Below, in pieces: positions 1 to 64,000 of a stretch of DNA of 64,000 bases (positions within the stretch are counted from its first letter, which is position 1; each line of letters opens with the position of its first letter). The position numbers and the translations under genes are program-made. The notes below the pieces were generated by a model. The model had not been told where the DNA came from and did not search any database. It saw nothing but the letters and a program-made list of their open reading frames with translations. Source of the DNA: an uncultured Bacteroidales bacterium (GTDB lineage: Bacteria > Bacteroidota > Bacteroidia > Bacteroidales > UBA932); NCBI GenBank assembly GCA_949297365.1, contig CASFSL010000005.1:1-64000 (forward strand), in the 5' to 3' direction.

Positions 1-1322
1 AAACCTACGTACGTGGCATTGGGCAATGAATCATGCAGGTATTTGGCAAAGCCGTAGTTGCGTTTCACTCCCTTGTCGGTCTGCTTGACTTGCAAAGCTA
101 AGTTCGTTTGGGAGCGGTGTGCCTCGTCGGATATGCAGATGATGTTTGCCCGTTCAGACAAGAGCCGTGTGTCTTCGGTAAACTTATGTATGGTGGTCAG
201 GAACACGCCGCCGCTGGTGCGTCCTGCCAAATGTTCCCGGAGTTTATCCCGACTTTCTACTTCCACTACACATTCATCGCCGATGAACTTTTTAGCCGTT
301 CCAAATAGTTTGGAAAGTTGGTCATCCAAATCGGTACGGTCGGTTATCAAGACAATCGTAGGACTGGCAAATTCCCGGCTTCGCATCAACGTACGGGTAA
401 GGAACAACATCGTGATACTCTTGCCACAACCCGTTGCCCCGAAGTAAGTTCCTCCTTTTCCATCGCCACCTTCTTGGAGTTTGGAGTGCAGACGGATATT
501 GTCGAACAGCCTGTGCGTGGCAAAGAATTGCGGATAGCGGCAAACCACTTTCTTCTCGTTCTTCGACGAATCGGGGAAGAACACGAAGTCCTTTATCACG
601 CTCAACAGCCTTTCTTTCCGGAACAATCCTTGCACCATCGTCAGCAATGAGTTGATGCCATCGGTCGCCTTGTCATCCGCCTCCACTTTCCGCCACGCAT
701 AGAAGAAATCGTAAGGCGAGAACAGCGACCCGTATTTATTGTTTACCCCATCACTGATGACCACAAAAGCATTATATTTGAACAAGTCGGGAATGTCTCG
801 GCGATAACGCGCGGTAAGTTGTGTATAAGCGTCCATGATGGTGGTGTCTTCCTTCACGGCACTCTTGAACTCCAATACCACCACGGGCAGGCCATTCACA
901 TAGACAATGCCATCAGGAATGCGCCTCTCCGAGCCCTGCATCTCCAACTGGTTGACGATACGGAACAGGTTGTTTTTTATGCCGTCTTTGCTGAAATCTA
1001 TCGGCTCAATAAACAAATCCGGCAGAGCCGCATCCTCGCGCTTCAACGAAAAGCCCTCCGTCATCAGCCGATAGGTATGGCGGTTCTGCTCATACAAGGA
1101 GAAGCCCACATTAGCGGTCAGCTTAGCGAGTACGCTTTCCACTTCCAAAGGCGTAATACCTTCGGCTTTATATCGGTTGCGCAGATACAGGCGCATATCG
1201 TCCCGAAGCAAGACATCGCTCACTTCCTTATGGATTTCTTCTCCGCTTGTGTATGTGTAACCCTCTTGTTGGAACAGTTCCATGATGGATAGTTCGAGGG
1301 CGTGTTCGTTGAAGTGTGGCAT
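1..1322 (-). CDS. hsdR: Type I restriction enzyme R subunit (HsdR), 3' part beyond window
   Basis: This is the N-terminal 440 residues of the motor and nuclease subunit of a type I restriction-modification complex; the frame is still open at base 1. The nuclease core is visible as D137 (in IPDG) and E151-F-K153, a PD-(D/E)xK pattern. The helicase part shows a Walker A loop (GATGCGKS, K301) and a DEAH box (D399-H402, in ISDEAHR). The start MPHFNEHALE at 1322 is the first Met, 10 bp after the DUF4393 stop. It is the last gene seen in the hsd operon. HsdR translocates DNA with ATP and cuts far from the recognition site once HsdS finds an unmethylated target. Confidence 0.95.
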   Translation of the reverse strand, partial: MPHFNEHALELSIMELFQQEGYTYTSGEEIHKEVSDVLLRDDMRLYLRNRYKAEGITPLEVESVLAKLTANVGFSLYEQNRHTYRLMTEGFSLKREDAALPDLFIEPIDFSKDGIKNNLFRIVNQLEMQGSERRIPDGIVYVNGLPVVVLEFKSAVKEDTTIMDAYTQLTARYRRDIPDLFKYNAFVVISDGVNNKYGSLFSPYDFFYAWRKVEADDKATDGINSLLTMVQGLFRKERLLSVIKDFVFFPDSSKNEKKVVCRYPQFFATHRLFDNIRLHSKLQEGGDGKGGTYFGATGCGKSITMLFLTRTLMRSREFASPTIVLITDRTDLDDQLSKLFGTAKKFIGDECVVEVESRDKLREHLAGRTSGGVFLTTIHKFTEDTRLLSERANIICISDEAHRSQTNLALQVKQTDKGVKRNYGFAKYLHDSLPNATYVG

Positions 1323-1332
1323 AACTTCAAAA

Positions 1333-2115
1333 TCATTTAATACATGCTTGTATAAACAGCTTTCCGAAAGCAGTTACTTTATAATAACTCTTATGGACAT
1401 CTATGCTTTTGTAGGTATTAGGGACTAGTTGCTTTTTCAATTGTTCATATTGGTATACTTCTTTGATTCTATTATAAACTGTTTCATCAATACGATAAGT
1501 AGAACCATTCATGTCATACAATATTCCTAAACTTATTAAGTTAGACAAATATGCATTTAAATTGTTCGGAAAATCCAATTTTACTTCAAAGTTAACAAGA
1601 TTAGCGTGTTCTAATATTATGTCAAACCCTACAGCCAATGAATTTGCCCTAAAGTCACAGTATTGTATATCTTCTTTTCCTTTTAAATATTTGATGATTC
1701 TAGCTTCATCGGATGACAATCTTTCTATTATGGATATAAAAGCAGGATGAGCAGTATTTACCATATCAATATTAGAAGCATTTGCCAATAACGTCGTAAA
1801 CAAATCTGCGATTTCGTCAGTTGTTGTATATGATAATTTTTCTATAATTGGAACTCCTACCTGAGGATGTACCTCACAGCGTTTATCTTCAGGTATCTCC
1901 TCTAATTTCTTTTCATATTCTGCAATCCGTTTCTTAAAATTCAATTTGAATTTTTCATTCAACAACTTCACGGGTAATAAAAAAGAAGTGCTGAATTCAA
2001 ATACAGTTCCCAATGCTCGTCCAACGGCTTTTACACTCGGTTGTGCAAGGTCTGTATAAATTCGTCCCAAGATGTTAGGAGCTCCTTTTACTAAATCTAA
2101 AACAGAATTATCCAT
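1333..2115 (-). CDS. DUF4393 / Abi-alpha family protein
   Basis: This 260-residue protein matches the pattern I associate with DUF4393 (Abi-alpha): an N-terminal helical segment, a conserved centre around VGVPIIEKLSYTTTDEIADLFTTLLANA, then a winged-helix-like C-terminus ending in a tyrosine- and lysine-rich tail. The family has been linked to abortive infection, but its biochemical activity is not established. It sits between the DUF4145 gene (6 bp spacing) and hsdR (10 bp), so it is probably co-transcribed with the restriction genes. Its base composition is clearly more AT-rich than hsdR and hsdM, which suggests separate acquisition. Function here is inferred. Confidence 0.75.
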   Translation of the reverse strand: MDNSVLDLVKGAPNILGRIYTDLAQPSVKAVGRALGTVFEFSTSFLLPVKLLNEKFKLNFKKRIAEYEKKLEEIPEDKRCEVHPQVGVPIIEKLSYTTTDEIADLFTTLLANASNIDMVNTAHPAFISIIERLSSDEARIIKYLKGKEDIQYCDFRANSLAVGFDIILEHANLVNFEVKLDFPNNLNAYLSNLISLGILYDMNGSTYRIDETVYNRIKEVYQYEQLKKQLVPNTYKSIDVHKSYYKVTAFGKLFIQACIK

Positions 2116-2121
2116 AAGTCT

Positions 2122-2778
2122 CTATTTTTTATCTCTATTTTCTACTGCGTTCTTAGCGGATTCTGGTAATTCATGATAAAGTGAATCTATTTCTTTAGGT
2201 TCCGTAATCATTCGTTCTACAATAATGTTTAGTAGCCGCATAAGCATGATTGCCGTATTTTTGTCATCAACGTCAAATGCTATTTGTCCCGGATGAACAG
2301 CCTTGTTTCCAATAACACGGACAACATCCAATGCTTGTTGAACGATTCGCGGCAAGCCTTTTCTTACCAAAGCTCCAATATTTTTATTGATGTCACGGTC
2401 TGTTTCTCCCAATTCATTACACAATCTATCTATGGCAAGACGCAATAAAGCACAAGCAGCTCGTGGGGATTTATTATAAATTAAACTTGCTTCATCATAT
2501 AATTGTTTTACAGAATCAGGCATATCAGCATTCGCTTCTTCGGCTATAATATCAGGATAAACATAGATATTATCAATCCAAATAATCTCTTTTTTACAGT
2601 TCTGACATGTTGCTATTAGTATCCAATTTGTACCGACTACATCTTTTTTATTTGATATGTTTTGGTACATCCCATTGAAGTAATTTACTTTAATATAATT
2701 CATCAATGAAAGAGTTCCACAATGTGGACAGGTAAAAGAATCTTTCATATAATCAGGTGAAACATAATTTTTCTGCAT
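2122..2778 (-). CDS. DUF4145 domain protein with N-terminal zinc ribbon
   Basis: This 218-residue protein has two CxxC knuckles (C17/C20 and C58/C61) forming a likely zinc ribbon, followed by a helical domain with the DUF4145 signature (a run like SPRAACALLRLAIDRLCNELG). DUF4145 domains are often found alone beside type I restriction genes or at the N-terminus of HsdR, and are thought to be HEPN-related (family knowledge, not shown here). The gene lies 12 bp downstream of hsdS and 6 bp upstream of the DUF4393 gene and shares their AT-rich composition. A role as accessory or abortive-infection component of the restriction locus is inference. Confidence 0.8.
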   Translation of the reverse strand: MQKNYVSPDYMKDSFTCPHCGTLSLMNYIKVNYFNGMYQNISNKKDVVGTNWILIATCQNCKKEIIWIDNIYVYPDIIAEEANADMPDSVKQLYDEASLIYNKSPRAACALLRLAIDRLCNELGETDRDINKNIGALVRKGLPRIVQQALDVVRVIGNKAVHPGQIAFDVDDKNTAIMLMRLLNIIVERMITEPKEIDSLYHELPESAKNAVENRDKK

Positions 2779-2790
2779 AAATATATTTGT

Positions 2791-3894
2791 TTATTGCCCC
2801 ATCTTCGCCAGAAGCAAAGACTGTAATTCTTTTAATTGTTTATTTTGATTTGCATTTAACTCAATTATGTTACTTATCAAAGACATTCTTCTTTCAAATG
2901 CTTCAAGCACCTTATGCTCAGGGAGTACAACTTCTTCCCTTTCTAAAACAGGGATAGTCAATTGATTTTGTACAGAACCATCACCTTCAAATTGTTTACG
3001 GCTAAGTTGAAACCATAAATTGTGCAGAAAGTCTTTTTCATGCGGAATGACAGAAATCAATCTTACGATTGGACAGTAAGGCTTTGTTCGAACAAAGCAA
3101 ACACCAATAGTTCCTCTTGCTGAGATTGTTATTGCAGGTCCTTTTATTACAGGATATTCTGTATAGCCAACAATCCCCATGCTTTCTACACCATTGGCGA
3201 TTACAGGTATTGGACATTGGTCGGTATAACAATTGGAAAAAATCTTAGGTTTATCACCTCCTGCTTTTATTTCCGCAATCTCTCCCAGTGTCCCAATTTT
3301 CCACCCTTCCGGTAGATGCTCCTTGTCAATCCCGTCCACAAACATCTTGCGGTAGAGGGCTTGCGCCGTTTCTTCCAACTTGGCGATGATTTGCTCATTG
3401 AGGCGGATACGGCGGGCAACGGCTTCGTATTCGGAAACAATCTTTTGCTGCTGTTCTATGGACGGAATGGGCAGTTCCACATCACACATTTCTTCCCAAC
3501 TGAAAATCTCACGTGCGCTTCCATGTGACTTAAAACGGGCATATCGGTCGGACTCAGGGCGGCGAAACCACATCATCAGGTATTCGGGAAGAAGTTCTTG
3601 CTTGTTCTTAACCTCAAATATGGTATAGGCTTGTGAAACTATCGCTTTTTCATCGTCCTTATACAAAGCAATAGAAACTTTGTCGCCGTTACGTGAGGTA
3701 ACCGGTCCGTATGCAAATTGCCGAGGTTCAACCACCTTATAAGAAGACATATCCGTTCCGATGGTATTCGCTATGGACGGCATGAATTCTTTGGAGATGC
3801 TGACACCCAATAGTTTCTTCACCTCCAAATCCCGGTTTCTCACATCCACCTCGCGGATATAGTCGCCCAGCCTATGTAAGCTATTCTTCTCCAT
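2791..3894 (-). CDS. hsdS: Type I restriction-modification specificity subunit (HsdS)
   Basis: This 367-residue HsdS reads the DNA target for both methylation and cleavage. It has two target-recognition halves, each followed by a conserved helical spacer. The first half ends in the typical phrase ELPIPSIEQQQKIV (around residue 140), and the second half starts near LPEGWKIGTLGEI (around residue 198). The start overlaps the end of the fic gene by 14 bp. Composition changes inside the gene: roughly 3300-3894 is GC-richer and 2791-3290 is AT-rich like the two genes downstream. This fits replacement of the second recognition domain by recombination. Confidence 0.93.
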   Translation of the reverse strand: MEKNSLHRLGDYIREVDVRNRDLEVKKLLGVSISKEFMPSIANTIGTDMSSYKVVEPRQFAYGPVTSRNGDKVSIALYKDDEKAIVSQAYTIFEVKNKQELLPEYLMMWFRRPESDRYARFKSHGSAREIFSWEEMCDVELPIPSIEQQQKIVSEYEAVARRIRLNEQIIAKLEETAQALYRKMFVDGIDKEHLPEGWKIGTLGEIAEIKAGGDKPKIFSNCYTDQCPIPVIANGVESMGIVGYTEYPVIKGPAITISARGTIGVCFVRTKPYCPIVRLISVIPHEKDFLHNLWFQLSRKQFEGDGSVQNQLTIPVLEREEVVLPEHKVLEAFERRMSLISNIIELNANQNKQLKELQSLLLAKMGQ

Positions 3895-5026
3895 TAATAA
3901 AGAGTTTTAGGTATTGGTCGAAAACAAACATCCGGTTACGGCTTTGCTGAGTTATCTCAACAAGGAGACCGTCTTCACAGAATTTCTTTACGAGATCATT
4001 TGCCGCCTTATAGCTCAAACGACACGTCTCTTTTGCTTGTTCAACATTAGTGTAGGGGTTCTTTAACAATTGGTGGATTAATAGAATGGCAGACGTACTC
4101 CTCTTTCCATAAGTCATGCGGACGTGATTCTCTATTTCCTCCTTGAATTTCAATATCTTGGACAGTGTATTGACCGCATGTTCTGCGGTTTGCTCTATGC
4201 CGACCAAGAAGTATTTGATCCAGTGCAGCAAATCGTTTTTCACCCTGATGTTATTGAGATTGTCGTAATAAAGGTCTTTCCTTTTTTCAAAATAAGAAGA
4301 GATGTAGAGCAAAGGTTGATGCAAAATGCCTTCTTTCACCAAAAAAAGTGTGATGAGCAACCTGCCCATACGTCCGTTTCCATCCAGGAATGGATGGATG
4401 GTCTCAAATTGATAGTGCGCGATGGCAATCCTTATTAGCGAAGGAACGTGCAATTCTGTGTCATTCAGAAAGTATTCCAAATCAGTCATTAAGTCTGGAA
4501 CAAGCGTGTGATGGGGTGGTATGAAGCGTGCATCAGCTATTGCGTTACCTCCAATCCAATTTTGGCTTGTTCGGAACTCTCCGGGCATTTTATGCTCACC
4601 TCGAACGCTGTCCAGCAGAATGCGATGCGTGTTTCTGATGAGACGCGCTGACAATGGCAGTTTTTCCAATGCTTCTATGGCATTATCGATAGCCTTGATA
4701 TAATTATTCACTTCTTTCCAGTCATCCCTACGCTCCGGTTGAATGTCTTCTATGGGTAGTAGGGCTTCGTCCATTTTGGTTTGCGTTCCTTCAATTCGAC
4801 TCGATACGACGGCTTCTTTGGTTACGTGCAATTGGATGAACAAGTCAATGTTTGGGACAAGCTTGGAAAACGAATTCAATTCGCCTAATCTGATGGCGGC
4901 TTTTTCGAGCAAATCGTTTATGCTTGGGTCAGTCCATACCCATTCATGACAAATCTTGTTGGGAACGAAGTATTTATACTGGTAGCCTTGTTCATAATGA
5001 CCGGCTTCAAATTTCTCTATTTCCAT
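3881..5026 (-). CDS. Fic family protein (AMPylase type)
   Basis: This 381-residue protein carries the complete Fic motif HPFLDGNGRMGR at residues 211-222, used to transfer AMP or another nucleotide moiety to hydroxyl groups on a target protein. An N-terminal inhibitory helix motif is present (S75-x3-E79-G80), which places it among self-inhibited class II Fic proteins. A C-terminal winged helix (around residues 310-370) could bind DNA. It lies between hsdM and hsdS, a known neighbourhood for Fic proteins in Bacteroidetes type I loci. The upstream gap holds repeated TTTTACTTT motifs that may be its operator. Whether it modifies an Hsd subunit or acts as a toxin is unknown. Confidence 0.93.
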   Translation of the reverse strand: MEIEKFEAGHYEQGYQYKYFVPNKICHEWVWTDPSINDLLEKAAIRLGELNSFSKLVPNIDLFIQLHVTKEAVVSSRIEGTQTKMDEALLPIEDIQPERRDDWKEVNNYIKAIDNAIEALEKLPLSARLIRNTHRILLDSVRGEHKMPGEFRTSQNWIGGNAIADARFIPPHHTLVPDLMTDLEYFLNDTELHVPSLIRIAIAHYQFETIHPFLDGNGRMGRLLITLFLVKEGILHQPLLYISSYFEKRKDLYYDNLNNIRVKNDLLHWIKYFLVGIEQTAEHAVNTLSKILKFKEEIENHVRMTYGKRSTSAILLIHQLLKNPYTNVEQAKETCRLSYKAANDLVKKFCEDGLLVEITQQSRNRMFVFDQYLKLFINGEE

Positions 5027-5065
5027 GATTCTTATTTTATTTAAGTATACATGAGTTATTTCTTG

Positions 5066-5114
5066 TTTTACTTTATGCCAGCAAAGTAAAATAGTACTTT
5101 CTTTATTTTACTTT
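5066..5114. promoter_or_regulatory. Repeated TTTTACTTT operator-like motif upstream of fic
   Basis: The hsdM-fic gap holds TTTTACTTT at 5066-5074, its inverted copy AAAGTAAAA at 5083-5091 (8 bp loop) and a further direct copy at 5106-5114 overlapping the hsdM stop codon. Such a palindrome plus extra copy looks like a regulator binding site controlling fic-hsdS-downstream expression separately from hsdM. The ligand could be the small XRE protein or the Fic winged helix; this is inference. Confidence 0.45.
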
Positions 5115-6681
5115 ATCCTTCAAGTCCATACCCCAATTCCTTAAACAAGTTCGACAATTCCCGTTTGCTCTCTTCTTCTTGCCGGAGCAGTTCGCGTATC
5201 TCATCTTGCAGCCGCTTCATTTGGGTATCAAAGTCGATGCCTTCGTCCCGGTTCTTGAACTCAATGTACTTGCTGGGCACAAGCGACCAACCCTTAGCCT
5301 CGATTTCCTCCAACGTGGCGGAATAACAATATTCAGGCACATTGTGATAAGTCTGTTTATAACCTTCGCATTGCCAGTTGTGGAAATTCTCGGCAATCTG
5401 TGCGATTTGTTCTTGTGAGAACTGGATGTATTTCTTCTCGAAAGGCTCTCCCCATTGGCGCAAGTCGATGAAAAGCACTTCGTTTTCCCGATTGCGGTAT
5501 TTCACCAGTTCTCCGTTCTGCTCCACCGTGCGGGCTTTGCGGTTGCCCGCCAATATCCAAAGCGTCACGCTGATGTCCGTAGAATAGAACATATTGCGCG
5601 GCAGAATGACAATGGCTTCCACCAGATGGTTTTTCAACAACTGACGGCGGATGTTCAGTTCCGTGCCGTCACCGCTCAACGCACCATTGGCAAGCAAGAA
5701 ACCCGCCATGCCATTGGCAGACAGCTTGGAAACGATGTTCAGAATCCAGCCGTAGTTGGCATTGCTTGTAGGCGGTACTTCATATCCCTGCCAGCGCGGG
5801 TCGCCCGTCAATTCATTCTCCGCACGCCACGATTTCTGATTAAAAGGCGGATTGGCCATGATGAAATCGGCTTTCAAGTCCTTGTGCTGGTCGTCATGAA
5901 ACGTATCGGCAGCACGTTCGCCCAAGTTGCAGGCAATGCCCCGGATGGCAAGATTCATCTTTGCCAACTTGTAAGTGGTGTTGGTATATTCCTGCCCATA
6001 GACGGAAATGTCTTTCCGGTTGCCATGGTGCGCCTCAATGAACTTCATGCTCTGCACGAACATGCCGCCCGAACCGCAACAGGGATCATATATCTTGCCC
6101 CGATAGGGCTGTATCATCTCAGCAATGAGGTTGACAATCGTCTTGGGCGTGTAATACTCTCCTTTACCCTTGCCCTCGGCTATGGCAAACTTGCCCAAGA
6201 AGTATTCATAGACACGCCCGATCAAGTCGTGTTCCTTATCTTTCTGTGTATCTATCGTGCCTATCACATCCAACAGGCTTGCCAGCTTGGTACGGTCCAG
6301 TCCCAACCCGGAATAGTAATTGCTGGGCAAGGCCCCTTTCAATGAAGGATTGTCTTTCTCCACCTGCGCCAAAGCCGTATCTATCTTGATGGCAATGTCG
6401 TTCTGCTTGGCATTCTCCATCAGATAGTCCCAACGGCTGATTTCATTCAGATAGAAGACGTTCTTGGCATTATAGAATACAGGCTGGTCTGCAAACGCTT
6501 CCTGATGGTCGGCTATAAGTTCATTGCGGCGTTCCAAGAAGCGGTCATAGGCGTATTTCAAGAATATCAAACTCAAAACTACATGCTTGTATTCCGAAGG
6601 TTCAACCGATCCACGCAATTTGTTGGCCGATTCCCAAAGGGTTTCTTCTATGCTTTTTTCTTTCTGCTCTTTCTTTGCCAT
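5113..6681 (-). CDS. hsdM: Type I restriction-modification DNA methyltransferase subunit (HsdM)
   Basis: This 522-residue protein is the N6-adenine methyltransferase subunit, which protects host DNA with HsdS and completes the restriction complex with HsdR. It has the N-terminal HsdM helical domain (residues 1-150), the SAM-binding motif DPCCGSGG at 199-206 and the catalytic motif NPPF at 277-280, followed by a C-terminal coiled segment (about 480-515) that contacts HsdS. Length and motif order are normal. It starts 4 bp after the stop of the small XRE gene, so both are probably translated from one message. Confidence 0.96.
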   Translation of the reverse strand: MAKKEQKEKSIEETLWESANKLRGSVEPSEYKHVVLSLIFLKYAYDRFLERRNELIADHQEAFADQPVFYNAKNVFYLNEISRWDYLMENAKQNDIAIKIDTALAQVEKDNPSLKGALPSNYYSGLGLDRTKLASLLDVIGTIDTQKDKEHDLIGRVYEYFLGKFAIAEGKGKGEYYTPKTIVNLIAEMIQPYRGKIYDPCCGSGGMFVQSMKFIEAHHGNRKDISVYGQEYTNTTYKLAKMNLAIRGIACNLGERAADTFHDDQHKDLKADFIMANPPFNQKSWRAENELTGDPRWQGYEVPPTSNANYGWILNIVSKLSANGMAGFLLANGALSGDGTELNIRRQLLKNHLVEAIVILPRNMFYSTDISVTLWILAGNRKARTVEQNGELVKYRNRENEVLFIDLRQWGEPFEKKYIQFSQEQIAQIAENFHNWQCEGYKQTYHNVPEYCYSATLEEIEAKGWSLVPSKYIEFKNRDEGIDFDTQMKRLQDEIRELLRQEEESKRELSNLFKELGYGLEG

Positions 6682-6685
6682 GACT

Positions 6686-6898
6686 TTATTCTTCCATTCC
6701 GTTATTTATCAACCTTCTTGCGTCAACATTCAATATGGCGGCTATCTTCATCAGCATTTCCAATGAGGGTTGGCTTGCATTGGAACACCATCGGGAAACG
6801 GTAGCTTCGTTTTTCCCCAACTGCCCGGCCAGCCATTTTCCTGTCTTACCTTGTTCCACTAATACTATTTTTAATCGGTTTATCTTTTCTGTTTCCAT
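6686..6898 (-). CDS. Small XRE-family HTH regulator
   Basis: This protein of about 70 residues (start METEKINRLK chosen; an upstream in-frame ATG at 6925 would add nine residues) contains a Cro/C1-type helix-turn-helix: KTGKWLAGQLGKNEATVSRWCSNASQPSLEMLMKIA spans about residues 17-53 in all. It is the first gene of the hsd operon and is followed after 4 bp by hsdM. Small XRE proteins of this kind often act as timing regulators of restriction operons (family knowledge). A promoter -7 box lies at 6946-6953, so it is well placed for autoregulation. Confidence 0.88.
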   Translation of the reverse strand: METEKINRLKIVLVEQGKTGKWLAGQLGKNEATVSRWCSNASQPSLEMLMKIAAILNVDARRLINNGMEE

Positions 6899-6945
6899 AT
6901 TTTGCCTAATATTGCCAAAGTACATTAATAAATTGATGATATTTG

Positions 6946-6953
6946 CAAAGATA
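6946..6953 (-). promoter_or_regulatory. Bacteroidetes -7 box for the hsd operon
   Basis: On the minus strand this reads TATCTTTG, a perfect TAnnTTTG box, giving a leader of about 40 nt to the XRE start at 6898. I see no convincing -33 TTG at the usual spacing. It is the only strong box between the att copy and the operon. Confidence 0.5.
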
Positions 6954-7025
6954 ATGATTTAAGGTGAAAAAGAAAGAAGACTTAGCGATAATTTCGGGAG
7001 CACATGTAAAAAGATGTATCCAGAT

Positions 7026-7061
7026 ATAAAAGAAAAAGCAGTCAGAAAACTCCAACTGCTT
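7026..7061 (-). terminator. Terminator behind the att copy of tRNA-Phe
   Basis: On the minus strand a 7 bp stem (AAGCAGT/ACTGCTT, 7036-7061) is followed by a run of T with one C and then TTTT. It lies 8 bp beyond the partial tRNA-Phe copy, exactly where the original tRNA gene would need a terminator. It is therefore probably the native tRNA-Phe terminator, displaced by the inserted element. Confidence 0.7.
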
Positions 7062-7069
7062 CATCTTCA

Positions 7070-7115
7070 AAGTGGTGCCACCAGGAATCGAACCAGGGAC
7101 ACAAGGATTTTCAGT
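7070..7115. repeat. Left attachment site of integrated element (partial tRNA-Phe copy)
   Basis: These 46 bp repeat the 3' part of tRNA-Phe, from the anticodon loop through three bases past the discriminator, and match 14583-14628 at 45 of 46 positions. The single difference is base 7083 (a) against 14596 (g). The copy lacks the 5' half of the tRNA, so it is not a functional gene. It marks the far end of the element whose integrase sits beside the intact tRNA. From 7116 to 7395 I see no gene. Confidence 0.9.
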
Positions 7116-7395
7116 AATAAATTAATATGTAATGAAGCTGCTGTATATCAATCAGATACCTAAATCCAACCTATTATGGTTAATACATGGGAGAAAACAG
7201 AGAGTGTTTTCAGATTAATAATAAATTCATTTATCTCGTATAATAATACTTGTTGCTTGTCAGATATTTAATTATTATTTCATGACTGTTTTTCTTAGTT
7301 TATTGTAAGATTTAAATCCTAATATTGCAGACACATTCAAACTCTTGTCAAGAAGAAATGTAAAAGCAACTTCTTTCGTATGGATAAATCTATGT

Positions 7396-7821
7396 TTATT
7401 CTGAATCATTAGTGCTGATAATTAGTTTATCAAAATTAATTATCCATTTGTTTTGTATAAAAAAGTCGGTACTTAGTATACCATGAATTTGCACCCCTGT
7501 TTCTTCTTGTATCTGTGTTACTGCATTTGTAGCATCCAAAACAGTAAAGGTTGAAGTGTAATCAATCCCTTCAAAAGTGAATGTCGCTTCAATGGTTGGA
7601 CATTCTTTATAATTCCCTTCTATACCCATTGTGCTTTGATGTTCATCAAGCACCCTAAATTCATTCCTGAAATGTTCAAATACATAAGTAAAAAGGACAT
7701 TGTGTGTGGCTCCTGTATCTATAAGAAAACACAAGTTCTTTAGTTTGCCTGATGTTATAATTAGTGGCAAACCTGTCTTTTGTAAACCAAATGATATAGG
7801 AAATTCTAATTTATTACTCAT
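7396..7821 (-). CDS. Retropepsin-like aspartic protease
   Basis: This 141-residue protein has a single aspartic protease signature, L-I-D35-T-G-A-T, followed by a hydrophobic-glycine pattern (VQIHGILSTDFF around residue 110) that resembles the second conserved element of retropepsin-like folds. The length fits one protease lobe, which would work as a homodimer. There is no signal peptide, so it is probably cytoplasmic. It is 3 bp downstream of the lipoprotein gene and is the last gene before the left att site. Substrate is unknown; an activating cleavage of a neighbouring protein is only a guess. Confidence 0.75.
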   Translation of the reverse strand: MSNKLEFPISFGLQKTGLPLIITSGKLKNLCFLIDTGATHNVLFTYVFEHFRNEFRVLDEHQSTMGIEGNYKECPTIEATFTFEGIDYTSTFTVLDATNAVTQIQEETGVQIHGILSTDFFIQNKWIINFDKLIISTNDSE

Positions 7822-7824
7822 ACA

Positions 7825-8298
7825 TTAAAAGCCATTGGAATAGAAAAATATATGATAATTATACGGAGATTTCTGTATTTCAACATATAAGCTGTTAAAA
7901 TAGTAAGTTCGTTTCATGTATTTGTCTTCTGGAGTGAAATCACCTGTAACATTTTGTGGGTTGCATCCTAATAGCAAACTGTCAAATTGCAGAAATTCAT
8001 CATAATCAAAAGATTTATTATACCCCTGCCATATCACAGAATCATTGCGAACATATATGTCATTTGTAAAAGTATAATATTCACTATTTTCATCTTTGAC
8101 TAACCTTGAATACATTTCAACATTGCTATCTCTTGAATGTCCTTTCTTAAAATGCGATTTATATTTATATTCAGACCATTTTTGATTGACTATAGTTCCC
8201 AATTTTGTCTCTATTTCAAACGTATTTTTATTTTTAGATGGTGTGCAAGAGAACAATATTAATGCGCTCATTATTAAAATGAATACTTTTCTTTTCAT
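7825..8298 (-). CDS. Putative lipoprotein, function unknown
   Basis: This 157-residue protein begins with a lipoprotein signal (MKRKVFILIMSALILFSC, lipobox LFSC with Cys18). The mature part is polar and aromatic-rich with no motif I recognise. It sits between the LRR/EF-hand gene (11 bp upstream) and the protease gene (3 bp downstream), so the three are probably one transcript. Its composition is AT-rich like the whole element. It is likely anchored to the inner or outer membrane. Confidence 0.8.
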   Translation of the reverse strand: MKRKVFILIMSALILFSCTPSKNKNTFEIETKLGTIVNQKWSEYKYKSHFKKGHSRDSNVEMYSRLVKDENSEYYTFTNDIYVRNDSVIWQGYNKSFDYDEFLQFDSLLLGCNPQNVTGDFTPEDKYMKRTYYFNSLYVEIQKSPYNYHIFFYSNGF

Positions 8299-8309
8299 GT
8301 TTGTTTTTA

Positions 8310-9173
8310 TTAATCAATATTCCAATAATTACTTTCATCACTTTCAAAAGCATCAAGTCTTTGGTCTTCCCAATCCTTTTCATCCTCCCCAAAATCATTT
8401 AGCTGTTCTTCCTTATATTTTCTCCATTCGAGATATTGTCTATATGATGATGTTGTTGGTCTAATATTGGATAGTACATTTTCAATGTATTGCCCATCTG
8501 AAATAGTAATGCTATACAGATTTATATTTTTCCTGCAATCCAAATTCTTTAGCTTTATATTGCTCCCAAGATATAAGTCATTATGTAAATCATTATACGC
8601 ACAATCTAAACTTATCAACTCCTTGTTTTCTTGAACATTAAGACAGTATAATTGATTTTCAGAACAATCTAAGATTTGAAGCCCTTTTAAGGATTGTACA
8701 TTCAATTCATCTAATTTGCATCTTCTCACACTAAGCATTGTTAGTCCTTTATTGCAGGATAAATCAATATATTTCAAAGGGTTAAATCCACAAGAAAGGA
8801 TTTTCAGATTCCTGTTGTTCAGGCAGTTCAAGTGGTTTAGGTTACACTCTCGGCAATATAAAGATATTAAATTATGATTATTTTGAATATCAAGATTATT
8901 CTTCAAAGGATTTCTATAACAACTCAAGTGTTTCAATGCTATATTCTTAGAAATATCAATGTCCTCAATATTGTTTCTTGAACAATCAAGGATTTCTAAA
9001 TTGCTAAGATATTCTATCCCGGCAATAGACTTGATGCCCTTTTGAGTGCAAAGAACTTTGGTGATAGTCAATGCTTCTGTAAGTGATATTTCTCCATCAC
9101 CATCTTTGTCAAAGTTGTCAATAAGATACTTCTTAAAGACTTTATCTGGGAAATTGATAACTCTTAAATCCAT
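8310..9173 (-). CDS. Leucine-rich repeat protein with EF-hand
   Basis: This protein of about 287 residues opens with one clear calcium-binding EF-hand loop (DKDGDGEISLTEA, about residues 16-28) and then about nine leucine-rich repeats of roughly 21 residues in the Bacteroidetes style (L-x2-L-D/S-C-x2-N-x-L). The C-terminus is acidic (EDEKDWEDQRLDAFESDESN) and has no anchor. I chose the Met at 9173 because the codons before it look non-coding; in-frame Mets also exist at 9194 and 9266. There is no signal peptide from this start. It probably binds a protein partner; the role is unknown. Confidence 0.8.
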   Translation of the reverse strand: MDLRVINFPDKVFKKYLIDNFDKDGDGEISLTEALTITKVLCTQKGIKSIAGIEYLSNLEILDCSRNNIEDIDISKNIALKHLSCYRNPLKNNLDIQNNHNLISLYCRECNLNHLNCLNNRNLKILSCGFNPLKYIDLSCNKGLTMLSVRRCKLDELNVQSLKGLQILDCSENQLYCLNVQENKELISLDCAYNDLHNDLYLGSNIKLKNLDCRKNINLYSITISDGQYIENVLSNIRPTTSSYRQYLEWRKYKEEQLNDFGEDEKDWEDQRLDAFESDESNYWNID

Positions 9174-9270
9174 TTGATGCCCTTTTGTAGCCATACTACA
9201 AAAAAGAAAGGTGCAAGTCCAACCTTGATTGTTATTCTGAAGGTATCGCCAAACACCCATATCCATACAA

Positions 9271-9546
9271 ACAAGGAAAGCTCACACCTTATGGCATGAG
9301 CATTCACTTACTTACATTTGATGGATATATTTCTCTAAATTGGCGATTTTTCAGAATTCATCAAGTAAGAAGCAAACACACTTCTTTTTCCAATATGTCT
9401 TGTTAAACTTCTATTTCATTTCATATTCTTTCGTTTATGACGTTGCAAAAATACTATTTTTCTTGCGACAAATAACCGATAGACTGGCATTTTATAGAAA
9501 TTACATCCATATTAGAAAGCTTGCGGTGTGAGCTGGCTTTCCTTGT
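9271..9546. repeat. Imperfect inverted repeat flanking a promoter-like region
   Basis: The left arm 9271-9288 (ACAAGGAAAGCTCACACC) and right arm 9525-9546 are inverse copies except for four extra bases in the right arm. They enclose 236 bp without a gene. Inside is a minus-strand TATTTTTG box (9446-9453) aimed at the LRR gene. The arrangement could be an invertible promoter or the closing stem of a structured RNA. Apart from this and the small ORF at 9635-9727, I see no gene between 9174 and 9735. Confidence 0.5.
9446..9453 (-). promoter_or_regulatory. -7 box for the LRR/lipoprotein/protease genes
   Basis: On the minus strand this reads TATTTTTG, a match to TAnnTTTG. Transcription from here would give a leader of roughly 260 nt ahead of the LRR gene start at 9173. 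It lies between the two inverted repeat arms. Confidence 0.4.
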
Positions 9547-9634
9547 CTTGAAGAGGAGAAATTATCCCTCCAATCCTTGTGCAAAAATATATTCTAAGAG
9601 TCTTTTATTGCCATGTTTGATATGATTTAAAGCA

Positions 9635-9727
9635 TTATTTTTTGTTTTCATTCTTATCGGAGCAAAATATACATAACAAAATTACTCCAAATGCCAAATT
9701 GCCAATGGCATACAGAACTGTTTCCAT
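9635..9727 (-). CDS. Predicted 30-residue membrane peptide
   Basis: This is a short reading frame encoding METVLYAIGNLAFGVILLCI followed by FCSDKNENKK. It has one hydrophobic stretch of about 18 residues and a charged, lysine-rich tail, the layout of a single-pass small membrane protein. It starts 8 bp after the DUF3871 stop on the same strand, so it could be translated from that message. No homologue is known to me. A chance frame cannot be excluded, but the clean hydrophobic-then-charged pattern and the tight spacing support it. Confidence 0.45.
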   Translation of the reverse strand: METVLYAIGNLAFGVILLCIFCSDKNENKK

Positions 9728-9735
9728 AAAATATG

Positions 9736-10782
9736 CTACTGAATGAACCATGAATATTCGCACTCCCCATGCAATGCTTTGTTCAGTCCATCTGCAAATT
9801 GGGTGGCATTATAAGCCCTGTCCAGAAAGTTGTCTATGTAGGATGACTTATTTGCTCCGGTGAGTAGGTTGTACACATTCCACATGGATATTTCCCTTTG
9901 ATTGTCAGGAAGTGAAAAGTTATCATCACTATAGAATGTCTTGGCTACAATACCTATTTGAGTATCAGTCATAAGCATTTGAGGAAGTTTTTTCTTCTGC
10001 GCAGGTAGAAGATATTGGTACAATCTGCTCTTACCCAAGAACTGTGCAAACTGATGTACTGTCATATAGCTGTCTTTGAAAGCACCCATATAATAAAGGT
10101 GTTTGGCTGCATTGTATCCTTGAAATAGTTGCATTGCTGCATTCAACAATCCATGCACATCCATCACCTTTAATTCAGACTTAAAACCATCAGTAGAGAC
10201 ACACATATTGCAGCATACCATGTTCTTGAAACCTATGAAGATTTTGAACTTCTCCATACCTTTCTTGCTGTAAAGATTTTCATGATTATAAGCTCTAACC
10301 CCTCCAATAGTGAGGTTCAGCCTGTTCCCATTTATATCTTCATGAATACTTGGAATCTCAAAGCAGAACATCATTCTTTCATAATAGATGGTCTTATCTT
10401 CTTCCAACAACTCCTTTACTGATTTGTGAATAGCTTCGGGTGTTCTTCCTTTGATGATATGGCTTACTCTTATTTCAGGCATATCAATGCTTTCATTTGA
10501 GAAAACTTTGTTTGCAGCTTCCCAAATAGATTCAATAAAATTGGGGTGGCTGATTGTGATTTCATTGTCCTTGCTGAAAACAGGCACAATGCAATCATCT
10601 TTTAGATGTTCAATGGTCACTTCCTTTGTATTGGCTTCAATAAAAGGAAGTTTTTTTACTTCTCTTCTTGACAAGATTGGTTCTGCATCAGTAATATCAT
10701 ATTGTGATATTTTTAATGTTCGGTTTACCCTGTTTGGATAAATGATGTTAGCCCTGACAGGCTGTAACTGTATTGCTTCCAT
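9736..10782 (-). CDS. DUF3871 family protein
   Basis: This 348-residue protein matches the DUF3871 pattern common on Bacteroidetes mobile elements: an N-terminal strand-rich region, a central segment around RLNLTIGGVRAYNHENLY and a C-terminal helical part with NVYNLLTGANKSSYIDNFLDRA. The family resembles DUF932-type proteins of plasmids and phages. Its start overlaps the end of the ATPase gene by 35 bp, so the two are probably co-translated and may work together in element DNA replication or recombination. Exact activity is unknown. Confidence 0.8.
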   Translation of the reverse strand: MEAIQLQPVRANIIYPNRVNRTLKISQYDITDAEPILSRREVKKLPFIEANTKEVTIEHLKDDCIVPVFSKDNEITISHPNFIESIWEAANKVFSNESIDMPEIRVSHIIKGRTPEAIHKSVKELLEEDKTIYYERMMFCFEIPSIHEDINGNRLNLTIGGVRAYNHENLYSKKGMEKFKIFIGFKNMVCCNMCVSTDGFKSELKVMDVHGLLNAAMQLFQGYNAAKHLYYMGAFKDSYMTVHQFAQFLGKSRLYQYLLPAQKKKLPQMLMTDTQIGIVAKTFYSDDNFSLPDNQREISMWNVYNLLTGANKSSYIDNFLDRAYNATQFADGLNKALHGECEYSWFIQ

Positions 10783-11635
10783 ATCTTATGAAATTTGGAT
10801 TATAATTAATACTCGGTTTATTCTGTTGTTCTTGCAGTTGTATTTTCTTCTGCATGAAATCAGAGGTCAGTTGTTGATACCATTCGGGATATTTGTGATA
10901 TACAGATGTCAATTCTTCAATGCTTTTGGCATTGTTGATTTGTTGTTTTATCTGCTCTACATTCACACCATCATTGCACCAGTCAAGTATTATTTGCCCT
11001 GTTGTTGGTGTAATAACAAAGTCAGGCTTTCCTATAAAAAGATTTGTCCTGTCCTTGCTTGCAATGGCTTGATGCTTCATATTGATGTCAAAGACAATGG
11101 TAAACTCATAATCTATTCCATCCCTCATTACAGCCTTAAGACCAACTTTTTCAGGCACAAGTTTGCCATTTTTCTCACTCAGCACATAATCTTGCTTACA
11201 TCGCATAGTGCAAATGATATGTTTTTCACTTTGCAATATCTTCTGCATAAAAGTATTGATTCTTGGAGTGACTTTCTGCCAATTAGTGAAGCTATTCCCT
11301 TGTAGCCCTGCATGATATTCCAATAGATTGTCCCAGCATTGGGATATTGAATCTATGATAATCACCTCCATTCCTGCTGTTTCACATATTCCTATGGCTT
11401 CCATGTAGGTCTCAGGAGTAAAGTTGTCTTGAAGAGAAAGAACATTGTAAGTACCCAAGTGGGCGTACAAATCAGCACTTCCATTCTCACTGTCAATAAT
11501 GGCTATTTTATTCCAATCATTGCACAACCCATAGGCTAAAAGGAGGGCTGAATATGTTTTGCCACTTCCTGCACAGCCTTGTAAAGCAAGTTTAATCTTG
11601 GCTTGTTTCTTTGATGAAACTCTTAACTGCATCAT
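10748..11635 (-). CDS. RecA-like AAA ATPase (AAA_24 type) of mobile elements
   Basis: The protein from the Met at 11635 has about 295 residues and starts at once with a nucleotide-binding core: Walker A GCAGSGKT (about residues 19-26) and Walker B-like MEVIIIDSIS (about residues 92-101). This is the layout of AAA_24/Sak4-type phage ATPases that support single-strand annealing or replication. The frame extends upstream to 11857, but that stretch overlaps the next gene in another frame and has no domain, so I excluded it. It overlaps the DUF3871 start by 35 bp. Confidence 0.82.
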   Translation of the reverse strand: MMQLRVSSKKQAKIKLALQGCAGSGKTYSALLLAYGLCNDWNKIAIIDSENGSADLYAHLGTYNVLSLQDNFTPETYMEAIGICETAGMEVIIIDSISQCWDNLLEYHAGLQGNSFTNWQKVTPRINTFMQKILQSEKHIICTMRCKQDYVLSEKNGKLVPEKVGLKAVMRDGIDYEFTIVFDINMKHQAIASKDRTNLFIGKPDFVITPTTGQIILDWCNDGVNVEQIKQQINNAKSIEELTSVYHKYPEWYQQLTSDFMQKKIQLQEQQNKPSINYNPNFIRYGSNTVTACQG

Positions 11636-11726
11636 AAAAAAACTATTAATGGTTTTACAATCAGAAAAATAAAAAGGACAATCAGAAACTAATCCAACTG
11701 CCCATGTAAGATATACCACTTGTGTA

Positions 11727-11996
11727 TCACAAAGTTGCCAATGTAGGTGCTCCACCATCCCCTTGTTGGTGAAGCATATAGAATATATCCCCTGTTTCAG
11801 GAGAACATACTTGTGAAATGACAGGCTTTGTAATGTCTCCTTTGAGGAATTTTTCACTTACAGCCCCTGTTTCACAGCCATATACAAAGAAGCATTTTCC
11901 TGTGTTGGGGTTTTGTTTCACATCAATTTTTTCCACACCCATTTTTGCTTTGAAGTCTGCAACAGACATTGTTTCGATGAATTTCAAGCTATCCAT
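11727..11996 (-). CDS. Small element-encoded hypothetical protein
   Basis: This 89-residue protein of unknown function begins MDSLKFIETMSVADFKAKMG and has alternating hydrophobic strands with two cysteines near the centre (CFFVYGC). It lies 91 bp upstream of the ATPase start on the same strand. Similar short proteins precede AAA_24 ATPases in Bacteroides elements, but I cannot name a family. Confidence 0.6.
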   Translation of the reverse strand: MDSLKFIETMSVADFKAKMGVEKIDVKQNPNTGKCFFVYGCETGAVSEKFLKGDITKPVISQVCSPETGDIFYMLHQQGDGGAPTLATL

Positions 11997-12313
11997 ATTT
12001 ATGATTTTAACTGTTGTGGGAGGGGACTATCCCCACCCTGAGTGATGGGGAGGGTGCTTGGATGGTGTAATTCATGCTCTTGAAAACAAGATAAGAGCGA
12101 AAAAATATTGGGAATTTAAACTTTCAGGTAATAGCCGGGCTATTCTTCAATGTGAAATAAAAGTTATAACAATGTATAGAATTAAGGCTCTGTTGTATAA
12201 ATGTCAAGAATTTGGCTGGGATGGGATAATAAAGTTTTTGTTTGATTTATATGATATACTATCTTTTCTGATTCAGTAAAAATAGCTATACATTATTGAT
12301 TTACAAATAAAAT

Positions 12314-12347
12314 AATTCCCTGTTCTCAAAAGTGAAAACAGGGAATT
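12314..12347 (-). terminator. Strong hairpin terminator behind the Rep-like gene
   Basis: A perfect 11 bp stem (AATTCCCTGTT/AACAGGGAATT, 12 nt loop) lies just past the stop of the Rep-like gene at 12370; on the minus strand the stem is followed by ATTTTATTT. The 370 bp between 11997 and 12369 otherwise hold no gene I can support. Confidence 0.65.
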
Positions 12348-12369
12348 ATACATTCAGTCAAGCATAGAA

Positions 12370-13065
12370 TTATGCCACCTCTTCAAGCATAAGGAGATAA
12401 TCATTTATTTCATCTTCTGTAGGATTAAACTCTTCCACTAAATCAATCCAAGTTTTGTGCCCAAGATGAGGATACATCAACACTTTTGCACTCGAATGCT
12501 CTGCATTAGTCAATGCCATAGGGACATCATAAGAAGACCATAGTACATTTTTTTCTATAAGGGCATTCCTATACTTTTTGAATGTGTTTTTAGATATACC
12601 CAATGCCTCCCATACTCTTTGGTCAGATAAATCATATCTGAAAGTATTGTTCAAGCAAAGGCAATACAATCCAATTATAACTCCTTTCTCTTCAGGAGAA
12701 ATGGTTTTGTCGAAAAAAAACTCCTTCCTGATAAATCTAAAATTATGAATTGGGTTGGGTAGATAGAAATGATTTCTCTTTACAAGAGGTTGTTCTTGAA
12801 TACATCTATGATACACAAATCTACTCTTTTTTAATCTTGGATAGAAATAATTACTGATATATTCCTCTGATACACCTGTCAAAGATGATAACTGAGGAAT
12901 AGTAATATCTGTGTGCAGAAAATTACCATCCCTTTGATAAGAAGATGATAGATACATACCTGCAAGCAGATACAAATCTCTCGGTTTGAACAAACCAATT
13001 GCACTAATGGGAAATGGCGTATAATCCTTTTTAGCCACAATCAAATCTGGATGTCTTTCTTCCAT
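12370..13065 (-). CDS. Tandem winged-helix protein, probable replication initiator
   Basis: This 231-residue protein shows two helix-turn-helix units, ITIPQLSSLTGVSEEYISNY (about residues 54-73) and a second around SDQRVWEALGISKNTFKKYRNAL (about residues 147-169). Two winged helices in this spacing are the hallmark of plasmid-type Rep initiators and of some element regulators. Directly upstream lies an inverted repeat with repeated TTAGTAT-like motifs (13099-13170), a plausible binding region. I favour a Rep or origin-binding role for the excised form of the element; a transcription regulator is the alternative. Confidence 0.6.
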   Translation of the reverse strand: MEERHPDLIVAKKDYTPFPISAIGLFKPRDLYLLAGMYLSSSYQRDGNFLHTDITIPQLSSLTGVSEEYISNYFYPRLKKSRFVYHRCIQEQPLVKRNHFYLPNPIHNFRFIRKEFFFDKTISPEEKGVIIGLYCLCLNNTFRYDLSDQRVWEALGISKNTFKKYRNALIEKNVLWSSYDVPMALTNAEHSSAKVLMYPHLGHKTWIDLVEEFNPTEDEINDYLLMLEEVA

Positions 13066-13098
13066 AATAAATTATTTATTTGTTAAACAATTAATTAT

Positions 13099-13170
13099 GG
13101 ATCAAAAATGCCCCTATACTAAATATCTACTTATCAATATTTAGTATATAATTAGTATCAGGGTAATTTT
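13099..13170. promoter_or_regulatory. Iteron-like inverted repeat region (origin or operator)
   Basis: A perfect 12 bp inverted repeat TATACTAAATAT/ATATTTAGTATA (13115-13126 and 13137-13148, loop 10) sits inside a looser outer repeat: GGATCAAAAATGCCCC at 13099 resembles the reverse of GGTAATTTTGACCC at the right end. The heptamer TTAGTAT or its complement occurs three times. The region lies between the Rep-like gene and integrase. It could be the element's replication origin, an excisionase/operator site, or both. Confidence 0.5.
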
Positions 13171-13277
13171 GACCCTAACATCGTAAATAAGAAAATTTGA
13201 TTGTTGGATTGAGGTTTGTTGATGTTGAGTGCAAAATTACAAAAGAATTTTTGAATGCAAAATTTCTGATGATAATT

Positions 13278-14477
13278 CTACAAATTTTCCATAGCCTTGT
13301 CAATTTGGCTATTTTCAAAGCCATCCAAATAAATTTGAGTGACTTTTTCAGAGCTATGCCCCAATGATTCGCAGATAATAGAAGTGGCTACTCCAGCCCT
13401 CTTCAAGACAGTTGCATAAGAGTGCCTTGCCACGTAGGTTGTAAGTTTGATAGGTGTATGCAACTCTTCTCCAATGGCTTTCAATGCCTTGTTTACTTTT
13501 GTGATAACCTTGTGAAGCCTGTTTAATCTTTGTTGCTCTGTTTTATGCTTGGTAGTGAGGATAGGAAAAAGATATGGACTGTTTTTCTTTTCATACTCCT
13601 TCAAGACCACAATAGCCCTTTCCTGCATAGGTAGATTTATTAGTTTGGATGTCTTTCTTCTGTTGTAAATCAATCTGTTATTCAATACATTCTTTTCTGT
13701 CAGATATGCCATATCAACAAAATTTATACCTCCCATAAAATAAGAGAATGTAAATAAATGAACCGCCAGTTTACAATAGAAGTCTTTTCCTGTGATATTG
13801 TAATTCACAACAGATAATATTTCCTCTTTGGTCAAAGCTCTTTTGGCTGCATCTTGATGAAGTTTTGACACCTTGAACTTCTTGAATGGGTAATTTTCTG
13901 GTTTTACCAACTCCATATTCATAGCCAAGTTGAATATCATTCTGATGTTCCTGAACCTTATTCCAATGGTGTTTTCAGATTTACCCTGCTTCCTTAGCCA
14001 TGTTTCATATCTTTTCAACCAATTACAATCTATGTCTGAAAAAGGAATATCCAAATGTCTGTTGAATTTAATTAATGAATTATAGGTCTGTTGGATAGAT
14101 AGTCTGTAACCTGTTCTTTTCTCTTCTTTAAGACAATGAATGTGCTGTTTAAATAGTTCTCCAACTGTAATAGTATTGGTTGGATGGGACACTTTTTCAA
14201 CAAGAGTAGTGGCAGAAAATTCCTTGTCTTCTGACTTTAGCTCTACAATCTTGCTCTTTACCTCACTTATTTTGTTGGCTATTAGCTTTTCAAGCATTTC
14301 TCTGTCAGGACAGTTGGACTTGGGCTGATTCTTCTCAAAGTCCCAATACTCTGCTTTGGTAGAAACACCAAGGTTGATATACCTTGTCTTTCTGTCTTTA
14401 CATATTCTAATTTTTAATGGTAATTCTCCTGATTTCAGGGGTTTGTACTTGTAGCAAATTACATCTACTGTAGTCAT
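13278..14477 (-). CDS. int: Tyrosine site-specific recombinase (integrase)
   Basis: This 399-residue Bacteroidetes-type integrase has an N-terminal arm-binding domain (about 1-90), a core-binding SAM-like domain (about 110-215) and a catalytic domain. The catalytic block ARHSYAT, the later LGHSS histidine and the nucleophile region IYLDGFE are all present near the C-terminus. The first catalytic arginine appears missing: the usual site reads MGGINFVDM, as in the IntDOT-type group where this residue is also replaced. I start at MTTVDVICYK (14477); the frame runs on to 14615, but that part overlaps the terminator and tRNA. Its position beside tRNA-Phe fits integration there. Confidence 0.92.
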   Translation of the reverse strand: MTTVDVICYKYKPLKSGELPLKIRICKDRKTRYINLGVSTKAEYWDFEKNQPKSNCPDREMLEKLIANKISEVKSKIVELKSEDKEFSATTLVEKVSHPTNTITVGELFKQHIHCLKEEKRTGYRLSIQQTYNSLIKFNRHLDIPFSDIDCNWLKRYETWLRKQGKSENTIGIRFRNIRMIFNLAMNMELVKPENYPFKKFKVSKLHQDAAKRALTKEEILSVVNYNITGKDFYCKLAVHLFTFSYFMGGINFVDMAYLTEKNVLNNRLIYNRRKTSKLINLPMQERAIVVLKEYEKKNSPYLFPILTTKHKTEQQRLNRLHKVITKVNKALKAIGEELHTPIKLTTYVARHSYATVLKRAGVATSIICESLGHSSEKVTQIYLDGFENSQIDKAMENL

Positions 14478-14542
14478 TTCGGTTAAAACATTGGAGAAAA
14501 CATTTCCCTGTTTTACCCTGCATTTTAACCATATTTGAGCAT

Positions 14543-14575
14543 AAAAAAAAGAGAGTTGCTTTTCAGTAACTCTCT
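14543..14575 (-). terminator. Terminator of tRNA-Phe carried by the element
   Basis: On the minus strand an 8 bp perfect stem (AGAGAGTT/AACTCTCT, 14550-14575) is followed by a run of eight T. It lies 8 bp past the duplicated end of the intact tRNA-Phe, so the element brings a replacement terminator for the gene it splits. Confidence 0.8.
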
Positions 14576-14582
14576 GATTTTT

Positions 14583-14628
14583 AAGTGGTGCCACCGGGAA
14601 TCGAACCAGGGACACAAGGATTTTCAGT
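14583..14628. repeat. Right attachment site, inside tRNA-Phe
   Basis: This is the second copy of the 46 bp direct repeat. It covers the 3' part of the intact tRNA-Phe from the anticodon loop to three bases past its end, and the integrase gene lies immediately on its element side. Confidence 0.9.
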
Positions 14629-14658
14629 CCTTTGCTCTACCAACTGAGCTATGGCACC
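14586..14658 (-). tRNA. tRNA-Phe (GAA)
   Basis: A 73 nt cloverleaf with a fully paired 7 bp acceptor stem (GGTGCCA/TGGCACC), D-arm GCTC/GAGC and anticodon stem AAGGA/TCCTT around loop CTGAAAA, giving anticodon GAA. CCA is not encoded. The T-arm has one unpaired position (T51 opposite C63); C63 lies in the part supplied with the att repeat, and the other copy has T there. A strong promoter lies just upstream at 14677-14684. Confidence 0.96.
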
Positions 14659-14676
14659 GTGTTTGGTTTGGGAGTG

Positions 14677-14684
14677 CAAAAGTA
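14677..14684 (-). promoter_or_regulatory. Promoter of tRNA-Phe
   Basis: On the minus strand this reads TACTTTTG (-7 box), with TTTTG upstream at a 19 bp spacing, an almost ideal Bacteroidetes housekeeping promoter ending about 18 bp before the tRNA. Confidence 0.75.
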
Positions 14685-14808
14685 AGAGTTATTTTGGATT
14701 TTGCAAAATTTTCTTCAAAAATCGGGGAAAATCGCAGAAATGCTTACCTTAGCGGCTGCCCGGCAGGGTGAGGTGTCCGTCCGAAGCACGGGCTTGAGAT
14801 GACAAATT

Positions 14809-16824
14809 ATGCGAGTGATGAAGTACGTGGATGTGATTATACCGCTGAGGTTCAGGGACTCGGTGACGTATTCGGTTCCGCAGGAGCTGGAGGGCAGGAT
14901 CGTGCCGGGAAGTATAGTGAAGGTGACGGTCGTGGGACGGTCGTATACAGCGGTGGTGCTGAGAGTAAAGGATGTGCCTGGTTTTGACCCGTCGAAGATA
15001 ATCCCGCTCAGGGACGTGGTCAAATTTCCGCCGGTAACGCAGGCCAATATGGATTTTCTGCGGCAGGTGGCCTCTTATTATATGTGCTCGCTCGGAGAAG
15101 CGTTCAGGTTTGCGGCTCCGTCTACGGTCAAGGCACTTAAGCGTGACAGGGCAAAGGAGGCGGATGCTGAGGAAGCAGCCGGAAACGGCAGTGGCGGACA
15201 GGAACCGGCCGGGGCGGCTTTGCCGGTGCTGTCCGAGGAGCAGGCTAAGGCAGCGGACAGTATCAGGAATCTGTTCTCGTCCGGGAAAAATGTCCTGCTG
15301 CACGGGGTTACAGGCTCCGGCAAGACTGAGATATACATCACTTTGGCGGATGAATGTCTCCGAAAAGGGCGGAGTGTCCTGTATCTTGTTCCGGAGGTCG
15401 CCCTCAGCCGTCAGATACAGAAGCGGCTCGAAGAGCATTTTCCGGGCAGGCTGCTGGTATATCATTCCCGGCAGACCGCTGCGCACAAAAGAGAAGTCTA
15501 TGAGCAGGTGGCATCCTGTCCGGCGCCTCATGTCATACTCGGCCTTCGTTCGTCTCTCTTTCTGCCTTACAGGGACTTGGGACTGATAATCGTGGATGAG
15601 GAACATGACTCGTCCTACAAGCAGACCGACCAGGCTCCACGCTATCATGGCCGCGATACCGCCCTGATGCTGGGCCGGACTATGCGCTGCCCTGTTCTGC
15701 TTGGCTCGGCGACACCGTCGTTTGAGAGCCTCTACAATGTGCAGACCGGCAGATTGGGCCTTGTATCCTTGATGCACAGGTATTTCGGAGGAGAAGACAG
15801 TTCGGTGGTGCTGGTGGACATGAGGAAGGAAAGACGAAAGAATGCGGTGAAGGGTCCGTTTTCCCTGATCTTGCTGAAGGCTATGGCCGCACGACTGGAA
15901 AGACACGAGCAGGTCCTGATTTTCCGTTCCAGAAGGGCGTATGCGTCTGCTGTCGAATGTGGTGAGTGCGGGGCGGTGCTCAGATGTCCCGGATGCAATA
16001 TTCCGCTCAGCTACCATAAGTTCAATCACAGTCTGTCCTGTCATTACTGCGGTTACAGTACACCGTTCCCTGCGGTATGTCCTGAATGTGGCAAGGACGC
16101 ATTGCGGATGCTCGGGGACGGTACTGAGAAGATAGAGGAGGCCCTGCGGGAGTTTTTCCCGGAAGCCAGGATAGGACGTTTTGATGCGGATACTGTCAGG
16201 GATAAACGTGAGGAGGCCAGGATTCTGAAGCAGTTCGCCGAGGGGAAAATAGATATTCTCGTGGGTACGCAGATGATAACCAAGGGCTTCGACTTCAGCC
16301 GGCTGACGCTGACGGCCGTGCTGAAAGCCGAGACGGTGACCTCGGTGTTTGATTTCAGGGCTGACGAGCGGGCGCTCCAGCTCCTGCGTCAGCTGATGGG
16401 GCGGGCCGGGCGCAGGAGCTCTGCCGGCGAGATGATAGTGCAGACCTTCCGGGCGGAGCATCCGGTATTCAATATGTTGCTTTGTCCGGGAGGAGAGGAT
16501 ATCCGCCGGCTGATGGATGAGCGCAGGGAATTCGGTTATCCTCCGTTTACGAGGCTTATCCGTATATTGCTCAGATCCAAAGAGCAGGACCGGCTTGAGA
16601 CTATGGCACAGAATGTTTCCGCAGTATTGGACCGCTCTGGATTCCGGGATGTCAGCGGCCCCGCGGCACCTCCTCAGGAAAAGGCTGGAGGTGAATATCA
16701 GCTGCAGTTCCTTGTAAAGACGGACCGCGCTCACAGCTGGGCGCAGGCGAAGGAACGGCTGTACAGGGAGCTTCGCCGGATTCCGTCCACGGACCTGACA
16801 ATAGATGTGGATCCGGTCAATTGA
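14809..16824 (+). CDS. priA: Primosomal protein N' (replication restart helicase PriA)
   Basis: This 671-residue protein restarts stalled replication forks by unwinding DNA and loading the primosome. It has an N-terminal DNA-binding domain (MKYVDVIIPLRFRDSVTYSV), Walker A GVTGSGKT (about residues 166-173), the helicase box DEEH (about 263-266) and the eight-cysteine zinc module characteristic of PriA (from CGECGAVLRCPGC to CPECG, about residues 384-428). It is slightly shorter than the E. coli protein. The Met at 14818 is an equally good start. It is convergent with tRNA-Lys and stands alone. Confidence 0.95.
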   Translation: MRVMKYVDVIIPLRFRDSVTYSVPQELEGRIVPGSIVKVTVVGRSYTAVVLRVKDVPGFDPSKIIPLRDVVKFPPVTQANMDFLRQVASYYMCSLGEAFRFAAPSTVKALKRDRAKEADAEEAAGNGSGGQEPAGAALPVLSEEQAKAADSIRNLFSSGKNVLLHGVTGSGKTEIYITLADECLRKGRSVLYLVPEVALSRQIQKRLEEHFPGRLLVYHSRQTAAHKREVYEQVASCPAPHVILGLRSSLFLPYRDLGLIIVDEEHDSSYKQTDQAPRYHGRDTALMLGRTMRCPVLLGSATPSFESLYNVQTGRLGLVSLMHRYFGGEDSSVVLVDMRKERRKNAVKGPFSLILLKAMAARLERHEQVLIFRSRRAYASAVECGECGAVLRCPGCNIPLSYHKFNHSLSCHYCGYSTPFPAVCPECGKDALRMLGDGTEKIEEALREFFPEARIGRFDADTVRDKREEARILKQFAEGKIDILVGTQMITKGFDFSRLTLTAVLKAETVTSVFDFRADERALQLLRQLMGRAGRRSSAGEMIVQTFRAEHPVFNMLLCPGGEDIRRLMDERREFGYPPFTRLIRILLRSKEQDRLETMAQNVSAVLDRSGFRDVSGPAAPPQEKAGGEYQLQFLVKTDRAHSWAQAKERLYRELRRIPSTDLTIDVDPVN

Positions 16825-16829
16825 AATTA

Positions 16830-16865
16830 AAAGGCCCCTGGCGCCGTATGGCACCGGAGGCCTTT
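16830..16865. terminator. Shared terminator between priA and tRNA-Lys
   Basis: A long, nearly continuous stem (AAAGGCC/GGCCTTT plus an inner CTGG-GCC/GGC-CCGG part around a GTAT loop) starts 5 bp after the priA stop and ends next to the tRNA-Lys 3' end. T-rich flanks exist on both sides, so it can serve both converging genes. Confidence 0.65.
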
Positions 16866-16868
16866 GAG

Positions 16869-16941
16869 TGATCTGCTTGGGGCTCGAACCCAAGACCCCA
16901 ACATTAAAAGTGTTGTGCTCTACCAACTGAGCTAGCAGATC
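16869..16941 (-). tRNA. tRNA-Lys (TTT)
   Basis: A 73 nt cloverleaf: acceptor GATCTGC/GCAGATC, D-arm GCTC/GAGC, anticodon stem CAACA/TGTTG with loop CTTTTAA (anticodon TTT), and T-arm TTGGG/CCCAA. CCA is not encoded. A promoter -7 box lies at 16955-16962 on the same strand. Confidence 0.96.
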
Positions 16942-16954
16942 AGAAATTGGACGG

Positions 16955-16962
16955 CAAAAGTA
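16955..16962 (-). promoter_or_regulatory. Promoter of tRNA-Lys
   Basis: Minus-strand TACTTTTG with TTTTG 19 bp upstream, the same architecture as the tRNA-Phe promoter. Confidence 0.72.
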
Positions 16963-16998
16963 AGTAAAAAGATTTAATAGTCAAAATATTTTTACGGC

Positions 16999-17841
16999 AT
17001 GGATGAATTTAGTACTGAGGTGATGGCGTTCATGCGGGAATGCACGGGCAAGGAACCGCAGTGGAGATGCGTGTCCGGTGCAGGCGTATGTGTGGATGCG
17101 GAAGAAAGGCTGGCGGCTGTCATCGTTCCGCTGGACTTTTTCCGCAGCGGAGGTACGGCAGAGCGTTTGGTCTCAGTGGAGGCGGCAATATCCGAATTGA
17201 CGGCTGCGGACAGGATGTTCCTGTATGAGGACCGTTGGAGGAACAGCGGTACGGCTGTAAGGGCCATGATGAGGGTGAGGATGGGGCAGGGGCTCAGGGT
17301 GTTTGCCCGCAACTGCGATGTACGGCCCATAGCGCCTGAGACTGCTGCGGCCTTCCTTCAGCGCAATCATGTCTATGGCTCGGCGCGGGCCCGGTACCGG
17401 CTGGGTCTCTTTCGTATAAGGTCTACGGGAAATGCTGAGGCGGGGATGGATCAGACTCCGGGGATGGTGGCAGTGGCTACTTTCTCGGACGGCAGACGGA
17501 GGGAGGACGGTACGGTCTCGTATGAATGGGTGCGGTATGCCTCGGCTCAGGGTGTCAGGGTGGTCGGAGGGATGGGCCGGCTGCTTGATGCCTTTGTCGC
17601 AACAGTCGGAGACGGTACCCCGATGGATGTGATGACCTACGCTGATCTGGAATGGTACGACGGCCGCTCGTATCTGAGGCTGGGCTTCAAGCCGTGCGGA
17701 GACCGTGCTCCGGTGTGGTTCCTGTGCCGTCCGGGATGCCCCGGGAGGCAGATATGCCGGACAGAAGCGGCAGTGGATGAGGTAGACGGGGTCAAGATAT
17801 GCAATCTGGGCAGCCGGAAGTACGTCCTTTGTGGCAGGTAG
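16999..17841 (+). CDS. Hypothetical protein with phage-type GNAT-like domain
   Basis: This 280-residue protein has a C-terminal half (about residues 115-235) that follows the order seen in GNAT-like domains of phage Mom-type and endonuclease-associated proteins: FLQRNHVYGSARARYRLGLF, a VAVATFSDGRR strand, a YEWVRYAS strand, VVGGMGRLLDAF and a final TYADLEWYDGRSYLRLGFK. The N-terminal part is not recognised. No signal peptide. It is not obviously linked to its neighbours, and its GC-rich codon use matches the core genome. The assignment is by remembered pattern only. Confidence 0.6.
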   Translation: MDEFSTEVMAFMRECTGKEPQWRCVSGAGVCVDAEERLAAVIVPLDFFRSGGTAERLVSVEAAISELTAADRMFLYEDRWRNSGTAVRAMMRVRMGQGLRVFARNCDVRPIAPETAAAFLQRNHVYGSARARYRLGLFRIRSTGNAEAGMDQTPGMVAVATFSDGRRREDGTVSYEWVRYASAQGVRVVGGMGRLLDAFVATVGDGTPMDVMTYADLEWYDGRSYLRLGFKPCGDRAPVWFLCRPGCPGRQICRTEAAVDEVDGVKICNLGSRKYVLCGR

Positions 17842-17847
17842 GGAGTC

Positions 17848-19146
17848 TCAGCCCTTGCGGAATCTGTTGACAAGTGCGAACAGTACAGTGATCAGCAGCA
17901 GCACTGTGGTTACGATGCGGAAGCCTATCATGGTCGAGCCTATGGATATTTCAAAAGGATACATGGAGTCAAGGAGGCATCCGAGATCCCATACTGCGGA
18001 GAATATCGTAAGGCACGTCATGAAGAACAGCAGATTGTTCATTCTTTTGTCCGCTGCCTCCTCGCGTCTTTGGTTCTCCTGAAGGAGCATGTGCTGCATC
18101 TCGCTTTTGTCCCTGACGATGTCAAAGGCATCGTCCATGTGCGACATCATTCCGCACGGAAGGAAGTTGTATGATATTTTCGGGAAGCAGTATTCTCTCT
18201 CAAACTGTATGAATTCATCCTTGAGATTGTGCAGATTGCTGCCTTTTTTCCTGAAAAGGGTGTTGAGCCGGAACAGGTAGAATTTTCGGAAAAGGCAGTA
18301 GAGGTATATCTTTCCGAAGTAGTCTGTCTCCCAGTTTGTGATCAGATATTCCTTAGTGGATCCCGAGAGGATGGTGAAGGTGTCGAACAAGGCCAGGGCT
18401 GTCCAGTTGTTGAAAATCGAGATTTTGGACGATTGGATGGTAGAGCCGAAATATTCTTTCGAACTGCTCATGAAGTCGTCGCCGTTGTAAGAGCCTTCCC
18501 TGGTCAGGGTGCCTGCCTCGAACAGCCTGCGGTCCAGCTCGTCTGCCCCGGATGGGTACTCGTCAGTGGCGAGAATGTGGAACAGTTTGAATTTATTGCC
18601 GTTCTCCATAAGAAACGGATACCCCGTTGTGACCGTACCGTCGTAAGATACCCGGGATGTAGTGGAGTAAGGCCCTCTCAGGCACTCGTAGACCTCACAT
18701 ATCGGGTGGATGACGGCATCCGTGAATCCGCCCAGAGTGTCAGGATTGTAGTAGCAGATGTTCCGCAGAGTACCGAGGGCGGCGGTAAGATCGCTGAACT
18801 GAACATTGCGGTGGACGGTCTTTATCGAGAATACAACTATGTTGAAAGGGAATATGTACAGATGCAGGTCGCCTGCCTCGAAAGAGTATTCATGACCGTT
18901 TACCTGGATTGTGAGTCCTGTCATACGGCTTCTGCGGAAAACCTGTATCCCGTTACTGTCCCCGCATCCTGAGATGAAATCGATGAAGTCACTGTAATAA
19001 AAATCCTTCATCTCGTCTGTCTCTTCCCGGGTGCATACAGCTTCGTTCCATCCTGCCGGAAGACAGTCCTGGGACAATCTTTTTCCATACCTCCTGTCCG
19101 ATGTGAAGAATCCGCACAGGAACGCTCTGCTTTCTGAAACAATCAT
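17848..19146 (-). CDS. Membrane protein with two C-terminal helices, CorA-like layout
   Basis: This 432-residue protein has a long soluble N-terminal part, a charged helical segment (SEMQHMLLQENQRREEAADK, about residues 340-359), then two membrane helices (about 361-383 and 401-425) and a short positive tail. This order recalls CorA-type channels, but the GMN loop motif is absent and similarity is only architectural. It is divergent from the STAND NTPase gene, 62 bp apart, and ends 6 bp from the gene before it on the other strand. Met 46 (19011) is an alternative start. It might be a membrane effector or partner of the NTPase; this is inference. Confidence 0.65.
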   Translation of the reverse strand: MIVSESRAFLCGFFTSDRRYGKRLSQDCLPAGWNEAVCTREETDEMKDFYYSDFIDFISGCGDSNGIQVFRRSRMTGLTIQVNGHEYSFEAGDLHLYIFPFNIVVFSIKTVHRNVQFSDLTAALGTLRNICYYNPDTLGGFTDAVIHPICEVYECLRGPYSTTSRVSYDGTVTTGYPFLMENGNKFKLFHILATDEYPSGADELDRRLFEAGTLTREGSYNGDDFMSSSKEYFGSTIQSSKISIFNNWTALALFDTFTILSGSTKEYLITNWETDYFGKIYLYCLFRKFYLFRLNTLFRKKGSNLHNLKDEFIQFEREYCFPKISYNFLPCGMMSHMDDAFDIVRDKSEMQHMLLQENQRREEAADKRMNNLLFFMTCLTIFSAVWDLGCLLDSMYPFEISIGSTMIGFRIVTTVLLLITVLFALVNRFRKG

Positions 19147-19193
19147 GGTCGTTTGTATCGTGCTACAAGGGCATAAAAGTAGAGTTTTTTAAT

Positions 19194-19201
19194 TATCTTT
19201 G
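19194..19201 (+). promoter_or_regulatory. -7 box directly before the STAND NTPase gene
   Basis: TATCTTTG ends only 7 bp before the ATG at 19209, so transcription would begin at or next to the start codon (leaderless or near-leaderless message). No -33 box at proper spacing is seen. On the other strand, TACTTTTA (plus 19172-19179) could serve the divergent membrane gene. Confidence 0.45.
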
Positions 19202-19208
19202 CAAGGCT

Positions 19209-22200
19209 ATGAAAGATTTTTTACTGCATCAATATACCGGGGAGGACCGTCAGCGGATAGAGAGTGTGTTTGACAGGGCCTGTGCCGGATATCCGTATAC
19301 ACTTGCTCATGCTGTGACCGGTATAGTCCGCGAGATGTCCCTGGAGCATTATTCCAAGGCGATGAACTATACCCTGGATTTCTTTGAGACGGCATCCCAG
19401 TACATATCCGTCATCCTGTTCGGGATGCTCCGCAAGCGGGCTCTGGAGAGCGGGACAGTGGACGAGTCGCTGCTCAAAGTGATCAGGAAGATAGATGACA
19501 AGCGGCCCCTCTCGTTCGGAGACTGGTGCAATGATATCCTGGCACCGCTGGCTTCTGCTGCATCCAAACTGCTGGCGGACAATCCGCTGTGCGCATCGCT
19601 GTGGAATGTGCTGCGTCCTAAGCACAATGTGTTTCTCGGAGGAAAGTCGGCTCCGGGTATCGTACAGATACGTAATGAGTACAAGGGGCACAGCACCACT
19701 TTGTCGGAGGAGATATATAAAGGAGTGGTCTATACCATGGAACCACGGCTGATAGAGTTGCTGGAGGCCCTTTCCCCATTGGCTTCCGCGGAATATTTCG
19801 CGGCTCCATGGGGCGGTGGGGAGGTCATCAGTCTTAAGGGCGATGTTCCTGCGGTTTCCGGACATTCTCCCGGGATTCCTGCCGGGCATTACTGTATCTA
19901 TACCGGTGGAGAACTCTTTTTGGACCTGTTTCCTTTAATATATTGCGATGAGAACGGCTTTATATACGTATTCCAGTCGCTTATCAACGAGGAAACCTCC
20001 CACATATCCACCAACGAGAGTGCTGTTAGAAAGGTTACGGATGTCTTTAATGATGAGTTTGATGCCTATATGCAGGCTGTGTCGCCGTCGTTTGACATAT
20101 CTGATACGCTGAACTGGGATGAGTGGGTGGCCCTTCTGCACGCCGAGTCGGCCTGTTTTCTCCGCAGAGTGTACAATGAGAAGAAATACAACAAGGAACT
20201 TTTTGTGGAGAGAATGCAGCTGACGGCGGAGCTGGAGAGATTTCAAGGAGGGGAAGCCGTGCTGTTCCCTTTGTTGGGCGAGGCCGGACAGGGTAAGACT
20301 AATCAGTTGTGCCACTGGACAGAGACTCTGATGCAGAGGGGAGAGGCCGTGTTGATCATGAGCGGTTCGGATTTCTCTATGGTCAGTCTGGAGGACAAGA
20401 TGCGCAGGGTGGCCGGGGCTTCTCCGCGCAAACCCGTATCCAAGATAATGGATGCGCTGCACAAGTGTGCCTTGGAGAAAGGCAGAACCGTTACGGTGTT
20501 CATAGACGCTGTCAACGAATGTCTGCGCTACAGCGGCTCTGATTCAGAGGAAAACGGGCCGTTGGATCTGTACAACAGCCTGTGCTCGGTATTCTGTGCC
20601 GGTGGATATACTCAGTTCAAGGTGCTGTTCACATGCCGCAGCTATACGTGGAAGAATGTGATCTATCCCGTGGCATCCAGGCAGCCGGCCGGACTTTTCC
20701 ATGACCGTGGCGAAGACAGCGATACTGCCGTCAGGGGATTCACTCAGGAAGAGGCGGAGAGGGCTTATGCCATTTATGGCGAGCTGTATCAGATGCGTAC
20801 TCCGTACAGAGAACTGTCCAAAGGCAGCATTATCCGTCTGAGGGATCCGCTGGTACTGAAGATAGCCTGTACGGACTATCTGGGCCGGAGGCTGCCGGAG
20901 AAGATGCACGATTACAGTTCCCTGAGCCTGTTTCACAGGATGTTCGAGGACATAGCCTCGTCCTATGCCGGGAACCGTCAGAAGGAGATACTGCTCGTCA
21001 TGGCCGAGTATTTTCTTAAGAGCTATGAGAGTGGAGTGCCGGTTGACTCTATATCTTTCAAGGAGCTGCGTCACGCTGAAGACGGCCCTCTGGCGCGTCT
21101 GTCGGAGCTTATATTCAAGGAAGACGGGACATCCGTCGCCTATGGAGAACTTCTCAACAAGCCCGAGCGTCCTGTCCTTAGGTATGTCGAGAATGAACAT
21201 GATGACCATGGCGGCAGGATACAGTTTATCTACGAGAGGTTTCTGGAATATATGCTGGCTCTGGTGTATTACAGGGCCGAAACGGAACAATCAGGCGGGA
21301 AGGCATTGCCGGTAGGCAGACTGGTGGAGACTGTGTCCAGGGCGCATACCAATGAGGTCTTTATGGGAGCCATGCGCAATGTGCTGATAATGGACTATGT
21401 CAAGACCGGGAGCAGTGATACGCTGCTTGATCTCGCCGCGCATTATGGAGAGGATTACAATATAACGGCCATAGTCAATGATGCCGTCAGCGTGCTTGTC
21501 GGAGAAAATTATGAGGAAGAACTCTTCAGCCTGGAGGAGGATTTGCTCTCCGGCTCACCCGACTGTACAAAAACGCAGGTGATGGAGTTCAATGCGCTGA
21601 GTAAGGCTATACAGGGTAATAAGGCTACGGAAGAAACGATAGCGCGTTACCGGGAACTGTCGGCTGTCCTGGCACCGACTCTGAAACTGCGTCAACTGGC
21701 CGCTGTCACCCTGCTTAACGGTATATTCCTGACGGACTACTACAACGAGGCAGTGTATAGCCGTGATCCCTTCTCCCTTCTGTGGCGGCTTCTGGATGAC
21801 CCGGTGTCCGAAGTGCGCAATGACGCCTGCATGTACTCCTACTATATATCAAGAAAAGACAAGACATTGAACAATACGTCGCTGCGTGAGAACATCTCGT
21901 CTGTGATAGTGGACAGGATGTATGGTGAGATCCGTTCCAGGTCATTGATCGGCGGCGTGACCGGAAAGGACGTGCGTTCCAGAACAGTTACATTTCTGGA
22001 GGTCGGCACCAGGCTCAATGTCCTGCTTATCATAGATGCCCTGCTGTCAGGTGATGCCGGAAGACGTGCGGAGGTGGCGTCTATGCTTGACCGGACAGTC
22101 GGCATATTCCGTTATATGACGTGGAATTTCCGGCTGGTGAAAGTCCTGATGCCGTTTTTCTCGGTGATACTGAGGCGGCAGCTCACGTTTCAGGCGGCTT

Positions 22201-23342
22201 ATGTCAACAACGTCATAGAGTACCAGTCTTTCTGGGATGACAGCGTGGTGCCGCTCCGCAGTGTCTCGTCGGAGTGGAGCCGCGAGGACCTGAAGGATGT
22301 GCTCGGTACTCTGTTCAATTATTCGCGGTATTACAGCAAGGGATTGCCGGTCCCGGACTTCGGCGTCCATCTGCCGAAGATAATAGCCGCATACCGTACA
22401 GGAGACAGTTTCACATATTTTGCCCTGGAGAGGCTGCTTGTCATCAACGGGCTCTGTGACATCGGGATAATGTATCCTGTCACGGAAGCGATGTCTACTC
22501 CGGAGTTCGCACAGACCCAGTGGTACGACTATTCCCGTATGTCCATGATCTATGTCCTCTATCAGCTGGGCTTGAAGTCGGAGGTATTCCCGGACGCTCT
22601 GTGGGAGGTGACCGGCCGGTGGTGCGTGGAGTGGACCAGACGGTGCCGGGGATATTTCAAGGCACGCAACAGTCATAAGGCCAATCCCATGCAACTGTAT
22701 AAGCGGAACGTGATGACCTGGTATGCGATGATTTTCAGTGCGCGTCACCCCGGCTGTTCCGCAGAGGACATACGTGCAGGTATACCTTTGTTCTATGAAC
22801 TTCTGGATGAGGCGATAGACAACAGGGACAAAGAGCTGCTGGTGCATCTTATAGACAACATATCTGAACTGGTGTCCGACTCAGGCTATATTGATACCGC
22901 CCTCGAACTGCTCCGGTACATACTCGTGCGTATAGATTCCGTGAAGATAATGGAGGAGATGGACAGCCGTGCCGACCTCAGGTATCCGTCCACGTCGGAG
23001 GATATAGTGTCGCTCGTGGGCAAGCTGCTCGGAACGGCGAAAAATTATTTCCCTGCGGAGGTGGACAGTTTCCTGAAGAAGGATATAGTGGGCCTGAAGT
23101 TCCCCGGAATAAGCAGATACCGTGAGGACATACTCAACTACAATCCGGGTGGGGAGACCCTGTCCGACCTGTTCACGCACAAGTTCGGCAACTTCCTGAT
23201 ATGGTCCTTGGTCAATGAGGAGGCCGTGGATGAATTTGCCTATGAGGCGATGTGCGCCGCCACGGATGCTCCGGACTGTATCAATTGGTTCAATCAGGTG
23301 GTACGGATATTGTTCAGGCATCTGTTTAAAGTGAGAATATGA
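19209..23342 (+). CDS. STAND/NACHT-type NTPase with N-terminal HEPN-like motif
   Basis: This large 1377-residue protein has three parts. Residues 1-340 are helical and contain R155-N-E-Y-K-G-H161, the R-x5-H signature (with Asn after Arg) of HEPN ribonuclease domains. Residues 350-560 form a P-loop NTPase: Walker A GEAGQGKT at 357-364, Walker B VFIDAVNE with D433, and a sensor-like LFTCRSYTW. The remaining 800 residues are helical repeats, a likely sensor. Signal-sensing NTPases built this way act in phage defence and cell death (family knowledge). It could detect a viral trigger and activate RNA cleavage. Neighbours are a divergent membrane protein and a GDPD gene overlapping its stop. Confidence 0.8.
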   Translation: MKDFLLHQYTGEDRQRIESVFDRACAGYPYTLAHAVTGIVREMSLEHYSKAMNYTLDFFETASQYISVILFGMLRKRALESGTVDESLLKVIRKIDDKRPLSFGDWCNDILAPLASAASKLLADNPLCASLWNVLRPKHNVFLGGKSAPGIVQIRNEYKGHSTTLSEEIYKGVVYTMEPRLIELLEALSPLASAEYFAAPWGGGEVISLKGDVPAVSGHSPGIPAGHYCIYTGGELFLDLFPLIYCDENGFIYVFQSLINEETSHISTNESAVRKVTDVFNDEFDAYMQAVSPSFDISDTLNWDEWVALLHAESACFLRRVYNEKKYNKELFVERMQLTAELERFQGGEAVLFPLLGEAGQGKTNQLCHWTETLMQRGEAVLIMSGSDFSMVSLEDKMRRVAGASPRKPVSKIMDALHKCALEKGRTVTVFIDAVNECLRYSGSDSEENGPLDLYNSLCSVFCAGGYTQFKVLFTCRSYTWKNVIYPVASRQPAGLFHDRGEDSDTAVRGFTQEEAERAYAIYGELYQMRTPYRELSKGSIIRLRDPLVLKIACTDYLGRRLPEKMHDYSSLSLFHRMFEDIASSYAGNRQKEILLVMAEYFLKSYESGVPVDSISFKELRHAEDGPLARLSELIFKEDGTSVAYGELLNKPERPVLRYVENEHDDHGGRIQFIYERFLEYMLALVYYRAETEQSGGKALPVGRLVETVSRAHTNEVFMGAMRNVLIMDYVKTGSSDTLLDLAAHYGEDYNITAIVNDAVSVLVGENYEEELFSLEEDLLSGSPDCTKTQVMEFNALSKAIQGNKATEETIARYRELSAVLAPTLKLRQLAAVTLLNGIFLTDYYNEAVYSRDPFSLLWRLLDDPVSEVRNDACMYSYYISRKDKTLNNTSLRENISSVIVDRMYGEIRSRSLIGGVTGKDVRSRTVTFLEVGTRLNVLLIIDALLSGDAGRRAEVASMLDRTVGIFRYMTWNFRLVKVLMPFFSVILRRQLTFQAAYVNNVIEYQSFWDDSVVPLRSVSSEWSREDLKDVLGTLFNYSRYYSKGLPVPDFGVHLPKIIAAYRTGDSFTYFALERLLVINGLCDIGIMYPVTEAMSTPEFAQTQWYDYSRMSMIYVLYQLGLKSEVFPDALWEVTGRWCVEWTRRCRGYFKARNSHKANPMQLYKRNVMTWYAMIFSARHPGCSAEDIRAGIPLFYELLDEAIDNRDKELLVHLIDNISELVSDSGYIDTALELLRYILVRIDSVKIMEEMDSRADLRYPSTSEDIVSLVGKLLGTAKNYFPAEVDSFLKKDIVGLKFPGISRYREDILNYNPGGETLSDLFTHKFGNFLIWSLVNEEAVDEFAYEAMCAATDAPDCINWFNQVVRILFRHLFKVRI

Positions 23343-24148
23343 GAAATGTAATGATATCGGTGTGTCTCGCACTAGTGCTTACGGGTGCGGCCTGCTCCGC
23401 AGAGGGTCTGTCGGAAAATGAGGTTAGGAATATGAAGATAATAGCTCATAGAGGTGGCTCCTCCTTAGGAAACGAGAATACTTTGTCATGTATAGCGGCC
23501 GGTATGGCCGCCGGAGCGGATATGGTGGAAATAGACGTGCATCAGACGGCTGACAGTGCGCTGGTGGTGTGTCATGATATGACAGTTGACCGTACAACTG
23601 ACGGCAAGGGCCGTATAGAGGACCTGACATTGGCGCAGATACGCTCGCTGAGGATTGTCGGTGAGGACGGTTCCCTGACGGACGAGCATATCCCTACGCT
23701 GGATGAGGTGCTGGACCTCATAGACGGCAGATGCGGCCTTCTGCTGGAGGTAAAGCGCCGCAAGCATCAGTATGAGGGGATAGAGGAACGTGTGGTGGAG
23801 GCTCTGGAAAGGCACAATGCCGTAGGATATACAGTCGTGCAGTCTTTCAATGACCGTGTGATAGAGACAGTTCACCGGCTTAACCCTGAGATACGGGTGG
23901 AAAAGCTTCTGTTCTGCCGTGTACTTGGCCTGCCTCTGATATTTGACGGCACGTTCACGTCTTTCAGTTGGGATAAATACGGATATGTCGCTTCATTCAA
24001 TTTCTATCACGGTTTCATAAACCGCAGGCTGCTCGATGAGATTCATGAGCGCGGCAAGGAAGTGAAAGTGTGGACGGTCAATGATGAGAGGTCGTTCCCG
24101 AAGATACCTGTGGACGGAGTCATAACCGACTGTCCTGATAAATTCTGA
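23339..24148 (+). CDS. Glycerophosphodiester phosphodiesterase lipoprotein
   Basis: This 269-residue enzyme hydrolyses glycerophosphodiesters to glycerol 3-phosphate and an alcohol. It begins with a lipoprotein signal (lipobox TGAAC, Cys19), then the GDPD motifs: H37-R38-G-G, E46-N-T, a VEIDVHQT segment and the VVCHD histidine, and ends with VKVWTVNDE and a terminal GVITDCPDKF typical of the family. The ATG overlaps the NTPase stop (ATGA), implying translational coupling. Its 3' end overlaps the convergent clpC-like gene by 29 bp. Confidence 0.92.
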   Translation: MRNVMISVCLALVLTGAACSAEGLSENEVRNMKIIAHRGGSSLGNENTLSCIAAGMAAGADMVEIDVHQTADSALVVCHDMTVDRTTDGKGRIEDLTLAQIRSLRIVGEDGSLTDEHIPTLDEVLDLIDGRCGLLLEVKRRKHQYEGIEERVVEALERHNAVGYTVVQSFNDRVIETVHRLNPEIRVEKLLFCRVLGLPLIFDGTFTSFSWDKYGYVASFNFYHGFINRRLLDEIHERGKEVKVWTVNDERSFPKIPVDGVITDCPDKF

Positions 24149-26609
24149 CAGCCGGTTTCGCGGCAGGGACAGAGACAGACAGTGAGTCTCCGCTGCTGTC
24201 AACGTCCACTTTTATCCTGTCGCCTTTCTTGATACCGGACAGTATGAGCTCGGCCAAGGGGTCTTCAAGGTATTTCCTCAGTGCTCTTTTGAGCGGCCGG
24301 GCTCCGTAGGCCGGGTCGTAGCCTTTGTCGCACAGGAACTCCTTGGCCATGCGTGTCAGGCTTATGCTGTATCCGGCTTCTGATACCTTCCTGTACAGTC
24401 CGGCCAGCTCCAGTTTCAGGATTGCGGCCATGTCGCTGCGGGTCAGACTGTTGAAGTATACGGTCTCGTCCAGCCTGTTGAGGAACTCCGGTGTGAAAGT
24501 CCTTCCCAGAGCCTTGTCAATCAGAGTCTTGTGCAGCCGTTCGGGGTCGTCGCCGCTGCCGCTGTATCCGATGCCCCGGCCGAAATCCTTTATATCGCGG
24601 CTGCCTATGTTGGAAGTCAGTATGATGACCGTGTTGCGGAAGTCCACCAGGTGTCCGTTGCTGTCGGTGAGCCGTCCCTCGTCCAGTATCTGGAGCAGGA
24701 TGTTGAAGATGTCGGGGTGGGCTTTCTCGATCTCGTCCAGCAGCACTACCGAGTAGGGTTTCTGCCGCACTCTCTCGCTCAGCTGTCCTCCGTCGTCGTA
24801 CCCGACGTATCCCGGAGGAGCCCCGAGAAGCCGGCTGACGGATATCTTTTCCATATATTCGCTCATGTCCAGGCGGATAATGGCGTCCCGGCTGTCGAAA
24901 AGCCGTTCGGCAAGCGTCTTGGCAAGATGGGTCTTGCCGACCCCGGTCGGTCCCAGGAAGAGGAATGAGCCGATGGGTCTGTCGGGGTCTTTCAGCCCCG
25001 CGCTGTTGCGCTGGATGGCTTTGACGACCAGCTCTACTGCCTTTTCCTGGCCTATGACGCTCCTGAGCAGGGCCGGCTGGAGTCCGTGGAGTCTGGATGC
25101 TCCTGATAAGGACATCTTATTAATAGGTATCCCGGTCATATTGGAGACAGTCCTCAGGATGTCGGATTCTTTGACGGATACAGGACTCTTGGAATGATTC
25201 CTGACAGCGTTGTCCGTGATGCGGTCCATCTCGCTCTCGTGTTCCTGCTCCATCCTCAGAAGCTTCACTCCCATGTCGAAATCACTGCTCCTGAGACAGT
25301 CTCTTTTCATGTCACGTATGTCCTTAAGGCTGTCACCTATAGCTTTCAGTTTCGCCGGTGGCATGCTGTGCCCCAGATAGGCTGCCGCTCCTGCCTCGTC
25401 CATTACGTCGATGGCCTTGTCCGGCTGGTTTCTGTCCGTGATGTATCTTCCGGACAGAGTGATGCAGGCCCTGACAGCTTCGGGAGTGTAGATTACGTTG
25501 TGATATTGCTCGTAATGTGTTTTCAGACTATTGAGTATCTGCAGCGTCATGCTCTCCGACGGTTGCTCCACGGATATTTTCTGAAATCTTCTGGCCAGCG
25601 CTCCGTCTTTCTCGATGATCTTACGGTACTCGTCCGAGGTTGTTGTTCCGATGCACTGGAACTCTCCTCTGGAAAGGGCCGGCTTCATGATCGCCGCCGC
25701 GTCCATAGTGCCCCCTCCGCCTCCTGCGCCCACGATATTGTGGATCTCGTCGATGAACAGGATGATGTCCGGGTTGCTGCGTGCAGAGTCCAGAATCCTC
25801 TTCAGTCTTTCCTCAAAGTCCCCGCGGAATTTAGTGCCGGCGACTATAGCTCCCATATCCAGGGAGATTATCCTTTTACGGAGCATACATACCGGGACAT
25901 TTCTGTCTGCGATGCGCATGGAGATGCCCTCGGCTATCGCGGTCTTGCCGACACCCGGCTCTCCGACTATCAGTGGGTTGTTTTTCTTTCTTCTGCAGAG
26001 TACGCTTATGGCCCTGTCTATCTCTCTGTCCCTTCCGATGACAGGATCCAGCAGTCCCTCCTCCGCAGCGGCTGTCAGGTCGTATCCGAACCGGTCCAGG
26101 ATATCTCCTTCCGGCTCCGGTATTCCGTCTTCCAGATCGTCGGCCTCGATGTCACCGTATCCGCTCTCCCCGGCTTCCGGCGCATCTTTGGCGTATCGGC
26201 TCATCCGGCTGAAATCAAGTCCCAGATCGTGCGCTATGCGGGAGAATAAGGATGTGCCTTCCTTGAGTATGACGCTTAAAAACACCATGGTGTCGGGAAT
26301 GTGCCCGGCCTCTGGCATCCTGATTATGGATGCGGCGGTGTCGGCGACATGCCGGAGCTCGGGGCTGACGCTTACATCTTCGGACACATTGTAGGGAATG
26401 GAGTACCCTTTGTCCAGACGGTCCATAAGCATGGCCTTGATGCGTTGAAGGGACAGTCCGTTCTCTTCCAGGAAGCGGCATGCCTCATTGTCCTCCTGCC
26501 GTATCATCCCGAGTATGAAGTGCTCTACGGTGATGGTTGTCCAGCCTGTCTTTACGGCTTCTTCGCCGGCATACCTGAAGATGGCGTTTACTTTCTCGAC
26601 CTCGTTCAT
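24120..26609 (-). CDS. clpC: ClpC-like AAA+ unfoldase subunit of Clp protease
   Basis: This 829-residue Hsp100 protein unfolds substrates for ClpP or disaggregates proteins. It has an N-domain with two repeats (about 1-140), a first AAA module (Walker A GEPGVGKT 216-223, then FIDEIHNIVG), a short central segment with a UVR-like stretch (about 430-465) typical of ClpC rather than ClpB, and a second AAA module (Walker A GPTGVGKT 553-560, then LLDEIEKAH). A GRGIGYSG loop after the second module may be the ClpP contact. ClpA is the alternative name. It is transcribed away from gyrA. Confidence 0.9.
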   Translation of the reverse strand: MNEVEKVNAIFRYAGEEAVKTGWTTITVEHFILGMIRQEDNEACRFLEENGLSLQRIKAMLMDRLDKGYSIPYNVSEDVSVSPELRHVADTAASIIRMPEAGHIPDTMVFLSVILKEGTSLFSRIAHDLGLDFSRMSRYAKDAPEAGESGYGDIEADDLEDGIPEPEGDILDRFGYDLTAAAEEGLLDPVIGRDREIDRAISVLCRRKKNNPLIVGEPGVGKTAIAEGISMRIADRNVPVCMLRKRIISLDMGAIVAGTKFRGDFEERLKRILDSARSNPDIILFIDEIHNIVGAGGGGGTMDAAAIMKPALSRGEFQCIGTTTSDEYRKIIEKDGALARRFQKISVEQPSESMTLQILNSLKTHYEQYHNVIYTPEAVRACITLSGRYITDRNQPDKAIDVMDEAGAAAYLGHSMPPAKLKAIGDSLKDIRDMKRDCLRSSDFDMGVKLLRMEQEHESEMDRITDNAVRNHSKSPVSVKESDILRTVSNMTGIPINKMSLSGASRLHGLQPALLRSVIGQEKAVELVVKAIQRNSAGLKDPDRPIGSFLFLGPTGVGKTHLAKTLAERLFDSRDAIIRLDMSEYMEKISVSRLLGAPPGYVGYDDGGQLSERVRQKPYSVVLLDEIEKAHPDIFNILLQILDEGRLTDSNGHLVDFRNTVIILTSNIGSRDIKDFGRGIGYSGSGDDPERLHKTLIDKALGRTFTPEFLNRLDETVYFNSLTRSDMAAILKLELAGLYRKVSEAGYSISLTRMAKEFLCDKGYDPAYGARPLKRALRKYLEDPLAELILSGIKKGDRIKVDVDSSGDSLSVSVPAAKPAVRIYQDSRL

Positions 26610-26696
26610 GTGCTTTTAAATTTCAAGGCCCTAAAATAATCAATATTTGAAAAATATTTCGTATTTTAGCGTTTTGTTTTGGAAATACATGATAAG

Positions 26697-29198
26697 ATGG
26701 AAAATGAAGAAATAAATCAGGGCAGGATAGTGCAGGTGGATATCGAGACGGAGATGAAGACAGCGTATATCGACTATTCGATGTCCGTTATCGTGGCGCG
26801 TGCCCTGCCTGATGTGCGGGACGGTCTCAAGCCGGTCCATAGGAGAGTATTGTATGGAATGAACGAACTTGGCCTGACATCCGGAGGCCAGCATAAGAAG
26901 TCGGCCCGTATAGTCGGTGAGGTACTGGGTAAATACCATCCTCATGGAGACTCGAGTGTCTATGACGCTATGGTCCGGATGGCTCAGGACTGGAGCATGA
27001 GATATATGCTGGTGGACGGCCAGGGTAACTTCGGCTCGATAGACGGGGACTCGGCTGCGGCCATGCGTTATACGGAGGCACGTTTCCGCAGGCTGGCGGA
27101 GGAGTGCCTGGAGGATCTGGACAAGGATACCGTGGATTTCACACCCAACTTTGACGAGACTCTGAAAGAGCCGGTGGTGCTGCCTTCCAAGGCTCCGCTG
27201 CTGCTGCTCAACGGCTCGTCCGGTATCGCTGTCGGAATGGCGACCAATATGGCTCCGCACAATCTGGGCGAGGTAGCCGATGCCATCTGCGCGTATATAG
27301 ACAACAATGACATCACCGTTGATGAGCTGATGCATTATATAAAGGGTCCTGACTTCCCGACCGGAGGCATTATTCAGGGTATATCCGGCATAAGGGATGC
27401 CTTTGAGACCGGACGCGGGCGCATAGTGGTGCGCTCCAAGACGGAGATAGAGGTGCAGCCGTCAGGCCGTGAGGTGATAGTGGTGACCGAGATTCCCTAT
27501 ATGGTGAATAAGAGGGAGATGATAGAGAATATCGCCAGACTGGTGGAGGATAAGAAGATAGACGGTATCGCCTATATCAACGACGAGAGTGACCATAAGG
27601 GTATGCGCGTGGTCATCAAGCTTAAGATGGGCGCGGTGGCCAATGTGGTGCTGAATACTCTCTTCAAGCTCACCTCGCTTCAGTCCAGTTTCTCGGTAAA
27701 CAATATCGCTCTTGTGGACGGACGTCCCAGACTGCTCAATCTCAAGCAGCTGATAAAGTATTTCGTGCGTCACCGTCACAACGTGGTGGTGCGCAGGGCC
27801 CAGTTCAATCTGGCGGAGGCCCGCAAGCGCGAGCATATACTGGCCGGTCTGCTTAAGGCGATTGACATCATAGACGAGGTGATAGCCCTGATACGTGCGT
27901 CTAGAAGCCGTCAGGATGCCCGTGACGGTCTGTGTGAGAAGTTCGGTTTCTCCGAGATACAGGCCGGAGCCATTGTCGAGATGAGACTCGGTCAGCTTAC
28001 CGGCATGGACCGGGAAAAGCTCCGGGCTGATTATGACGCAGTGGTGGCCCTTATTCAGGAACTGACGGCATTCCTGGCGGATGAGTCGCTCCAGTATGCG
28101 CTGATTAAGAAGGAGACTCAGGAACTCAAGGAGAAATACGGCGATCCGAGACGTACAGAGATAGTGCCTTCGGCCGATGAGTTCAATCCCGAGGACTTCT
28201 ACGCCGACGAGGATGTGGTCATCACCATTTCCCATTCGGGCTACATAAAGAGGACTCCTCTGGCCGAGTACCGTCTGCAGAACCGCGGAGGTGTGGGCTC
28301 CAAGGGCAGCACTACAAAGGACGAGGACTTCATAGAGCATATCTATGTGGCCAATACCCACAGCACCATGCTGTTCTTTACCGACAAGGGCAAGTGCTAC
28401 TGGCTGAAGGTGTACGAGATACCCGAGGGAACCAAGACCTCGAAAGGCCGCGCTATACAGAATGTGATCAATATTGAGCCGGATGACCATGTCTGCGCTT
28501 ACCTCAATGTCGGCAACCTGAATGATGAGGAGTATATCAACAGCCATTATATCGTGCTCGCTACCAAGCGCGGTACGATAAAGAAGACCCTGCTGGAGGC
28601 CTATTCCCGCCCCCGTCAGAAAGGAGTCAACGCTATTACCATAAAGGAAGGCGACGGACTGCTAGAGGCGGTACTGACCGACGGAGACAATGATATCCTG
28701 CTGGCGGCCAGAAAGGGCAAGTGCGTGCGCTTCCATGAGTCTCAGGCCCGTTCCATCGGCCGTACGGCGGCCGGTGTGCGCGGCATAAGCATCGAGGATG
28801 ACGATGAGGTGATAGGTATGGTCTGCGCCAGGAATGTGAAGGAAGGGGAGACTGCTCTCGGTGACATACTCGTGGTCAGCGAGAACGGATTCGGCAAACG
28901 CTCTCCTCTGGAGGACTACAGGATTACCAGCCGTGGTGCCAAGGGAGTCAAGACCATCAACATCACAGACAAGACAGGTGAGCTTATAGCCGTCAAGATG
29001 GTGTCTGATGACAATGATCTTATGATTATCAATAAGTCAGGTATTACTATCCGCGTTCCCGCATCCGACATAAGGGTGGCCGGCAGGGCTACTCAGGGGG
29101 TTAAGCTTATTAACCTCCGTGAGGGCGATACCATTGCCGCGGTCTGTGTCGTGAACAAGAGCGAGGAGAAGGTACAGGAGAATGGAGAAGAATTATAA
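26697..29198 (+). CDS. gyrA: DNA gyrase subunit A
   Basis: This 833-residue protein is the DNA-cleaving subunit of gyrase, forming A2B2 with GyrB to introduce negative supercoils. The catalytic tyrosine is Y125 in [10 protein letters not shown]. The quinolone-determining region reads [10 protein letters not shown], with Ser86 and Asp90 at the positions equal to E. coli 83 and 87, the sensitive state. The C-terminal half contains the six-bladed DNA-wrapping propeller. An acidic tail is short. I start at ATG 26697; the longer frame begins with TTG at 26679. It is divergent from clpC, with an AT-rich 87 bp gap. Confidence 0.96.
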
Positions 29199-29234
29199 TC
29201 AACTAAACAAATAAACTGCAATTTTAACAGAATC

Positions 29235-30560
29235 ATGAAACAGATTTTATTGACCGTTGCTATGCTGGCAGTCACTGTTGCTGCCGGAGCACAGAACAAA
29301 GATCAACTGCTTTCTTCTATCAGTAAAGCTGAGGCCGCTACCCAGAATGAGAAGAAGGCGTCGAATCCCAATACATGGATTAAGTACGGAGATGCGCTGT
29401 ACAAGGCTTATGAGGCCATGGTAAGTTCTGACTACAGAGTCGGATGGAGCGCAACCGAGGTGGCTATGTTCAATACGCAGATGCCGCTGTCCAATGAGCA
29501 GAAGGAGATAAACGGAGTGCAGTATTATATTGAGCATTATGCATTCCGCGATCTCTACTATAATCTCAATACTCAGACTCTGGATGCCATCATCATCACT
29601 CAGCCTATCTCTGAAGATAATCTTCTTGCCGAGGCACGAGATGCGTATCTCTATGCTGCGGAACTGGATGCGAAAGGTTCCAAGACAAAGTCAATCACTG
29701 AGAAACTTATGAATGTGCAGGGCCGTTTTATTGAATATGCTTCCGGTAATTACGCTCTGGGTAACTATGAAGTGGCCGCCGAGAATTTCGAGAACTCCCT
29801 GTCCTGTGTAGACAATCCGGTGATAAACAAGGTGGATACCATGATGATATATAACACTGGTCTGATGTACAATGCCATAGGGGATAATGACAAGGCCAAG
29901 AAGTATTATACCCAGTGCATAGAGCTCGGCTATGATGCCAACGGTGAGATATCCTCATCGCTCGCTTCAATACTTATGGCTGAAGGAGACATCGAGGGCG
30001 CCAAGGCCTGCCTCAATGCCGCATTCCAGAAATATCCTGCAAGCCAGTCCGTACTGGTGGCTCTCATCAACCTCTATATAGAGTCCGATGATGATCCTCA
30101 GAAGATACTGGACCTTATCCACGCAGCCCAGGCCAACGAGCCTGATAATGCGTCCCTTGTATACGCTGAGGGCAATGTTTATTTCAATACTGGCGATCTG
30201 GAGAAGGCTATTGAATACTACAAAAAGTCATACGAAATAGATCCAACGTATGTCTATGGCATATATGCTGTAGGTAATACATATTTTGAGATGGCCGTGG
30301 ATGTTCAGGATGAGATGGATAAGCTGGATCTCCGCGACGTGGAGGGTTATGAGAAGCTCCTCGCTGAGTTCGAGCAGGATCTGATGAACTCCATAGAACC
30401 TTTTGAGAAAGCCTTTGCCATGACTGATGATCAGGATGTCAAGGTTGCTGTGGCCAGTGCCTTGAAACAGGTGTATTTCCGTTTCCGCGAGAAAGGCCCT
30501 GAGTATGCCGAGGGACATGCCAAGTACGAGGCTTTCCTCAAGGAAGCAGGCGTAGAGTAA
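29235..30560 (+). CDS. Exported tetratricopeptide repeat protein
   Basis: This 441-residue protein has a signal peptide (MKQILLTVAMLAVTVAAGAQ, cleavage after AGA) and several TPR units, the clearest being DLEKAIEYYKKSYEIDPTYVY (about residues 320-340). Such periplasmic TPR proteins serve as scaffolds for other envelope proteins in Bacteroidetes. It starts 36 bp after gyrA on the same strand and ends at a strong terminator, so it may be partly read from the gyrA message. Specific role unknown. Confidence 0.85.
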   Translation: MKQILLTVAMLAVTVAAGAQNKDQLLSSISKAEAATQNEKKASNPNTWIKYGDALYKAYEAMVSSDYRVGWSATEVAMFNTQMPLSNEQKEINGVQYYIEHYAFRDLYYNLNTQTLDAIIITQPISEDNLLAEARDAYLYAAELDAKGSKTKSITEKLMNVQGRFIEYASGNYALGNYEVAAENFENSLSCVDNPVINKVDTMMIYNTGLMYNAIGDNDKAKKYYTQCIELGYDANGEISSSLASILMAEGDIEGAKACLNAAFQKYPASQSVLVALINLYIESDDDPQKILDLIHAAQANEPDNASLVYAEGNVYFNTGDLEKAIEYYKKSYEIDPTYVYGIYAVGNTYFEMAVDVQDEMDKLDLRDVEGYEKLLAEFEQDLMNSIEPFEKAFAMTDDQDVKVAVASALKQVYFRFREKGPEYAEGHAKYEAFLKEAGVE

Positions 30561-30581
30561 TTAGTCTGATAAATCCTTATA

Positions 30582-30612
30582 AAAAACTCCGGCGGACAAC
30601 CGGAGTTTTTTG
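30582..30612. terminator. Bidirectional terminator
   Basis: A 12 bp perfect stem AAAAAACTCCGG/CCGGAGTTTTTT with a 7 nt loop lies between the converging TPR gene and AI-2E-family permease gene, with T runs for both directions. It touches the permease stop codon at 30613. Confidence 0.9.
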
Positions 30613-31728
30613 TTATTCCTGTTTGATGTTCCTGGTAAGTCGCTGGACCAGTTTTGATCCTGAGATAAATTCACTGGCGATGACCCTTAGAACCGTGTAT
30701 GCGGGTACGGCGATCAGGATGCCGAAGATACCGCTGATCTGTCCTGCAAGCAGGATGACGATGAATATCTCCAGCGGGTGGGCCTTTACGCTGTTGGAGT
30801 AAATGAGTGGCTGGAATACGTAGTTGTCTATGAACTGTGTGACGATGAAGATGGCCAGGATGATGAGGAGGAAAAGCAGCAGAGGCATCTCCACGCCGTT
30901 GTTGATATGGTAGATCAGCCCCATAAGTACAGCCAGTACATCTCCGATGAGAGGGCCCAGATAGGGTATAATGTTTAGTATACCGGAGGCAAAAGCCACG
31001 ACTATGGCCAGTCTGGGGTCTATCTTGGCGATGAATACGAGGCCGATGCTGTTGAGGGTGGCTACGAACAGGGATTCGAGAGAGATACCGACGAAGTAGC
31101 GGGAGAGCAGATTGTTTATGGACTTTACGGCCCGGCGCGTTTTTTCTTCATATTTGTCCGGGACAATGGAGGACAGGGTATCGGTTATCAGGCCGTTCTC
31201 CATCAGCAGGAAGAATGCTATGAACACCACTGAGAATACGGCTATGCCGAAATTGGCTATGAACGATGCCAGCGAGACTATGATGTTGGAGAAGGTGTTG
31301 ATATTTATGAATTCCTTGATGTAGTTGAACAAGTATACCTCCAGCCTGAAATCCGGCTCTACTGAGGGGATGGACTTTATGATAAATTCGTTGATCTTCT
31401 CAAGCGGACCGTGTACCTGTGACCCCAGAGAACTGAGGCTCATGTTGTTGACAAGATGCACGAACTCTCCTATCATAGGGGCCAGCAGCAGGAACAGGGA
31501 CAGGCAGATGCAGATGATCAGGGCCAGAGTAAGGCCTGAGGCCAGCCATCTGGGAAAATGGAAACCCTTTATCTGTATCCGGCACAGTGCTTTTACTACA
31601 GGCTTGCCGATGAGGGCTACCACTACGGCGACAGCTATATAAAGCAGCACTGTCCGGAAATACCAGCCCAGAAACAGTATGATAGCCGTTGCTCCGGCTA
31701 TGATGAGGTATTTTGCCAATTTGTCCAT
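30613..31728 (-). CDS. AI-2E transporter (PerM/TqsA) family membrane protein
   Basis: This protein of about 371 residues has at least seven hydrophobic helices and the family's conserved C-terminal region (LGPLIGDVLAVLMGLIYHI, then VTQFIDNYVFQPLIYSNSVKAHPLEI). Members export diverse small solutes; autoinducer 2 export is only proven for few. I begin at MDKLAKYLII (31728) because the longer frame reads back through the upstream terminator. A -7 box lies at 31748-31755. Confidence 0.9.
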   Translation of the reverse strand: MDKLAKYLIIAGATAIILFLGWYFRTVLLYIAVAVVVALIGKPVVKALCRIQIKGFHFPRWLASGLTLALIICICLSLFLLLAPMIGEFVHLVNNMSLSSLGSQVHGPLEKINEFIIKSIPSVEPDFRLEVYLFNYIKEFININTFSNIIVSLASFIANFGIAVFSVVFIAFFLLMENGLITDTLSSIVPDKYEEKTRRAVKSINNLLSRYFVGISLESLFVATLNSIGLVFIAKIDPRLAIVVAFASGILNIIPYLGPLIGDVLAVLMGLIYHINNGVEMPLLLFLLIILAIFIVTQFIDNYVFQPLIYSNSVKAHPLEIFIVILLAGQISGIFGILIAVPAYTVLRVIASEFISGSKLVQRLTRNIKQE

Positions 31729-31747
31729 ATCAGAGTGTATGTCGTTA

Positions 31748-31755
31748 CAAAAATA
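31748..31755 (-). promoter_or_regulatory. -7 box for the AI-2E family gene
   Basis: Minus-strand TATTTTTG, placed right after the terminator of the RRM gene and about 20 bp before the chosen ATG at 31728, which supports that start. Confidence 0.5.
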
Positions 31756-31794
31756 AAAAAGTTCCGGCAGAATCCAAGTCTGTCGGAACTTTTT
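31756..31794 (-). terminator. Terminator of the RRM protein gene
   Basis: Stem AAAAAGTTCCGGCAGA/TCTGTCGGAACTTTTT with one G-T wobble and a 7 nt loop, placed 14 bp past the RRM gene stop, with a T run on the minus strand. Confidence 0.88.
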
Positions 31795-31808
31795 CAACTG
31801 CTAAGGAT

Positions 31809-32087
31809 TTATTCAGCTGTAGTCTCTGTCGCTTCAGGTTTGGGTTGAGGCCTTTCGTTTCCGACGGCTACGTTGATGGTACGGCCCATGTATTCAGTCC
31901 CGTTCAGGGCCTCAATGGCTTTCATACCGTCTTCCTCAGACATCTCGACAAAGCCATAGCCTCTCGATCTTCTGGTTTCCTTGTTTACAATGATTCTGGC
32001 TGAGGATACCTCCCCAAAAGGAGTGAACAGTGAAGTCAAATCCTCTTTCCTGACTCTGTAGTTCAGGTTAGATACAAAGATATTCAT
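31809..32087 (-). CDS. RNA recognition motif (RRM) protein
   Basis: This 92-residue protein is a single RRM: RNP2 IFVSNL at residues 3-8 and RNP1 RGYGFVEM in the third strand (about residues 43-50), followed by a Pro/Glu/Thr-rich tail (PQPKPEATETTAE). Such short RRM proteins are abundant RNA-binding proteins in Bacteroidetes and are thought to act as global post-transcriptional regulators in a phylum lacking Hfq in many members (family knowledge). I use the Met at 32087, which sits about 20 nt behind a good promoter; the frame itself opens at 32138. Confidence 0.92.
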   Translation of the reverse strand: MNIFVSNLNYRVRKEDLTSLFTPFGEVSSARIIVNKETRRSRGYGFVEMSEEDGMKAIEALNGTEYMGRTINVAVGNERPQPKPEATETTAE

Positions 32088-32113
32088 GTGTGCAGTTTGG
32101 TTATAATTCTTTG

Positions 32114-32121
32114 CAAAGTTA
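32114..32121 (-). promoter_or_regulatory. Promoter of the RRM gene
   Basis: Minus-strand TAACTTTG (-7) with TTTG 19 bp upstream. The expected start of transcription lies about 20 nt before the ATG at 32087, excluding the longer frame. Confidence 0.65.
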
Positions 32122-32174
32122 TTAAAATTAATCCTCAAAGCAAAGAAAATGTAACCAAACAGCGCGTCTGTATC

Positions 32175-33614
32175 TTATTCGTGCCCGTAGCTGCTGCCGT
32201 CAAAGCAGTGCGTGCATATCATCTCCTTGGGGAGTCCTATCGCGGAGACAAGATTCTCTATGGAGTTGAATTTCAGGGACGCCACATTGACTTCCTTCTT
32301 GATGTAGTCTACCATGGCGGCATATTCCGGAGTGTCGTTGCGGACGTATTTGCCCAGATTTTTGTCGTGAGCGCCCTCGTTCTTGAGTATGAAGCGGCGG
32401 GCAATCAGCTCCAGCGGTGTCCTGGATTCGGAGAAGTTGATGAACTCGCAGGGATACACCAGGGGAGGGCAGCTTATGCGCACGTGAACTTCCTTTGCTC
32501 CGTAGTCATAGAGGTTGCGGACATTGTTGCGCAGCTGGGTGCCTCGGACGATGGAATCGTCGCAGAAGACCGGTTTGTGGTTCCTGAGTATGGCTCCGTT
32601 GGGTATCAGCTTCATCTTGGCTACCAGGTTCCTTCTTTCCTGACTGGTGGGGGTGAAGCTGCGGGGCCAGGTGGGAGTGTATTTCACGTAACCGTTGCGG
32701 AACGGTACGCCTTTTCCGTCAGAGTACCCTATGGCCATACAGGTCCCGGAGTCGGGAATCGAGCATACGGTGTCCATCTCTGAATCATCCTCCTGAGCCA
32801 GTTTGTATCCCAGTTTGTAGCGGACCTCGTCCACGTTGATGTTCTCGTAGGAACTGGCCGGATAGCCGTAATATATCCACAGGAAGGAGCATATCTGCAT
32901 CTTTTTCTTGGGCTTTACTATCTGCTCGAACCCGTCGGCCGTCAGTTTTACGGCCTCGCCCGGGCCGATGATGTATTCTTCCTTGTATCCGAGATTGGGA
33001 AACGCACAGGTCTCGGATGTCACTGCATGGGCCAGTTCTTTCTCACCGTTTTCGTCCACTGCCTCTTTCCGGCCGATAATCAGCGGTGTCCTTCCATAAA
33101 GGTCTCTGCTGGCGATGATGCAGTTCTCGGTCATGATGAGGAAGGAGCATGAGCCTTTGATCTTCTGCTGTACGGACTCAATGCCTTCCTCGAACGAGGC
33201 TGAGCAGGTGATGATCTGGGCTATGAGTTCGGTGGGGTTGGTCTTTCCGGAGCTAAGTTCGGTAAAATTCTTGTTCTGGGCGAGCATCTCTTTCTCCAGT
33301 GCATCGATGTTGCAGATCTTGCCGACGGTGACGATGGCGAACCGTCCCAGATGCGAGTTGACGACTATGGGCTGTGCGTCGGTGTCGCTGATTACTCCTA
33401 TGCCGATGTTGCCGGTGTATTTGTACAGGTCGTCCTCGAATTTTACTCTGAAATAGGAGTTCTCAAGTGAGTGGATGTCCCTTGCGAAGATACCGTCACC
33501 GTTGTAGACGGCCATACCGCCCCTGCGGGTTCCGAGATGTGAATGGTAATCGACTCCGTAGAAGAGGTCGTTTCTGCATTTTTTTGTGGAGATGACTCCG
33601 AAAATTCCTCCCAT
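32175..33614 (-). CDS. PurF-like amidophosphoribosyltransferase paralogue lacking the N-terminal catalytic Cys
   Basis: This protein of 479 residues has a class II glutamine amidotransferase domain fused to a phosphoribosyltransferase domain, as in PurF. The PRPP-binding loop is intact (VFCDDSIVRGTQ, D352-D353). The mature N-terminus, however, reads M-G-G-I-F-G-V where working enzymes have M-C-G-I-F-G-V, so the glutamine-cleaving nucleophile is absent. It may use free ammonia, have a non-purine role or be regulatory. The start at 33614 is supported by a promoter at 33643-33650; the frame opens at 33674. Confidence 0.88.
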   Translation of the reverse strand: MGGIFGVISTKKCRNDLFYGVDYHSHLGTRRGGMAVYNGDGIFARDIHSLENSYFRVKFEDDLYKYTGNIGIGVISDTDAQPIVVNSHLGRFAIVTVGKICNIDALEKEMLAQNKNFTELSSGKTNPTELIAQIITCSASFEEGIESVQQKIKGSCSFLIMTENCIIASRDLYGRTPLIIGRKEAVDENGEKELAHAVTSETCAFPNLGYKEEYIIGPGEAVKLTADGFEQIVKPKKKMQICSFLWIYYGYPASSYENINVDEVRYKLGYKLAQEDDSEMDTVCSIPDSGTCMAIGYSDGKGVPFRNGYVKYTPTWPRSFTPTSQERRNLVAKMKLIPNGAILRNHKPVFCDDSIVRGTQLRNNVRNLYDYGAKEVHVRISCPPLVYPCEFINFSESRTPLELIARRFILKNEGAHDKNLGKYVRNDTPEYAAMVDYIKKEVNVASLKFNSIENLVSAIGLPKEMICTHCFDGSSYGHE

Positions 33615-33642
33615 AGATGTGCGTGTTGTTAGATTGTGTCCG

Positions 33643-33650
33643 CAAATATA
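33643..33650 (-). promoter_or_regulatory. Promoter of the PurF-like gene
   Basis: Minus-strand TATATTTG with TTG 21 bp upstream; the transcript would start about 22 nt before the ATG at 33614. Confidence 0.65.
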
Positions 33651-33702
33651 CCGCGTTTCCGGGACTTTGCGCAATAAAAATTTATGTTTTTTGTAAGTCG
33701 GA

Positions 33703-35085
33703 TTATAAGTTGCTGATAGTGGCGTTTATGCGTATGAAAAGCTCTATGGCCAGCTCCAGAAGGCGGCCTGGAAGTGAAAGTATGACGTTGGCTGTATCCT
33801 GAATAATCAGGACTGCGGGTATGAGCAGCATCGCGATGCTCACTATCGGGGAACAGAGCAGGTTGGCCAGCAGGGAGTAGAACGCGAATGTCCCGAAGTG
33901 CAGCAGGATTATGGGAGCGGTGGTCGCCTGGCAGGCGATGGCCATGGCGCAGGCGTCGGCGATCCGTCCCGATATTCTGTTCCGGGTCTTTACTATGGCC
34001 CGCAGGTGGGGAAATATCAGGAAGATTGCGGTCATCGCCGCATAGGATAGCTGGAAACTGATCCCTGACGGTGCGGACGGGTCTGCTACGGTGATGATGA
34101 TTGCGCTTAGAGACAGCGCATTAATGCCGTTGCGCCGTCTGCCTGCCAGGACTCCGGCCTCATAGATGCTGAACATCACGGCCGCTCTGAGTATTGACAC
34201 GCCGCATCCGGTGAATATGGTGAAAGCCCATAAGGCCGCGATGATGACAGTGGAACGGATGCGTTTGGCCGTCGGGGAGTTCCCGATCAGTGCAAGCAGC
34301 TTCAGCAGCAGGCCGTAGAGCAGCCCCAGATGCATCCCTGACAGGGCCAGCAGATGAATTGCACCGCTCTGTCGGAAACTTTCCTCTATTACGGCTGGTA
34401 TCTCGTCCTGATATCCGTATGCCAGGGCTTTCACTACAGCGCGTATCCGGGCCATCTCTTCGGAAGGCATGGCGGAGTCAACCGCAGCGGAGAATTTCCA
34501 TCTCAGCCTTGCCGGAAGCATCCGCAGGGGAGGTGTGCCGTTTTTCAGAATCTCCAGGGTGGAGTTTTTCCCGAAAAAGCAGGTGTAGAAGACACCCCTC
34601 TCTTCCATATATCTCCGGTAATCGAAATCCCCGGTGAAATTTTCCACTCTGGAACATCTTACGGTGGCATTCACAGTGTCTCCGGGCATCCATACCGTCG
34701 TGTCCGGGATATTATATATAATGGTGTTCTCGTTTTCCAGGGACAATTCCAGAAACGGTCTGCCGGATGAGGACCGCCCTCCGTCGGTGATGATGCCCCG
34801 GATGCGGATGCTCCGGCAGTCTCTCAGCCTCGAGCTCCGCACGTCGGGGCGCATTGTCTCCATGCAGGAGTATCCTGAGACTCCCAGCATATAGAAAACC
34901 AGGATGCACAGCCGGGGATATTTTATGCAGGGAAGCAGCATTACGGCTGAAAGAGCTGTCGTGGAGAGGGCTATGGCCGCCGGTATCCATGAGCCGGCAG
35001 GGCAGCCGCTGCATAGACGGACCGCCGTCAGATTGCCTGCGACGAAGAGCGTCGCAGCTGTAAAAAGAAACATCTCCCTCCTCAT
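33703..35085 (-). CDS. comEC: ComEC/Rec2 family membrane protein, short form
   Basis: This 460-residue protein has the DUF4131/OB-like N-terminal region (about 85-175) and the competence channel core with the signature HLLALSGMHLGLLYGL (about residues 238-253) and multiple membrane helices. The C-terminal metallo-beta-lactamase-like domain present in many ComEC proteins is absent. It probably moves single-stranded DNA through the inner membrane. Met 5 (35073) is preceded by AGGAGG, so that start is also possible. Confidence 0.88.
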   Translation of the reverse strand: MRREMFLFTAATLFVAGNLTAVRLCSGCPAGSWIPAAIALSTTALSAVMLLPCIKYPRLCILVFYMLGVSGYSCMETMRPDVRSSRLRDCRSIRIRGIITDGGRSSSGRPFLELSLENENTIIYNIPDTTVWMPGDTVNATVRCSRVENFTGDFDYRRYMEERGVFYTCFFGKNSTLEILKNGTPPLRMLPARLRWKFSAAVDSAMPSEEMARIRAVVKALAYGYQDEIPAVIEESFRQSGAIHLLALSGMHLGLLYGLLLKLLALIGNSPTAKRIRSTVIIAALWAFTIFTGCGVSILRAAVMFSIYEAGVLAGRRRNGINALSLSAIIITVADPSAPSGISFQLSYAAMTAIFLIFPHLRAIVKTRNRISGRIADACAMAIACQATTAPIILLHFGTFAFYSLLANLLCSPIVSIAMLLIPAVLIIQDTANVILSLPGRLLELAIELFIRINATISNL

Positions 35086-35153
35086 GCTTTCTGCACATTT
35101 TCAGTATTTGACTGCAAGGTAATAATTGTTTAGGGAAATTCCTATTTTATGTA

Positions 35154-35161
35154 TAACTTTG
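35154..35161 (+). promoter_or_regulatory. -7 box of the ackA-ptb-buk operon
   Basis: TAACTTTG, about 38 bp before the ackA ATG; the implied leader is about 30 nt and AT-rich. A -33 box is not clear. Confidence 0.5.
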
Positions 35162-35198
35162 CAGGATTGTTGGAATAATTTTAACAAATAAAAATATT

Positions 35199-36407
35199 AT
35201 GATAGTATTGGTAATCAACTGCGGAAGCTCATCGCTGAAGTATCAGGTCCTCGACATGAGGAGCGACAATGACTACTCTCTTCTGGCCAAGGGGCTTGTG
35301 GAGAGAATAGGACTGGAAATGGGAGAAGTGACACACCGCCCTTCAGGCAAGGACAAGCTGGTCATCTCCAAGCCTGTCCCCGATCATACGGAAGGTATCA
35401 AGTCAGTCCTGGGGCTTCTGACGGATCCCGGGCACGGAGTCCTGAAGTCTCTCGACCAGATAGAGGCCGTAGGTCACAGGGTCGCCCACGGCGGCGAGCT
35501 TTTCCCGGAATCCTGCGTGGTTGATGACAAGGTGATGGAGGGCATCAGGAGTCTGTGCGAGCTGGCCCCCCTGCACAATCCCGCCAATCTGCTCGGCATA
35601 GAGGCAGTGAAGAAGCTTCTGCCCCAGGTGCCTCAGGTGGCGGTGTTCGATACATCGTTCCATCAGACCATGCCTGACTATGCATATATGTACGCTATCC
35701 CGTATGAGTGCTATGAGAAACTTCATGTGCGCCGTTACGGATTCCACGGAACCAGTCACAAGTTCGTGGCTCACAGGGCATGTGAGTTCCTCGGAATGGA
35801 TATCAATGATTCTAGGATAGTGACCTGCCATCTCGGTAACGGTGGCTCGGTGACCGCTGTGCTCAACGGCAAGTCTGTGGACACCTCCATGGGCTTTACT
35901 CCCGTAGAGGGTGTGGTCATGGGTACCCGCTGCGGCAATATCGATGCCGGTGCGGTGACTTATCTGCAGGATAAGCTGGGCCTCGACGTGGACGGCATCA
36001 CCAAGCTGCTGAACAAGAAGAGCGGCTTTCTGGGTGTGTCCGGAGTCTCCTCGGACTGCCGCGACATAGTAAGCGCCTATGAGAACGGCAACTACAGGGC
36101 TGGACTCTCTCTCAATATGTTCTATCACAGCGTCCGCAAGTATATCGGTGCCTACAGCGCCGTCATGGGCGGCCTGGACGTTATCGTCTTTACCGGCGGC
36201 ATCGGTGAGAATGACTGCGAGGCCCGTAAGGAGATATGCTCGACCCTCGGCTTCCTCGGAGTGGATTTCGACGAGGCTGCCAACAAGGGTGTGCGCGGAG
36301 AGGACAAGCTCCTTACCAAGGCGGGTTCCAGGGTGAAGGTACTGACTCTCTCCACCAATGAGGAACTGGTGATAGCCCGTGATACGATGAATCTTACACG
36401 CAAATAA
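35199..36407 (+). CDS. ackA: Acetate kinase
   Basis: This 402-residue enzyme interconverts acetyl phosphate + ADP and acetate + ATP. Family marks are the N-terminal NCGSSSLKYQ, the central RRYGFHGTSHKFV, the CHLGNGGSVTAV strand and the FTGGIGEN motif near residue 330. Normal length. It is the first gene of an operon with a phosphate acyltransferase (23 bp) and a butyrate kinase-type gene (8 bp further), rather than with a classic pta gene, so it may use acyl phosphates made by the neighbouring transferase. Confidence 0.96.
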   Translation: MIVLVINCGSSSLKYQVLDMRSDNDYSLLAKGLVERIGLEMGEVTHRPSGKDKLVISKPVPDHTEGIKSVLGLLTDPGHGVLKSLDQIEAVGHRVAHGGELFPESCVVDDKVMEGIRSLCELAPLHNPANLLGIEAVKKLLPQVPQVAVFDTSFHQTMPDYAYMYAIPYECYEKLHVRRYGFHGTSHKFVAHRACEFLGMDINDSRIVTCHLGNGGSVTAVLNGKSVDTSMGFTPVEGVVMGTRCGNIDAGAVTYLQDKLGLDVDGITKLLNKKSGFLGVSGVSSDCRDIVSAYENGNYRAGLSLNMFYHSVRKYIGAYSAVMGGLDVIVFTGGIGENDCEARKEICSTLGFLGVDFDEAANKGVRGEDKLLTKAGSRVKVLTLSTNEELVIARDTMNLTRK

Positions 36408-36430
36408 CAAAATATCAACCTTATAAAATC

Positions 36431-37336
36431 ATGATTACAAATTTTGAACAGATTTACGAACTTCTTCGTTCGAAGACCAGAAAGCGTCTGATCGCGGCCT
36501 GGGCCGTAGATGACCACACTATCACAGCAGCCTACAAGGCAGTGCAGCTCGGTATCGTAGATGCAACCCTCGTAGGTGATGTGAACATGATTAAGAAAGT
36601 ATGCGAGGCCGAGAAGATTGACCCAACCGTATTTACCATCATCAACAATGACAATGAACTCGCCTCCATCGCACAGGCAGTCCTCATGGTACGCGAGGGA
36701 CAGGGCGACATCCTGATGAAGGGTCTCTGCTCTACTGACAAGTACATGAGGGGTATCCTCAATAAGGAAAAAGGTCTGCTTCCTCCCAAGGCCGTTCTCA
36801 GCCACGTGTGCGTGCTGTCCAACCCCAATTACCACAAACTCGTGGTCCTCGGTGACATGGCCGTGATACCTCTTCCTGATCTCAATCAGAAAGTCGCTAT
36901 CGTAAAATATCTGGTCAACACCGCCAAGGCTCTTCAGATCGAGAAACCGAAGGTTGCCCTGCTCGCAGCTACCGAGCAGATGCTTCCCGGTATGCAGGCC
37001 TGCGTGGATGCAGCCATCATCTCCAAGATGATTGACCGCGGACAGATTCCCGGATGCGTAGGCGACGGTCCTCTCGCCCTCGACGTGGCCATCTCCAAGG
37101 AGGCTGTCGAGATCAAGAAGCTCGTCAGCCCCGTGGCAGGCGACGCAGACTGTCTCCTCTTCCCCAACATCGAATCAGCCAACACATTCTATAAGGTCAA
37201 CTCTCAGCTCTGCAAGGGCGTGAAACAGGCTGCCATCGTAGCCGGAGCCATGGCTCCCTGCGTGCTCTCAAGCCGTGCCGACAGCATAGAGACCAAGTTG
37301 AACTCCATCGCCCTCGCGGCCTTAACAGCTAAATAG
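36431..37336 (+). CDS. ptb: Phosphate butyryltransferase / acetyltransferase family enzyme
   Basis: This 301-residue protein belongs to the Pta/Ptb family, moving an acyl group between CoA and phosphate. The length and N-terminus (about MITNFEQIYELLRSKTRK) fit Ptb rather than the longer multidomain Pta. Conserved segments are DILMKGLCSTDKYMRGILN, LLPPKAVLSHVCVL and the GDGPLALDVAIS motif near residue 214. Between ackA and buk, it most likely forms butyryl or branched-chain acyl phosphate. Exact acyl chain cannot be read from the sequence. Confidence 0.9.
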   Translation: MITNFEQIYELLRSKTRKRLIAAWAVDDHTITAAYKAVQLGIVDATLVGDVNMIKKVCEAEKIDPTVFTIINNDNELASIAQAVLMVREGQGDILMKGLCSTDKYMRGILNKEKGLLPPKAVLSHVCVLSNPNYHKLVVLGDMAVIPLPDLNQKVAIVKYLVNTAKALQIEKPKVALLAATEQMLPGMQACVDAAIISKMIDRGQIPGCVGDGPLALDVAISKEAVEIKKLVSPVAGDADCLLFPNIESANTFYKVNSQLCKGVKQAAIVAGAMAPCVLSSRADSIETKLNSIALAALTAK

Positions 37337-37344
37337 TCCCGGGC

Positions 37345-38412
37345 ATGGCGTATATATTGGCAATCAACCCCGGTTCGACATCGACCAAGATATCGCTCTT
37401 TGACGGGGCTAAGGAAGTATTTACCAAGACACTCAGACACTCTGCGGAGGAAATCTCCAAGTACGAGAACGTCATCGACCAGTTCAAGTTCCGTGAGGAG
37501 ACCATCGTCAAGGCTCTTGAGGACAATGGCGTAAAGCTTGAGGACATCACGGTGATAGTGGGCCGCGGCGGTCTGCTCAGACCTATTCCCTCGGGTGTCT
37601 ATGAGGTCAATGAGGCTATGCTGAAGGATCTCAGTTCTGCCTGCTACGGCGAGCATGCCAGCAACCTCGGCGGTATCATAGCCAACGAGCTTGCTTCCAG
37701 AATCAAGGGTTGCAAGGCGTATATCGCCGACCCTGTAGTGGTGGACGAGCTCTGCGACGTTGCGCGTATCGGCGGTCATCCCATGTTTCCCAGGATATCC
37801 ATCTTCCATGCCCTGAACCATAAGGCCATCGCGAAGATGTATGCCAGGGAGATCGGAAAGGAGTACTGTGATCTCAATCTGGTCGTAGTCCACATGGGCG
37901 GCGGCGTGTCTGTTGCGGCTCACTGCAAGGGTAAGGTGGTGGACGTGAACAATGCCCTCTACGGAGAAGGTCCTTTCAGCCCAGAGCGTACAGGCGGTAT
38001 CGCGGCCATGCAGCTGGCCGATGCCTGCTACAGCGGCAAGTATACGCTGGCGGAGATGAAGAAGATCATCTCCGGCAAAGGCGGTGTGGTGGCCCACCTC
38101 GGTACCAACTCCTTCAAGGAGGTCGAGGACCGTGTGGCGGCAGGTGACAAGGAAGCCAAGCTCATAGCCGACGCATTCATATACAACGTGGCCAAGGCTA
38201 TCGGCGGTATGGCAGCAGCCCTTTCCGGAAAGGTGGACGCCATCCTGCTTACAGGAGGCATCGCTTACGGCAAGGAGATGATGCAGCAGCTGGCCGACAT
38301 GGTGTCGTTCATCGCTCCGGTGAAGGTATATCCCGGAGAGGATGAGATGGCTGCGCTTGCCGGCAATGCCCTCGCCGTGATGGAAGGACGCGAGGAAGTC
38401 AAGACATACTAA
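37345..38412 (+). CDS. buk: Butyrate kinase
   Basis: This 355-residue ASKHA-fold kinase produces ATP and butyrate (or a branched-chain acid) from the acyl phosphate. It shows the family start AINPGSTSTKISLF, the VGRGGLLRPIPSGVY segment, VVHMGGGVSVAAH and the ILLTGGIAYG motif. It starts 8 bp after ptb. Its stop overlaps the stop of the convergent cstA gene by 4 bp. Together with ackA and ptb it forms a substrate-level ATP-yielding fermentation module. Confidence 0.94.
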   Translation: MAYILAINPGSTSTKISLFDGAKEVFTKTLRHSAEEISKYENVIDQFKFREETIVKALEDNGVKLEDITVIVGRGGLLRPIPSGVYEVNEAMLKDLSSACYGEHASNLGGIIANELASRIKGCKAYIADPVVVDELCDVARIGGHPMFPRISIFHALNHKAIAKMYAREIGKEYCDLNLVVVHMGGGVSVAAHCKGKVVDVNNALYGEGPFSPERTGGIAAMQLADACYSGKYTLAEMKKIISGKGGVVAHLGTNSFKEVEDRVAAGDKEAKLIADAFIYNVAKAIGGMAAALSGKVDAILLTGGIAYGKEMMQQLADMVSFIAPVKVYPGEDEMAALAGNALAVMEGREEVKTY

Positions 38413-39854
38413 GCTCTTCCGGGGCGTATCTTCCGGGCCCTTATAAGGAAGAATATAAACAGACCTAAGGCAGCGGCTGTTCCTGTCAGGTAACTTACAG
38501 TTGCCGGCAAGAACAGCCCTCCTACATTATAGGGGGCTATCATGAAGTAGCATACGCAGACAAATGTCAGGAAAGTGGCCGGAATGGACATGATAAGGTG
38601 GCTCTTGCGGTTGTGGACCAAGTAGGCCGCTGCGGTCCACAGCACGACTGTGGCCAGCACCTGGTTGCCTATGCCGACGTATTTCCAGATGGTGGAGAAA
38701 TCCACCTTGCAGAGGATAAATGCCACCACGAAGATGGGAACGGCTATGATGAGGCGGTTGCGCATGGGCTTCTGGTTGAACTTCAGTGCGTCGCCGATGG
38801 TGAGTCTCAGGCTGCGGAAGGCTGTGTCGCCGGAGGTGATGGGGCATACGACTACGCCGAGAATCGCTATGACGGCTCCGACCTGACCCAGCCACGACTG
38901 GCAGATCTCGTCTACCATGATGGCCGGAGTCTTGCCTGCGTCGGCCGCGGCGTTGAGGCCCTCGGGCCCTCCGAAGTAGGCTATGGCGGCTGTAGCCCAT
39001 ATCATGGCCACTATGCCTTCGGCTATCATCGCTCCGTAGAATATGGGCCTGCCGTATTTCTCGTCTGTGATGCAGCGGGCCATGATGGGACTTTGGGTGG
39101 AGTGGAAGCCGGAGATGGCTCCGCACGAGATGACTACGAAGAGCATCGGGATGAGGATGTTGGTCTCCGGGTTGGTGTGGAAGTTCCGGAAACTGTCTAC
39201 TGTCAGCTCAGTCAGCTGCAGGCCGCCGGAGAATCCCTTTACGAGCAGGGCTCCGGCTATGGCTATGGCCATGAAGAGCAGGACGGCTCCGAATATGGGA
39301 TAGAGCTTGCCGATGATCTTGTCCACCGGGAGCAGGGTTGCCACTATGTAGTACGCGAATACGATGTAGAGCCAGATGCGCTTGTCCCAGCCGGTGAGGG
39401 TGTGCAGCAGGTCTGCCGGGCCGGTGACGAAGGAGACTCCGACGGCAATCAGTATGAAGGCCGAGAAGACAACGAGAAATTTTTTTACACCCGAACCGAG
39501 GTATTTGCCGACCATGTCAGGCAGGCTCATGCCGTCATTGCGTACCGACAGCATACCTGAGAAAAAGTCGTGCGCAGCTCCCATGAATATACAGCCTACG
39601 ACTATCCAGATGTAGGCCACCGGACCGTAGGCCGCGCCGAGGATGGCTCCGAAGATGGGACCGAGGCCGGCTATGTTGAGGAACTGTATGATGAAGATCC
39701 TCCAGGGCTTCATCTCCTGGTAGTCCACGCCGTCGGCCAGCCTTTTGGCCGGGGTGGGACGGGCAGAGGAGACTCCGAAAAATCTTTCCACGAACTTTCC
39801 GTAAGTGAAGTAGCCTATGATCAGGGCTGCGAGACATGCGATAAAAGTAATCAT
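38409..39854 (-). CDS. cstA: Carbon starvation protein CstA-type peptide/pyruvate transporter
   Basis: This 481-residue membrane protein has more than ten hydrophobic helices and the CstA signatures MKPWRIFIIQFLNIAGLGPIFGAILGA (about residues 43-70) and ISGFHSTQSPIMARCITDEKYGRP. CstA proteins take up peptides or pyruvate. The frame is open much further upstream (to 40592), but that part overlaps the divergent MATE gene and is not homologous; MITFIACLAAL at 39854 is the real start. Confidence 0.93.
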   Translation of the reverse strand: MITFIACLAALIIGYFTYGKFVERFFGVSSARPTPAKRLADGVDYQEMKPWRIFIIQFLNIAGLGPIFGAILGAAYGPVAYIWIVVGCIFMGAAHDFFSGMLSVRNDGMSLPDMVGKYLGSGVKKFLVVFSAFILIAVGVSFVTGPADLLHTLTGWDKRIWLYIVFAYYIVATLLPVDKIIGKLYPIFGAVLLFMAIAIAGALLVKGFSGGLQLTELTVDSFRNFHTNPETNILIPMLFVVISCGAISGFHSTQSPIMARCITDEKYGRPIFYGAMIAEGIVAMIWATAAIAYFGGPEGLNAAADAGKTPAIMVDEICQSWLGQVGAVIAILGVVVCPITSGDTAFRSLRLTIGDALKFNQKPMRNRLIIAVPIFVVAFILCKVDFSTIWKYVGIGNQVLATVVLWTAAAYLVHNRKSHLIMSIPATFLTFVCVCYFMIAPYNVGGLFLPATVSYLTGTAAALGLFIFFLIRARKIRPGRA

Positions 39855-39908
39855 CGGTTGAGGGATTAAAAAACAGAGCAAAATTAAAATTATTCGTGGA
39901 CATTTGTG

Positions 39909-39916
39909 TAATTTTG
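39909..39916 (+). promoter_or_regulatory. -7 box next to the MATE gene start
   Basis: TAATTTTG ends 4 bp before the ATG at 39921. As the first helix of the MATE protein begins within 20 residues of this Met, the start is unlikely to lie much further downstream, so the message may be leaderless. Confidence 0.4.
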
Positions 39917-39920
39917 CGGC

Positions 39921-41279
39921 ATGAATGCAAGAGTTCCTACCGAGTTGGGGACCGAGCGGATCCCCAAGCTTCTGAAACAGTATGCCGTGCCTGCGATTAT
40001 CGCGATGACGGCCTCCTCGCTCTACAATATGGTCGATGCCATCTTCATCGGACACGGTGTCGGCCCTTACGCAATATCCGGTCTGGCACTGACGTTCCCG
40101 TTCATGAACCTGGCCGCGGCTTTCGGTACACTTGTCGGTGTCGGAGCCTCCACCATGGCGTCCATGCTGCTCGGGCAGAAGAACTATGACATAGCCAGGA
40201 AAGTGCTGGGCAATGTCGTAGTGCTCAATTTTATTATAGGTCTGCTGTTCACGATAGTGGCACTGGTATTCCTGGATCCGATACTCTATTTCTTCGGGGC
40301 CAGCGAGAATACCATCTCGTATGCCCGTGAGTACATGCAGATAATCCTGGCCGGTAATGTGATTACCCATGTCTATTTCGGCCTCAACTCCCTGCTGCGC
40401 TCGGCCGGCCATCCCAAGAAAGCCATGGCCGCCACCATCATGACAGTGCTGCTCAACGCTATTCTGGACCCGCTGTTTATCTTCACCTTCGACATGGGCA
40501 TCCGGGGTGCGGCCGTGGCGACTATCCTGGCACAGGTAGTGGCTCTGGTACTTGTCGTCGTATGGTTCTGCGACAAGCGCGAACTGATACATTTTGAGCG
40601 CGGTATCTTCCGGCTGGAGAGACGTATAGTCAAGGACTCGATAGTCATCGGCCTGGCTCCGTTCCTGATGAATTTCGTGGCCTGCTTCGTGGTGATCATC
40701 ATCAATATGAGGCTGAAGACCTACGGCGGAGACCTGGCTATCGGAGCCTACGGCATCGTCAACCGTATCTCCTTCGTCTTCATCATGATCGTTTCAGGTC
40801 TGACACAGGGTATGCAGCCTATCGCCGGTTACAACTACGGTGCGCGGCAGATGTCCCGTGTCTACGAAGTACTCAAGAAGACCCTTCTGTATGCGACTGT
40901 CGTGCTGACTGCCGGCTTCCTGATAGGGGAGCTGTGTCCCGGTCTGGTAGTGGCCATATTTACCGACGATCCCGAGCTGATGGAAAAGTCCATAAAGGGT
41001 ATGCGCCTGGTGGTCGGCATGTTCCCGCTGGTGTCCCTGTCAATGGTCATTGGCAACTTTTTCCAAAGCATAGGCCAGCCCAAGCAGGCCATCTTCCTGT
41101 CTCTGTCCAGACAGGTGGTCTTCCTGATACCCTCGTTGTGGATTCTGCCTATGTTTTTCGACATAGCCGGAGTCTGGGTCAGCTTCATGGTATCCGACTT
41201 CCTGGCCAGTGCCGTTGCTATTATCCTATTGTTGAACTTTATCAAAAAGAACAGACCTCATGAACAGCTACAGTCATAA
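39921..41279 (+). CDS. MATE family multidrug/Na+ antiporter
   Basis: This 452-residue protein has twelve predicted membrane helices in two similar halves. The N-terminal ALALTFPFMNL-like segment, the GVGASTMASMLLGQKN motif and the later FIMIVSGLTQGMQPIAGYNYGAR are typical MATE features. It exports cationic drugs or metabolites using an ion gradient. Its end overlaps the next gene by 20 bp, so the two are likely co-translated. Confidence 0.93.
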   Translation: MNARVPTELGTERIPKLLKQYAVPAIIAMTASSLYNMVDAIFIGHGVGPYAISGLALTFPFMNLAAAFGTLVGVGASTMASMLLGQKNYDIARKVLGNVVVLNFIIGLLFTIVALVFLDPILYFFGASENTISYAREYMQIILAGNVITHVYFGLNSLLRSAGHPKKAMAATIMTVLLNAILDPLFIFTFDMGIRGAAVATILAQVVALVLVVVWFCDKRELIHFERGIFRLERRIVKDSIVIGLAPFLMNFVACFVVIIINMRLKTYGGDLAIGAYGIVNRISFVFIMIVSGLTQGMQPIAGYNYGARQMSRVYEVLKKTLLYATVVLTAGFLIGELCPGLVVAIFTDDPELMEKSIKGMRLVVGMFPLVSLSMVIGNFFQSIGQPKQAIFLSLSRQVVFLIPSLWILPMFFDIAGVWVSFMVSDFLASAVAIILLLNFIKKNRPHEQLQS

Positions 41280-41901
41280 CTTTGCAGTCAGTGTGGGCCG
41301 TCAGCTCGGAAGCGGTGGCCGTAACGTCGCTCTGGCAATAGCCCGGAAGATGGATATTGCTTTCTATGACAAGGAGATCATCACTCAGGCAGCCAAGGAC
41401 AGCGGGCTGGCACCGGAATATTTCGAGAAGGTGGACGAGAAGCCGTCGTTTCCCATCGTAGGCGGTCTTGCCGGGCTCAATATTCCCTTTTATTCCACCG
41501 GTGTTCTCAATACCGACTATTATCTCGGCAACAACAATTTGTTCCAGATCCAGAGCCGGACTGTGGAGATGCTGGCCGAGAAGGGGCCGGGGGTGTTCGT
41601 AGGCCGCTGCGCCGATTATATACTCAGGGAACATCCCAGGATGCTTACGGTCTTTATTACCGCGGATCTGGATGACCGTATAGAGCGGCTTTCCAAGCTG
41701 CTTTCCATCTCTGCCGATGAGGCTGCCTCACAGATTAAGGAGTGCGACCGCAAGAGGGCGGAGTACTACAACTACTATACTTTCAAGAAATGGGGTGATG
41801 CGGCTTCGTATCAGCTGTGTCTGAGCACATCTCTCTTCGGCGAGGAGGAGACGGCCGACCTGATAGTCTCCATCGTCCGTGACAAGCTGCTGAAGGATTA
41901 A
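41260..41901 (+). CDS. Cytidylate kinase-like family protein
   Basis: This 213-residue P-loop kinase has GRQLGSGGRNVA as its phosphate loop (about residues 13-24), YDKEIITQAAKDSG next, then VFVGRCADYIL and a basic DRKRAEYYNYYT stretch near residue 165. The family (cytidylate kinase-like 2) is common in gut anaerobes and is distinct from CMP kinase; its substrate is unsettled. It overlaps the MATE gene by 20 bp. Confidence 0.87.
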   Translation: MNSYSHNFAVSVGRQLGSGGRNVALAIARKMDIAFYDKEIITQAAKDSGLAPEYFEKVDEKPSFPIVGGLAGLNIPFYSTGVLNTDYYLGNNNLFQIQSRTVEMLAEKGPGVFVGRCADYILREHPRMLTVFITADLDDRIERLSKLLSISADEAASQIKECDRKRAEYYNYYTFKKWGDAASYQLCLSTSLFGEEETADLIVSIVRDKLLKD

Positions 41902-41919
41902 CTCCTTTGTTTTGCTGTC

Positions 41920-42009
41920 GCAATAATATAGTATTTCCGAAAATCCTCCCCGCAAGCGGGTCCCTTCCCTTTTCGGGAGCCAAAGTTTCCGGAAGTACTA
42001 TATTATTGC
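41920..42009. repeat. Long palindromic element with inner hairpins
   Basis: The outer arms 41920-41939 (GCAATAATATAGTATTTCCG) and 41990-42009 are inverse copies with one mismatch, extendable inward by three pairs past a bulge. Inside are two smaller hairpins, CCCGC-AA-GCGGG and a TCCC-TTTTC-GGGA. The whole would fold as a three-way junction. It lies between two converging genes and could be a terminator, but the size and shape recall a REP/MITE-like repeat. Confidence 0.7.
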
Positions 42010-42024
42010 AATTAATGGGGCTGG

Positions 42025-43485
42025 CTAATGGTCGTAGACCTGGGCGAAGAAGGGATTGCCGGCGGCGATGGCCTCGAAGTTCCAGGGATTGGGATTGGCC
42101 TTGTCGTATTTGGGCAGGCAGTCCGGGCACCAGTGGCCGCCTTTGAGGACTGCGTTGGGAGTCATTTCAAACTCGTGGCCGAACTGGCATTTCCACCTTA
42201 GCGGGGTGAACAGGTCTCCTTTTGTCATGCTGTCCGAAAGGCATTCTCCGCCACGGAAGCGGGCTGCAGCTTTCATATCCTCTATGTCGAGTTCTGAGAC
42301 GGATTTGGTCTCGTCGTAGCCGTGGTTGAGGACCATGGCATCCTTCGGGTTGTCTGACGGACGGCTCAGGTCCATGTCTTTCCAGTCCGGTATGGCTTTC
42401 CATTCCTCCAGGGAACCGAAGTGCGCCTTGATACGCTCAGTGTTCCCGTGTCTGAACCAGTAAAGCGTTCCGAGCGGATTGGATATTGCGACATGCTTCA
42501 TGAATGCCTTTATTGCGAAGGCTGGAGCGAGCGGAGCAAGGGAGAAAAACCACGGAAGCTGCTTCTTCATGCGTTTGAAATATTCTTCGGCTGTTATGCC
42601 TTCGCGGAAGTGAAGTATCTCCTCCAGTCTGTCCGAGTCCAGGTACCATTCTCCGTGGAAATTCTTGGTCGCGAACCAATCGGCACCGAATACCTTCTCT
42701 ACGGGAGGACAGCCCATGCCCTTGAGCAGCATACTTTCGAATTCGTAGTTGGTCAGACGGAATGACGGGCCGCTGCTGAGGTTGTAGAACCTTCTCCAGA
42801 AACTGTCAGGCACCCAGTCCTCGCAGACATTGGCGCAGACCCGTCCTGAGTCCTCCAGCGTACTCCATTCCAGCACGCCCTTAAGGGGTACATGGCAGGC
42901 TATCGGGTCGTTGGCTTTCATCAGCAGGGCAGGGTAGAGCATTCCCGTCTGGCGTATCGACACCCATTTTTTCAGGCCGGACTCGGTGAATATCAGTTCT
43001 GCGAGGCATTTTGACACTGAGTACCAGTCGAATATGCTGGTGTATATCGGGTCTCCTGTCCGTCCCCAGTGCCTTGGAGGCAGATGGTTGCCGACCTGAG
43101 CCACGGAGCCGATGTACACGACTCCGATGTCATCCCGGTTGGGCTGGGCCTTGACGGCATTGACAACGTTACGTGCACCCTGAACATTGACTTTCAGTGT
43201 GCGCTCCGGATACATGTCTGCAGCCGGAGATACCATCCCTCCTATATGCAGCACATAGTCAGCACCTGTAACACCTTTGTGTACACTGTCGTAGTCGGTC
43301 AGGTCGCCCCAGATGATATCGACTCCTGATTCGTCCTGCAAGTATTTGAGTTTTTTGATATTTTTCTTGGTCTGACGTGCCAGCAGCACTATGTCGAATC
43401 TGTCCCTGCGTCCGAGCAGCTCTTTGAGAGCCGCACCGCCCATATTGCCGGTGGCTCCGGTGATAAAGACTCTCTTTTTGGTCAT
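42025..43485 (-). CDS. NAD(P)-dependent epimerase/dehydratase (extended SDR) with zinc-binding tail
   Basis: This 486-residue protein has an extended SDR domain in its first 300 residues: nucleotide loop TGATGNMGG (about 9-17) and catalytic Y-S-V-S-K (about residue 154-158). After a membrane-proximal-looking helical region comes a C-terminal tail (about 425-465) with WKCQFGHEFEMTP and GGHWCPDC, a treble-clef/zinc-ribbon pattern similar to that of DUF4379-type domains. Such a fusion is unusual for an SDR. The substrate is unknown. It is 6 bp from the FKBP gene upstream on the same strand. Confidence 0.88.
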   Translation of the reverse strand: MTKKRVFITGATGNMGGAALKELLGRRDRFDIVLLARQTKKNIKKLKYLQDESGVDIIWGDLTDYDSVHKGVTGADYVLHIGGMVSPAADMYPERTLKVNVQGARNVVNAVKAQPNRDDIGVVYIGSVAQVGNHLPPRHWGRTGDPIYTSIFDWYSVSKCLAELIFTESGLKKWVSIRQTGMLYPALLMKANDPIACHVPLKGVLEWSTLEDSGRVCANVCEDWVPDSFWRRFYNLSSGPSFRLTNYEFESMLLKGMGCPPVEKVFGADWFATKNFHGEWYLDSDRLEEILHFREGITAEEYFKRMKKQLPWFFSLAPLAPAFAIKAFMKHVAISNPLGTLYWFRHGNTERIKAHFGSLEEWKAIPDWKDMDLSRPSDNPKDAMVLNHGYDETKSVSELDIEDMKAAARFRGGECLSDSMTKGDLFTPLRWKCQFGHEFEMTPNAVLKGGHWCPDCLPKYDKANPNPWNFEAIAAGNPFFAQVYDH

Positions 43486-43491
43486 AATCTG

Positions 43492-44463
43492 TTAATCTTC
43501 CTCTTCCTCTACCCATAATTCAAAGAAAAGCGGAACAAAACCAGGAATATTGTCATTGCCGTCATCTCCGTAGCCTAGACTGGAGTAGAAGAAAGTCACG
43601 GCACGGTCTCCATATCCCATGCGCCACAGTGCTTTAGTGAAACCTTGTACGAAAGAGTTGTCTTCCAGCGTCTCATCCTCGTTTTCCTTGTATTTGAATG
43701 TCAGTGCCTCATACGTATTTGATGAAGAATAGATATCATATTTTTTTGCGGAATCCTCTATATTGGTGTCAAAAACCGTTCCGTCTAGATATTTTCCGAT
43801 GTATCGGATGTCGGCTTCATCTCCGCTTTCTATGGAGTCAAGGGCGAATCTGGTTTTTGTGAAATAGAACCCGTATTCTGTAGAGTCCAGATTGTAGCTT
43901 CTGGCAGAAAACTCCTCCAGCTGCTCTATTTGATAGGAATAGGCATCATCAATGACTTCTCTAAGCCAGAACTTGTAAATTCTGGAAGATCCGTCACTGT
44001 GAACAAGCTCACTGCCGCTTTCGCCGCTGAGAAGAGTAGCTGGGATAACAGCCTTTACCATCCCGCCCTCTTTCATGCCTGTAAGAATTTCCTTTATGCC
44101 GGCGTTGCTCTCTGATACATCCAGAATACGCGGGTGATAGTAACCTGAAGGAGTATACTCTCCGAGTTGCCTTGCGATACTCTCCTCGGTATAATCTATA
44201 TAAGTACTGTCAAGATAGGTTATGGTATAGTCTACAAGCGCGTAGGATTCCTCAGTAAGAGTGCGTCCTGTGCCTGGAATAGAGTCTACTATGTAGAGAC
44301 CTGATGCTGTTGGTCTGGTGCCCGGATAGTGTGTCTCTATATATGCCTGCAGGATACGGTTCTGAACGGATTCTGAAGATTCGTCCTTCTCTTCAGCGCA
44401 GGAAAATGCCAGAAATACCGTGGCGGATGCCAGTAATATTTTATTAAGTACGTTCATTGTCAT
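43492..44463 (-). CDS. FKBP-type peptidyl-prolyl isomerase lipoprotein, two domains
   Basis: This 323-residue lipoprotein (lipobox AFSC, Cys near residue 22) carries two FKBP-like domains. The second is clearer: DIRYIGKYLDGTVFDTN (about 215-231), VQGFTKALWRMGYGDRAVTFF and IPGFVPLFFELWV at the end. It should assist folding at proline bonds in the envelope. It is followed 6 bp later by the SDR gene and preceded by a second FKBP-type lipoprotein, overlapping by 4 bp if the first Met is used; Met 3 (44457) is an alternative. Confidence 0.88.
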   Translation of the reverse strand: MTMNVLNKILLASATVFLAFSCAEEKDESSESVQNRILQAYIETHYPGTRPTASGLYIVDSIPGTGRTLTEESYALVDYTITYLDSTYIDYTEESIARQLGEYTPSGYYHPRILDVSESNAGIKEILTGMKEGGMVKAVIPATLLSGESGSELVHSDGSSRIYKFWLREVIDDAYSYQIEQLEEFSARSYNLDSTEYGFYFTKTRFALDSIESGDEADIRYIGKYLDGTVFDTNIEDSAKKYDIYSSSNTYEALTFKYKENEDETLEDNSFVQGFTKALWRMGYGDRAVTFFYSSLGYGDDGNDNIPGFVPLFFELWVEEEED

Positions 44464-45011
44464 TCATCTTTTTTGATAACTCTGTCTACCCAGATCTCAT
44501 ATGCAAGGGCGGACAGCTTAGGAATATTGTATACGTAGGAATCGTAGAATCCGTATTGGGCGGAAAACAGAATCAAATAGTGTCCGCCTTCTTTTACTCC
44601 ATACATTCCGTTCTCTAATCCATTGACCAGACAGCCGTCAGTATATAGTATTTTCCGTACTGAGTAGTCCGGATCGGATGTTACAAACCCGGACTCTTCG
44701 GCTACAGTATAATTGTTCGTGCTGAACAGTCTTGACGGAGAATTTGTGAAAATATATCCGGCATAGTAAAAGTAGAGAGAGTCACCGTACATCAGGGAGT
44801 CCGGTATATTTACGGATGTCGAGTCCAGAATTACGCGGTTGGAGCCGTTTTTGCGGACCACTGTGTTGTTCGCATAGTTCTGAGTGATGTAGGAGTCTAT
44901 AGCCGCCTCCTGGTCAGCTATGGTGAGCTTTTTGTCCTCATTCGCGCATGAGATCAGACCGGCAGCTGCCGTGACGGCTATCATTATGTGTCTTATTGTT
45001 CGCATGGTCAT
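44460..45011 (-). CDS. FKBP-like lipoprotein, single degenerate domain
   Basis: This 183-residue lipoprotein (lipobox LISC) has one FKBP-like domain: YAGYIF in the middle, a VNGLENGMYGVKEGGHYLILF core and a final LAYEIWVDRV strand. It resembles GldI-type and other Bacteroidetes FKBP lipoproteins; several usual active-site aromatics are replaced, so isomerase activity is uncertain. It sits between the DHH phosphoesterase gene and the two-domain FKBP gene with short overlaps, suggesting one operon. Confidence 0.82.
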   Translation of the reverse strand: MTMRTIRHIMIAVTAAAGLISCANEDKKLTIADQEAAIDSYITQNYANNTVVRKNGSNRVILDSTSVNIPDSLMYGDSLYFYYAGYIFTNSPSRLFSTNNYTVAEESGFVTSDPDYSVRKILYTDGCLVNGLENGMYGVKEGGHYLILFSAQYGFYDSYVYNIPKLSALAYEIWVDRVIKKDE

Positions 45012-46033
45012 CGGTTGTTCAGCAAGAATTGTTCCAAGGACTGCCGGAAATAGTCCCGGACTTGATCTATCGGGATATACAGTCTTCCGCCTGCGGCCCG
45101 CTCATGCCCTCCACCGTTGAAGTATGCCTTTGCGAGGGCATTCACGGATATGCCTCCCTTTGATCTGAGTGAGACCTTGACAAAGTCTTCTGTCTCACTG
45201 AAAAATCCGGATACCTCAACTCCGCCTATCATAAGAGGCAGATTGACAAAGCCTTCGGTGTCACCGTCCTGGATACCGTGTTTTTTCCTGTCATCCATGG
45301 TGAGCACCATGCAGGAAGCATGTGTTCCGGGATATAGTTCCATATTGTCTTTCAGCATATGTCCCATCAGTCTCATCCTGGACTCCGAGAATCTCTTGAA
45401 CAGCATATTGTTGAGAAAATCGAAATCAACACCGGCTTTCAACATTTCAGCTGCGACGTTGAACGTATATGGAGTGACGGAGTTGTTGAAGTTGTTGGTG
45501 TCGGTCAGAATGCCGGCCGTGATGGCGGAGAGGCTCTTGATACTCAGGCTAGAAGCCCTGCCACCAGTGTGGCTGAAGGCCATGAGGACTCTGAACAGCA
45601 GCTCGCATGTCGAGGATGCATCTTCATCGGATATTATTATGTTGAATCCTTCGCGGACAGCGTTGGGATGATGGTCTATCATGACTTTGTCGGCTTTGGC
45701 GGATATCAGCAGATCTGACATCCATTCAGTCCTTTCCGGCTTGTTGAAGTCCAGGCATACGATAAGATCGCTGTCATTGACGGCATCCTTCGCCCTTTTC
45801 TTGTCATCGGAATAATATATAATGGTATGCTCCGGATCCAGAAAATCCAGGAATGGCGGTGCGGCGGAGGGCAGCACGATGCGTGAACTGTATCCCCTCT
45901 CCAAAAGAAACCAGTTCAGACCGACAGATGAGCCGACAGCGTCCCCGTCAGGATTGAAGTGGCTGATAATGGTCACTTTCTTTTTCCCGTCCAGCAGTTT
46001 TTCAAAACCAAGGGCCAGTTCTTCTACAGTCAT
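45008..46033 (-). CDS. nrnA: DHH family phosphoesterase (NrnA-like oligoribonuclease/pAp phosphatase)
   Basis: This 341-residue protein has the bipartite DHH/DHHA1 layout: SHFNPDGDAVGSS (motif II region, about 26-38), LIVCLDFN, IDHHPN (about 118-123) and the C-terminal GGGHERAAGG. NrnA-type enzymes degrade nanoRNA and dephosphorylate 3'-phosphoadenosine phosphate, or cyclic dinucleotide products. The Met at 46033 is right behind a -7 box (46054-46061). It leads the operon with the two FKBP lipoproteins and the SDR. Confidence 0.92.
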   Translation of the reverse strand: MTVEELALGFEKLLDGKKKVTIISHFNPDGDAVGSSVGLNWFLLERGYSSRIVLPSAAPPFLDFLDPEHTIIYYSDDKKRAKDAVNDSDLIVCLDFNKPERTEWMSDLLISAKADKVMIDHHPNAVREGFNIIISDEDASSTCELLFRVLMAFSHTGGRASSLSIKSLSAITAGILTDTNNFNNSVTPYTFNVAAEMLKAGVDFDFLNNMLFKRFSESRMRLMGHMLKDNMELYPGTHASCMVLTMDDRKKHGIQDGDTEGFVNLPLMIGGVEVSGFFSETEDFVKVSLRSKGGISVNALAKAYFNGGGHERAAGGRLYIPIDQVRDYFRQSLEQFLLNNR

Positions 46034-46053
46034 ACGGATAAATTTTATGGTTG

Positions 46054-46061
46054 CAAAATTA
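46054..46061 (-). promoter_or_regulatory. -7 box of the DHH-FKBP-SDR operon
   Basis: Minus-strand TAATTTTG; the message would begin around 46047, about 14 nt before the ATG at 46033. Confidence 0.5.
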
Positions 46062-46092
46062 AAAATATATTGCAAGTCCTAATTATTATTTT

Positions 46093-46100
46093 TACTTTTG
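46093..46100 (+). promoter_or_regulatory. Promoter of the 46147 gene cluster
   Basis: TACTTTTG with TTG 20 bp upstream (46070-46072). It faces away from the DHH operon promoter, so the 113 bp gap is a divergent promoter region. Confidence 0.62.
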
Positions 46101-46146
46101 TCGGCATATATTGAATAGTAAAACGAATTAAATTTTTATACTTACA

Positions 46147-46761
46147 ATGAAAACACTCTTTAAGGTTTTGACTTATGTAGTCTTTCCTCTGCTGATTATC
46201 CTTTTGGTATATCTTGTGTATGACAGCGTGATGCAGCCTGTCAGATTCCAGAAAGAAGTAGATAGAAGAGAGGCTGTCGCTATTGACAGACTGATGAGTA
46301 TCAGAACGTTGCAGGAGGTTTACAAGGAGTCCAACCGTAGATTCCTCTCTACCACCGACTCGCTGATAGACTTCTATAAGAACGGTAAGATCACTATCGT
46401 CAGACAGATCGGTTCCATGGATGACTCTGTCGCAGTCGCTGAGGGAAGAGTAAGCCGCGACAGTATCGAGATTATGGTAAGAGATACGCTGCTCAAAGGC
46501 AAGGGCGCAATGATTGATTCCATCAGCTTTATTCCTTTCTCCGGCGGTAAGCGTATACATATGGAGTCCGTAATCAGAAAGGTTTCCGGTATTGAGATTC
46601 CCCTGTTTGAGGCTACCATGTCTTATGATGATCTGCTCAAAGGTCTTGACAGGCAGTTGGTTGTAAACCTTAAAGCGGAGAAAGAGGATATGGGACAGTA
46701 TCCCGGTCTGAAAGTCGGAGATATCAACAATCCCAACAACAACGCCGGTAACTGGGAGTAG
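46147..46761 (+). CDS. Conserved Bacteroidetes membrane-anchored protein, unknown function
   Basis: This 204-residue protein has an N-terminal membrane anchor (about residues 8-27, VLTYVVFPLLIILLVYLVYD), followed by a charged helical stretch and a strand-rich domain. The middle FLSTTDSLIDFYKNGKITIV is typical of a conserved family I know only as hypothetical in Bacteroidales. It is followed after 5 bp by the DUF3822 gene and then rsmD, an arrangement that suggests a small housekeeping operon. Confidence 0.8.
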   Translation: MKTLFKVLTYVVFPLLIILLVYLVYDSVMQPVRFQKEVDRREAVAIDRLMSIRTLQEVYKESNRRFLSTTDSLIDFYKNGKITIVRQIGSMDDSVAVAEGRVSRDSIEIMVRDTLLKGKGAMIDSISFIPFSGGKRIHMESVIRKVSGIEIPLFEATMSYDDLLKGLDRQLVVNLKAEKEDMGQYPGLKVGDINNPNNNAGNWE

Positions 46762-46766
46762 TTCAG

Positions 46767-47444
46767 ATGTCCGGCTCACAGCACAGGATAACCATTCAAC
46801 TAGACTTGAGTGGTTATTCTTTTACCATATATGACCGGAACGGGACTCAGACCGCACAGGAGAGTCATCCGTGTCCGGTCGATTTGTCTGTAAATGAGTT
46901 GGCTCAGGTACTAGGCAGGCAATTTTCAGCGGCCTCGGTGTATTTCACTACGTGGAAATATACGCTGGTGCCAGTTTCTCATTATTCAAAGGAGAGTCCC
47001 GGGATGTATCTGCGTTCAGTGCGGGACATTCAGCCGGATGACAGGATTCTTACATTGGACATGCCTTCGCGCAAGGCGGTCATGGTGTTCGCTGTCCCTG
47101 AAAGCATATACAGCGGACTGACGGCACTGAATAAGAATGTCAGGTTCTATCCCACCGCCTATATGCTGATTGACCGTATATCATCCATCACCGACAATAA
47201 CCGTCTTCTGGTCTCTTTCACCGAGGGAATGCTGCATATTGCTGCGGCGGAGAGGGACCGTCTGCTTTTTGCCAACAGTTTCCCGGCGAGAGATATGGCC
47301 ACGGCGGAGTACTTCATATTTTCCGTGACGAAAGAAGTCATGTTCAATCCTGAGCATACCCGTCTGCACATATTCGGGAAAGTGCCTGACAAGGTGCAGG
47401 ACGAGTTGTGCAAGTATTTTGCAGGAATATCATTTATATCATGA
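46767..47444 (+). CDS. DUF3822 family protein (actin-like ATPase fold)
   Basis: This 225-residue protein matches DUF3822 from Bacteroidetes, which is usually found directly upstream of rsmD. It starts with a short strand unit (RITIQLDLSGYSFTIYD) like the first strands of an ASKHA fold and has a later SFTEGMLHIAAAERDRLLFANSF segment. Function is unknown. Its stop codon overlaps the rsmD start (ATGA). Confidence 0.82.
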   Translation: MSGSQHRITIQLDLSGYSFTIYDRNGTQTAQESHPCPVDLSVNELAQVLGRQFSAASVYFTTWKYTLVPVSHYSKESPGMYLRSVRDIQPDDRILTLDMPSRKAVMVFAVPESIYSGLTALNKNVRFYPTAYMLIDRISSITDNNRLLVSFTEGMLHIAAAERDRLLFANSFPARDMATAEYFIFSVTKEVMFNPEHTRLHIFGKVPDKVQDELCKYFAGISFIS

Positions 47445-47995
47445 GGATAATAGGAGGTACTCTGAAAGGCAGGGCGATATTCCCTCCGTCAGGATTCAAG
47501 GCAAGGCCGACGACCGACTTCGCCAAGGAAGGACTTTTCAATATGCTGGACAATGCCTATGATCTTTCAACCATGCGTGTGCTGGATCTTTTTTCCGGCA
47601 CAGGCAGCATCTCCTACGAATTTGCCTCCAGAGGAGTGCAGGAGATATATTCAGTGGAGATGAACCCGCTTCACGCTGCGTTTATAAAGAGGACGGCCGC
47701 ATCATTTAATATAAAGGGAATGCATGTGGTCCGTCACAATGTGTTCGATTTCCTGAACATCTGCAAGCTGGATTTTGACATTGTCTTTGCCGATCCCCCT
47801 TATGATATTGACGGATTGGACACTATACCGGACAAAGTGCTTAATGCTCCTGAAGTTCCCGGCGGCCTGCTCCGGGAAGGCGGCCTGCTGATCCTGGAAC
47901 ATCCTGGAACTTATTCCTTTACCACTCATCTCCATTTTGACAGGGAACGCAAGTACGGGAACGTCCATTTTTCATTTTTCAGAAAGTCACAGTAA
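47441..47995 (+). CDS. rsmD: 16S rRNA (guanine-N2)-methyltransferase RsmD
   Basis: This 184-residue SAM-dependent enzyme methylates G966 (E. coli numbering) of 16S rRNA. Signatures are MRIIGGTLKGR, PTTDFAKEGLFNML, the SAM loop LDLFSGTGSISYE (about 48-60) and the catalytic FADPPYD (about residues 111-117). I start at the ATG at 47441, which overlaps the DUF3822 stop; the frame also opens 33 bp earlier. Confidence 0.94.
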   Translation: MRIIGGTLKGRAIFPPSGFKARPTTDFAKEGLFNMLDNAYDLSTMRVLDLFSGTGSISYEFASRGVQEIYSVEMNPLHAAFIKRTAASFNIKGMHVVRHNVFDFLNICKLDFDIVFADPPYDIDGLDTIPDKVLNAPEVPGGLLREGGLLILEHPGTYSFTTHLHFDRERKYGNVHFSFFRKSQ

Positions 47996-48033
47996 ATTTT
48001 TGCAAAAAAATTTGCAAATAAACAAAAACGATA

Positions 48034-48041
48034 TATCTTTG
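48034..48041 (+). promoter_or_regulatory. Promoter of tRNA-Asp
   Basis: TATCTTTG with TTTG 19 bp upstream (48011-48014): a textbook Bacteroidetes promoter, 36 bp before the tRNA. Confidence 0.78.
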
Positions 48042-48077
48042 CAATCCCTTTCGGAAACGAAGGGAACAAACAGAAAC

Positions 48078-48152
48078 GGTGCGGTAGTTCAGCCTGGTTA
48101 GAATGCCGGCCTGTCACGCCGGAGGTCGCGGGTTCGAGCCCCGTCCGCACCG
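48078..48152 (+). tRNA. tRNA-Asp (GTC)
   Basis: A 75 nt cloverleaf: acceptor GGTGCGG/CCGCACC, D-arm GTTC/GAAT, anticodon stem CCGGC/GCCGG with loop CTGTCAC (anticodon GTC), T-arm GCGGG/CCCGT. G73 discriminator; CCA not encoded. Followed at once by a terminator. Confidence 0.96.
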
Positions 48153-48155
48153 CAG

Positions 48156-48184
48156 AAAGCCCCGAAAATCATCGGGGCTTTTTT
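48156..48184 (+). terminator. Terminator of tRNA-Asp
   Basis: A 10 bp stem AAAGCCCCGA/TCGGGGCTTT with a 6 nt loop and T run, 4 bp after the tRNA. Confidence 0.92.
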
Positions 48185-48319
48185 CATGCACTGACCTTAC
48201 AGCTCTGGTATCTGTAAGCACCGGAGCACCTGCAAAAGTACCAACAGTAGATTCGCAATGTTATGCTCAAAAAGATTCTGGGCATGGTAACATAAATTTG
48301 GTTTTATGAATATTATTCG

Positions 48320-48360
48320 TACTTTTGTTAACTAAATTGTTAAACCAACTTGTTAGTTAA
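48320..48360 (+). promoter_or_regulatory. Promoter and TetR-type operator of the export operon
   Basis: A -7 box TACTTTTG (48320-48327) is followed directly by a palindrome with arms TTAACTAA (48328-48335) and TTAGTTAA (48353-48360). The palindrome covers the expected transcription start, so a dimeric repressor bound there would block the operon; the first gene of the operon is a TetR regulator, the likely ligand. Confidence 0.6.
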
Positions 48361-48372
48361 AATTAATGAAAT

Positions 48373-48993
48373 ATGATAAAAGAGAAGAAAAGCACACGGC
48401 AAATGATACTGGAAGCCGCTGATGCAGAGTTTCTTGAGAAAGGATATGACGGCACGACCACGGCGAGCATAGCCGCCAGGGCAAAGGTCACCCATGCCAT
48501 GCTGCACTACTATTTTCAGACGAAGGAGAGCCTTTTCGAGATGTTCATCCATGGTAAAATGGCACTTGTCAAGGAGGCGATATGCCTTCCTGCGAGAGCC
48601 GCTGCTCCTGGGAATCTTGAGGATCAGGTCCGCTACATCGTCGGCCACCACATGGATTTCCTCCTCAGGCATCCGGAACTGCCGAAATTCATGCTCCGGG
48701 AGATCTGTTTCAACCGTGACAGGATGGCTATGTTCGCGGCTGTCGCACTGCAGGACGGAAACATAATGGATCTAGCGGCGAGCCTTAAAAAGGCGGCGGA
48801 GAAAGAAGGTCTCAGCATCGGATTCGACATCCGGACGATCATAATTGAAATGGCCCTGTTCAATATATCGGCATTCATTTCCGCTGACATCCACAGTTCC
48901 TGCTTCGGTGTGTCCGATGAGGCCGTCGCGGCCATGATAGAGGAGCGCAAGGCGGAAAATACAGAGCGGATTCTGAAAATGCTGGGAAAATGA
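48373..48993 (+). CDS. TetR family transcriptional regulator
   Basis: This 206-residue protein has the TetR N-terminal DNA-binding domain: TRQMILEAADAEFLEKGYDGTTTASIAARAKVTHAMLHYYFQTKESLF (about residues 7-54), and a helical ligand domain. It heads the seven-gene export operon, overlapping the TolC gene (ATGA), and probably represses it until a toxic compound binds. The palindrome just upstream is the likely operator. Confidence 0.93.
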   Translation: MIKEKKSTRQMILEAADAEFLEKGYDGTTTASIAARAKVTHAMLHYYFQTKESLFEMFIHGKMALVKEAICLPARAAAPGNLEDQVRYIVGHHMDFLLRHPELPKFMLREICFNRDRMAMFAAVALQDGNIMDLAASLKKAAEKEGLSIGFDIRTIIIEMALFNISAFISADIHSSCFGVSDEAVAAMIEERKAENTERILKMLGK

Positions 48994-50279
48994 AAAAGCT
49001 GGTAATTCTCTTAACGGTACTGTCTTCCTGGATGTATGCCTCGGCTGAGGAATATACGCTCGAGGGCATCCAGCAGCTGGCCCGTGCCAATTACCCGGCC
49101 ATCCGCCAGTTCGAACTGATAGACAGGATCGCGGATTTCTCCCTTGCCAATGCATCTTCCGCATGGGCGCCGCAGATATCCCTGTCCGGACAGGCCACAT
49201 ACCAGAGTGACGTAGTGTCTTTTCCTGAAAGTATGACAGATGTGTTCAGCATGCTCGGAGTGGATATTTCCGGGCTTCACAAGGACCAGTACAAGCTGGC
49301 ACTGAACATAGAGCAGACGCTGTGGGACGGCGGTTACGCAAAGTCCAGGAAAGAGGCGGTCCTGGCGGAAAAAGAGGTATCCTCAAAGTCCCTGGAAGTC
49401 GAGCTGTACGCATTGACGGACAAGGTCAACCAGCTGTATTTCGGCATCCTCGTCCTCGATGAGCAGCTCCGTCTCAATGACCTGGCAGCAGGCATACTGG
49501 AGGATAACCGCAAAATCATCCGGTCCTATATTGACAACGGTCTGGCCGGACCATCCGACCTGGCCAAGGTAGAGGCAGAGATCATCGCCAACTCACAGCA
49601 GAGGACCAGGATCTGCTGCTCCAGGAAAGCATATATTCAGGTGCTGTCAGTCATGACCGGCAGGGAACTTTCGGAAGAGGATACTTTTGTCATGCCAGAG
49701 CCGGTACTGTACAGCGACAGTCCGCAGAGTAATAGACCGGAGCTGCAGCTTTACGATGCGATGGCTCTCTCCATAGAAGCCGACAGGACAGCGGTGAAAT
49801 CAATGCTCATGCCTAGGTTCAGCCTGTTCGCTCAAGGTTTGTACGGCTATCCGGGTCTGAACATGTTCGAGGATATGATGGAATACAGATGGAGACCGAA
49901 CTTCTATGTAGGAGTGCGTTTTCAGTGGAATATTTCCGCATTCTACACAAAGAGGAACACAGAACGCAGGCTCGATGCATCCGTACGCCAGGTCGAGCTG
50001 CAGAGAGAGACATTCCTGTACGGCAACCGGCTTGAGCAAGTCCGCCTGAATGCGGACATTGAGCAGATGAGAAAGATTCTCGAGGACGACGACAGGCTCA
50101 TCAACATCCGGACATCCATCCGGGAGGCCTCTGAGTCCCAGCTGCGGAACGGCACGCTCCTGATCAGCGACCTGCTGAGGGACATCAATGACGAGCACAG
50201 GGCCAGAATCGACAAGTCCATCCACGAACTGGAATATTTGAAAAAATTATACGAAATGAGATATACGTTGAACTACTAA
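48990..50279 (+). CDS. TolC family outer membrane efflux protein
   Basis: This 429-residue protein has a signal peptide (cleavage after ASA) and the long alternating helical and strand segments of TolC channels, with coiled-coil heptads around 145-220 and 325-420. It would provide the outer-membrane channel for the HlyD and ABC components encoded behind it. It overlaps the tetR stop by 4 bp. Confidence 0.9.
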   Translation: MKKLVILLTVLSSWMYASAEEYTLEGIQQLARANYPAIRQFELIDRIADFSLANASSAWAPQISLSGQATYQSDVVSFPESMTDVFSMLGVDISGLHKDQYKLALNIEQTLWDGGYAKSRKEAVLAEKEVSSKSLEVELYALTDKVNQLYFGILVLDEQLRLNDLAAGILEDNRKIIRSYIDNGLAGPSDLAKVEAEIIANSQQRTRICCSRKAYIQVLSVMTGRELSEEDTFVMPEPVLYSDSPQSNRPELQLYDAMALSIEADRTAVKSMLMPRFSLFAQGLYGYPGLNMFEDMMEYRWRPNFYVGVRFQWNISAFYTKRNTERRLDASVRQVELQRETFLYGNRLEQVRLNADIEQMRKILEDDDRLINIRTSIREASESQLRNGTLLISDLLRDINDEHRARIDKSIHELEYLKKLYEMRYTLNY

Positions 50280-50291
50280 AACGACACGGCA

Positions 50292-51194
50292 ATGAGAAAA
50301 ATTATAATGACGGCAATATGCGCTCCCTGCTCCCTGATGCTCCTGAATTCCTGTGGACCTTCCGGAATGAGTTCCGATGCCGCCGGCACTTTCGAGGCCG
50401 ACGAGATAACCGTCTCGTCAGAAGCGACGGGCAAAATAGAATGGCTGGACCTGACCGAGGGGCAGCAGCTTCAGGCCGGGCAGGCAGTGGGCCAGATAGA
50501 TACAGTGCAGCTTTTCCTGCAGAAGCAGCAGCTCGAGGAAAGCATCGTGTCTCTGGAAGGCAGTATGCCAGACATAGACAGACAGACTTCCGCAATGAGG
50601 AGCCGGCTGAAACAGCAGCTTAGGGAGAAGGACAGGATAGAGCGGCTGCTCGAGGACGATGCCGCCACCCCGAAGGACCTGGAAGACATTGTCTCCGCGA
50701 TAGAAGTCCTTGAGGGGCAGATAGAGGCGCAGGAATCGGGCCTCGGCAATACCATTGCATCCCTCGAAGGTCAGATCTCCTCCGCCCGCAACCGGATACT
50801 GCAGATCGAGGACCAGCTGGCCAAATGCAGGATTGCATCCCCTGTGGACGGGACGGTACTGGCCCGGTATGCCCATGCCGGAGAGCTCGCAGTCAGCGGC
50901 AAACCGCTGTTCAGGGTAGCTGATACCCGTACAATGACCCTCAGAGCGTATTTCTGCCTCTGGCAGTTGAAGGATGTCCGGATAGGACAGAGGGTCAAGG
51001 TAATCGCTGACTTCGGAGGGGACAATACGAGGGAGTACGAGGGTACGGTGAGCTGGATTTCGGACAAAAGCGAGTTCTCCCCGAAAAGCATCCAGACCAA
51101 GGACGAGCGGGAGAATCTGGTCTATGCGGTAAAAATATCGGTCGTAAATGACGGATATCTGAAAATAGGTATGTACGGAGAGGTAATACTGTAG
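50292..51194 (+). CDS. HlyD family membrane fusion protein
   Basis: This 300-residue periplasmic adaptor begins with a lipoprotein-type signal (LLNSC). The biotinyl-lipoyl halves flank a coiled coil (about 75-170): ITVSSEATGKIEWLDLTEGQQLQAGQAVGQID and later RIASPVDGTVLARYAHAGELAVSGKPLFRV. It bridges inner-membrane exporter and TolC. It is 12 bp after the TolC gene. Confidence 0.92.
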   Translation: MRKIIMTAICAPCSLMLLNSCGPSGMSSDAAGTFEADEITVSSEATGKIEWLDLTEGQQLQAGQAVGQIDTVQLFLQKQQLEESIVSLEGSMPDIDRQTSAMRSRLKQQLREKDRIERLLEDDAATPKDLEDIVSAIEVLEGQIEAQESGLGNTIASLEGQISSARNRILQIEDQLAKCRIASPVDGTVLARYAHAGELAVSGKPLFRVADTRTMTLRAYFCLWQLKDVRIGQRVKVIADFGGDNTREYEGTVSWISDKSEFSPKSIQTKDERENLVYAVKISVVNDGYLKIGMYGEVIL

Positions 51195-51197
51195 TTT

Positions 51198-52112
51198 ATG
51201 GCAGAGGTGTCAGTAAGGAATGTCCGTCTGAGTTACGGGAAAATCCAGGCCCTGAAGGATGTAAGCCTCGAGGTGGAGGAGGGCTCGCTCTTCGGAATCA
51301 TAGGCCCCGACGGAGCCGGGAAGACCTCGCTGTTCCGCATAATGACGACATTGATTGTGCCGGATTCCGGCTCGGCTCATGTGTGCGGATACGATACGGT
51401 CAAAGACATGATGGAGATACGCAGGCTGGTCGGATATATGCCCGGGCATTTCTCGCTGTATCAGGATCTGACGGTGGAGGAGAATCTTGCCCTGTTCGCC
51501 TCGGTTTTCAACACCACCGTTCAGGAGAATTACAGCCTGGTCGAGGACATATACCGGCAGATAGAGCCGTTCAGGAAAAGACGTGCGGGGAAACTCTCAG
51601 GGGGAATGAAGCAGAAACTGGCCCTGTGCTGCGCCATGATACACAGGCCCCGCGTGCTTTTTCTCGATGAACCTACGACGGGCGTGGACCCCGTCAGCCG
51701 CAAGGAGTTCTGGCAGATGCTCTCACGGCTCAAGGCCCAGGGCATGACGATAATTGTGAGCACTCCCTATATGGATGAGGCATCCCTCTGCGACACCGTA
51801 TCCCTCATGAAGGACGGCCGCTTCTTCAGGACGGACTCGCCCGGGGCAATAACGGAGAAATTCGGCAAGCACCTGTATGAAATAAAGGCGGGCGGCAGCA
51901 CCGTGAAGGCCCTTGACGGCCTTGCGGCAATCGACGGAGTGCAGGCCTGCTACCCATTCGGTGACAGGCTGCACATAGTCTCTTCATCCCTGAGCCTTGC
52001 CGGGCTGTCGGAGAGAGCGGCCTCGGCCGGATACGATATTTCCACCTTAGCCGAATGCATGCCCACCGTGGAAGACTGTTTTATGGATTTTGACACTAAT
52101 GATTATGAGTGA
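51198..52112 (+). CDS. ABC transporter ATP-binding protein (first YbhF-like half)
   Basis: This 304-residue ATPase has Walker A GPDGAGKTS (about 31-39), signature LSGGMKQKLAL (about 133-143) and Walker B VLFLDEPTTGVDP (about 152-164), plus a C-terminal extension. All catalytic motifs are intact. With the next gene it corresponds to the fused two-ATPase protein YbhF of enterobacterial drug exporters. It starts 3 bp after the HlyD gene. Confidence 0.93.
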   Translation: MAEVSVRNVRLSYGKIQALKDVSLEVEEGSLFGIIGPDGAGKTSLFRIMTTLIVPDSGSAHVCGYDTVKDMMEIRRLVGYMPGHFSLYQDLTVEENLALFASVFNTTVQENYSLVEDIYRQIEPFRKRRAGKLSGGMKQKLALCCAMIHRPRVLFLDEPTTGVDPVSRKEFWQMLSRLKAQGMTIIVSTPYMDEASLCDTVSLMKDGRFFRTDSPGAITEKFGKHLYEIKAGGSTVKALDGLAAIDGVQACYPFGDRLHIVSSSLSLAGLSERAASAGYDISTLAECMPTVEDCFMDFDTNDYE

Positions 52113-52845
52113 GATGGCCATACATGCCGAGTCGCTGACAAAGCGGTTCGGAAACTTCACTGCCGTAGACAATATCTCGTTTTCGGTGGAGAAAGGAGAG
52201 ATTTTCGGATTTCTCGGAGCCAACGGTGCGGGCAAGACTACGGCCATGAGGATGCTCTGCGGGCTCAGCCGCCCTACGTCCGGGAAAGCGGTTGTGGCCG
52301 GAATTGATGTCGTGAAGGATCCCGAGAGAATAAAAAAGCGCATAGGATACATGAGTCAGAGATTCTCCCTTTACGATGACCTTACCGTTTCCGAAAACAT
52401 GACTCTCTTTGCCGGCATATACGGGATGAGGGAGAAGGACATTGCGGCCAAAAGAACTGCGGTGCTGACAAGGTTAGGACTGTTTGACGAGCGGGATATG
52501 CTTGTGGGCTCCCTGCCGCTGGGCTGGAAACAGAAACTGGCCTTCTCCGTATCCATCTTCCACGAACCGGCGATAGTTTTCCTGGATGAGCCGACGGGAG
52601 GAGTCGACCCTGTTACCAGAAGACAGTTCTGGAGGCAGATTTACGAGGCCTCGGAGCGCGGCATAACCGTGTTTGTGACCACCCATTATATGGATGAGGC
52701 CGAATATTGCCACAGAGTCTCGATAATGGTCGACGGACGCATTGCGGCGATGGGCACCCCTTCGGAACTAAAGGCCTCACTCGGCGCCGGGACGATGGAC
52801 GATGTGTTTTATATGCTGGCAAGAAATGCGGAACGTATAGGATAG
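52105..52845 (+). CDS. ABC transporter ATP-binding protein (second YbhF-like half)
   Basis: This 246-residue ATPase has Walker A GANGAGKTT (about 35-43) and Walker B IVFLDEPTGGVDP (about 155-167), but its signature motif is altered: LPLGWKQKLAF in place of LSGGQ, as in the second half of YbhF-type proteins. It overlaps the previous gene by 8 bp; Mets at 52090 and 52114 are alternative starts. The two ATPases probably form a heterodimer. Confidence 0.92.
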   Translation: MSEMAIHAESLTKRFGNFTAVDNISFSVEKGEIFGFLGANGAGKTTAMRMLCGLSRPTSGKAVVAGIDVVKDPERIKKRIGYMSQRFSLYDDLTVSENMTLFAGIYGMREKDIAAKRTAVLTRLGLFDERDMLVGSLPLGWKQKLAFSVSIFHEPAIVFLDEPTGGVDPVTRRQFWRQIYEASERGITVFVTTHYMDEAEYCHRVSIMVDGRIAAMGTPSELKASLGAGTMDDVFYMLARNAERIG

Positions 52846-52851
52846 ACAGCC

Positions 52852-53952
52852 ATGAGACAGCTTAAGGCATTTGTTAAAAAGGAATTTCTACATGTATTCA
52901 GGGATACCCGGACCATGCTGATATTGTTCGGGATGCCTGTGGTCCAGATCATTCTGTTCGGCTTCGCCATCTCGACGGAGGTGCGCAATATCGACCTGGC
53001 CGTGGTAGTGCCTCAGTCAAGTGAGGTCATGCGCCGGCTGACGGAAAAATTTGACGCCAGCGAATACTTTACGGTGCGGAAGATACTCCACAGCACGGAC
53101 GGTATCGAGAGGTATTTCCGGGACGGCAGCATCAGCATGGCCATAGCCTTCACTCCGGGTTTCGCCGATGAGGTGCTGTCGCCCGAAGGAGCCGGCATAC
53201 AGCTGATAATGGACGGTTCCAACACCAATACCGCCAGAACGGCAGCCGGCTACGCTACGGCCGTCATAATGGACGCATTGTCCGAAAGGACAGCGGCGGA
53301 GGCTGCCGGAATACAGACTGATGTCCGGATGCTGTTCAATCCGCAGATGCGCAGTTCCTACAATTTTGTGCCTGGAGTCATGGGCCTGATTATCATCCTC
53401 ATCTGCGCCATGATGACCTCCATCGCCATAGTCAGGGAGAAGGAGACCGGCACGATGGAGGTGCTGCTGGTCTCCCCGATGAGGCCGCAGATAATCATTC
53501 TGTCCAAGATGATGCCCTACATGGCCCTGTCCATAGTGAATTACCTGACGATTCTGCTGCTGTCCGTGACATTGCTGGACATCCCTCTTTCCGGGAACTT
53601 CTGGAGCCTGACCCTGCTGTCGCTGATTTACATCGTCGTTTCCCTCGCCTTAGGCCTGATGATTTCCACCCGGACCAGGACTCAGCTCGCCGCCATGCTC
53701 GGCTCAGGGATGGTGCTGATGATACCGGTGGTGTTCCTTTCGGGGCTTCTGTTCCCGGTAGAAAGCATGCCGGGATTCTTCCGTGTGCTGTCCGGGGCTG
53801 TTCCGGCCCGCTGGTACATCGAGGGCGTGAAGAAGCTAATGATCGAAGGGCTGCCCGCCGGCATGGTCGCCAAGGAGTTCGCAATACTCTCGGGCATGGC
53901 CGTATTCCTGCTGGCCGTCAGCATCAAAAACTTTAAACTCAGACTGCGATGA
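52852..53952 (+). CDS. ABC-2 type permease (YbhS-like)
   Basis: This 366-residue protein has an N-terminal helix, a large extracytoplasmic domain (about 45-170) and a cluster of five or six C-terminal helices, with the ABC-2 signature REKETGTMEVLLVSPMRP (about 197-214). It forms the membrane pore with the next gene product. It is 6 bp after the second ATPase gene and overlaps the next gene by 4 bp. Confidence 0.92.
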   Translation: MRQLKAFVKKEFLHVFRDTRTMLILFGMPVVQIILFGFAISTEVRNIDLAVVVPQSSEVMRRLTEKFDASEYFTVRKILHSTDGIERYFRDGSISMAIAFTPGFADEVLSPEGAGIQLIMDGSNTNTARTAAGYATAVIMDALSERTAAEAAGIQTDVRMLFNPQMRSSYNFVPGVMGLIIILICAMMTSIAIVREKETGTMEVLLVSPMRPQIIILSKMMPYMALSIVNYLTILLLSVTLLDIPLSGNFWSLTLLSLIYIVVSLALGLMISTRTRTQLAAMLGSGMVLMIPVVFLSGLLFPVESMPGFFRVLSGAVPARWYIEGVKKLMIEGLPAGMVAKEFAILSGMAVFLLAVSIKNFKLRLR

Positions 53953-55058
53953 CACTCGGATACCTGATAAGAAAAGAATTCAAGCAGTTCTTCCGCAATC
54001 CCTTCCTGCCGAAGCTGATGATCGCCTTCCCTGTCATGATCATGCTCGTCATTCCGTGGATTGTCAACATGGACATAAAGAATATCAGACTGACAGTGGT
54101 GGATAAGGACGGAAGCAGCACCTCGGGGAAGCTGATAAGGACTCTCGGGGCCTCTGAATACTTCATCCTTGAGGATGTTACCGGAAGCTATCCGGAGGCG
54201 CTCCGGCAACTGGAAAAGGGGCGGACCGATGCAGTGGTGGAGATCCCGGGATACTTCGAGCAGGACCTTGTGAGCGAAGGCCGTGCCCAGGTGCAGATAT
54301 CCCTGAATGCTGTCAACCAGATAAAGGGAGCCCTGGGGTCCAACTACCTCAACGCCGTATGCGCGGACTTCTTCGCGGAGAACTTCGCCCCGGTTTCCGT
54401 CAGCCCCGTCCCCGCACCCCGGGTCAGCATCAGCGTCCAGAATAAGTTCAACCCTTACATGGACTACAAGAACTTCATGATTCCGGCCTACATGGTCATC
54501 GTCATAATTCTCCTCGGAGGCTTTCTTCCGGCCCTGAATATCGTAGGAGAGAAGGAGAAAGGGACTATTGAGCAGATAAACATCACGCCCGTCCGCAAGA
54601 CGACATTTATCTTCGCCAAGCTGATTCCCTACTGGATTATGGGGCTCATAGTGCTGTCCATCTGCATGCTGCTGGCCTGGGCCGTGTACGGGCTGTCGCC
54701 GCACGGAGGCATCTGGACCGTCTACCTGTTCTCCCTCCTTTTCATCTTCGCCCTTTCCGGATTCGGACTGGTGGTTTCCAACTACTCCGACACCATGCAG
54801 CAGGCCATGTTCGTCATGTTCTTCTTCATATTAGTTTTCATGCTGATGAGCGGACTGCTCACTCCTATATCCTCCATGCCTGAATGGGCACAGGTTATCA
54901 CCTGGCTGAACCCTCCGAGATACTTCATCGAGATGATGAGGGGCGTCTATCTGCAGGGATGCTCATTGGCGGACCTCAGCCACCAGCTTCTGGCATTGCT
55001 GGGCTTTGACGTTTTCTTCGGGACATGGGCCGTCATGAGCTACAGGAAGACATATTAA
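53949..55058 (+). CDS. ABC-2 type permease (YbhR-like)
   Basis: This 369-residue paralogue of the previous permease has the same layout: N-terminal helix, exposed domain, C-terminal helix bundle and the signature GEKEKGTIEQINITPVRK (about 199-216). Overlap ATGA with the upstream gene. It is the last gene of the export operon; 157 bp without a gene follow. Confidence 0.92.
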   Translation: MTLGYLIRKEFKQFFRNPFLPKLMIAFPVMIMLVIPWIVNMDIKNIRLTVVDKDGSSTSGKLIRTLGASEYFILEDVTGSYPEALRQLEKGRTDAVVEIPGYFEQDLVSEGRAQVQISLNAVNQIKGALGSNYLNAVCADFFAENFAPVSVSPVPAPRVSISVQNKFNPYMDYKNFMIPAYMVIVIILLGGFLPALNIVGEKEKGTIEQINITPVRKTTFIFAKLIPYWIMGLIVLSICMLLAWAVYGLSPHGGIWTVYLFSLLFIFALSGFGLVVSNYSDTMQQAMFVMFFFILVFMLMSGLLTPISSMPEWAQVITWLNPPRYFIEMMRGVYLQGCSLADLSHQLLALLGFDVFFGTWAVMSYRKTY

Positions 55059-55186
55059 AAAAGGATATTTTTTCTACATTTCAGCAGACCTTCTTGAAAC
55101 CAAAACTGCGACACCTGTCGCTGAGATTTAATGAATCGGTAATATTGTTGAAAGATATCTGTAACTGTACTGAAATACGGCCGGTA

Positions 55187-55194
55187 TATTTTTG
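55187..55194 (+). promoter_or_regulatory. -7 box of the porin gene
   Basis: TATTTTTG, 21 bp before the porin ATG, giving a leader of about 15 nt. No -33 box at normal spacing. Confidence 0.45.
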
Positions 55195-55215
55195 CGGCCG
55201 TAAACAGATACAGGT

Positions 55216-56613
55216 ATGTATAGGAAATTGACAGCGGCGCTCGCCGCATCAGCCGCAGCTCTCCTGAGCCTGTCTGTTCCGGTCTCCGGGCAGATGAGGG
55301 ATTCGGTAAGTCTGACATCGGACGGCAATGAATCAAAAGCAAGTGTGTATTTCAAGGACGGCAAGTTCAACGTCAGGTCCCGGGACGGCAAGTTCCATCT
55401 GTGGCTGGACAACCGTATCTACACCGATGCCTCGTTCTATTTTCCGACGGAGCCGGTGGACGGACTTGTGTCCAAGGTCAATAAGGACCTGGAGGAGGAC
55501 GACGGAGTGTTCCGTTTCAGCAACGGGGTGAGCATACGCCGGGCCCGATTCGCTATCAAGGCCGAGCTTTACGACAGGTGGTTCGCCGAGTTTGACTTGG
55601 ATTTTGCCTACAATGAGGTGGAGATAAAGGACATGTATCTCGGGTATAAGTTCAGCGAGCATCTTTCCATTCAGGCCGGTCATTTCAAGGAGCCGATGAG
55701 TATGGAGAGGGTGACCAGCTCGCGCTATATCATGGCCAATGAGCGTCCTATGGTAGTGGATGCCCTTGCCGGCGGACGCCGTCTGGGAGTGGCCGTCACA
55801 TGGTGGGGCAAGTACTGGTGGGTCTCCGGCGGTGTCTTCGGCCAGCAGGTGGACCTGATTCAGAAGGAGCGCAACAGGGGCAGCGACGGTTACGGCTTTA
55901 CCGGCAGGGTGGCGGTTCCTATTATAAATAACGACGATATTACGCTGCATATAGGCGGCTATGCCAGCTGGCGCAGGCCGGATGCCGGCGGAGAGGAGGA
56001 CCGCATAGCCCTTTTCAGGACATTCCCGGAGAGCCGGACCGACCGCAGGCGTTTCGTGCAGGCCGAGGTCGGCAATGTGAACCATTACACCACATACGGA
56101 GCCGAGCTGGCCTTCAGGTGGAACAAACTGCTTATGTACGGAGAGTATCTATTTACGGATCTGAGCAGATACAAGAAGAACGGAGAGATACATGAGCCTC
56201 TTAAGAATGCCGAGTTCATGGGCTGGTACGCCACCGCCTCGTATATGATAATAGGCGAGCAGCGCCGCTACAGTCCTGAGGATGCCGAGTTCGGCGGTGT
56301 GAAGGTCAACCGCAGGGGCGGCAACCTGGAGGTCAGTGCCAGGGTAAGCCATTTGAATCTCAATGATTTCCATGACATGTCATCACCTATAACAGGAGGC
56401 AGCGCCTACTCCTACAGCGCGAACCTGAACTGGTATCCTGTGAGCAACGTGCTGATCGGTCTCAATTACCTCTTCATGGACAATGACAAGTACGCTGACT
56501 CCAAGGGGCAGATAACTGTCAACACTCCTTCCGGCAACAAGGCCCTCAGCGAGGCCCGTCCCGGCGGTATAGACTTTCATGTACTCCAGCTTAGACTTAT
56601 GGTTTCATTTTAA
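55216..56613 (+). CDS. OprO/OprP-type phosphate-selective porin
   Basis: This 465-residue outer-membrane protein starts with a signal peptide (cleavage after SGQ or nearby) and continues as a beta-barrel with amphipathic strands to a terminal phenylalanine (LMVSF). The segment RFSNGVSIRRARFAIKAELYDRWFAEFDLDFA (about 95-126) is typical of the OprO/OprP family, which lets phosphate or pyrophosphate through the outer membrane. It is followed 31 bp later by the lamin-tail lipoprotein gene. Confidence 0.9.
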   Translation: MYRKLTAALAASAAALLSLSVPVSGQMRDSVSLTSDGNESKASVYFKDGKFNVRSRDGKFHLWLDNRIYTDASFYFPTEPVDGLVSKVNKDLEEDDGVFRFSNGVSIRRARFAIKAELYDRWFAEFDLDFAYNEVEIKDMYLGYKFSEHLSIQAGHFKEPMSMERVTSSRYIMANERPMVVDALAGGRRLGVAVTWWGKYWWVSGGVFGQQVDLIQKERNRGSDGYGFTGRVAVPIINNDDITLHIGGYASWRRPDAGGEEDRIALFRTFPESRTDRRRFVQAEVGNVNHYTTYGAELAFRWNKLLMYGEYLFTDLSRYKKNGEIHEPLKNAEFMGWYATASYMIIGEQRRYSPEDAEFGGVKVNRRGGNLEVSARVSHLNLNDFHDMSSPITGGSAYSYSANLNWYPVSNVLIGLNYLFMDNDKYADSKGQITVNTPSGNKALSEARPGGIDFHVLQLRLMVSF

Positions 56614-56644
56614 TACAGACGAAAACAATTAAAACATTCAGGAT

Positions 56645-57658
56645 ATGAGAATCAGAACATTTTTCTTATGCGCGGCTTCATTTGCCGCAGCGGTACTTGC
56701 CTCCGGGTGCAAGGACGATGTGGAACCCGGTGTAGAGCCTTCTGACGTACAGGGGCTGTTTGTCAACGAGGTGTGTTCCGGAGGTACGGACTGGATCGAG
56801 CTGTACAACGCCTCGGACGAGACGATGGATCTTACCGGCTATCATGTGCAGGACAGCAAGGGAACTGATGAGGAATATACATTCCCGTCCGGCTCCAGCA
56901 TTGCAGCCAAAGGCTTCCTGGTACTGGAGGAGGGTACGTTTGAGTTCGGAATATCCGGCGGTGGAGATGAGATAAAGGTGCTGGATGAGAACTATTCCGT
57001 AATAGACGACGTGAATGTTCCCGAGATGGAGGACGGATTCACTTATGCCCGTACAGAGGACGGCGGTTCATCATGGGAGATAGTCGAGGGCGGTACCAAG
57101 GGCCGCAGCAACGGCGGTACTCCTGATGAGAGGCCCGAGGATCCCGATGACGGGAACCAGCCTTCCGGAGTGGATTATTCGGCCTTGAGGCTCAATGAGC
57201 TGAACGGAAATGACAAGTTCATCGAACTTTACAACTCGTCCGATGCGGACATCGACATAGCCGGTGTGTGTTTTACGAAAGACGATGAGGATACGTTTAC
57301 CGCAGCCGAAGGTACTGTAGTGCCGGCCAAAGGATTTCTGACAGTGTGGTCGGAGAAGGCCGATGCCCTTGAGGAGAATCCCGGTCTGGCTCCGGTATTC
57401 GAGTTCGGCCTTTCAGCCGACAAGTCGGTGAAGATAGAGCTCTTTGCTCCGGACGGTACGTCTCTGGATGTGTTTAAGAACCTGAGCGTGTCTTTAGGTG
57501 AGACCTGGGGTGAGGACGACGGTATGTATGACAGTAAGGATAAAGGGTCGTTTGCCCGCGAGACAGACGGTACGGGTGACTGGTATATCATGACCGCTAC
57601 GGAAGGAGAGAGCAATGGGTCGGCTGAGAAAGTAGAGGACGATAAGATAGAATGGTAA
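56645..57658 (+). CDS. Lipoprotein with two lamin-tail domains
   Basis: This 337-residue lipoprotein (lipobox ASGC) has two immunoglobulin-like lamin-tail domains: VNEVCSGGTDWIELYNASDE (starting near residue 40) and LNELNGNDKFIELYNSSDAD (near residue 183), joined by a Pro/Asp/Gly-rich linker. Lamin-tail domains on bacterial surface proteins are often linked to extracellular nucleases and phosphatases. Its end overlaps the metallophosphatase gene by 7 bp. Confidence 0.88.
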   Translation: MRIRTFFLCAASFAAAVLASGCKDDVEPGVEPSDVQGLFVNEVCSGGTDWIELYNASDETMDLTGYHVQDSKGTDEEYTFPSGSSIAAKGFLVLEEGTFEFGISGGGDEIKVLDENYSVIDDVNVPEMEDGFTYARTEDGGSSWEIVEGGTKGRSNGGTPDERPEDPDDGNQPSGVDYSALRLNELNGNDKFIELYNSSDADIDIAGVCFTKDDEDTFTAAEGTVVPAKGFLTVWSEKADALEENPGLAPVFEFGLSADKSVKIELFAPDGTSLDVFKNLSVSLGETWGEDDGMYDSKDKGSFARETDGTGDWYIMTATEGESNGSAEKVEDDKIEW

Positions 57659-58746
57659 AAAGGTTCATATTAGTGTTGGTGGGCGTTTCCCTGTTCTGCG
57701 GCTCTGTGTGGGCGCAGGGCGGGGAAATTCTCCGTTTTATCTATTGCTCTGACCTGCATTACGGTCTGGAGCGGGATTTCCGGGGAGAGGAGGATGTGCC
57801 TGCGGATTCGGTCAGCAGGGCCATGATAGCCTCGTTCGGGATTCTGGAGAAAACGGCATTGCCGCTGGACGGAGGAGTGGGGCAGGGACAGGTGTTCGGT
57901 GAGCCGGAGTTTATCATATGCACCGGTGATATCGCCAACAGGATGCAGCATGGAGTGCAGACAGCATCGGAATCATGGACGCAGTTCTGCCGCGACTGGG
58001 AGGAGTATCTGGACAGGATGTGTCTGGTTCCGGGCAATCATGACATATCGAACGCCATAGGATATCCTAAACCCATGAGTCCTGATAAGGATGCCGCGAG
58101 TGCTGCGGGCATTTATGATATGATGATGTCTCCGGATACGGTGGTCACGGCGGATGATTTTGATTACGCAGTGCATAAGACGCACTATACCTTTGTGGCG
58201 GACAGTATCCGCTTTGTCTTTATGGGTATGTGGCCCGACTCGCACATGCGGGAGTGGTACAGCGGTACTGTGGATGCCGGAGAGGATATTCCCGTCCTGC
58301 TTTTCACGCACGATCCTCCGGAAGCGGACGCGAAGCATTTTACCAATCCATGGAAACCTCATGATATCAATTCTGCCGATAAGTTCGAGAACCTGCTGAC
58401 CGATACGTGCTCGGTACGCAGCATAGACAGGGCTCCGAAGGACAACTGGCGGTCACTGGAGCGATTCCTTTCCTTGCATCCTGAGATAAAGGCCTGGTTT
58501 CACGGTGACTGGAACTACAATGAATTCTATACCTGGACGGGAGTGGACGGCACTGTCAGCCTGCCTGTCTTCAGGGTGGATTCTCCGATGAAGGGGGATT
58601 ATTCGTCCGTGGACGAGACCCTGCTGTCCTACATAGTGGTGACTGTGGATGCCGGCTCCCGTCTGCTGACCGCCAGGGAGTGCCTGTGGAATCCGGACGG
58701 AGCAGCCGGTATCCGCTGGGGCGCATCCTGTACTATTGCACTGTGA
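57652..58746 (+). CDS. Exported calcineurin-like metallophosphoesterase
   Basis: This 364-residue protein has a signal peptide (about 1-22) and the metallophosphoesterase motifs in order: SDLHYG (D-x-H, about 33-38), TGDIAN, VPGNHDI, then FTHDPP and WFHGDWN (G-H-like). The last motif reads HGDWN rather than GH-x-H, so a metal ligand may be altered. It probably cleaves phosphomonoesters or diesters outside the inner membrane. It overlaps the lamin-tail gene and precedes a membrane-protein gene. Confidence 0.9.
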   Translation: MVKRFILVLVGVSLFCGSVWAQGGEILRFIYCSDLHYGLERDFRGEEDVPADSVSRAMIASFGILEKTALPLDGGVGQGQVFGEPEFIICTGDIANRMQHGVQTASESWTQFCRDWEEYLDRMCLVPGNHDISNAIGYPKPMSPDKDAASAAGIYDMMMSPDTVVTADDFDYAVHKTHYTFVADSIRFVFMGMWPDSHMREWYSGTVDAGEDIPVLLFTHDPPEADAKHFTNPWKPHDINSADKFENLLTDTCSVRSIDRAPKDNWRSLERFLSLHPEIKAWFHGDWNYNEFYTWTGVDGTVSLPVFRVDSPMKGDYSSVDETLLSYIVVTVDAGSRLLTARECLWNPDGAAGIRWGASCTIAL

Positions 58747-58757
58747 TGTAAAAGGAT

Positions 58758-58765
58758 TATATTTG
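58758..58765 (+). promoter_or_regulatory. Promoter before the 58778 gene
   Basis: TATATTTG with TTG 20 bp upstream (58735-58737), close to the ATG at 58778. It lies at the end of the phosphatase gene, so the downstream genes can be read separately. Confidence 0.5.
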
Positions 58766-58777
58766 TGCAGTGAATCT

Positions 58778-59662
58778 ATGAGAAAGTTTACTGCATATAT
58801 CTTGATCTGTCTGGCCTTGACCTGCCTTGTGCCTGTCGTAGCGTCGGCTCAGGACGAGGGGCGTATATCACCTCTGTATTTCGGTCCCAATGCCCTGCCT
58901 GTGCCCGACATGCTGGACGGACGTGTGTCGGAACGGTTCTATGTGGAGCTGGACTACGACTGCCATTCAGGCTTTTACGGAGACTTGACCCAGACCGTGT
59001 TTGCAAAGGCCCATATCCCTCTGTTCTCGCCCAGGGTCAACCTGTCGGTATGGATGCCGGTGGTGGAGTTCTACCGCAATACTCCGGCTTCCATCGCGCA
59101 CAGCCGTCCGCCGGAAGTCAGCTACAGCGGATATCAGATCGGCAACGTGTATGTGTCGGTGGACTTTCAGGTGCTGAAGGAGGGACGTTTCATGCCCGAT
59201 ATGTCAGTGAGGGCGGCTATTGTCACGGCTTCGGGGGACGGAGACGAGTATTTCCGCAACTTTGACGCACCGGGCTACTTCTTTGATGCATCCATAGGTA
59301 AGTCCGTCAAGTTTCAGGGCGATTTTTTCCAAAGTCTGCGTCTGGCGGCCAACGCCGGCTTCCTATGCTGGCAGGTGAGCGCCAATACTCAGAATGACGC
59401 ATATATGTACGGAATGAAGGCGGTGCTGGAGACCAGGCTGCTGGATGTCTCCTGTGCCTGGCAGGGGTATACAGGCTGGATAGGAGACGGGGACGCTCCG
59501 ATGGTCATCAAGGCTTCAGCGGTGTTCCGGGCCGGGCAGTTCAGGCCGCTGATAGCCTATGAGTACGGTCTAAGGGATTATCCTTTTCATCATTTCCGTG
59601 TCGGAGTAGGCTTTGTTTTCGGGCAGGCCGAGGCCCTTTTCCGAATAAAGAGACAGAGATAA
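58778..59662 (+). CDS. Exported outer-membrane-type protein, unknown function
   Basis: This protein of about 294 residues has a signal peptide ending in VASAQ and alternating strand patterns that suggest a beta-barrel; the C-terminus (VGVGFVFGQAEALFRIKRQR) does not end in the usual aromatic residue. I chose the Met at 58778 because the signal peptide begins there; the frame opens at 58736. Unknown family. Confidence 0.75.
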   Translation: MRKFTAYILICLALTCLVPVVASAQDEGRISPLYFGPNALPVPDMLDGRVSERFYVELDYDCHSGFYGDLTQTVFAKAHIPLFSPRVNLSVWMPVVEFYRNTPASIAHSRPPEVSYSGYQIGNVYVSVDFQVLKEGRFMPDMSVRAAIVTASGDGDEYFRNFDAPGYFFDASIGKSVKFQGDFFQSLRLAANAGFLCWQVSANTQNDAYMYGMKAVLETRLLDVSCAWQGYTGWIGDGDAPMVIKASAVFRAGQFRPLIAYEYGLRDYPFHHFRVGVGFVFGQAEALFRIKRQR

Positions 59663-59680
59663 TTACTATATTCGCATTTT

Positions 59681-61720
59681 ATGCGTGTTCAGAAAAATAT
59701 ATTTACCATGTCCTTTGTCAGGAATGTGTTCCTGTCGCTGCTCCTGCTGCTGTTTTCATGGACGCTCAGGGCGCAGTATGACACGGACCATTTTTTCTTC
59801 AGGGGGCAGCTGGCTCTCAATGAAGGCCGGTATCTGGATGCTCTGAACAGCTTCAGCATTATCATAAGGATAGACGATTCTCTCTACGAGGCTTATTTCT
59901 TCAGGGGCATAGCGAAATACAATCTAGGGGATTTCGGAGGTGCTGAATCGGATTTTGACAAAGCCATTGAACTCAACCCTGTCTATACCCTGGCATACCA
60001 TTACAGAGCGATAACGCTCAGCCGGATGGGGGAATATGACCGGGCTTTGGAAGACCTGAGACGCGCGATAGATCTGAGACCGAGCTATTATGGACTGTAT
60101 TTCAGCCGTGGAGTGACTTACTTTCTCTCGCAGCAGTTTGAGAAGGCCGTGGAGGATTTTGACCGATTCATCATGCGTGAGCCGAAGGATCCTGACGCTT
60201 ATCTCAACCGCGGAGCCTCTTACCTGTTTCTGGGAGATACTGTCAGGGCCCTCAAGGACTATGACCGTGCGATTACACTGGACAGTTTTGACCCGGAGGG
60301 TTATATCCGCCGCTCCAGGATATATTATTCCCAGCACAGGATGGAAGATGCCCTGTCCGACCTGAACCGCGCGATAGACCTGGATACGGCCAATACTTTC
60401 GCTTATTTCAACCGTGCCCTTATCCGTTACGAGATGAAGGACGTGCAGGGGACGCTGGCAGATCTGGACAAGGTGCTGTCCCGGGAACCTGACAATTCCC
60501 TGACACTGTACAACCGGGCATTGATTCTGTCTCAGCTCGGGGATTATGACAATGCCCTGAGTGACTATGACAGAGTGCTGAATATCAATCCGGAGAATGT
60601 CCTAGCGTACTATAACCGTTCAATACTCTTTACTGAGATGGGACGCTATAAGGATGCGGTGGAGGATCTGACCAAGGCGATAGAACTTTATCCGGATTTC
60701 GCCAACGCCTACATGAATCGCTCCTATGTCAAGAATCAGATGGGCCAGTATGCCTCGGCCGAGGAGGACTATCGGACGGCGCAGAGCAAGATAGCGATGT
60801 ATCGGAGTCTGACATCGGACAGTGCAGGCCGGGCCGCTTTTGCGGATACGTCCCGTAAGTATGACCGGCTGATAGCGTTGGATTCGGATTTTGCCAGAAG
60901 TGACTTCAATGACGACCAGCTGCTTCAGAACCGCAACGTGAGCATAGACCTGAAGCCGATGTACCGTTTTGTCGTAGCGTCTGACAAGCGTGTGGATGAG
61001 GACGGAATGCCTATTACGCTGACGAACCGCTATCAGGACGAAAAGGTGGATAAGTTTGCCGGCGAGGTGCCTTTGGATGTGGAGATATCCTGCCGGCCCG
61101 CCGCTGCTGCCGCCGTGGACAACTCCCGTCTGCTGGAGGCTGTGGACAGAGTGGCCGGGAATACAGGAGATGACCGTGTGCTTTTTGCCAAGGCCTTGAT
61201 AGAGAGTGATAACAAACAGTTCAATTCGGCTATGTCCTGCTACGATGAGGCGATAGACAAGCATCCTTCGGAAGTTTTCTATTATATCAATCGTGGGGCT
61301 CTCCGTGCGGAGATGATAGATTTTATCTCCTCGATAGAGAGCAATGTGCAGGTGCTCACCATAGACAATGCCGGTACGGCCAAGGCCAGGGTACGGGACG
61401 GGTCGTCGTCGGCCGGTTATGATTATTCCGAGGCGATATCCGATATGCGCAAGGCATCCATGCTGTACCCGGACTTCCCCTATACCTACTACAATCTGGG
61501 CAACCTGTACTGCCTTTCCAGCGATATGCCCGAGGCCATTACGCAGTACACCAAGGCTATAGACCTGTATCCGGGCCTTGCTGAGGCCTATTACAACCGA
61601 GGTCTGGTGCTTATCTATGTCAAGGACCGGGAGAAGGGCTGTCTGGATATGAGCAAGGCCGGTGAGCTCGGTATTGAGGATGCCTACAGTGTCATCAAGA
61701 AATACTGCGATACCGAGTGA
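59681..61720 (+). CDS. Exported protein with many tetratricopeptide repeats
   Basis: This 679-residue protein has a signal peptide (FLSLLLLLFSWTLRAQ; Met 10 at 59708 is an alternative start) and roughly ten to twelve TPR units, mostly before residue 360 (for example RALKDYDRAITLDSFDPEGYI) with two more near the C-terminus after a charged linker. It would act as a periplasmic or surface scaffold. It follows the membrane-protein gene by 18 bp. Confidence 0.88.
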   Translation: MRVQKNIFTMSFVRNVFLSLLLLLFSWTLRAQYDTDHFFFRGQLALNEGRYLDALNSFSIIIRIDDSLYEAYFFRGIAKYNLGDFGGAESDFDKAIELNPVYTLAYHYRAITLSRMGEYDRALEDLRRAIDLRPSYYGLYFSRGVTYFLSQQFEKAVEDFDRFIMREPKDPDAYLNRGASYLFLGDTVRALKDYDRAITLDSFDPEGYIRRSRIYYSQHRMEDALSDLNRAIDLDTANTFAYFNRALIRYEMKDVQGTLADLDKVLSREPDNSLTLYNRALILSQLGDYDNALSDYDRVLNINPENVLAYYNRSILFTEMGRYKDAVEDLTKAIELYPDFANAYMNRSYVKNQMGQYASAEEDYRTAQSKIAMYRSLTSDSAGRAAFADTSRKYDRLIALDSDFARSDFNDDQLLQNRNVSIDLKPMYRFVVASDKRVDEDGMPITLTNRYQDEKVDKFAGEVPLDVEISCRPAAAAAVDNSRLLEAVDRVAGNTGDDRVLFAKALIESDNKQFNSAMSCYDEAIDKHPSEVFYYINRGALRAEMIDFISSIESNVQVLTIDNAGTAKARVRDGSSSAGYDYSEAISDMRKASMLYPDFPYTYYNLGNLYCLSSDMPEAITQYTKAIDLYPGLAEAYYNRGLVLIYVKDREKGCLDMSKAGELGIEDAYSVIKKYCDTE

Positions 61721-61770
61721 CGGAAATGATTAACATCAATAGATATGTTGTGAATTGCTTTCAAACTTTG

Positions 61771-61884
61771 TATCTTTGACGGACTGCAAACAGCATCACG
61801 CTGTTTATCTCACAATAACTCATAGTTGTGAATTGATATCATTCAACCTTTGACTGATGCTGGAGAGTATTTTATGCGTTGAGA
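61771..61884 (+). ncRNA. Possible small RNA or antisense leader
   Basis: A promoter (TTG, 20 bp, TATCTTTG at 61771-61778) points into a gap that has no plus-strand gene. The start of the transcript would fold as a perfect hairpin AAACAGC/GCTGTTT (61788-61806) and a second stem CACAA/TTGTG. It runs toward the 3' end of the convergent gene at 61885. The 3' end is not defined. Confidence 0.3.
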
Positions 61885-62814
61885 TTATTCGGAGTAGAGG
61901 GATTTAAGGATGTTCTGGCAACGGTCTGCTTTGTTGTAATTGAGATCTACAGTTCTTACTCCTTTAATAACAATGCCTTCACCGAATTCAACATGAGGTT
62001 GGTCAAATATTATTGTTATATCTCCATAGTCCCAGGCATCTCCAGAAGATGGAGAACCGGCATGTACGAAGTAGATTGTTTTATTTGAGCGTGGTTTTCC
62101 GCAAAGTCGTATGACATCATCTGTATTCATGCCGATGAGGATCTGCGAGGCTTTGGAGGTGCTTTGGTTGAAGGCACGGCGGATGCGGTCTATCTCGGAC
62201 TGGACGGCCTGTTCCTGCTGGGCAACCTGGGTGTATTTGGATTTGAGGCCGGAGAGCTCTTTGTTGAGTCTCTGCAGATTCTCCTCCTGTTGGCGCAACT
62301 TTTCCTGCTCGTTCTCCAGGCTTTGCCGCAGTGATGCGATTTCGGATTCCTTGGCCTTAATGGAGGTGTTGGCCTCGGTCAGCAGCATGTTGAGGCTGTC
62401 CACGACTACGCTGGCCTTGCGCTGCTCGATGCTGCGGTTGAGCCGCCTGACCACATCCTCCGGGTCAACCGTTATCTCGGCCTTGATGTAGTATTCAATG
62501 CCGGTCCAGTTCTCCTCCAGGATGGTGGTCTCGGTGATGCCGGCCGATATCTGCTCTATCTCCTTTTTCAGGAACTGATTGGATATCCGGTCTCCGTCCT
62601 GTTCCTCACTGTAGTTGATGTAACTTTCCAGGTAGACCCCGATCTCCTCCAGCAACAGCCGCTTGACCTCTGTCAGGGCCTTGGTGCGGGAGGTAATCTT
62701 GCTGTCGCTCTCTCCGGCCTGATAGTAGTATTCACGGACAAACGTCCTGCTCTCGGCATTGCCGCAGACAACGGCGGCTAGGATAATGGCTGCGGTAAGA
62801 AGTATCTTTTTCAT
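61885..62814 (-). CDS. Exported coiled-coil protein with BamE-like C-terminal domain
   Basis: This 309-residue protein has a signal peptide (cleavage after GNA), an N-terminal domain like the LPP20/FlgT type (AGESDSKITSRTKALTEVKR, ITVDPEDVVRRLN), a long coiled coil (about 130-215) and a C-terminal region (about 222-290) with IGMNTDDVIRLCGKPRSN, the pattern of SmpA/OmlA (BamE) domains. It is probably a periplasmic envelope protein. The combination is unusual and the role unknown. Confidence 0.82.
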   Translation of the reverse strand: MKKILLTAAIILAAVVCGNAESRTFVREYYYQAGESDSKITSRTKALTEVKRLLLEEIGVYLESYINYSEEQDGDRISNQFLKKEIEQISAGITETTILEENWTGIEYYIKAEITVDPEDVVRRLNRSIEQRKASVVVDSLNMLLTEANTSIKAKESEIASLRQSLENEQEKLRQQEENLQRLNKELSGLKSKYTQVAQQEQAVQSEIDRIRRAFNQSTSKASQILIGMNTDDVIRLCGKPRSNKTIYFVHAGSPSSGDAWDYGDITIIFDQPHVEFGEGIVIKGVRTVDLNYNKADRCQNILKSLYSE

Positions 62815-63616
62815 AAGCTGGTGGTTTAATCAACAATCAATGTTCGCTGACTGATTTTGTTACAAATTTAGCAATACTTTTTGTGATTTTCCGCAAAGAT
62901 CCCCCCTACAGCCATCACGTTACTTTTTAGTTGAGTTGCATGTACTTGAATATAAGTACTTTATCTATTAACTGATATTTTAAGTGGGGCGGATTCCACT
63001 CAGAATGAGCCTTTTTGCCGGCACTTAATATTTTACGTAAAATGCAATAGCCGGTCAATCAGATGGTTACAACACAACTAAAAAGCAACGTGATGATGCC
63101 AGGAGGATTGAATCGGGAGAATTGGACTGGTAGGATTAGATCGGGAGAACGGGGCTGAGAGATGGGCCGGGCGGTTGTTCTTGGCTGCTGGATACCGGGA
63201 GCAGTATGTTGCGCCGGTGGGCTTGCTGCCAGACCATTGACCGCAGGCATCCAGCGGCTCTCAACCCATAAAGCACCGGCATCAATCATAACCGACTGTC
63301 AATCAGTAACTATTGAATATGACGGTTGCCCTATGGTATGTTTTTTCAGGCCATAGAGCAACCACGCCAAAGAGATGTGTCTGGGAATCAGGGCCTTGAC
63401 GAACTGGGCGGTGCTTCATGGATTACTATCACCGCTGTGCGGAATGCTGCGTAGGGCAGCGACAGGCATCGGTGCCTCAAAAACAGCAATCTGGCCTGTG
63501 CTTGCTTTAGGCGGCGAGAGGACTCACGCCAATCAGGGGGTATCTTTGTGGATAATCATTATACCTTTTGTGATTTCCATCAGTGTGTCTTCTGCCGTTT
63601 TTTGAAATGACGGTGC

Positions 63617-63659
63617 GATGCGGAATGTGATGCGGAATGTGATGCGGAATGTGATGCGG
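63617..63659. repeat. Tandem 12 bp repeat
   Basis: GATGCGGAATGT occurs three times exactly in tandem (63617-63652), followed by a partial unit GATGCGG. There are no spacers, so it is not a CRISPR. It lies between genes and may be copy-number variable. Confidence 0.9.
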
Positions 63660-63804
63660 TTGAATATCAACTGATTACATTTATGCGCTGCACATTTGAC
63701 CTAGTCTGAAACAGGCCAAGTGTGCAGCGTCTTTTGTAACTAACTGTAAATCAAGTACTACTTTTCAGGACTGCACCATCGCTTCTGTTTTATGACGGAA
63801 AGTG

Positions 63805-63840
63805 CCCAGGAAAACAGGTGCGGTATGGTAATTTCCTGGG
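63805..63840. other. Perfect stem-loop in gene-free region
   Basis: CCCAGGAAA at 63805-63813 pairs fully with TTTCCTGGG at 63832-63840 across an 18 nt loop. The right arm begins an imperfect direct repeat (63837-63866 against 63913-63942). No gene is adjacent within the window. Confidence 0.5.
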
Positions 63841-64000
63841 TGAGGAGTGTTTTCCTCATCGGGTCGAAGGCCTGTTTGGAGCGGAGCGACTTGGCCCTTT
63901 CCTGGGAGAGGGTTGGGTGAGGAGTACTTTCCTTCTTCGGTCCAGTGCTGTAGGTGTTAAGGGGCAGATTGTCTTAATCGAGCAGTGTCTTGAATCGATA

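What the first reader, a model, noticed from the sequence alone, without database searches (positions are those of the whole stretch)
17848..23342. Divergent HEPN-STAND NTPase and two-helix membrane protein: candidate undescribed defence system
Seen: a 1377-residue protein with R155-x5-H161, Walker A 357-364 and Walker B D433, and 800 residues of helical repeats, facing a membrane protein with a charged helix plus two C-terminal membrane helices, 62 bp apart. Known: STAND NTPases (Avs and related) sense phage proteins, and HEPN domains cleave RNA. The pairing with a CorA-like membrane partner is not one I recognise.
Basis: partly seen in the sequence, partly recalled or inferred. Interest (0 to 1): 0.75.

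Follow-up and report, generated by a model that had tools for sequence, protein, structure and literature searches.

The report
NLR-like sensor with CorA-type membrane effector
In some Bacteroidales bacteria, an NLR-like sensor gene was found next to a gene for a membrane channel related to a known CRISPR defence effector and a gene for a lipid-type phosphodiesterase, which together look like an undescribed, still untested immune module.

Summary
In detail: a 1377-aa STAND protein with an R-N...H motif, Walker A 357-364 and D433 faces a two-helix membrane protein 62 bp away. The pairing is real. All 15 loci found with a full-length STAND relative (12 species-level) have a CorA-family neighbour. 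Six of them were hit by STAND-first searches, three of these new.

A same-genus genome has the empty site: CorA, STAND and GDPD are missing there together, and it has no GDPD hit. The unit is 17848-24148.

The membrane protein is a distant homologue of the type III CRISPR CorA effector, without the GMN filter. In one genome a different CorA-family protein takes its place. CorA-like relatives also sit beside other sensors, so the pore looks sensor-swappable.

HEPN is likely from the motif (spacing 4-5), but no fold match was shown and profile tests were weak. Best reading: an immune module in which STAND gates a CorA-type pore. Defence is inferred. New variant of a known kind.

The parts
17848..19146 (-). 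CorA-like two-helix membrane protein, 432 aa (predicted effector)
   Evidence: AF2 mean pLDDT 81.8; Foldseek ranks 1-16 all CorA/CmaX, best E 7.2e-4; PADLOC CorA-like E 4.9e-6
18763..18765 (-). R128 of the CorA-like protein, invariant in 23 of 23, aligned to the first arginine of the GRR motif of type III-type CorA
17854..18027 (-). two C-terminal membrane helices (about residues 374-395 and 405-431), no GMN motif
19147..19208 (.). 62-bp divergent intergenic region; TATCTTTG box at 19194-19201 towards STAND; no such box towards CorA in the window
   Evidence: TAnnTTTG on 13 of 16 strands in 8 intergenic regions, 1.2 expected from mononucleotide shuffles; the Bacteroidetes -7 box is recalled
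19209..23342 (+). HEPN-like / STAND NTPase / helical protein, 1377 aa (predicted sensor)
19242..19787 (+). all-helical N-terminal domain, residues 12-193, HEPN-like by motif
   Evidence: AF2 model; motif conservation
19671..19691 (+). R155-N-x4-H161 motif
20277..20300 (+). Walker A GEAGQGKT, residues 357-364
20505..20507 (+). Walker B D433 (FIDAVNEC)
21126..23339 (+). C-terminal region, residues about 640-1377 (predicted sensing part)
   Evidence: not modelled; no PDB sequence relative of the family at E 0.001; role inferred
23339..24148 (+). GDPD, 269 aa, N-terminal signal/lipoprotein-like segment by eye; third gene of the unit
   Evidence: Pfam PF03009 E 3.9e-38; follows STAND in 15 of 15 loci

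Best explanation
A three-gene, horizontally moving immune module of the NLR/Avs kind. The cytosolic STAND protein senses an infection cue through its C-terminal region, loads ATP and oligomerises. Its N-terminal HEPN-like domain then cuts RNA and/or passes the signal on, and the CorA-type membrane protein opens and disrupts the inner membrane, stopping phage growth at the cost of the cell. The GDPD, anchored with its catalytic domain outside the cytoplasm, hydrolyses glycerophosphodiesters or lysophospholipids, strengthening the membrane damage or setting the lipid state the channel needs. Shown here: gene content and linkage, absence of all three together at one empty site and different flanks in other lineages, conserved NTPase and GDPD motifs, homology of the membrane protein to the CRISPR CorA effector. 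Inferred: anti-phage role, sensing, oligomerisation, RNA cleavage, pore opening, GDPD location and substrate, and the coupling step.
For: Linkage: 11 of 25 CorA-first loci carry the STAND next door. STAND-first searches hit 2 of 295 and 4 of 221 genomes; all 6 loci, three of them already known, have a CorA-family protein and a GDPD. G916 carries a different CorA-family protein (PADLOC E 5.5e-12). GDPD: the only PF03009 hit in 5 of 8 module genomes, none in empty-site G727; 8 of 9 module GDPDs form one clade, support 0.995, and STAND, CorA and GDPD distances correlate at r 0.91-0.97. Mobility: same-genus G727 lacks these three genes between the GNAT-like gene and clpC; of the 12 loci compared, only L017/L018 and window/L014-L016 share flanks. 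Effector: of 23 CorA-like members 19 hit PADLOC PDLC01174 (best 4e-13) and 18 PDLC01043; forced global profile match to two type III-type CorA proteins over 413 columns, probability 91.6, E 1e-7. The published CorA effector is needed for type III-B immunity (PMC10600005, abstract and passages). Sensor: Avs-like NTPase.
Against: No functional data. HEPN fold not demonstrated: an unrelated family (Peptidase_M3_N, 0.0028, two members) scored better than HEPN (0.013, one member), and the profile alignment had probability 1.0. The local profile comparison with type III CorA is only probability 48.6. The closest GDPDs outside modules are stand-alone genes, and the L027 module GDPD groups with one of these, so GDPD may have been recruited twice or have an ordinary role. 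No viral-contig (CorA query only) or plasmid carriers; phage records were not searched. The CRISPR CorA DDR pair and GMN are not conserved. Tree congruence is not corrected for species relatedness, and the STAND profile used was itself built from CorA-first loci.
Confidence: 0.6

Rival explanations
1. CorA-type protein as a toxin held silent by its partners: the STAND and/or GDPD normally restrain a leaky channel, and loss of restraint during infection kills the cell (a toxin-antitoxin-like arrangement rather than a sensor-activated effector).
For: In the CRISPR system CorA alone is somewhat toxic and its phosphodiesterase NrN lowers that toxicity (PMC10600005 passages). Divergent promoters would allow separate dosing.
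Against: Intact Walker A and B in 10 of 11 STANDs aligned (G817 is interrupted; L018 was not in that alignment but has both) fits triggered activation. The G817 locus with an interrupted STAND keeps its CorA-like and GDPD genes, which does not suit a lethal unrestrained toxin, though the stop may be a sequencing error.
Confidence: 0.15
2. The STAND/HEPN-like protein makes or triggers a nucleotide second messenger that opens CorA through the R128 pocket, as Cas10 does with SAM-AMP.
For: R128 is invariant in 23 of 23 and aligns to the arginine motif that I equate with the pair proposed for SAM-AMP binding; the CorA-like family elsewhere sits with very different sensors, as expected for a messenger-gated pore.
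Against: No relative of the Cmr2/Cas10-, NrN- or DEDD-like proteins of three CorA-CRISPR loci among 238 ORFs of the 15 module loci; GDPD is predicted, by eye, to be exported; the DDR pair is not conserved. The genome-wide Cmr2 query (0 of 8) had no positive control.
Confidence: 0.1
3. Envelope or lipid stress-response module with no role in immunity: STAND senses membrane damage, CorA adjusts ions and GDPD recycles lipid head groups.
For: GDPD and CorA folds are usually housekeeping (recalled); stand-alone GDPD relatives exist; CorA-like relatives lie beside a SpoIIE-type phosphatase and a histidine kinase.
Against: Patchy presence (2 of 295 order genomes; 4 of 221), empty site in the same genus, HEPN-like motif, Avs-like NTPase and CRISPR-CorA homology fit conflict systems better.
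Confidence: 0.12
4. Two unrelated neighbouring genes with no shared function.
For: Divergent transcription from separate promoters.
Against: 15 of 15 loci keep a CorA-family gene, STAND and GDPD in several different chromosomal contexts; the empty site lacks all three together.
Confidence: 0.02

Closest known systems
Avs/AVAST STAND NTPases (Avs2, Avs4, Avs5)
   Same: Large protein with N-terminal domain, STAND-type NTPase and long C-terminal region; NTPase matches Avs2 models and Avs4/Avs5 structures appear in the Foldseek list
   Different: Match is limited to the NTPase; N-terminal domain has a HEPN-like motif; CorA-type membrane partner and GDPD in 15 of 15 loci; NCBIfam Avs2 score 20.1 against a cut-off of 1000
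CorA effector of type III-B CRISPR (SAM-AMP activated; Chi et al. 2023, PMC10600005)
   Same: Distant homologue (413 columns in a forced global profile alignment, E 1e-7), CorA fold, two C-terminal membrane helices, conserved arginine; a neighbouring phosphodiesterase gene is a feature there too
   Different: STAND in place of Cas10; no Cmr-, NrN- or DEDD-like ORF in the 15 module loci; no GMN (0 of 23); DDR pair missing; the phosphodiesterase is a GDPD with a signal-like N-terminus
CorA Mg2+ channels
   Same: Fold (Foldseek ranks 1-16; TM-scores low)
   Different: GMN filter absent; no Pfam family for the window protein, best matches are PADLOC CorA-like models
SAM-HEPN-like-NACHT-TPR proteins beside CorA (L026, L029)
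   Same: SAM domain in 3 of 11 N-terminal regions (by eye L026, L029 and the STAND of L027), RN..H motif, NACHT/NPHP3-type NTPase, divergent CorA-like gene
   Different: TPR C-terminus, accompanied by a ~195-aa protein, no GDPD-cluster gene in those loci

Membership tests
STAND NTPase / NLR-like sensors | P-loop NTPase with Walker A and B of the STAND/NACHT type | tested here: met
   GEAGQGKT in the window and invariant G, G, K, T, D433 in 10 of 10; Avs2 model E 2.4e-7; Avs4 and NOD2 in the Foldseek list
STAND NTPase / NLR-like sensors | C-terminal superstructure-forming repeats | tested here: inconclusive
   residues beyond 640 not modelled; no sequence relative in PDB at E 0.001
Avs2 | score above the curated equivalog cut-off | tested here: not met
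   20.1 bits against 1000
HEPN | R-x4-6-H motif with polar residue after R (definition recalled) | tested here: met
   R-N and H in 11 of 11 STANDs aligned at the motif (five residues between in ten, four in L142); R, N, H invariant in 11 of 11 N-termini, two siblings included
HEPN | HEPN helical-bundle fold | tested here: inconclusive
   all-helical residues 12-193, motif between helices 151-158 and 167-187; no HEPN among 50 listed Foldseek rows; one of 11 members hits PF18735 at E 0.013, while unrelated Peptidase_M3_N scores 0.0028; 21-column profile alignment to PF18735 proteins E 0.053, probability 1.0
HEPN | RNase activity needing R and H | not testable with these tools
   -
CorA superfamily | CorA fold with two C-terminal membrane helices | tested here: met
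   TM-scores normalised by the query are only 0.15-0.23 for ranks 1-16
CorA Mg2+ channels | GMN motif | tested here: not met
   0 of 23
Type III CRISPR CorA effector | homology over the N-terminal domain and membrane part | tested here: met
   forced global, probability 91.6, E 1e-7, 413 columns; local, probability 48.6, E 1.8e-4, N-terminal 109 columns; 19 of 23 members hit PDLC01174
Type III CRISPR CorA effector | encoded with Cas10 and a SAM-AMP degrading enzyme | tested here: not met
   profiles or queries made from Cmr2-, NrN- and DEDD-like proteins of L071-L073 (named by eye) find none among 238 ORFs of the 15 module loci, and do find their own sources; genome-wide Cmr2 query 0 of 8 without a positive control
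GDPD | GDPD domain with HRG, EN and H motifs (motifs recalled) | tested here: met
   PF03009 E 3.9e-38; HRG and EN seen in 9 of 9 aligned module GDPDs
Anti-phage defence system | protects against phage | not testable with these tools
   -

The most novel reading that the evidence does not exclude
The CorA effector of type III CRISPR is one branch of a wider, sensor-swappable immune pore family in Bacteroidota. In the branch seen here an NLR-like HEPN-STAND receptor takes the place of Cas10 and a lipid-directed, exported GDPD takes the place of the messenger-degrading enzyme, giving an immune system that attacks the membrane from both sides.
Probability: 0.4. Interest if true: 0.78.

Novelty: new variant of a known kind. 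Interest (0 to 1): 0.62.

Why it matters
It gives a testable three-gene system that links two known immune ideas (NLR-like STAND sensing and CorA-type membrane effectors) outside CRISPR. It bears on the open question of how CRISPR CorA works and why it needs a partner enzyme, because here the partner is a different enzyme, probably on the other side of the membrane. It also shows that a HEPN-STAND-like protein has a constant membrane partner, which annotation of the single gene does not show.

Tried and rejected
Viral contigs for CorA (93 pattern matches, none a relative; STAND not tried there) and plasmids for both proteins (no match); the phage collection was not searched. G210/L007 was a weak CorA hit in a 216-aa ORF that I take, by eye, for a DJ-1-like protein; dropped. 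STAND profile over 395 phylum genomes: apart from the window, 5 hits cover only the NTPase stretch, in 851-982-aa proteins; the 15-kb stretches taken around them hold no blastp match to a CorA-like or GDPD protein of the survey; not counted as relatives. The GNAT-like neighbour 16999-17841 was considered a fourth gene and rejected: present in 41 of 59 family genomes and next to clpC in the empty-site genome. PADLOC search with the N-terminal alignment A5 gave only single-member weak hits, Csx1/Csm6 (CARF+HEPN) at 0.0097 among them. The ~195-aa family c1 has no PDB match and no Pfam match worth naming. Literature: six searches for the combination showed nothing that by title and abstract start describes it; one search returned no paper, looked up one title, one search gave the CorA/SAM-AMP papers. 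Passages only were read in PMC8195603, PMC12255297, PMC7159879, PMC11014256, PMC10600005, PMC9122126 and PMC11229360; no paper was read in full, and other listed ones (such as PMC12839542 on BREX-related systems and PMC8649781 on Tn7 cargo) were not opened. Most subscription papers are not held, so 'not described' is limited to these searches of this library.
Full report
What is there. The large protein has R155, N156, H161, GEAGQGKT at 357-364 and D433; these are invariant (in Walker A: G357, A359, G360, G362, K363, T364) in an alignment of the window protein with nine others at 31-99% identity. Pfam gives only NPHP3_N at E 0.01, below its cut-off. PADLOC gives Avs2 over the NTPase (E 2.4e-7, residues 354-437) and NCBIfam's Avs2 scores 20.1 against a cut-off of 1000, so it is a STAND NTPase but not Avs2.

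A third gene. The gene after the STAND, 23339-24148, is a GDPD (PF03009 E 3.9e-38) whose start overlaps the STAND stop. In the 12 loci of the first survey that carry the STAND (window plus 11 of 25 CorA-first loci) a gene of the same GDPD cluster follows in 12 of 12. In the three further loci found from the STAND side it follows in 3 of 3. By eye the GDPDs start with a hydrophobic anchor or lipoprotein-like segment, which by the usual rules puts the catalytic domain outside the cytoplasm; this is inference.

The unit has edges. A genome of the same genus, G727, has the GNAT-like gene directly followed by clpC and gyrA; the DNA aligns on both sides (window 16901-17700 and 24250-27000) and the CorA, STAND and GDPD genes are absent from between. 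That genome has no PF03009 hit; in five of the eight module genomes searched the module GDPD is the only one, and three have one more. The GNAT-like gene is common in the family (41 of 59 genomes) and not part of the unit. L014-L016 carry the locus at the same site and are 97.6-98.0% identical to the window over 12-15 kb, so I count them and the window as one species. Among the 12 loci of the first survey only these four, and L017 with L018, share flanking genes.

Is the pairing real? The genome-contig scan used the CorA protein as bait, so its 11 of 25 STAND neighbours are the count from that side. From the STAND side: 2 of 295 order genomes, 1 full-length of 395 phylum genomes (the window itself) and 4 of 221 genomes in the family of G740 (the profile used was built from CorA-first loci). 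Apart from repeats these are six loci, three of them (window, L027's genome, L017's genome) already known and three new, and all six have a CorA-family protein and a GDPD beside the STAND. In G916 (L142) the neighbour is not the window's CorA type but a different 477-aa protein of the same superfamily (PADLOC CorA E 5.5e-12), 50 bp upstream on the same strand. Replacement of one CorA-family protein by another is the best single argument that the STAND needs such a protein. Totals: 15 loci, 12 species-level units, 15 of 15 with a CorA-family gene and 15 of 15 with GDPD. In G817 (L141) the STAND frame carries one stop; it is counted as a locus and described only.

What the membrane protein is. 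The AlphaFold2 model (mean pLDDT 81.8) hits CorA or CmaX chains in Foldseek ranks 1-16 (best E 7.2e-4, probability 0.96; TM-scores normalised by the query are low, 0.15-0.23). Of 23 members of the family alignment, window included, 19 hit PADLOC PDLC01174 (best 4e-13) and 18 PDLC01043 at E 0.001 or better; that these models stand for the CRISPR-associated CorA is recalled. I compared the family profile with two CorA proteins from loci that by eye carry type III-B cmr genes. The local comparison gave probability 48.6, E 1.8e-4 over 109 columns; a forced global one gave probability 91.6, E 1e-7 over 413 columns. R128, invariant in 23 of 23, falls on the first arginine of their GRR motif. Chi et al. 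(PMC10600005, abstract and passages) mutated a conserved pair R152-R153 and lost immunity; I equate the two by motif, not by an alignment with their protein. Their second pair (D219-D220), which I equate with the DDR motif, has no conserved counterpart here, and GMN is absent in 23 of 23. No Cmr2-, NrN-, DEDD- or other Cmr-like ORF is found among 238 ORFs of the 15 module loci. So it is a relative of the CRISPR CorA effector and not, as far as tested, a member of the Cas10-linked SAM-AMP group.

What the N-terminal domain of the STAND is. The model of residues 1-640 (mean pLDDT 85.9) shows an all-helical block, residues 12-193, with the motif between helices 151-158 and 167-187, then a small beta region and the NTPase. 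R-N and H are kept in 11 of 11 proteins aligned at the motif, with five residues between R and H in ten and four in L142; two SAM-domain siblings beside other CorA genes have RNEIHH. Such variable spacing is what the HEPN signature allows (recalled). Direct evidence for the fold is missing and the profile tests are weak. In Pfam one of 11 members matches PF18735 at E 0.013 (the table does not name it; L029 matched at 0.048) while the unrelated Peptidase_M3_N scores 0.0028. There is no meaningful PDB hit by sequence. A 21-column profile alignment centred on the motif has E 0.053 and probability 1.0, and the Foldseek list is filled by AAA ATPases, with Avs4, NOD2 and Avs5 at ranks 2, 32 and 41.

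The wider family. Of the 25 CorA loci, 14 lack the STAND. Their CorA-like gene stands beside a SpoIIE-type phosphatase with TPRs (Pfam in L030; similar proteins in L034 and, fused to CorA, in L033), SAM-RN..H-NACHT-TPR proteins in the same divergent layout (L026, L029), an AAA protein (L024), a PAS histidine kinase (L032) or others. A ~195-aa protein family of unknown fold lies after CorA in 13 of 25 loci (one gene further on in L035), L027 included, and was not found in the ten divergent STAND loci. The CorA-like protein therefore looks like a general output with exchangeable inputs.

Evolution. In a tree of 27 GDPDs, eight of nine module GDPDs form one clade with support 0.995; that of L027 groups with a stand-alone GDPD. 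STAND, CorA and GDPD distances correlate at r 0.91-0.97 in nine loci, without correction for the species tree. TAnnTTTG boxes occur on 13 of 16 strands in eight intergenic regions, against 1.2 expected from mononucleotide shuffles; in the window only the STAND side has one. No relatives were found in viral contigs (CorA query) or plasmids (both).

How it most likely works, and how sure. I hold the immune-module reading at 0.6. The steps shown are gene content, linkage, joint presence and absence, and homologies; sensing, oligomerisation, RNA cleavage, pore opening and the role of GDPD are inferred. It resembles Avs/NLR systems on the input side and CRISPR CorA on the output side, and it does not meet the membership tests for Avs2 or for the Cas10-linked CorA system. 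The window also has, about 3 kb to the left, an integrase next to tRNA-Phe with a type I restriction methylase and specificity gene and an Abi_alpha gene, which is in keeping with a defence neighbourhood but proves nothing.

Noticed in passing
window 1-14658: Mostly lower-GC stretch ending at tRNA-Phe (14585-14658) with a tyrosine integrase (13281-14477), HsdM (5116-6681), HsdS-type protein (2794-3894) and Abi_alpha (1336-2115), all minus strand.
   Followed up: partly
window 16999-17841 +: 280-aa protein, GNAT-like by eye, without any family hit, present in 41 of 59 family genomes; it differs more between the window and L014-L016 (94.4-94.7% nt) than its neighbouring genes do.
   Followed up: partly
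L024-L027, L029-L031, L033-L038, after the CorA-like gene: Unnamed ~195-aa family with invariant H...H, GSKF and F.G..A residues in the 10 members aligned, found after CorA in 13 of 25 loci; no PDB or convincing Pfam match.
   Followed up: partly
L033 4246-7377 +: One ORF joining a phosphatase-type region, similar to the SpoIIE protein of L030, to the CorA-like protein; the two are separate neighbouring genes in L030 and L034.
   Followed up: partly
L026 6162-9689 -, L029 2534-6208 -: SAM domain + RN..H region + NACHT/NPHP3-type NTPase + TPR proteins divergent from a CorA-like gene: a sister arrangement.
   Followed up: partly
L142 3377-4810 +: A different CorA-family protein (477 aa) takes the place of the window-type CorA beside STAND and GDPD.
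   Followed up: partly
L141 1831-5886 +: STAND reading frame interrupted by one stop codon while CorA-like and GDPD frames beside it are open; real decay or sequencing error cannot be told.
   Followed up: no
L074 1-5475: Partial CorA-type protein with GMN followed by a 144-aa protein and a 1311-aa protein with a P-loop-like GKT by eye: possibly another CorA plus NTPase pairing outside this family.
   Followed up: no
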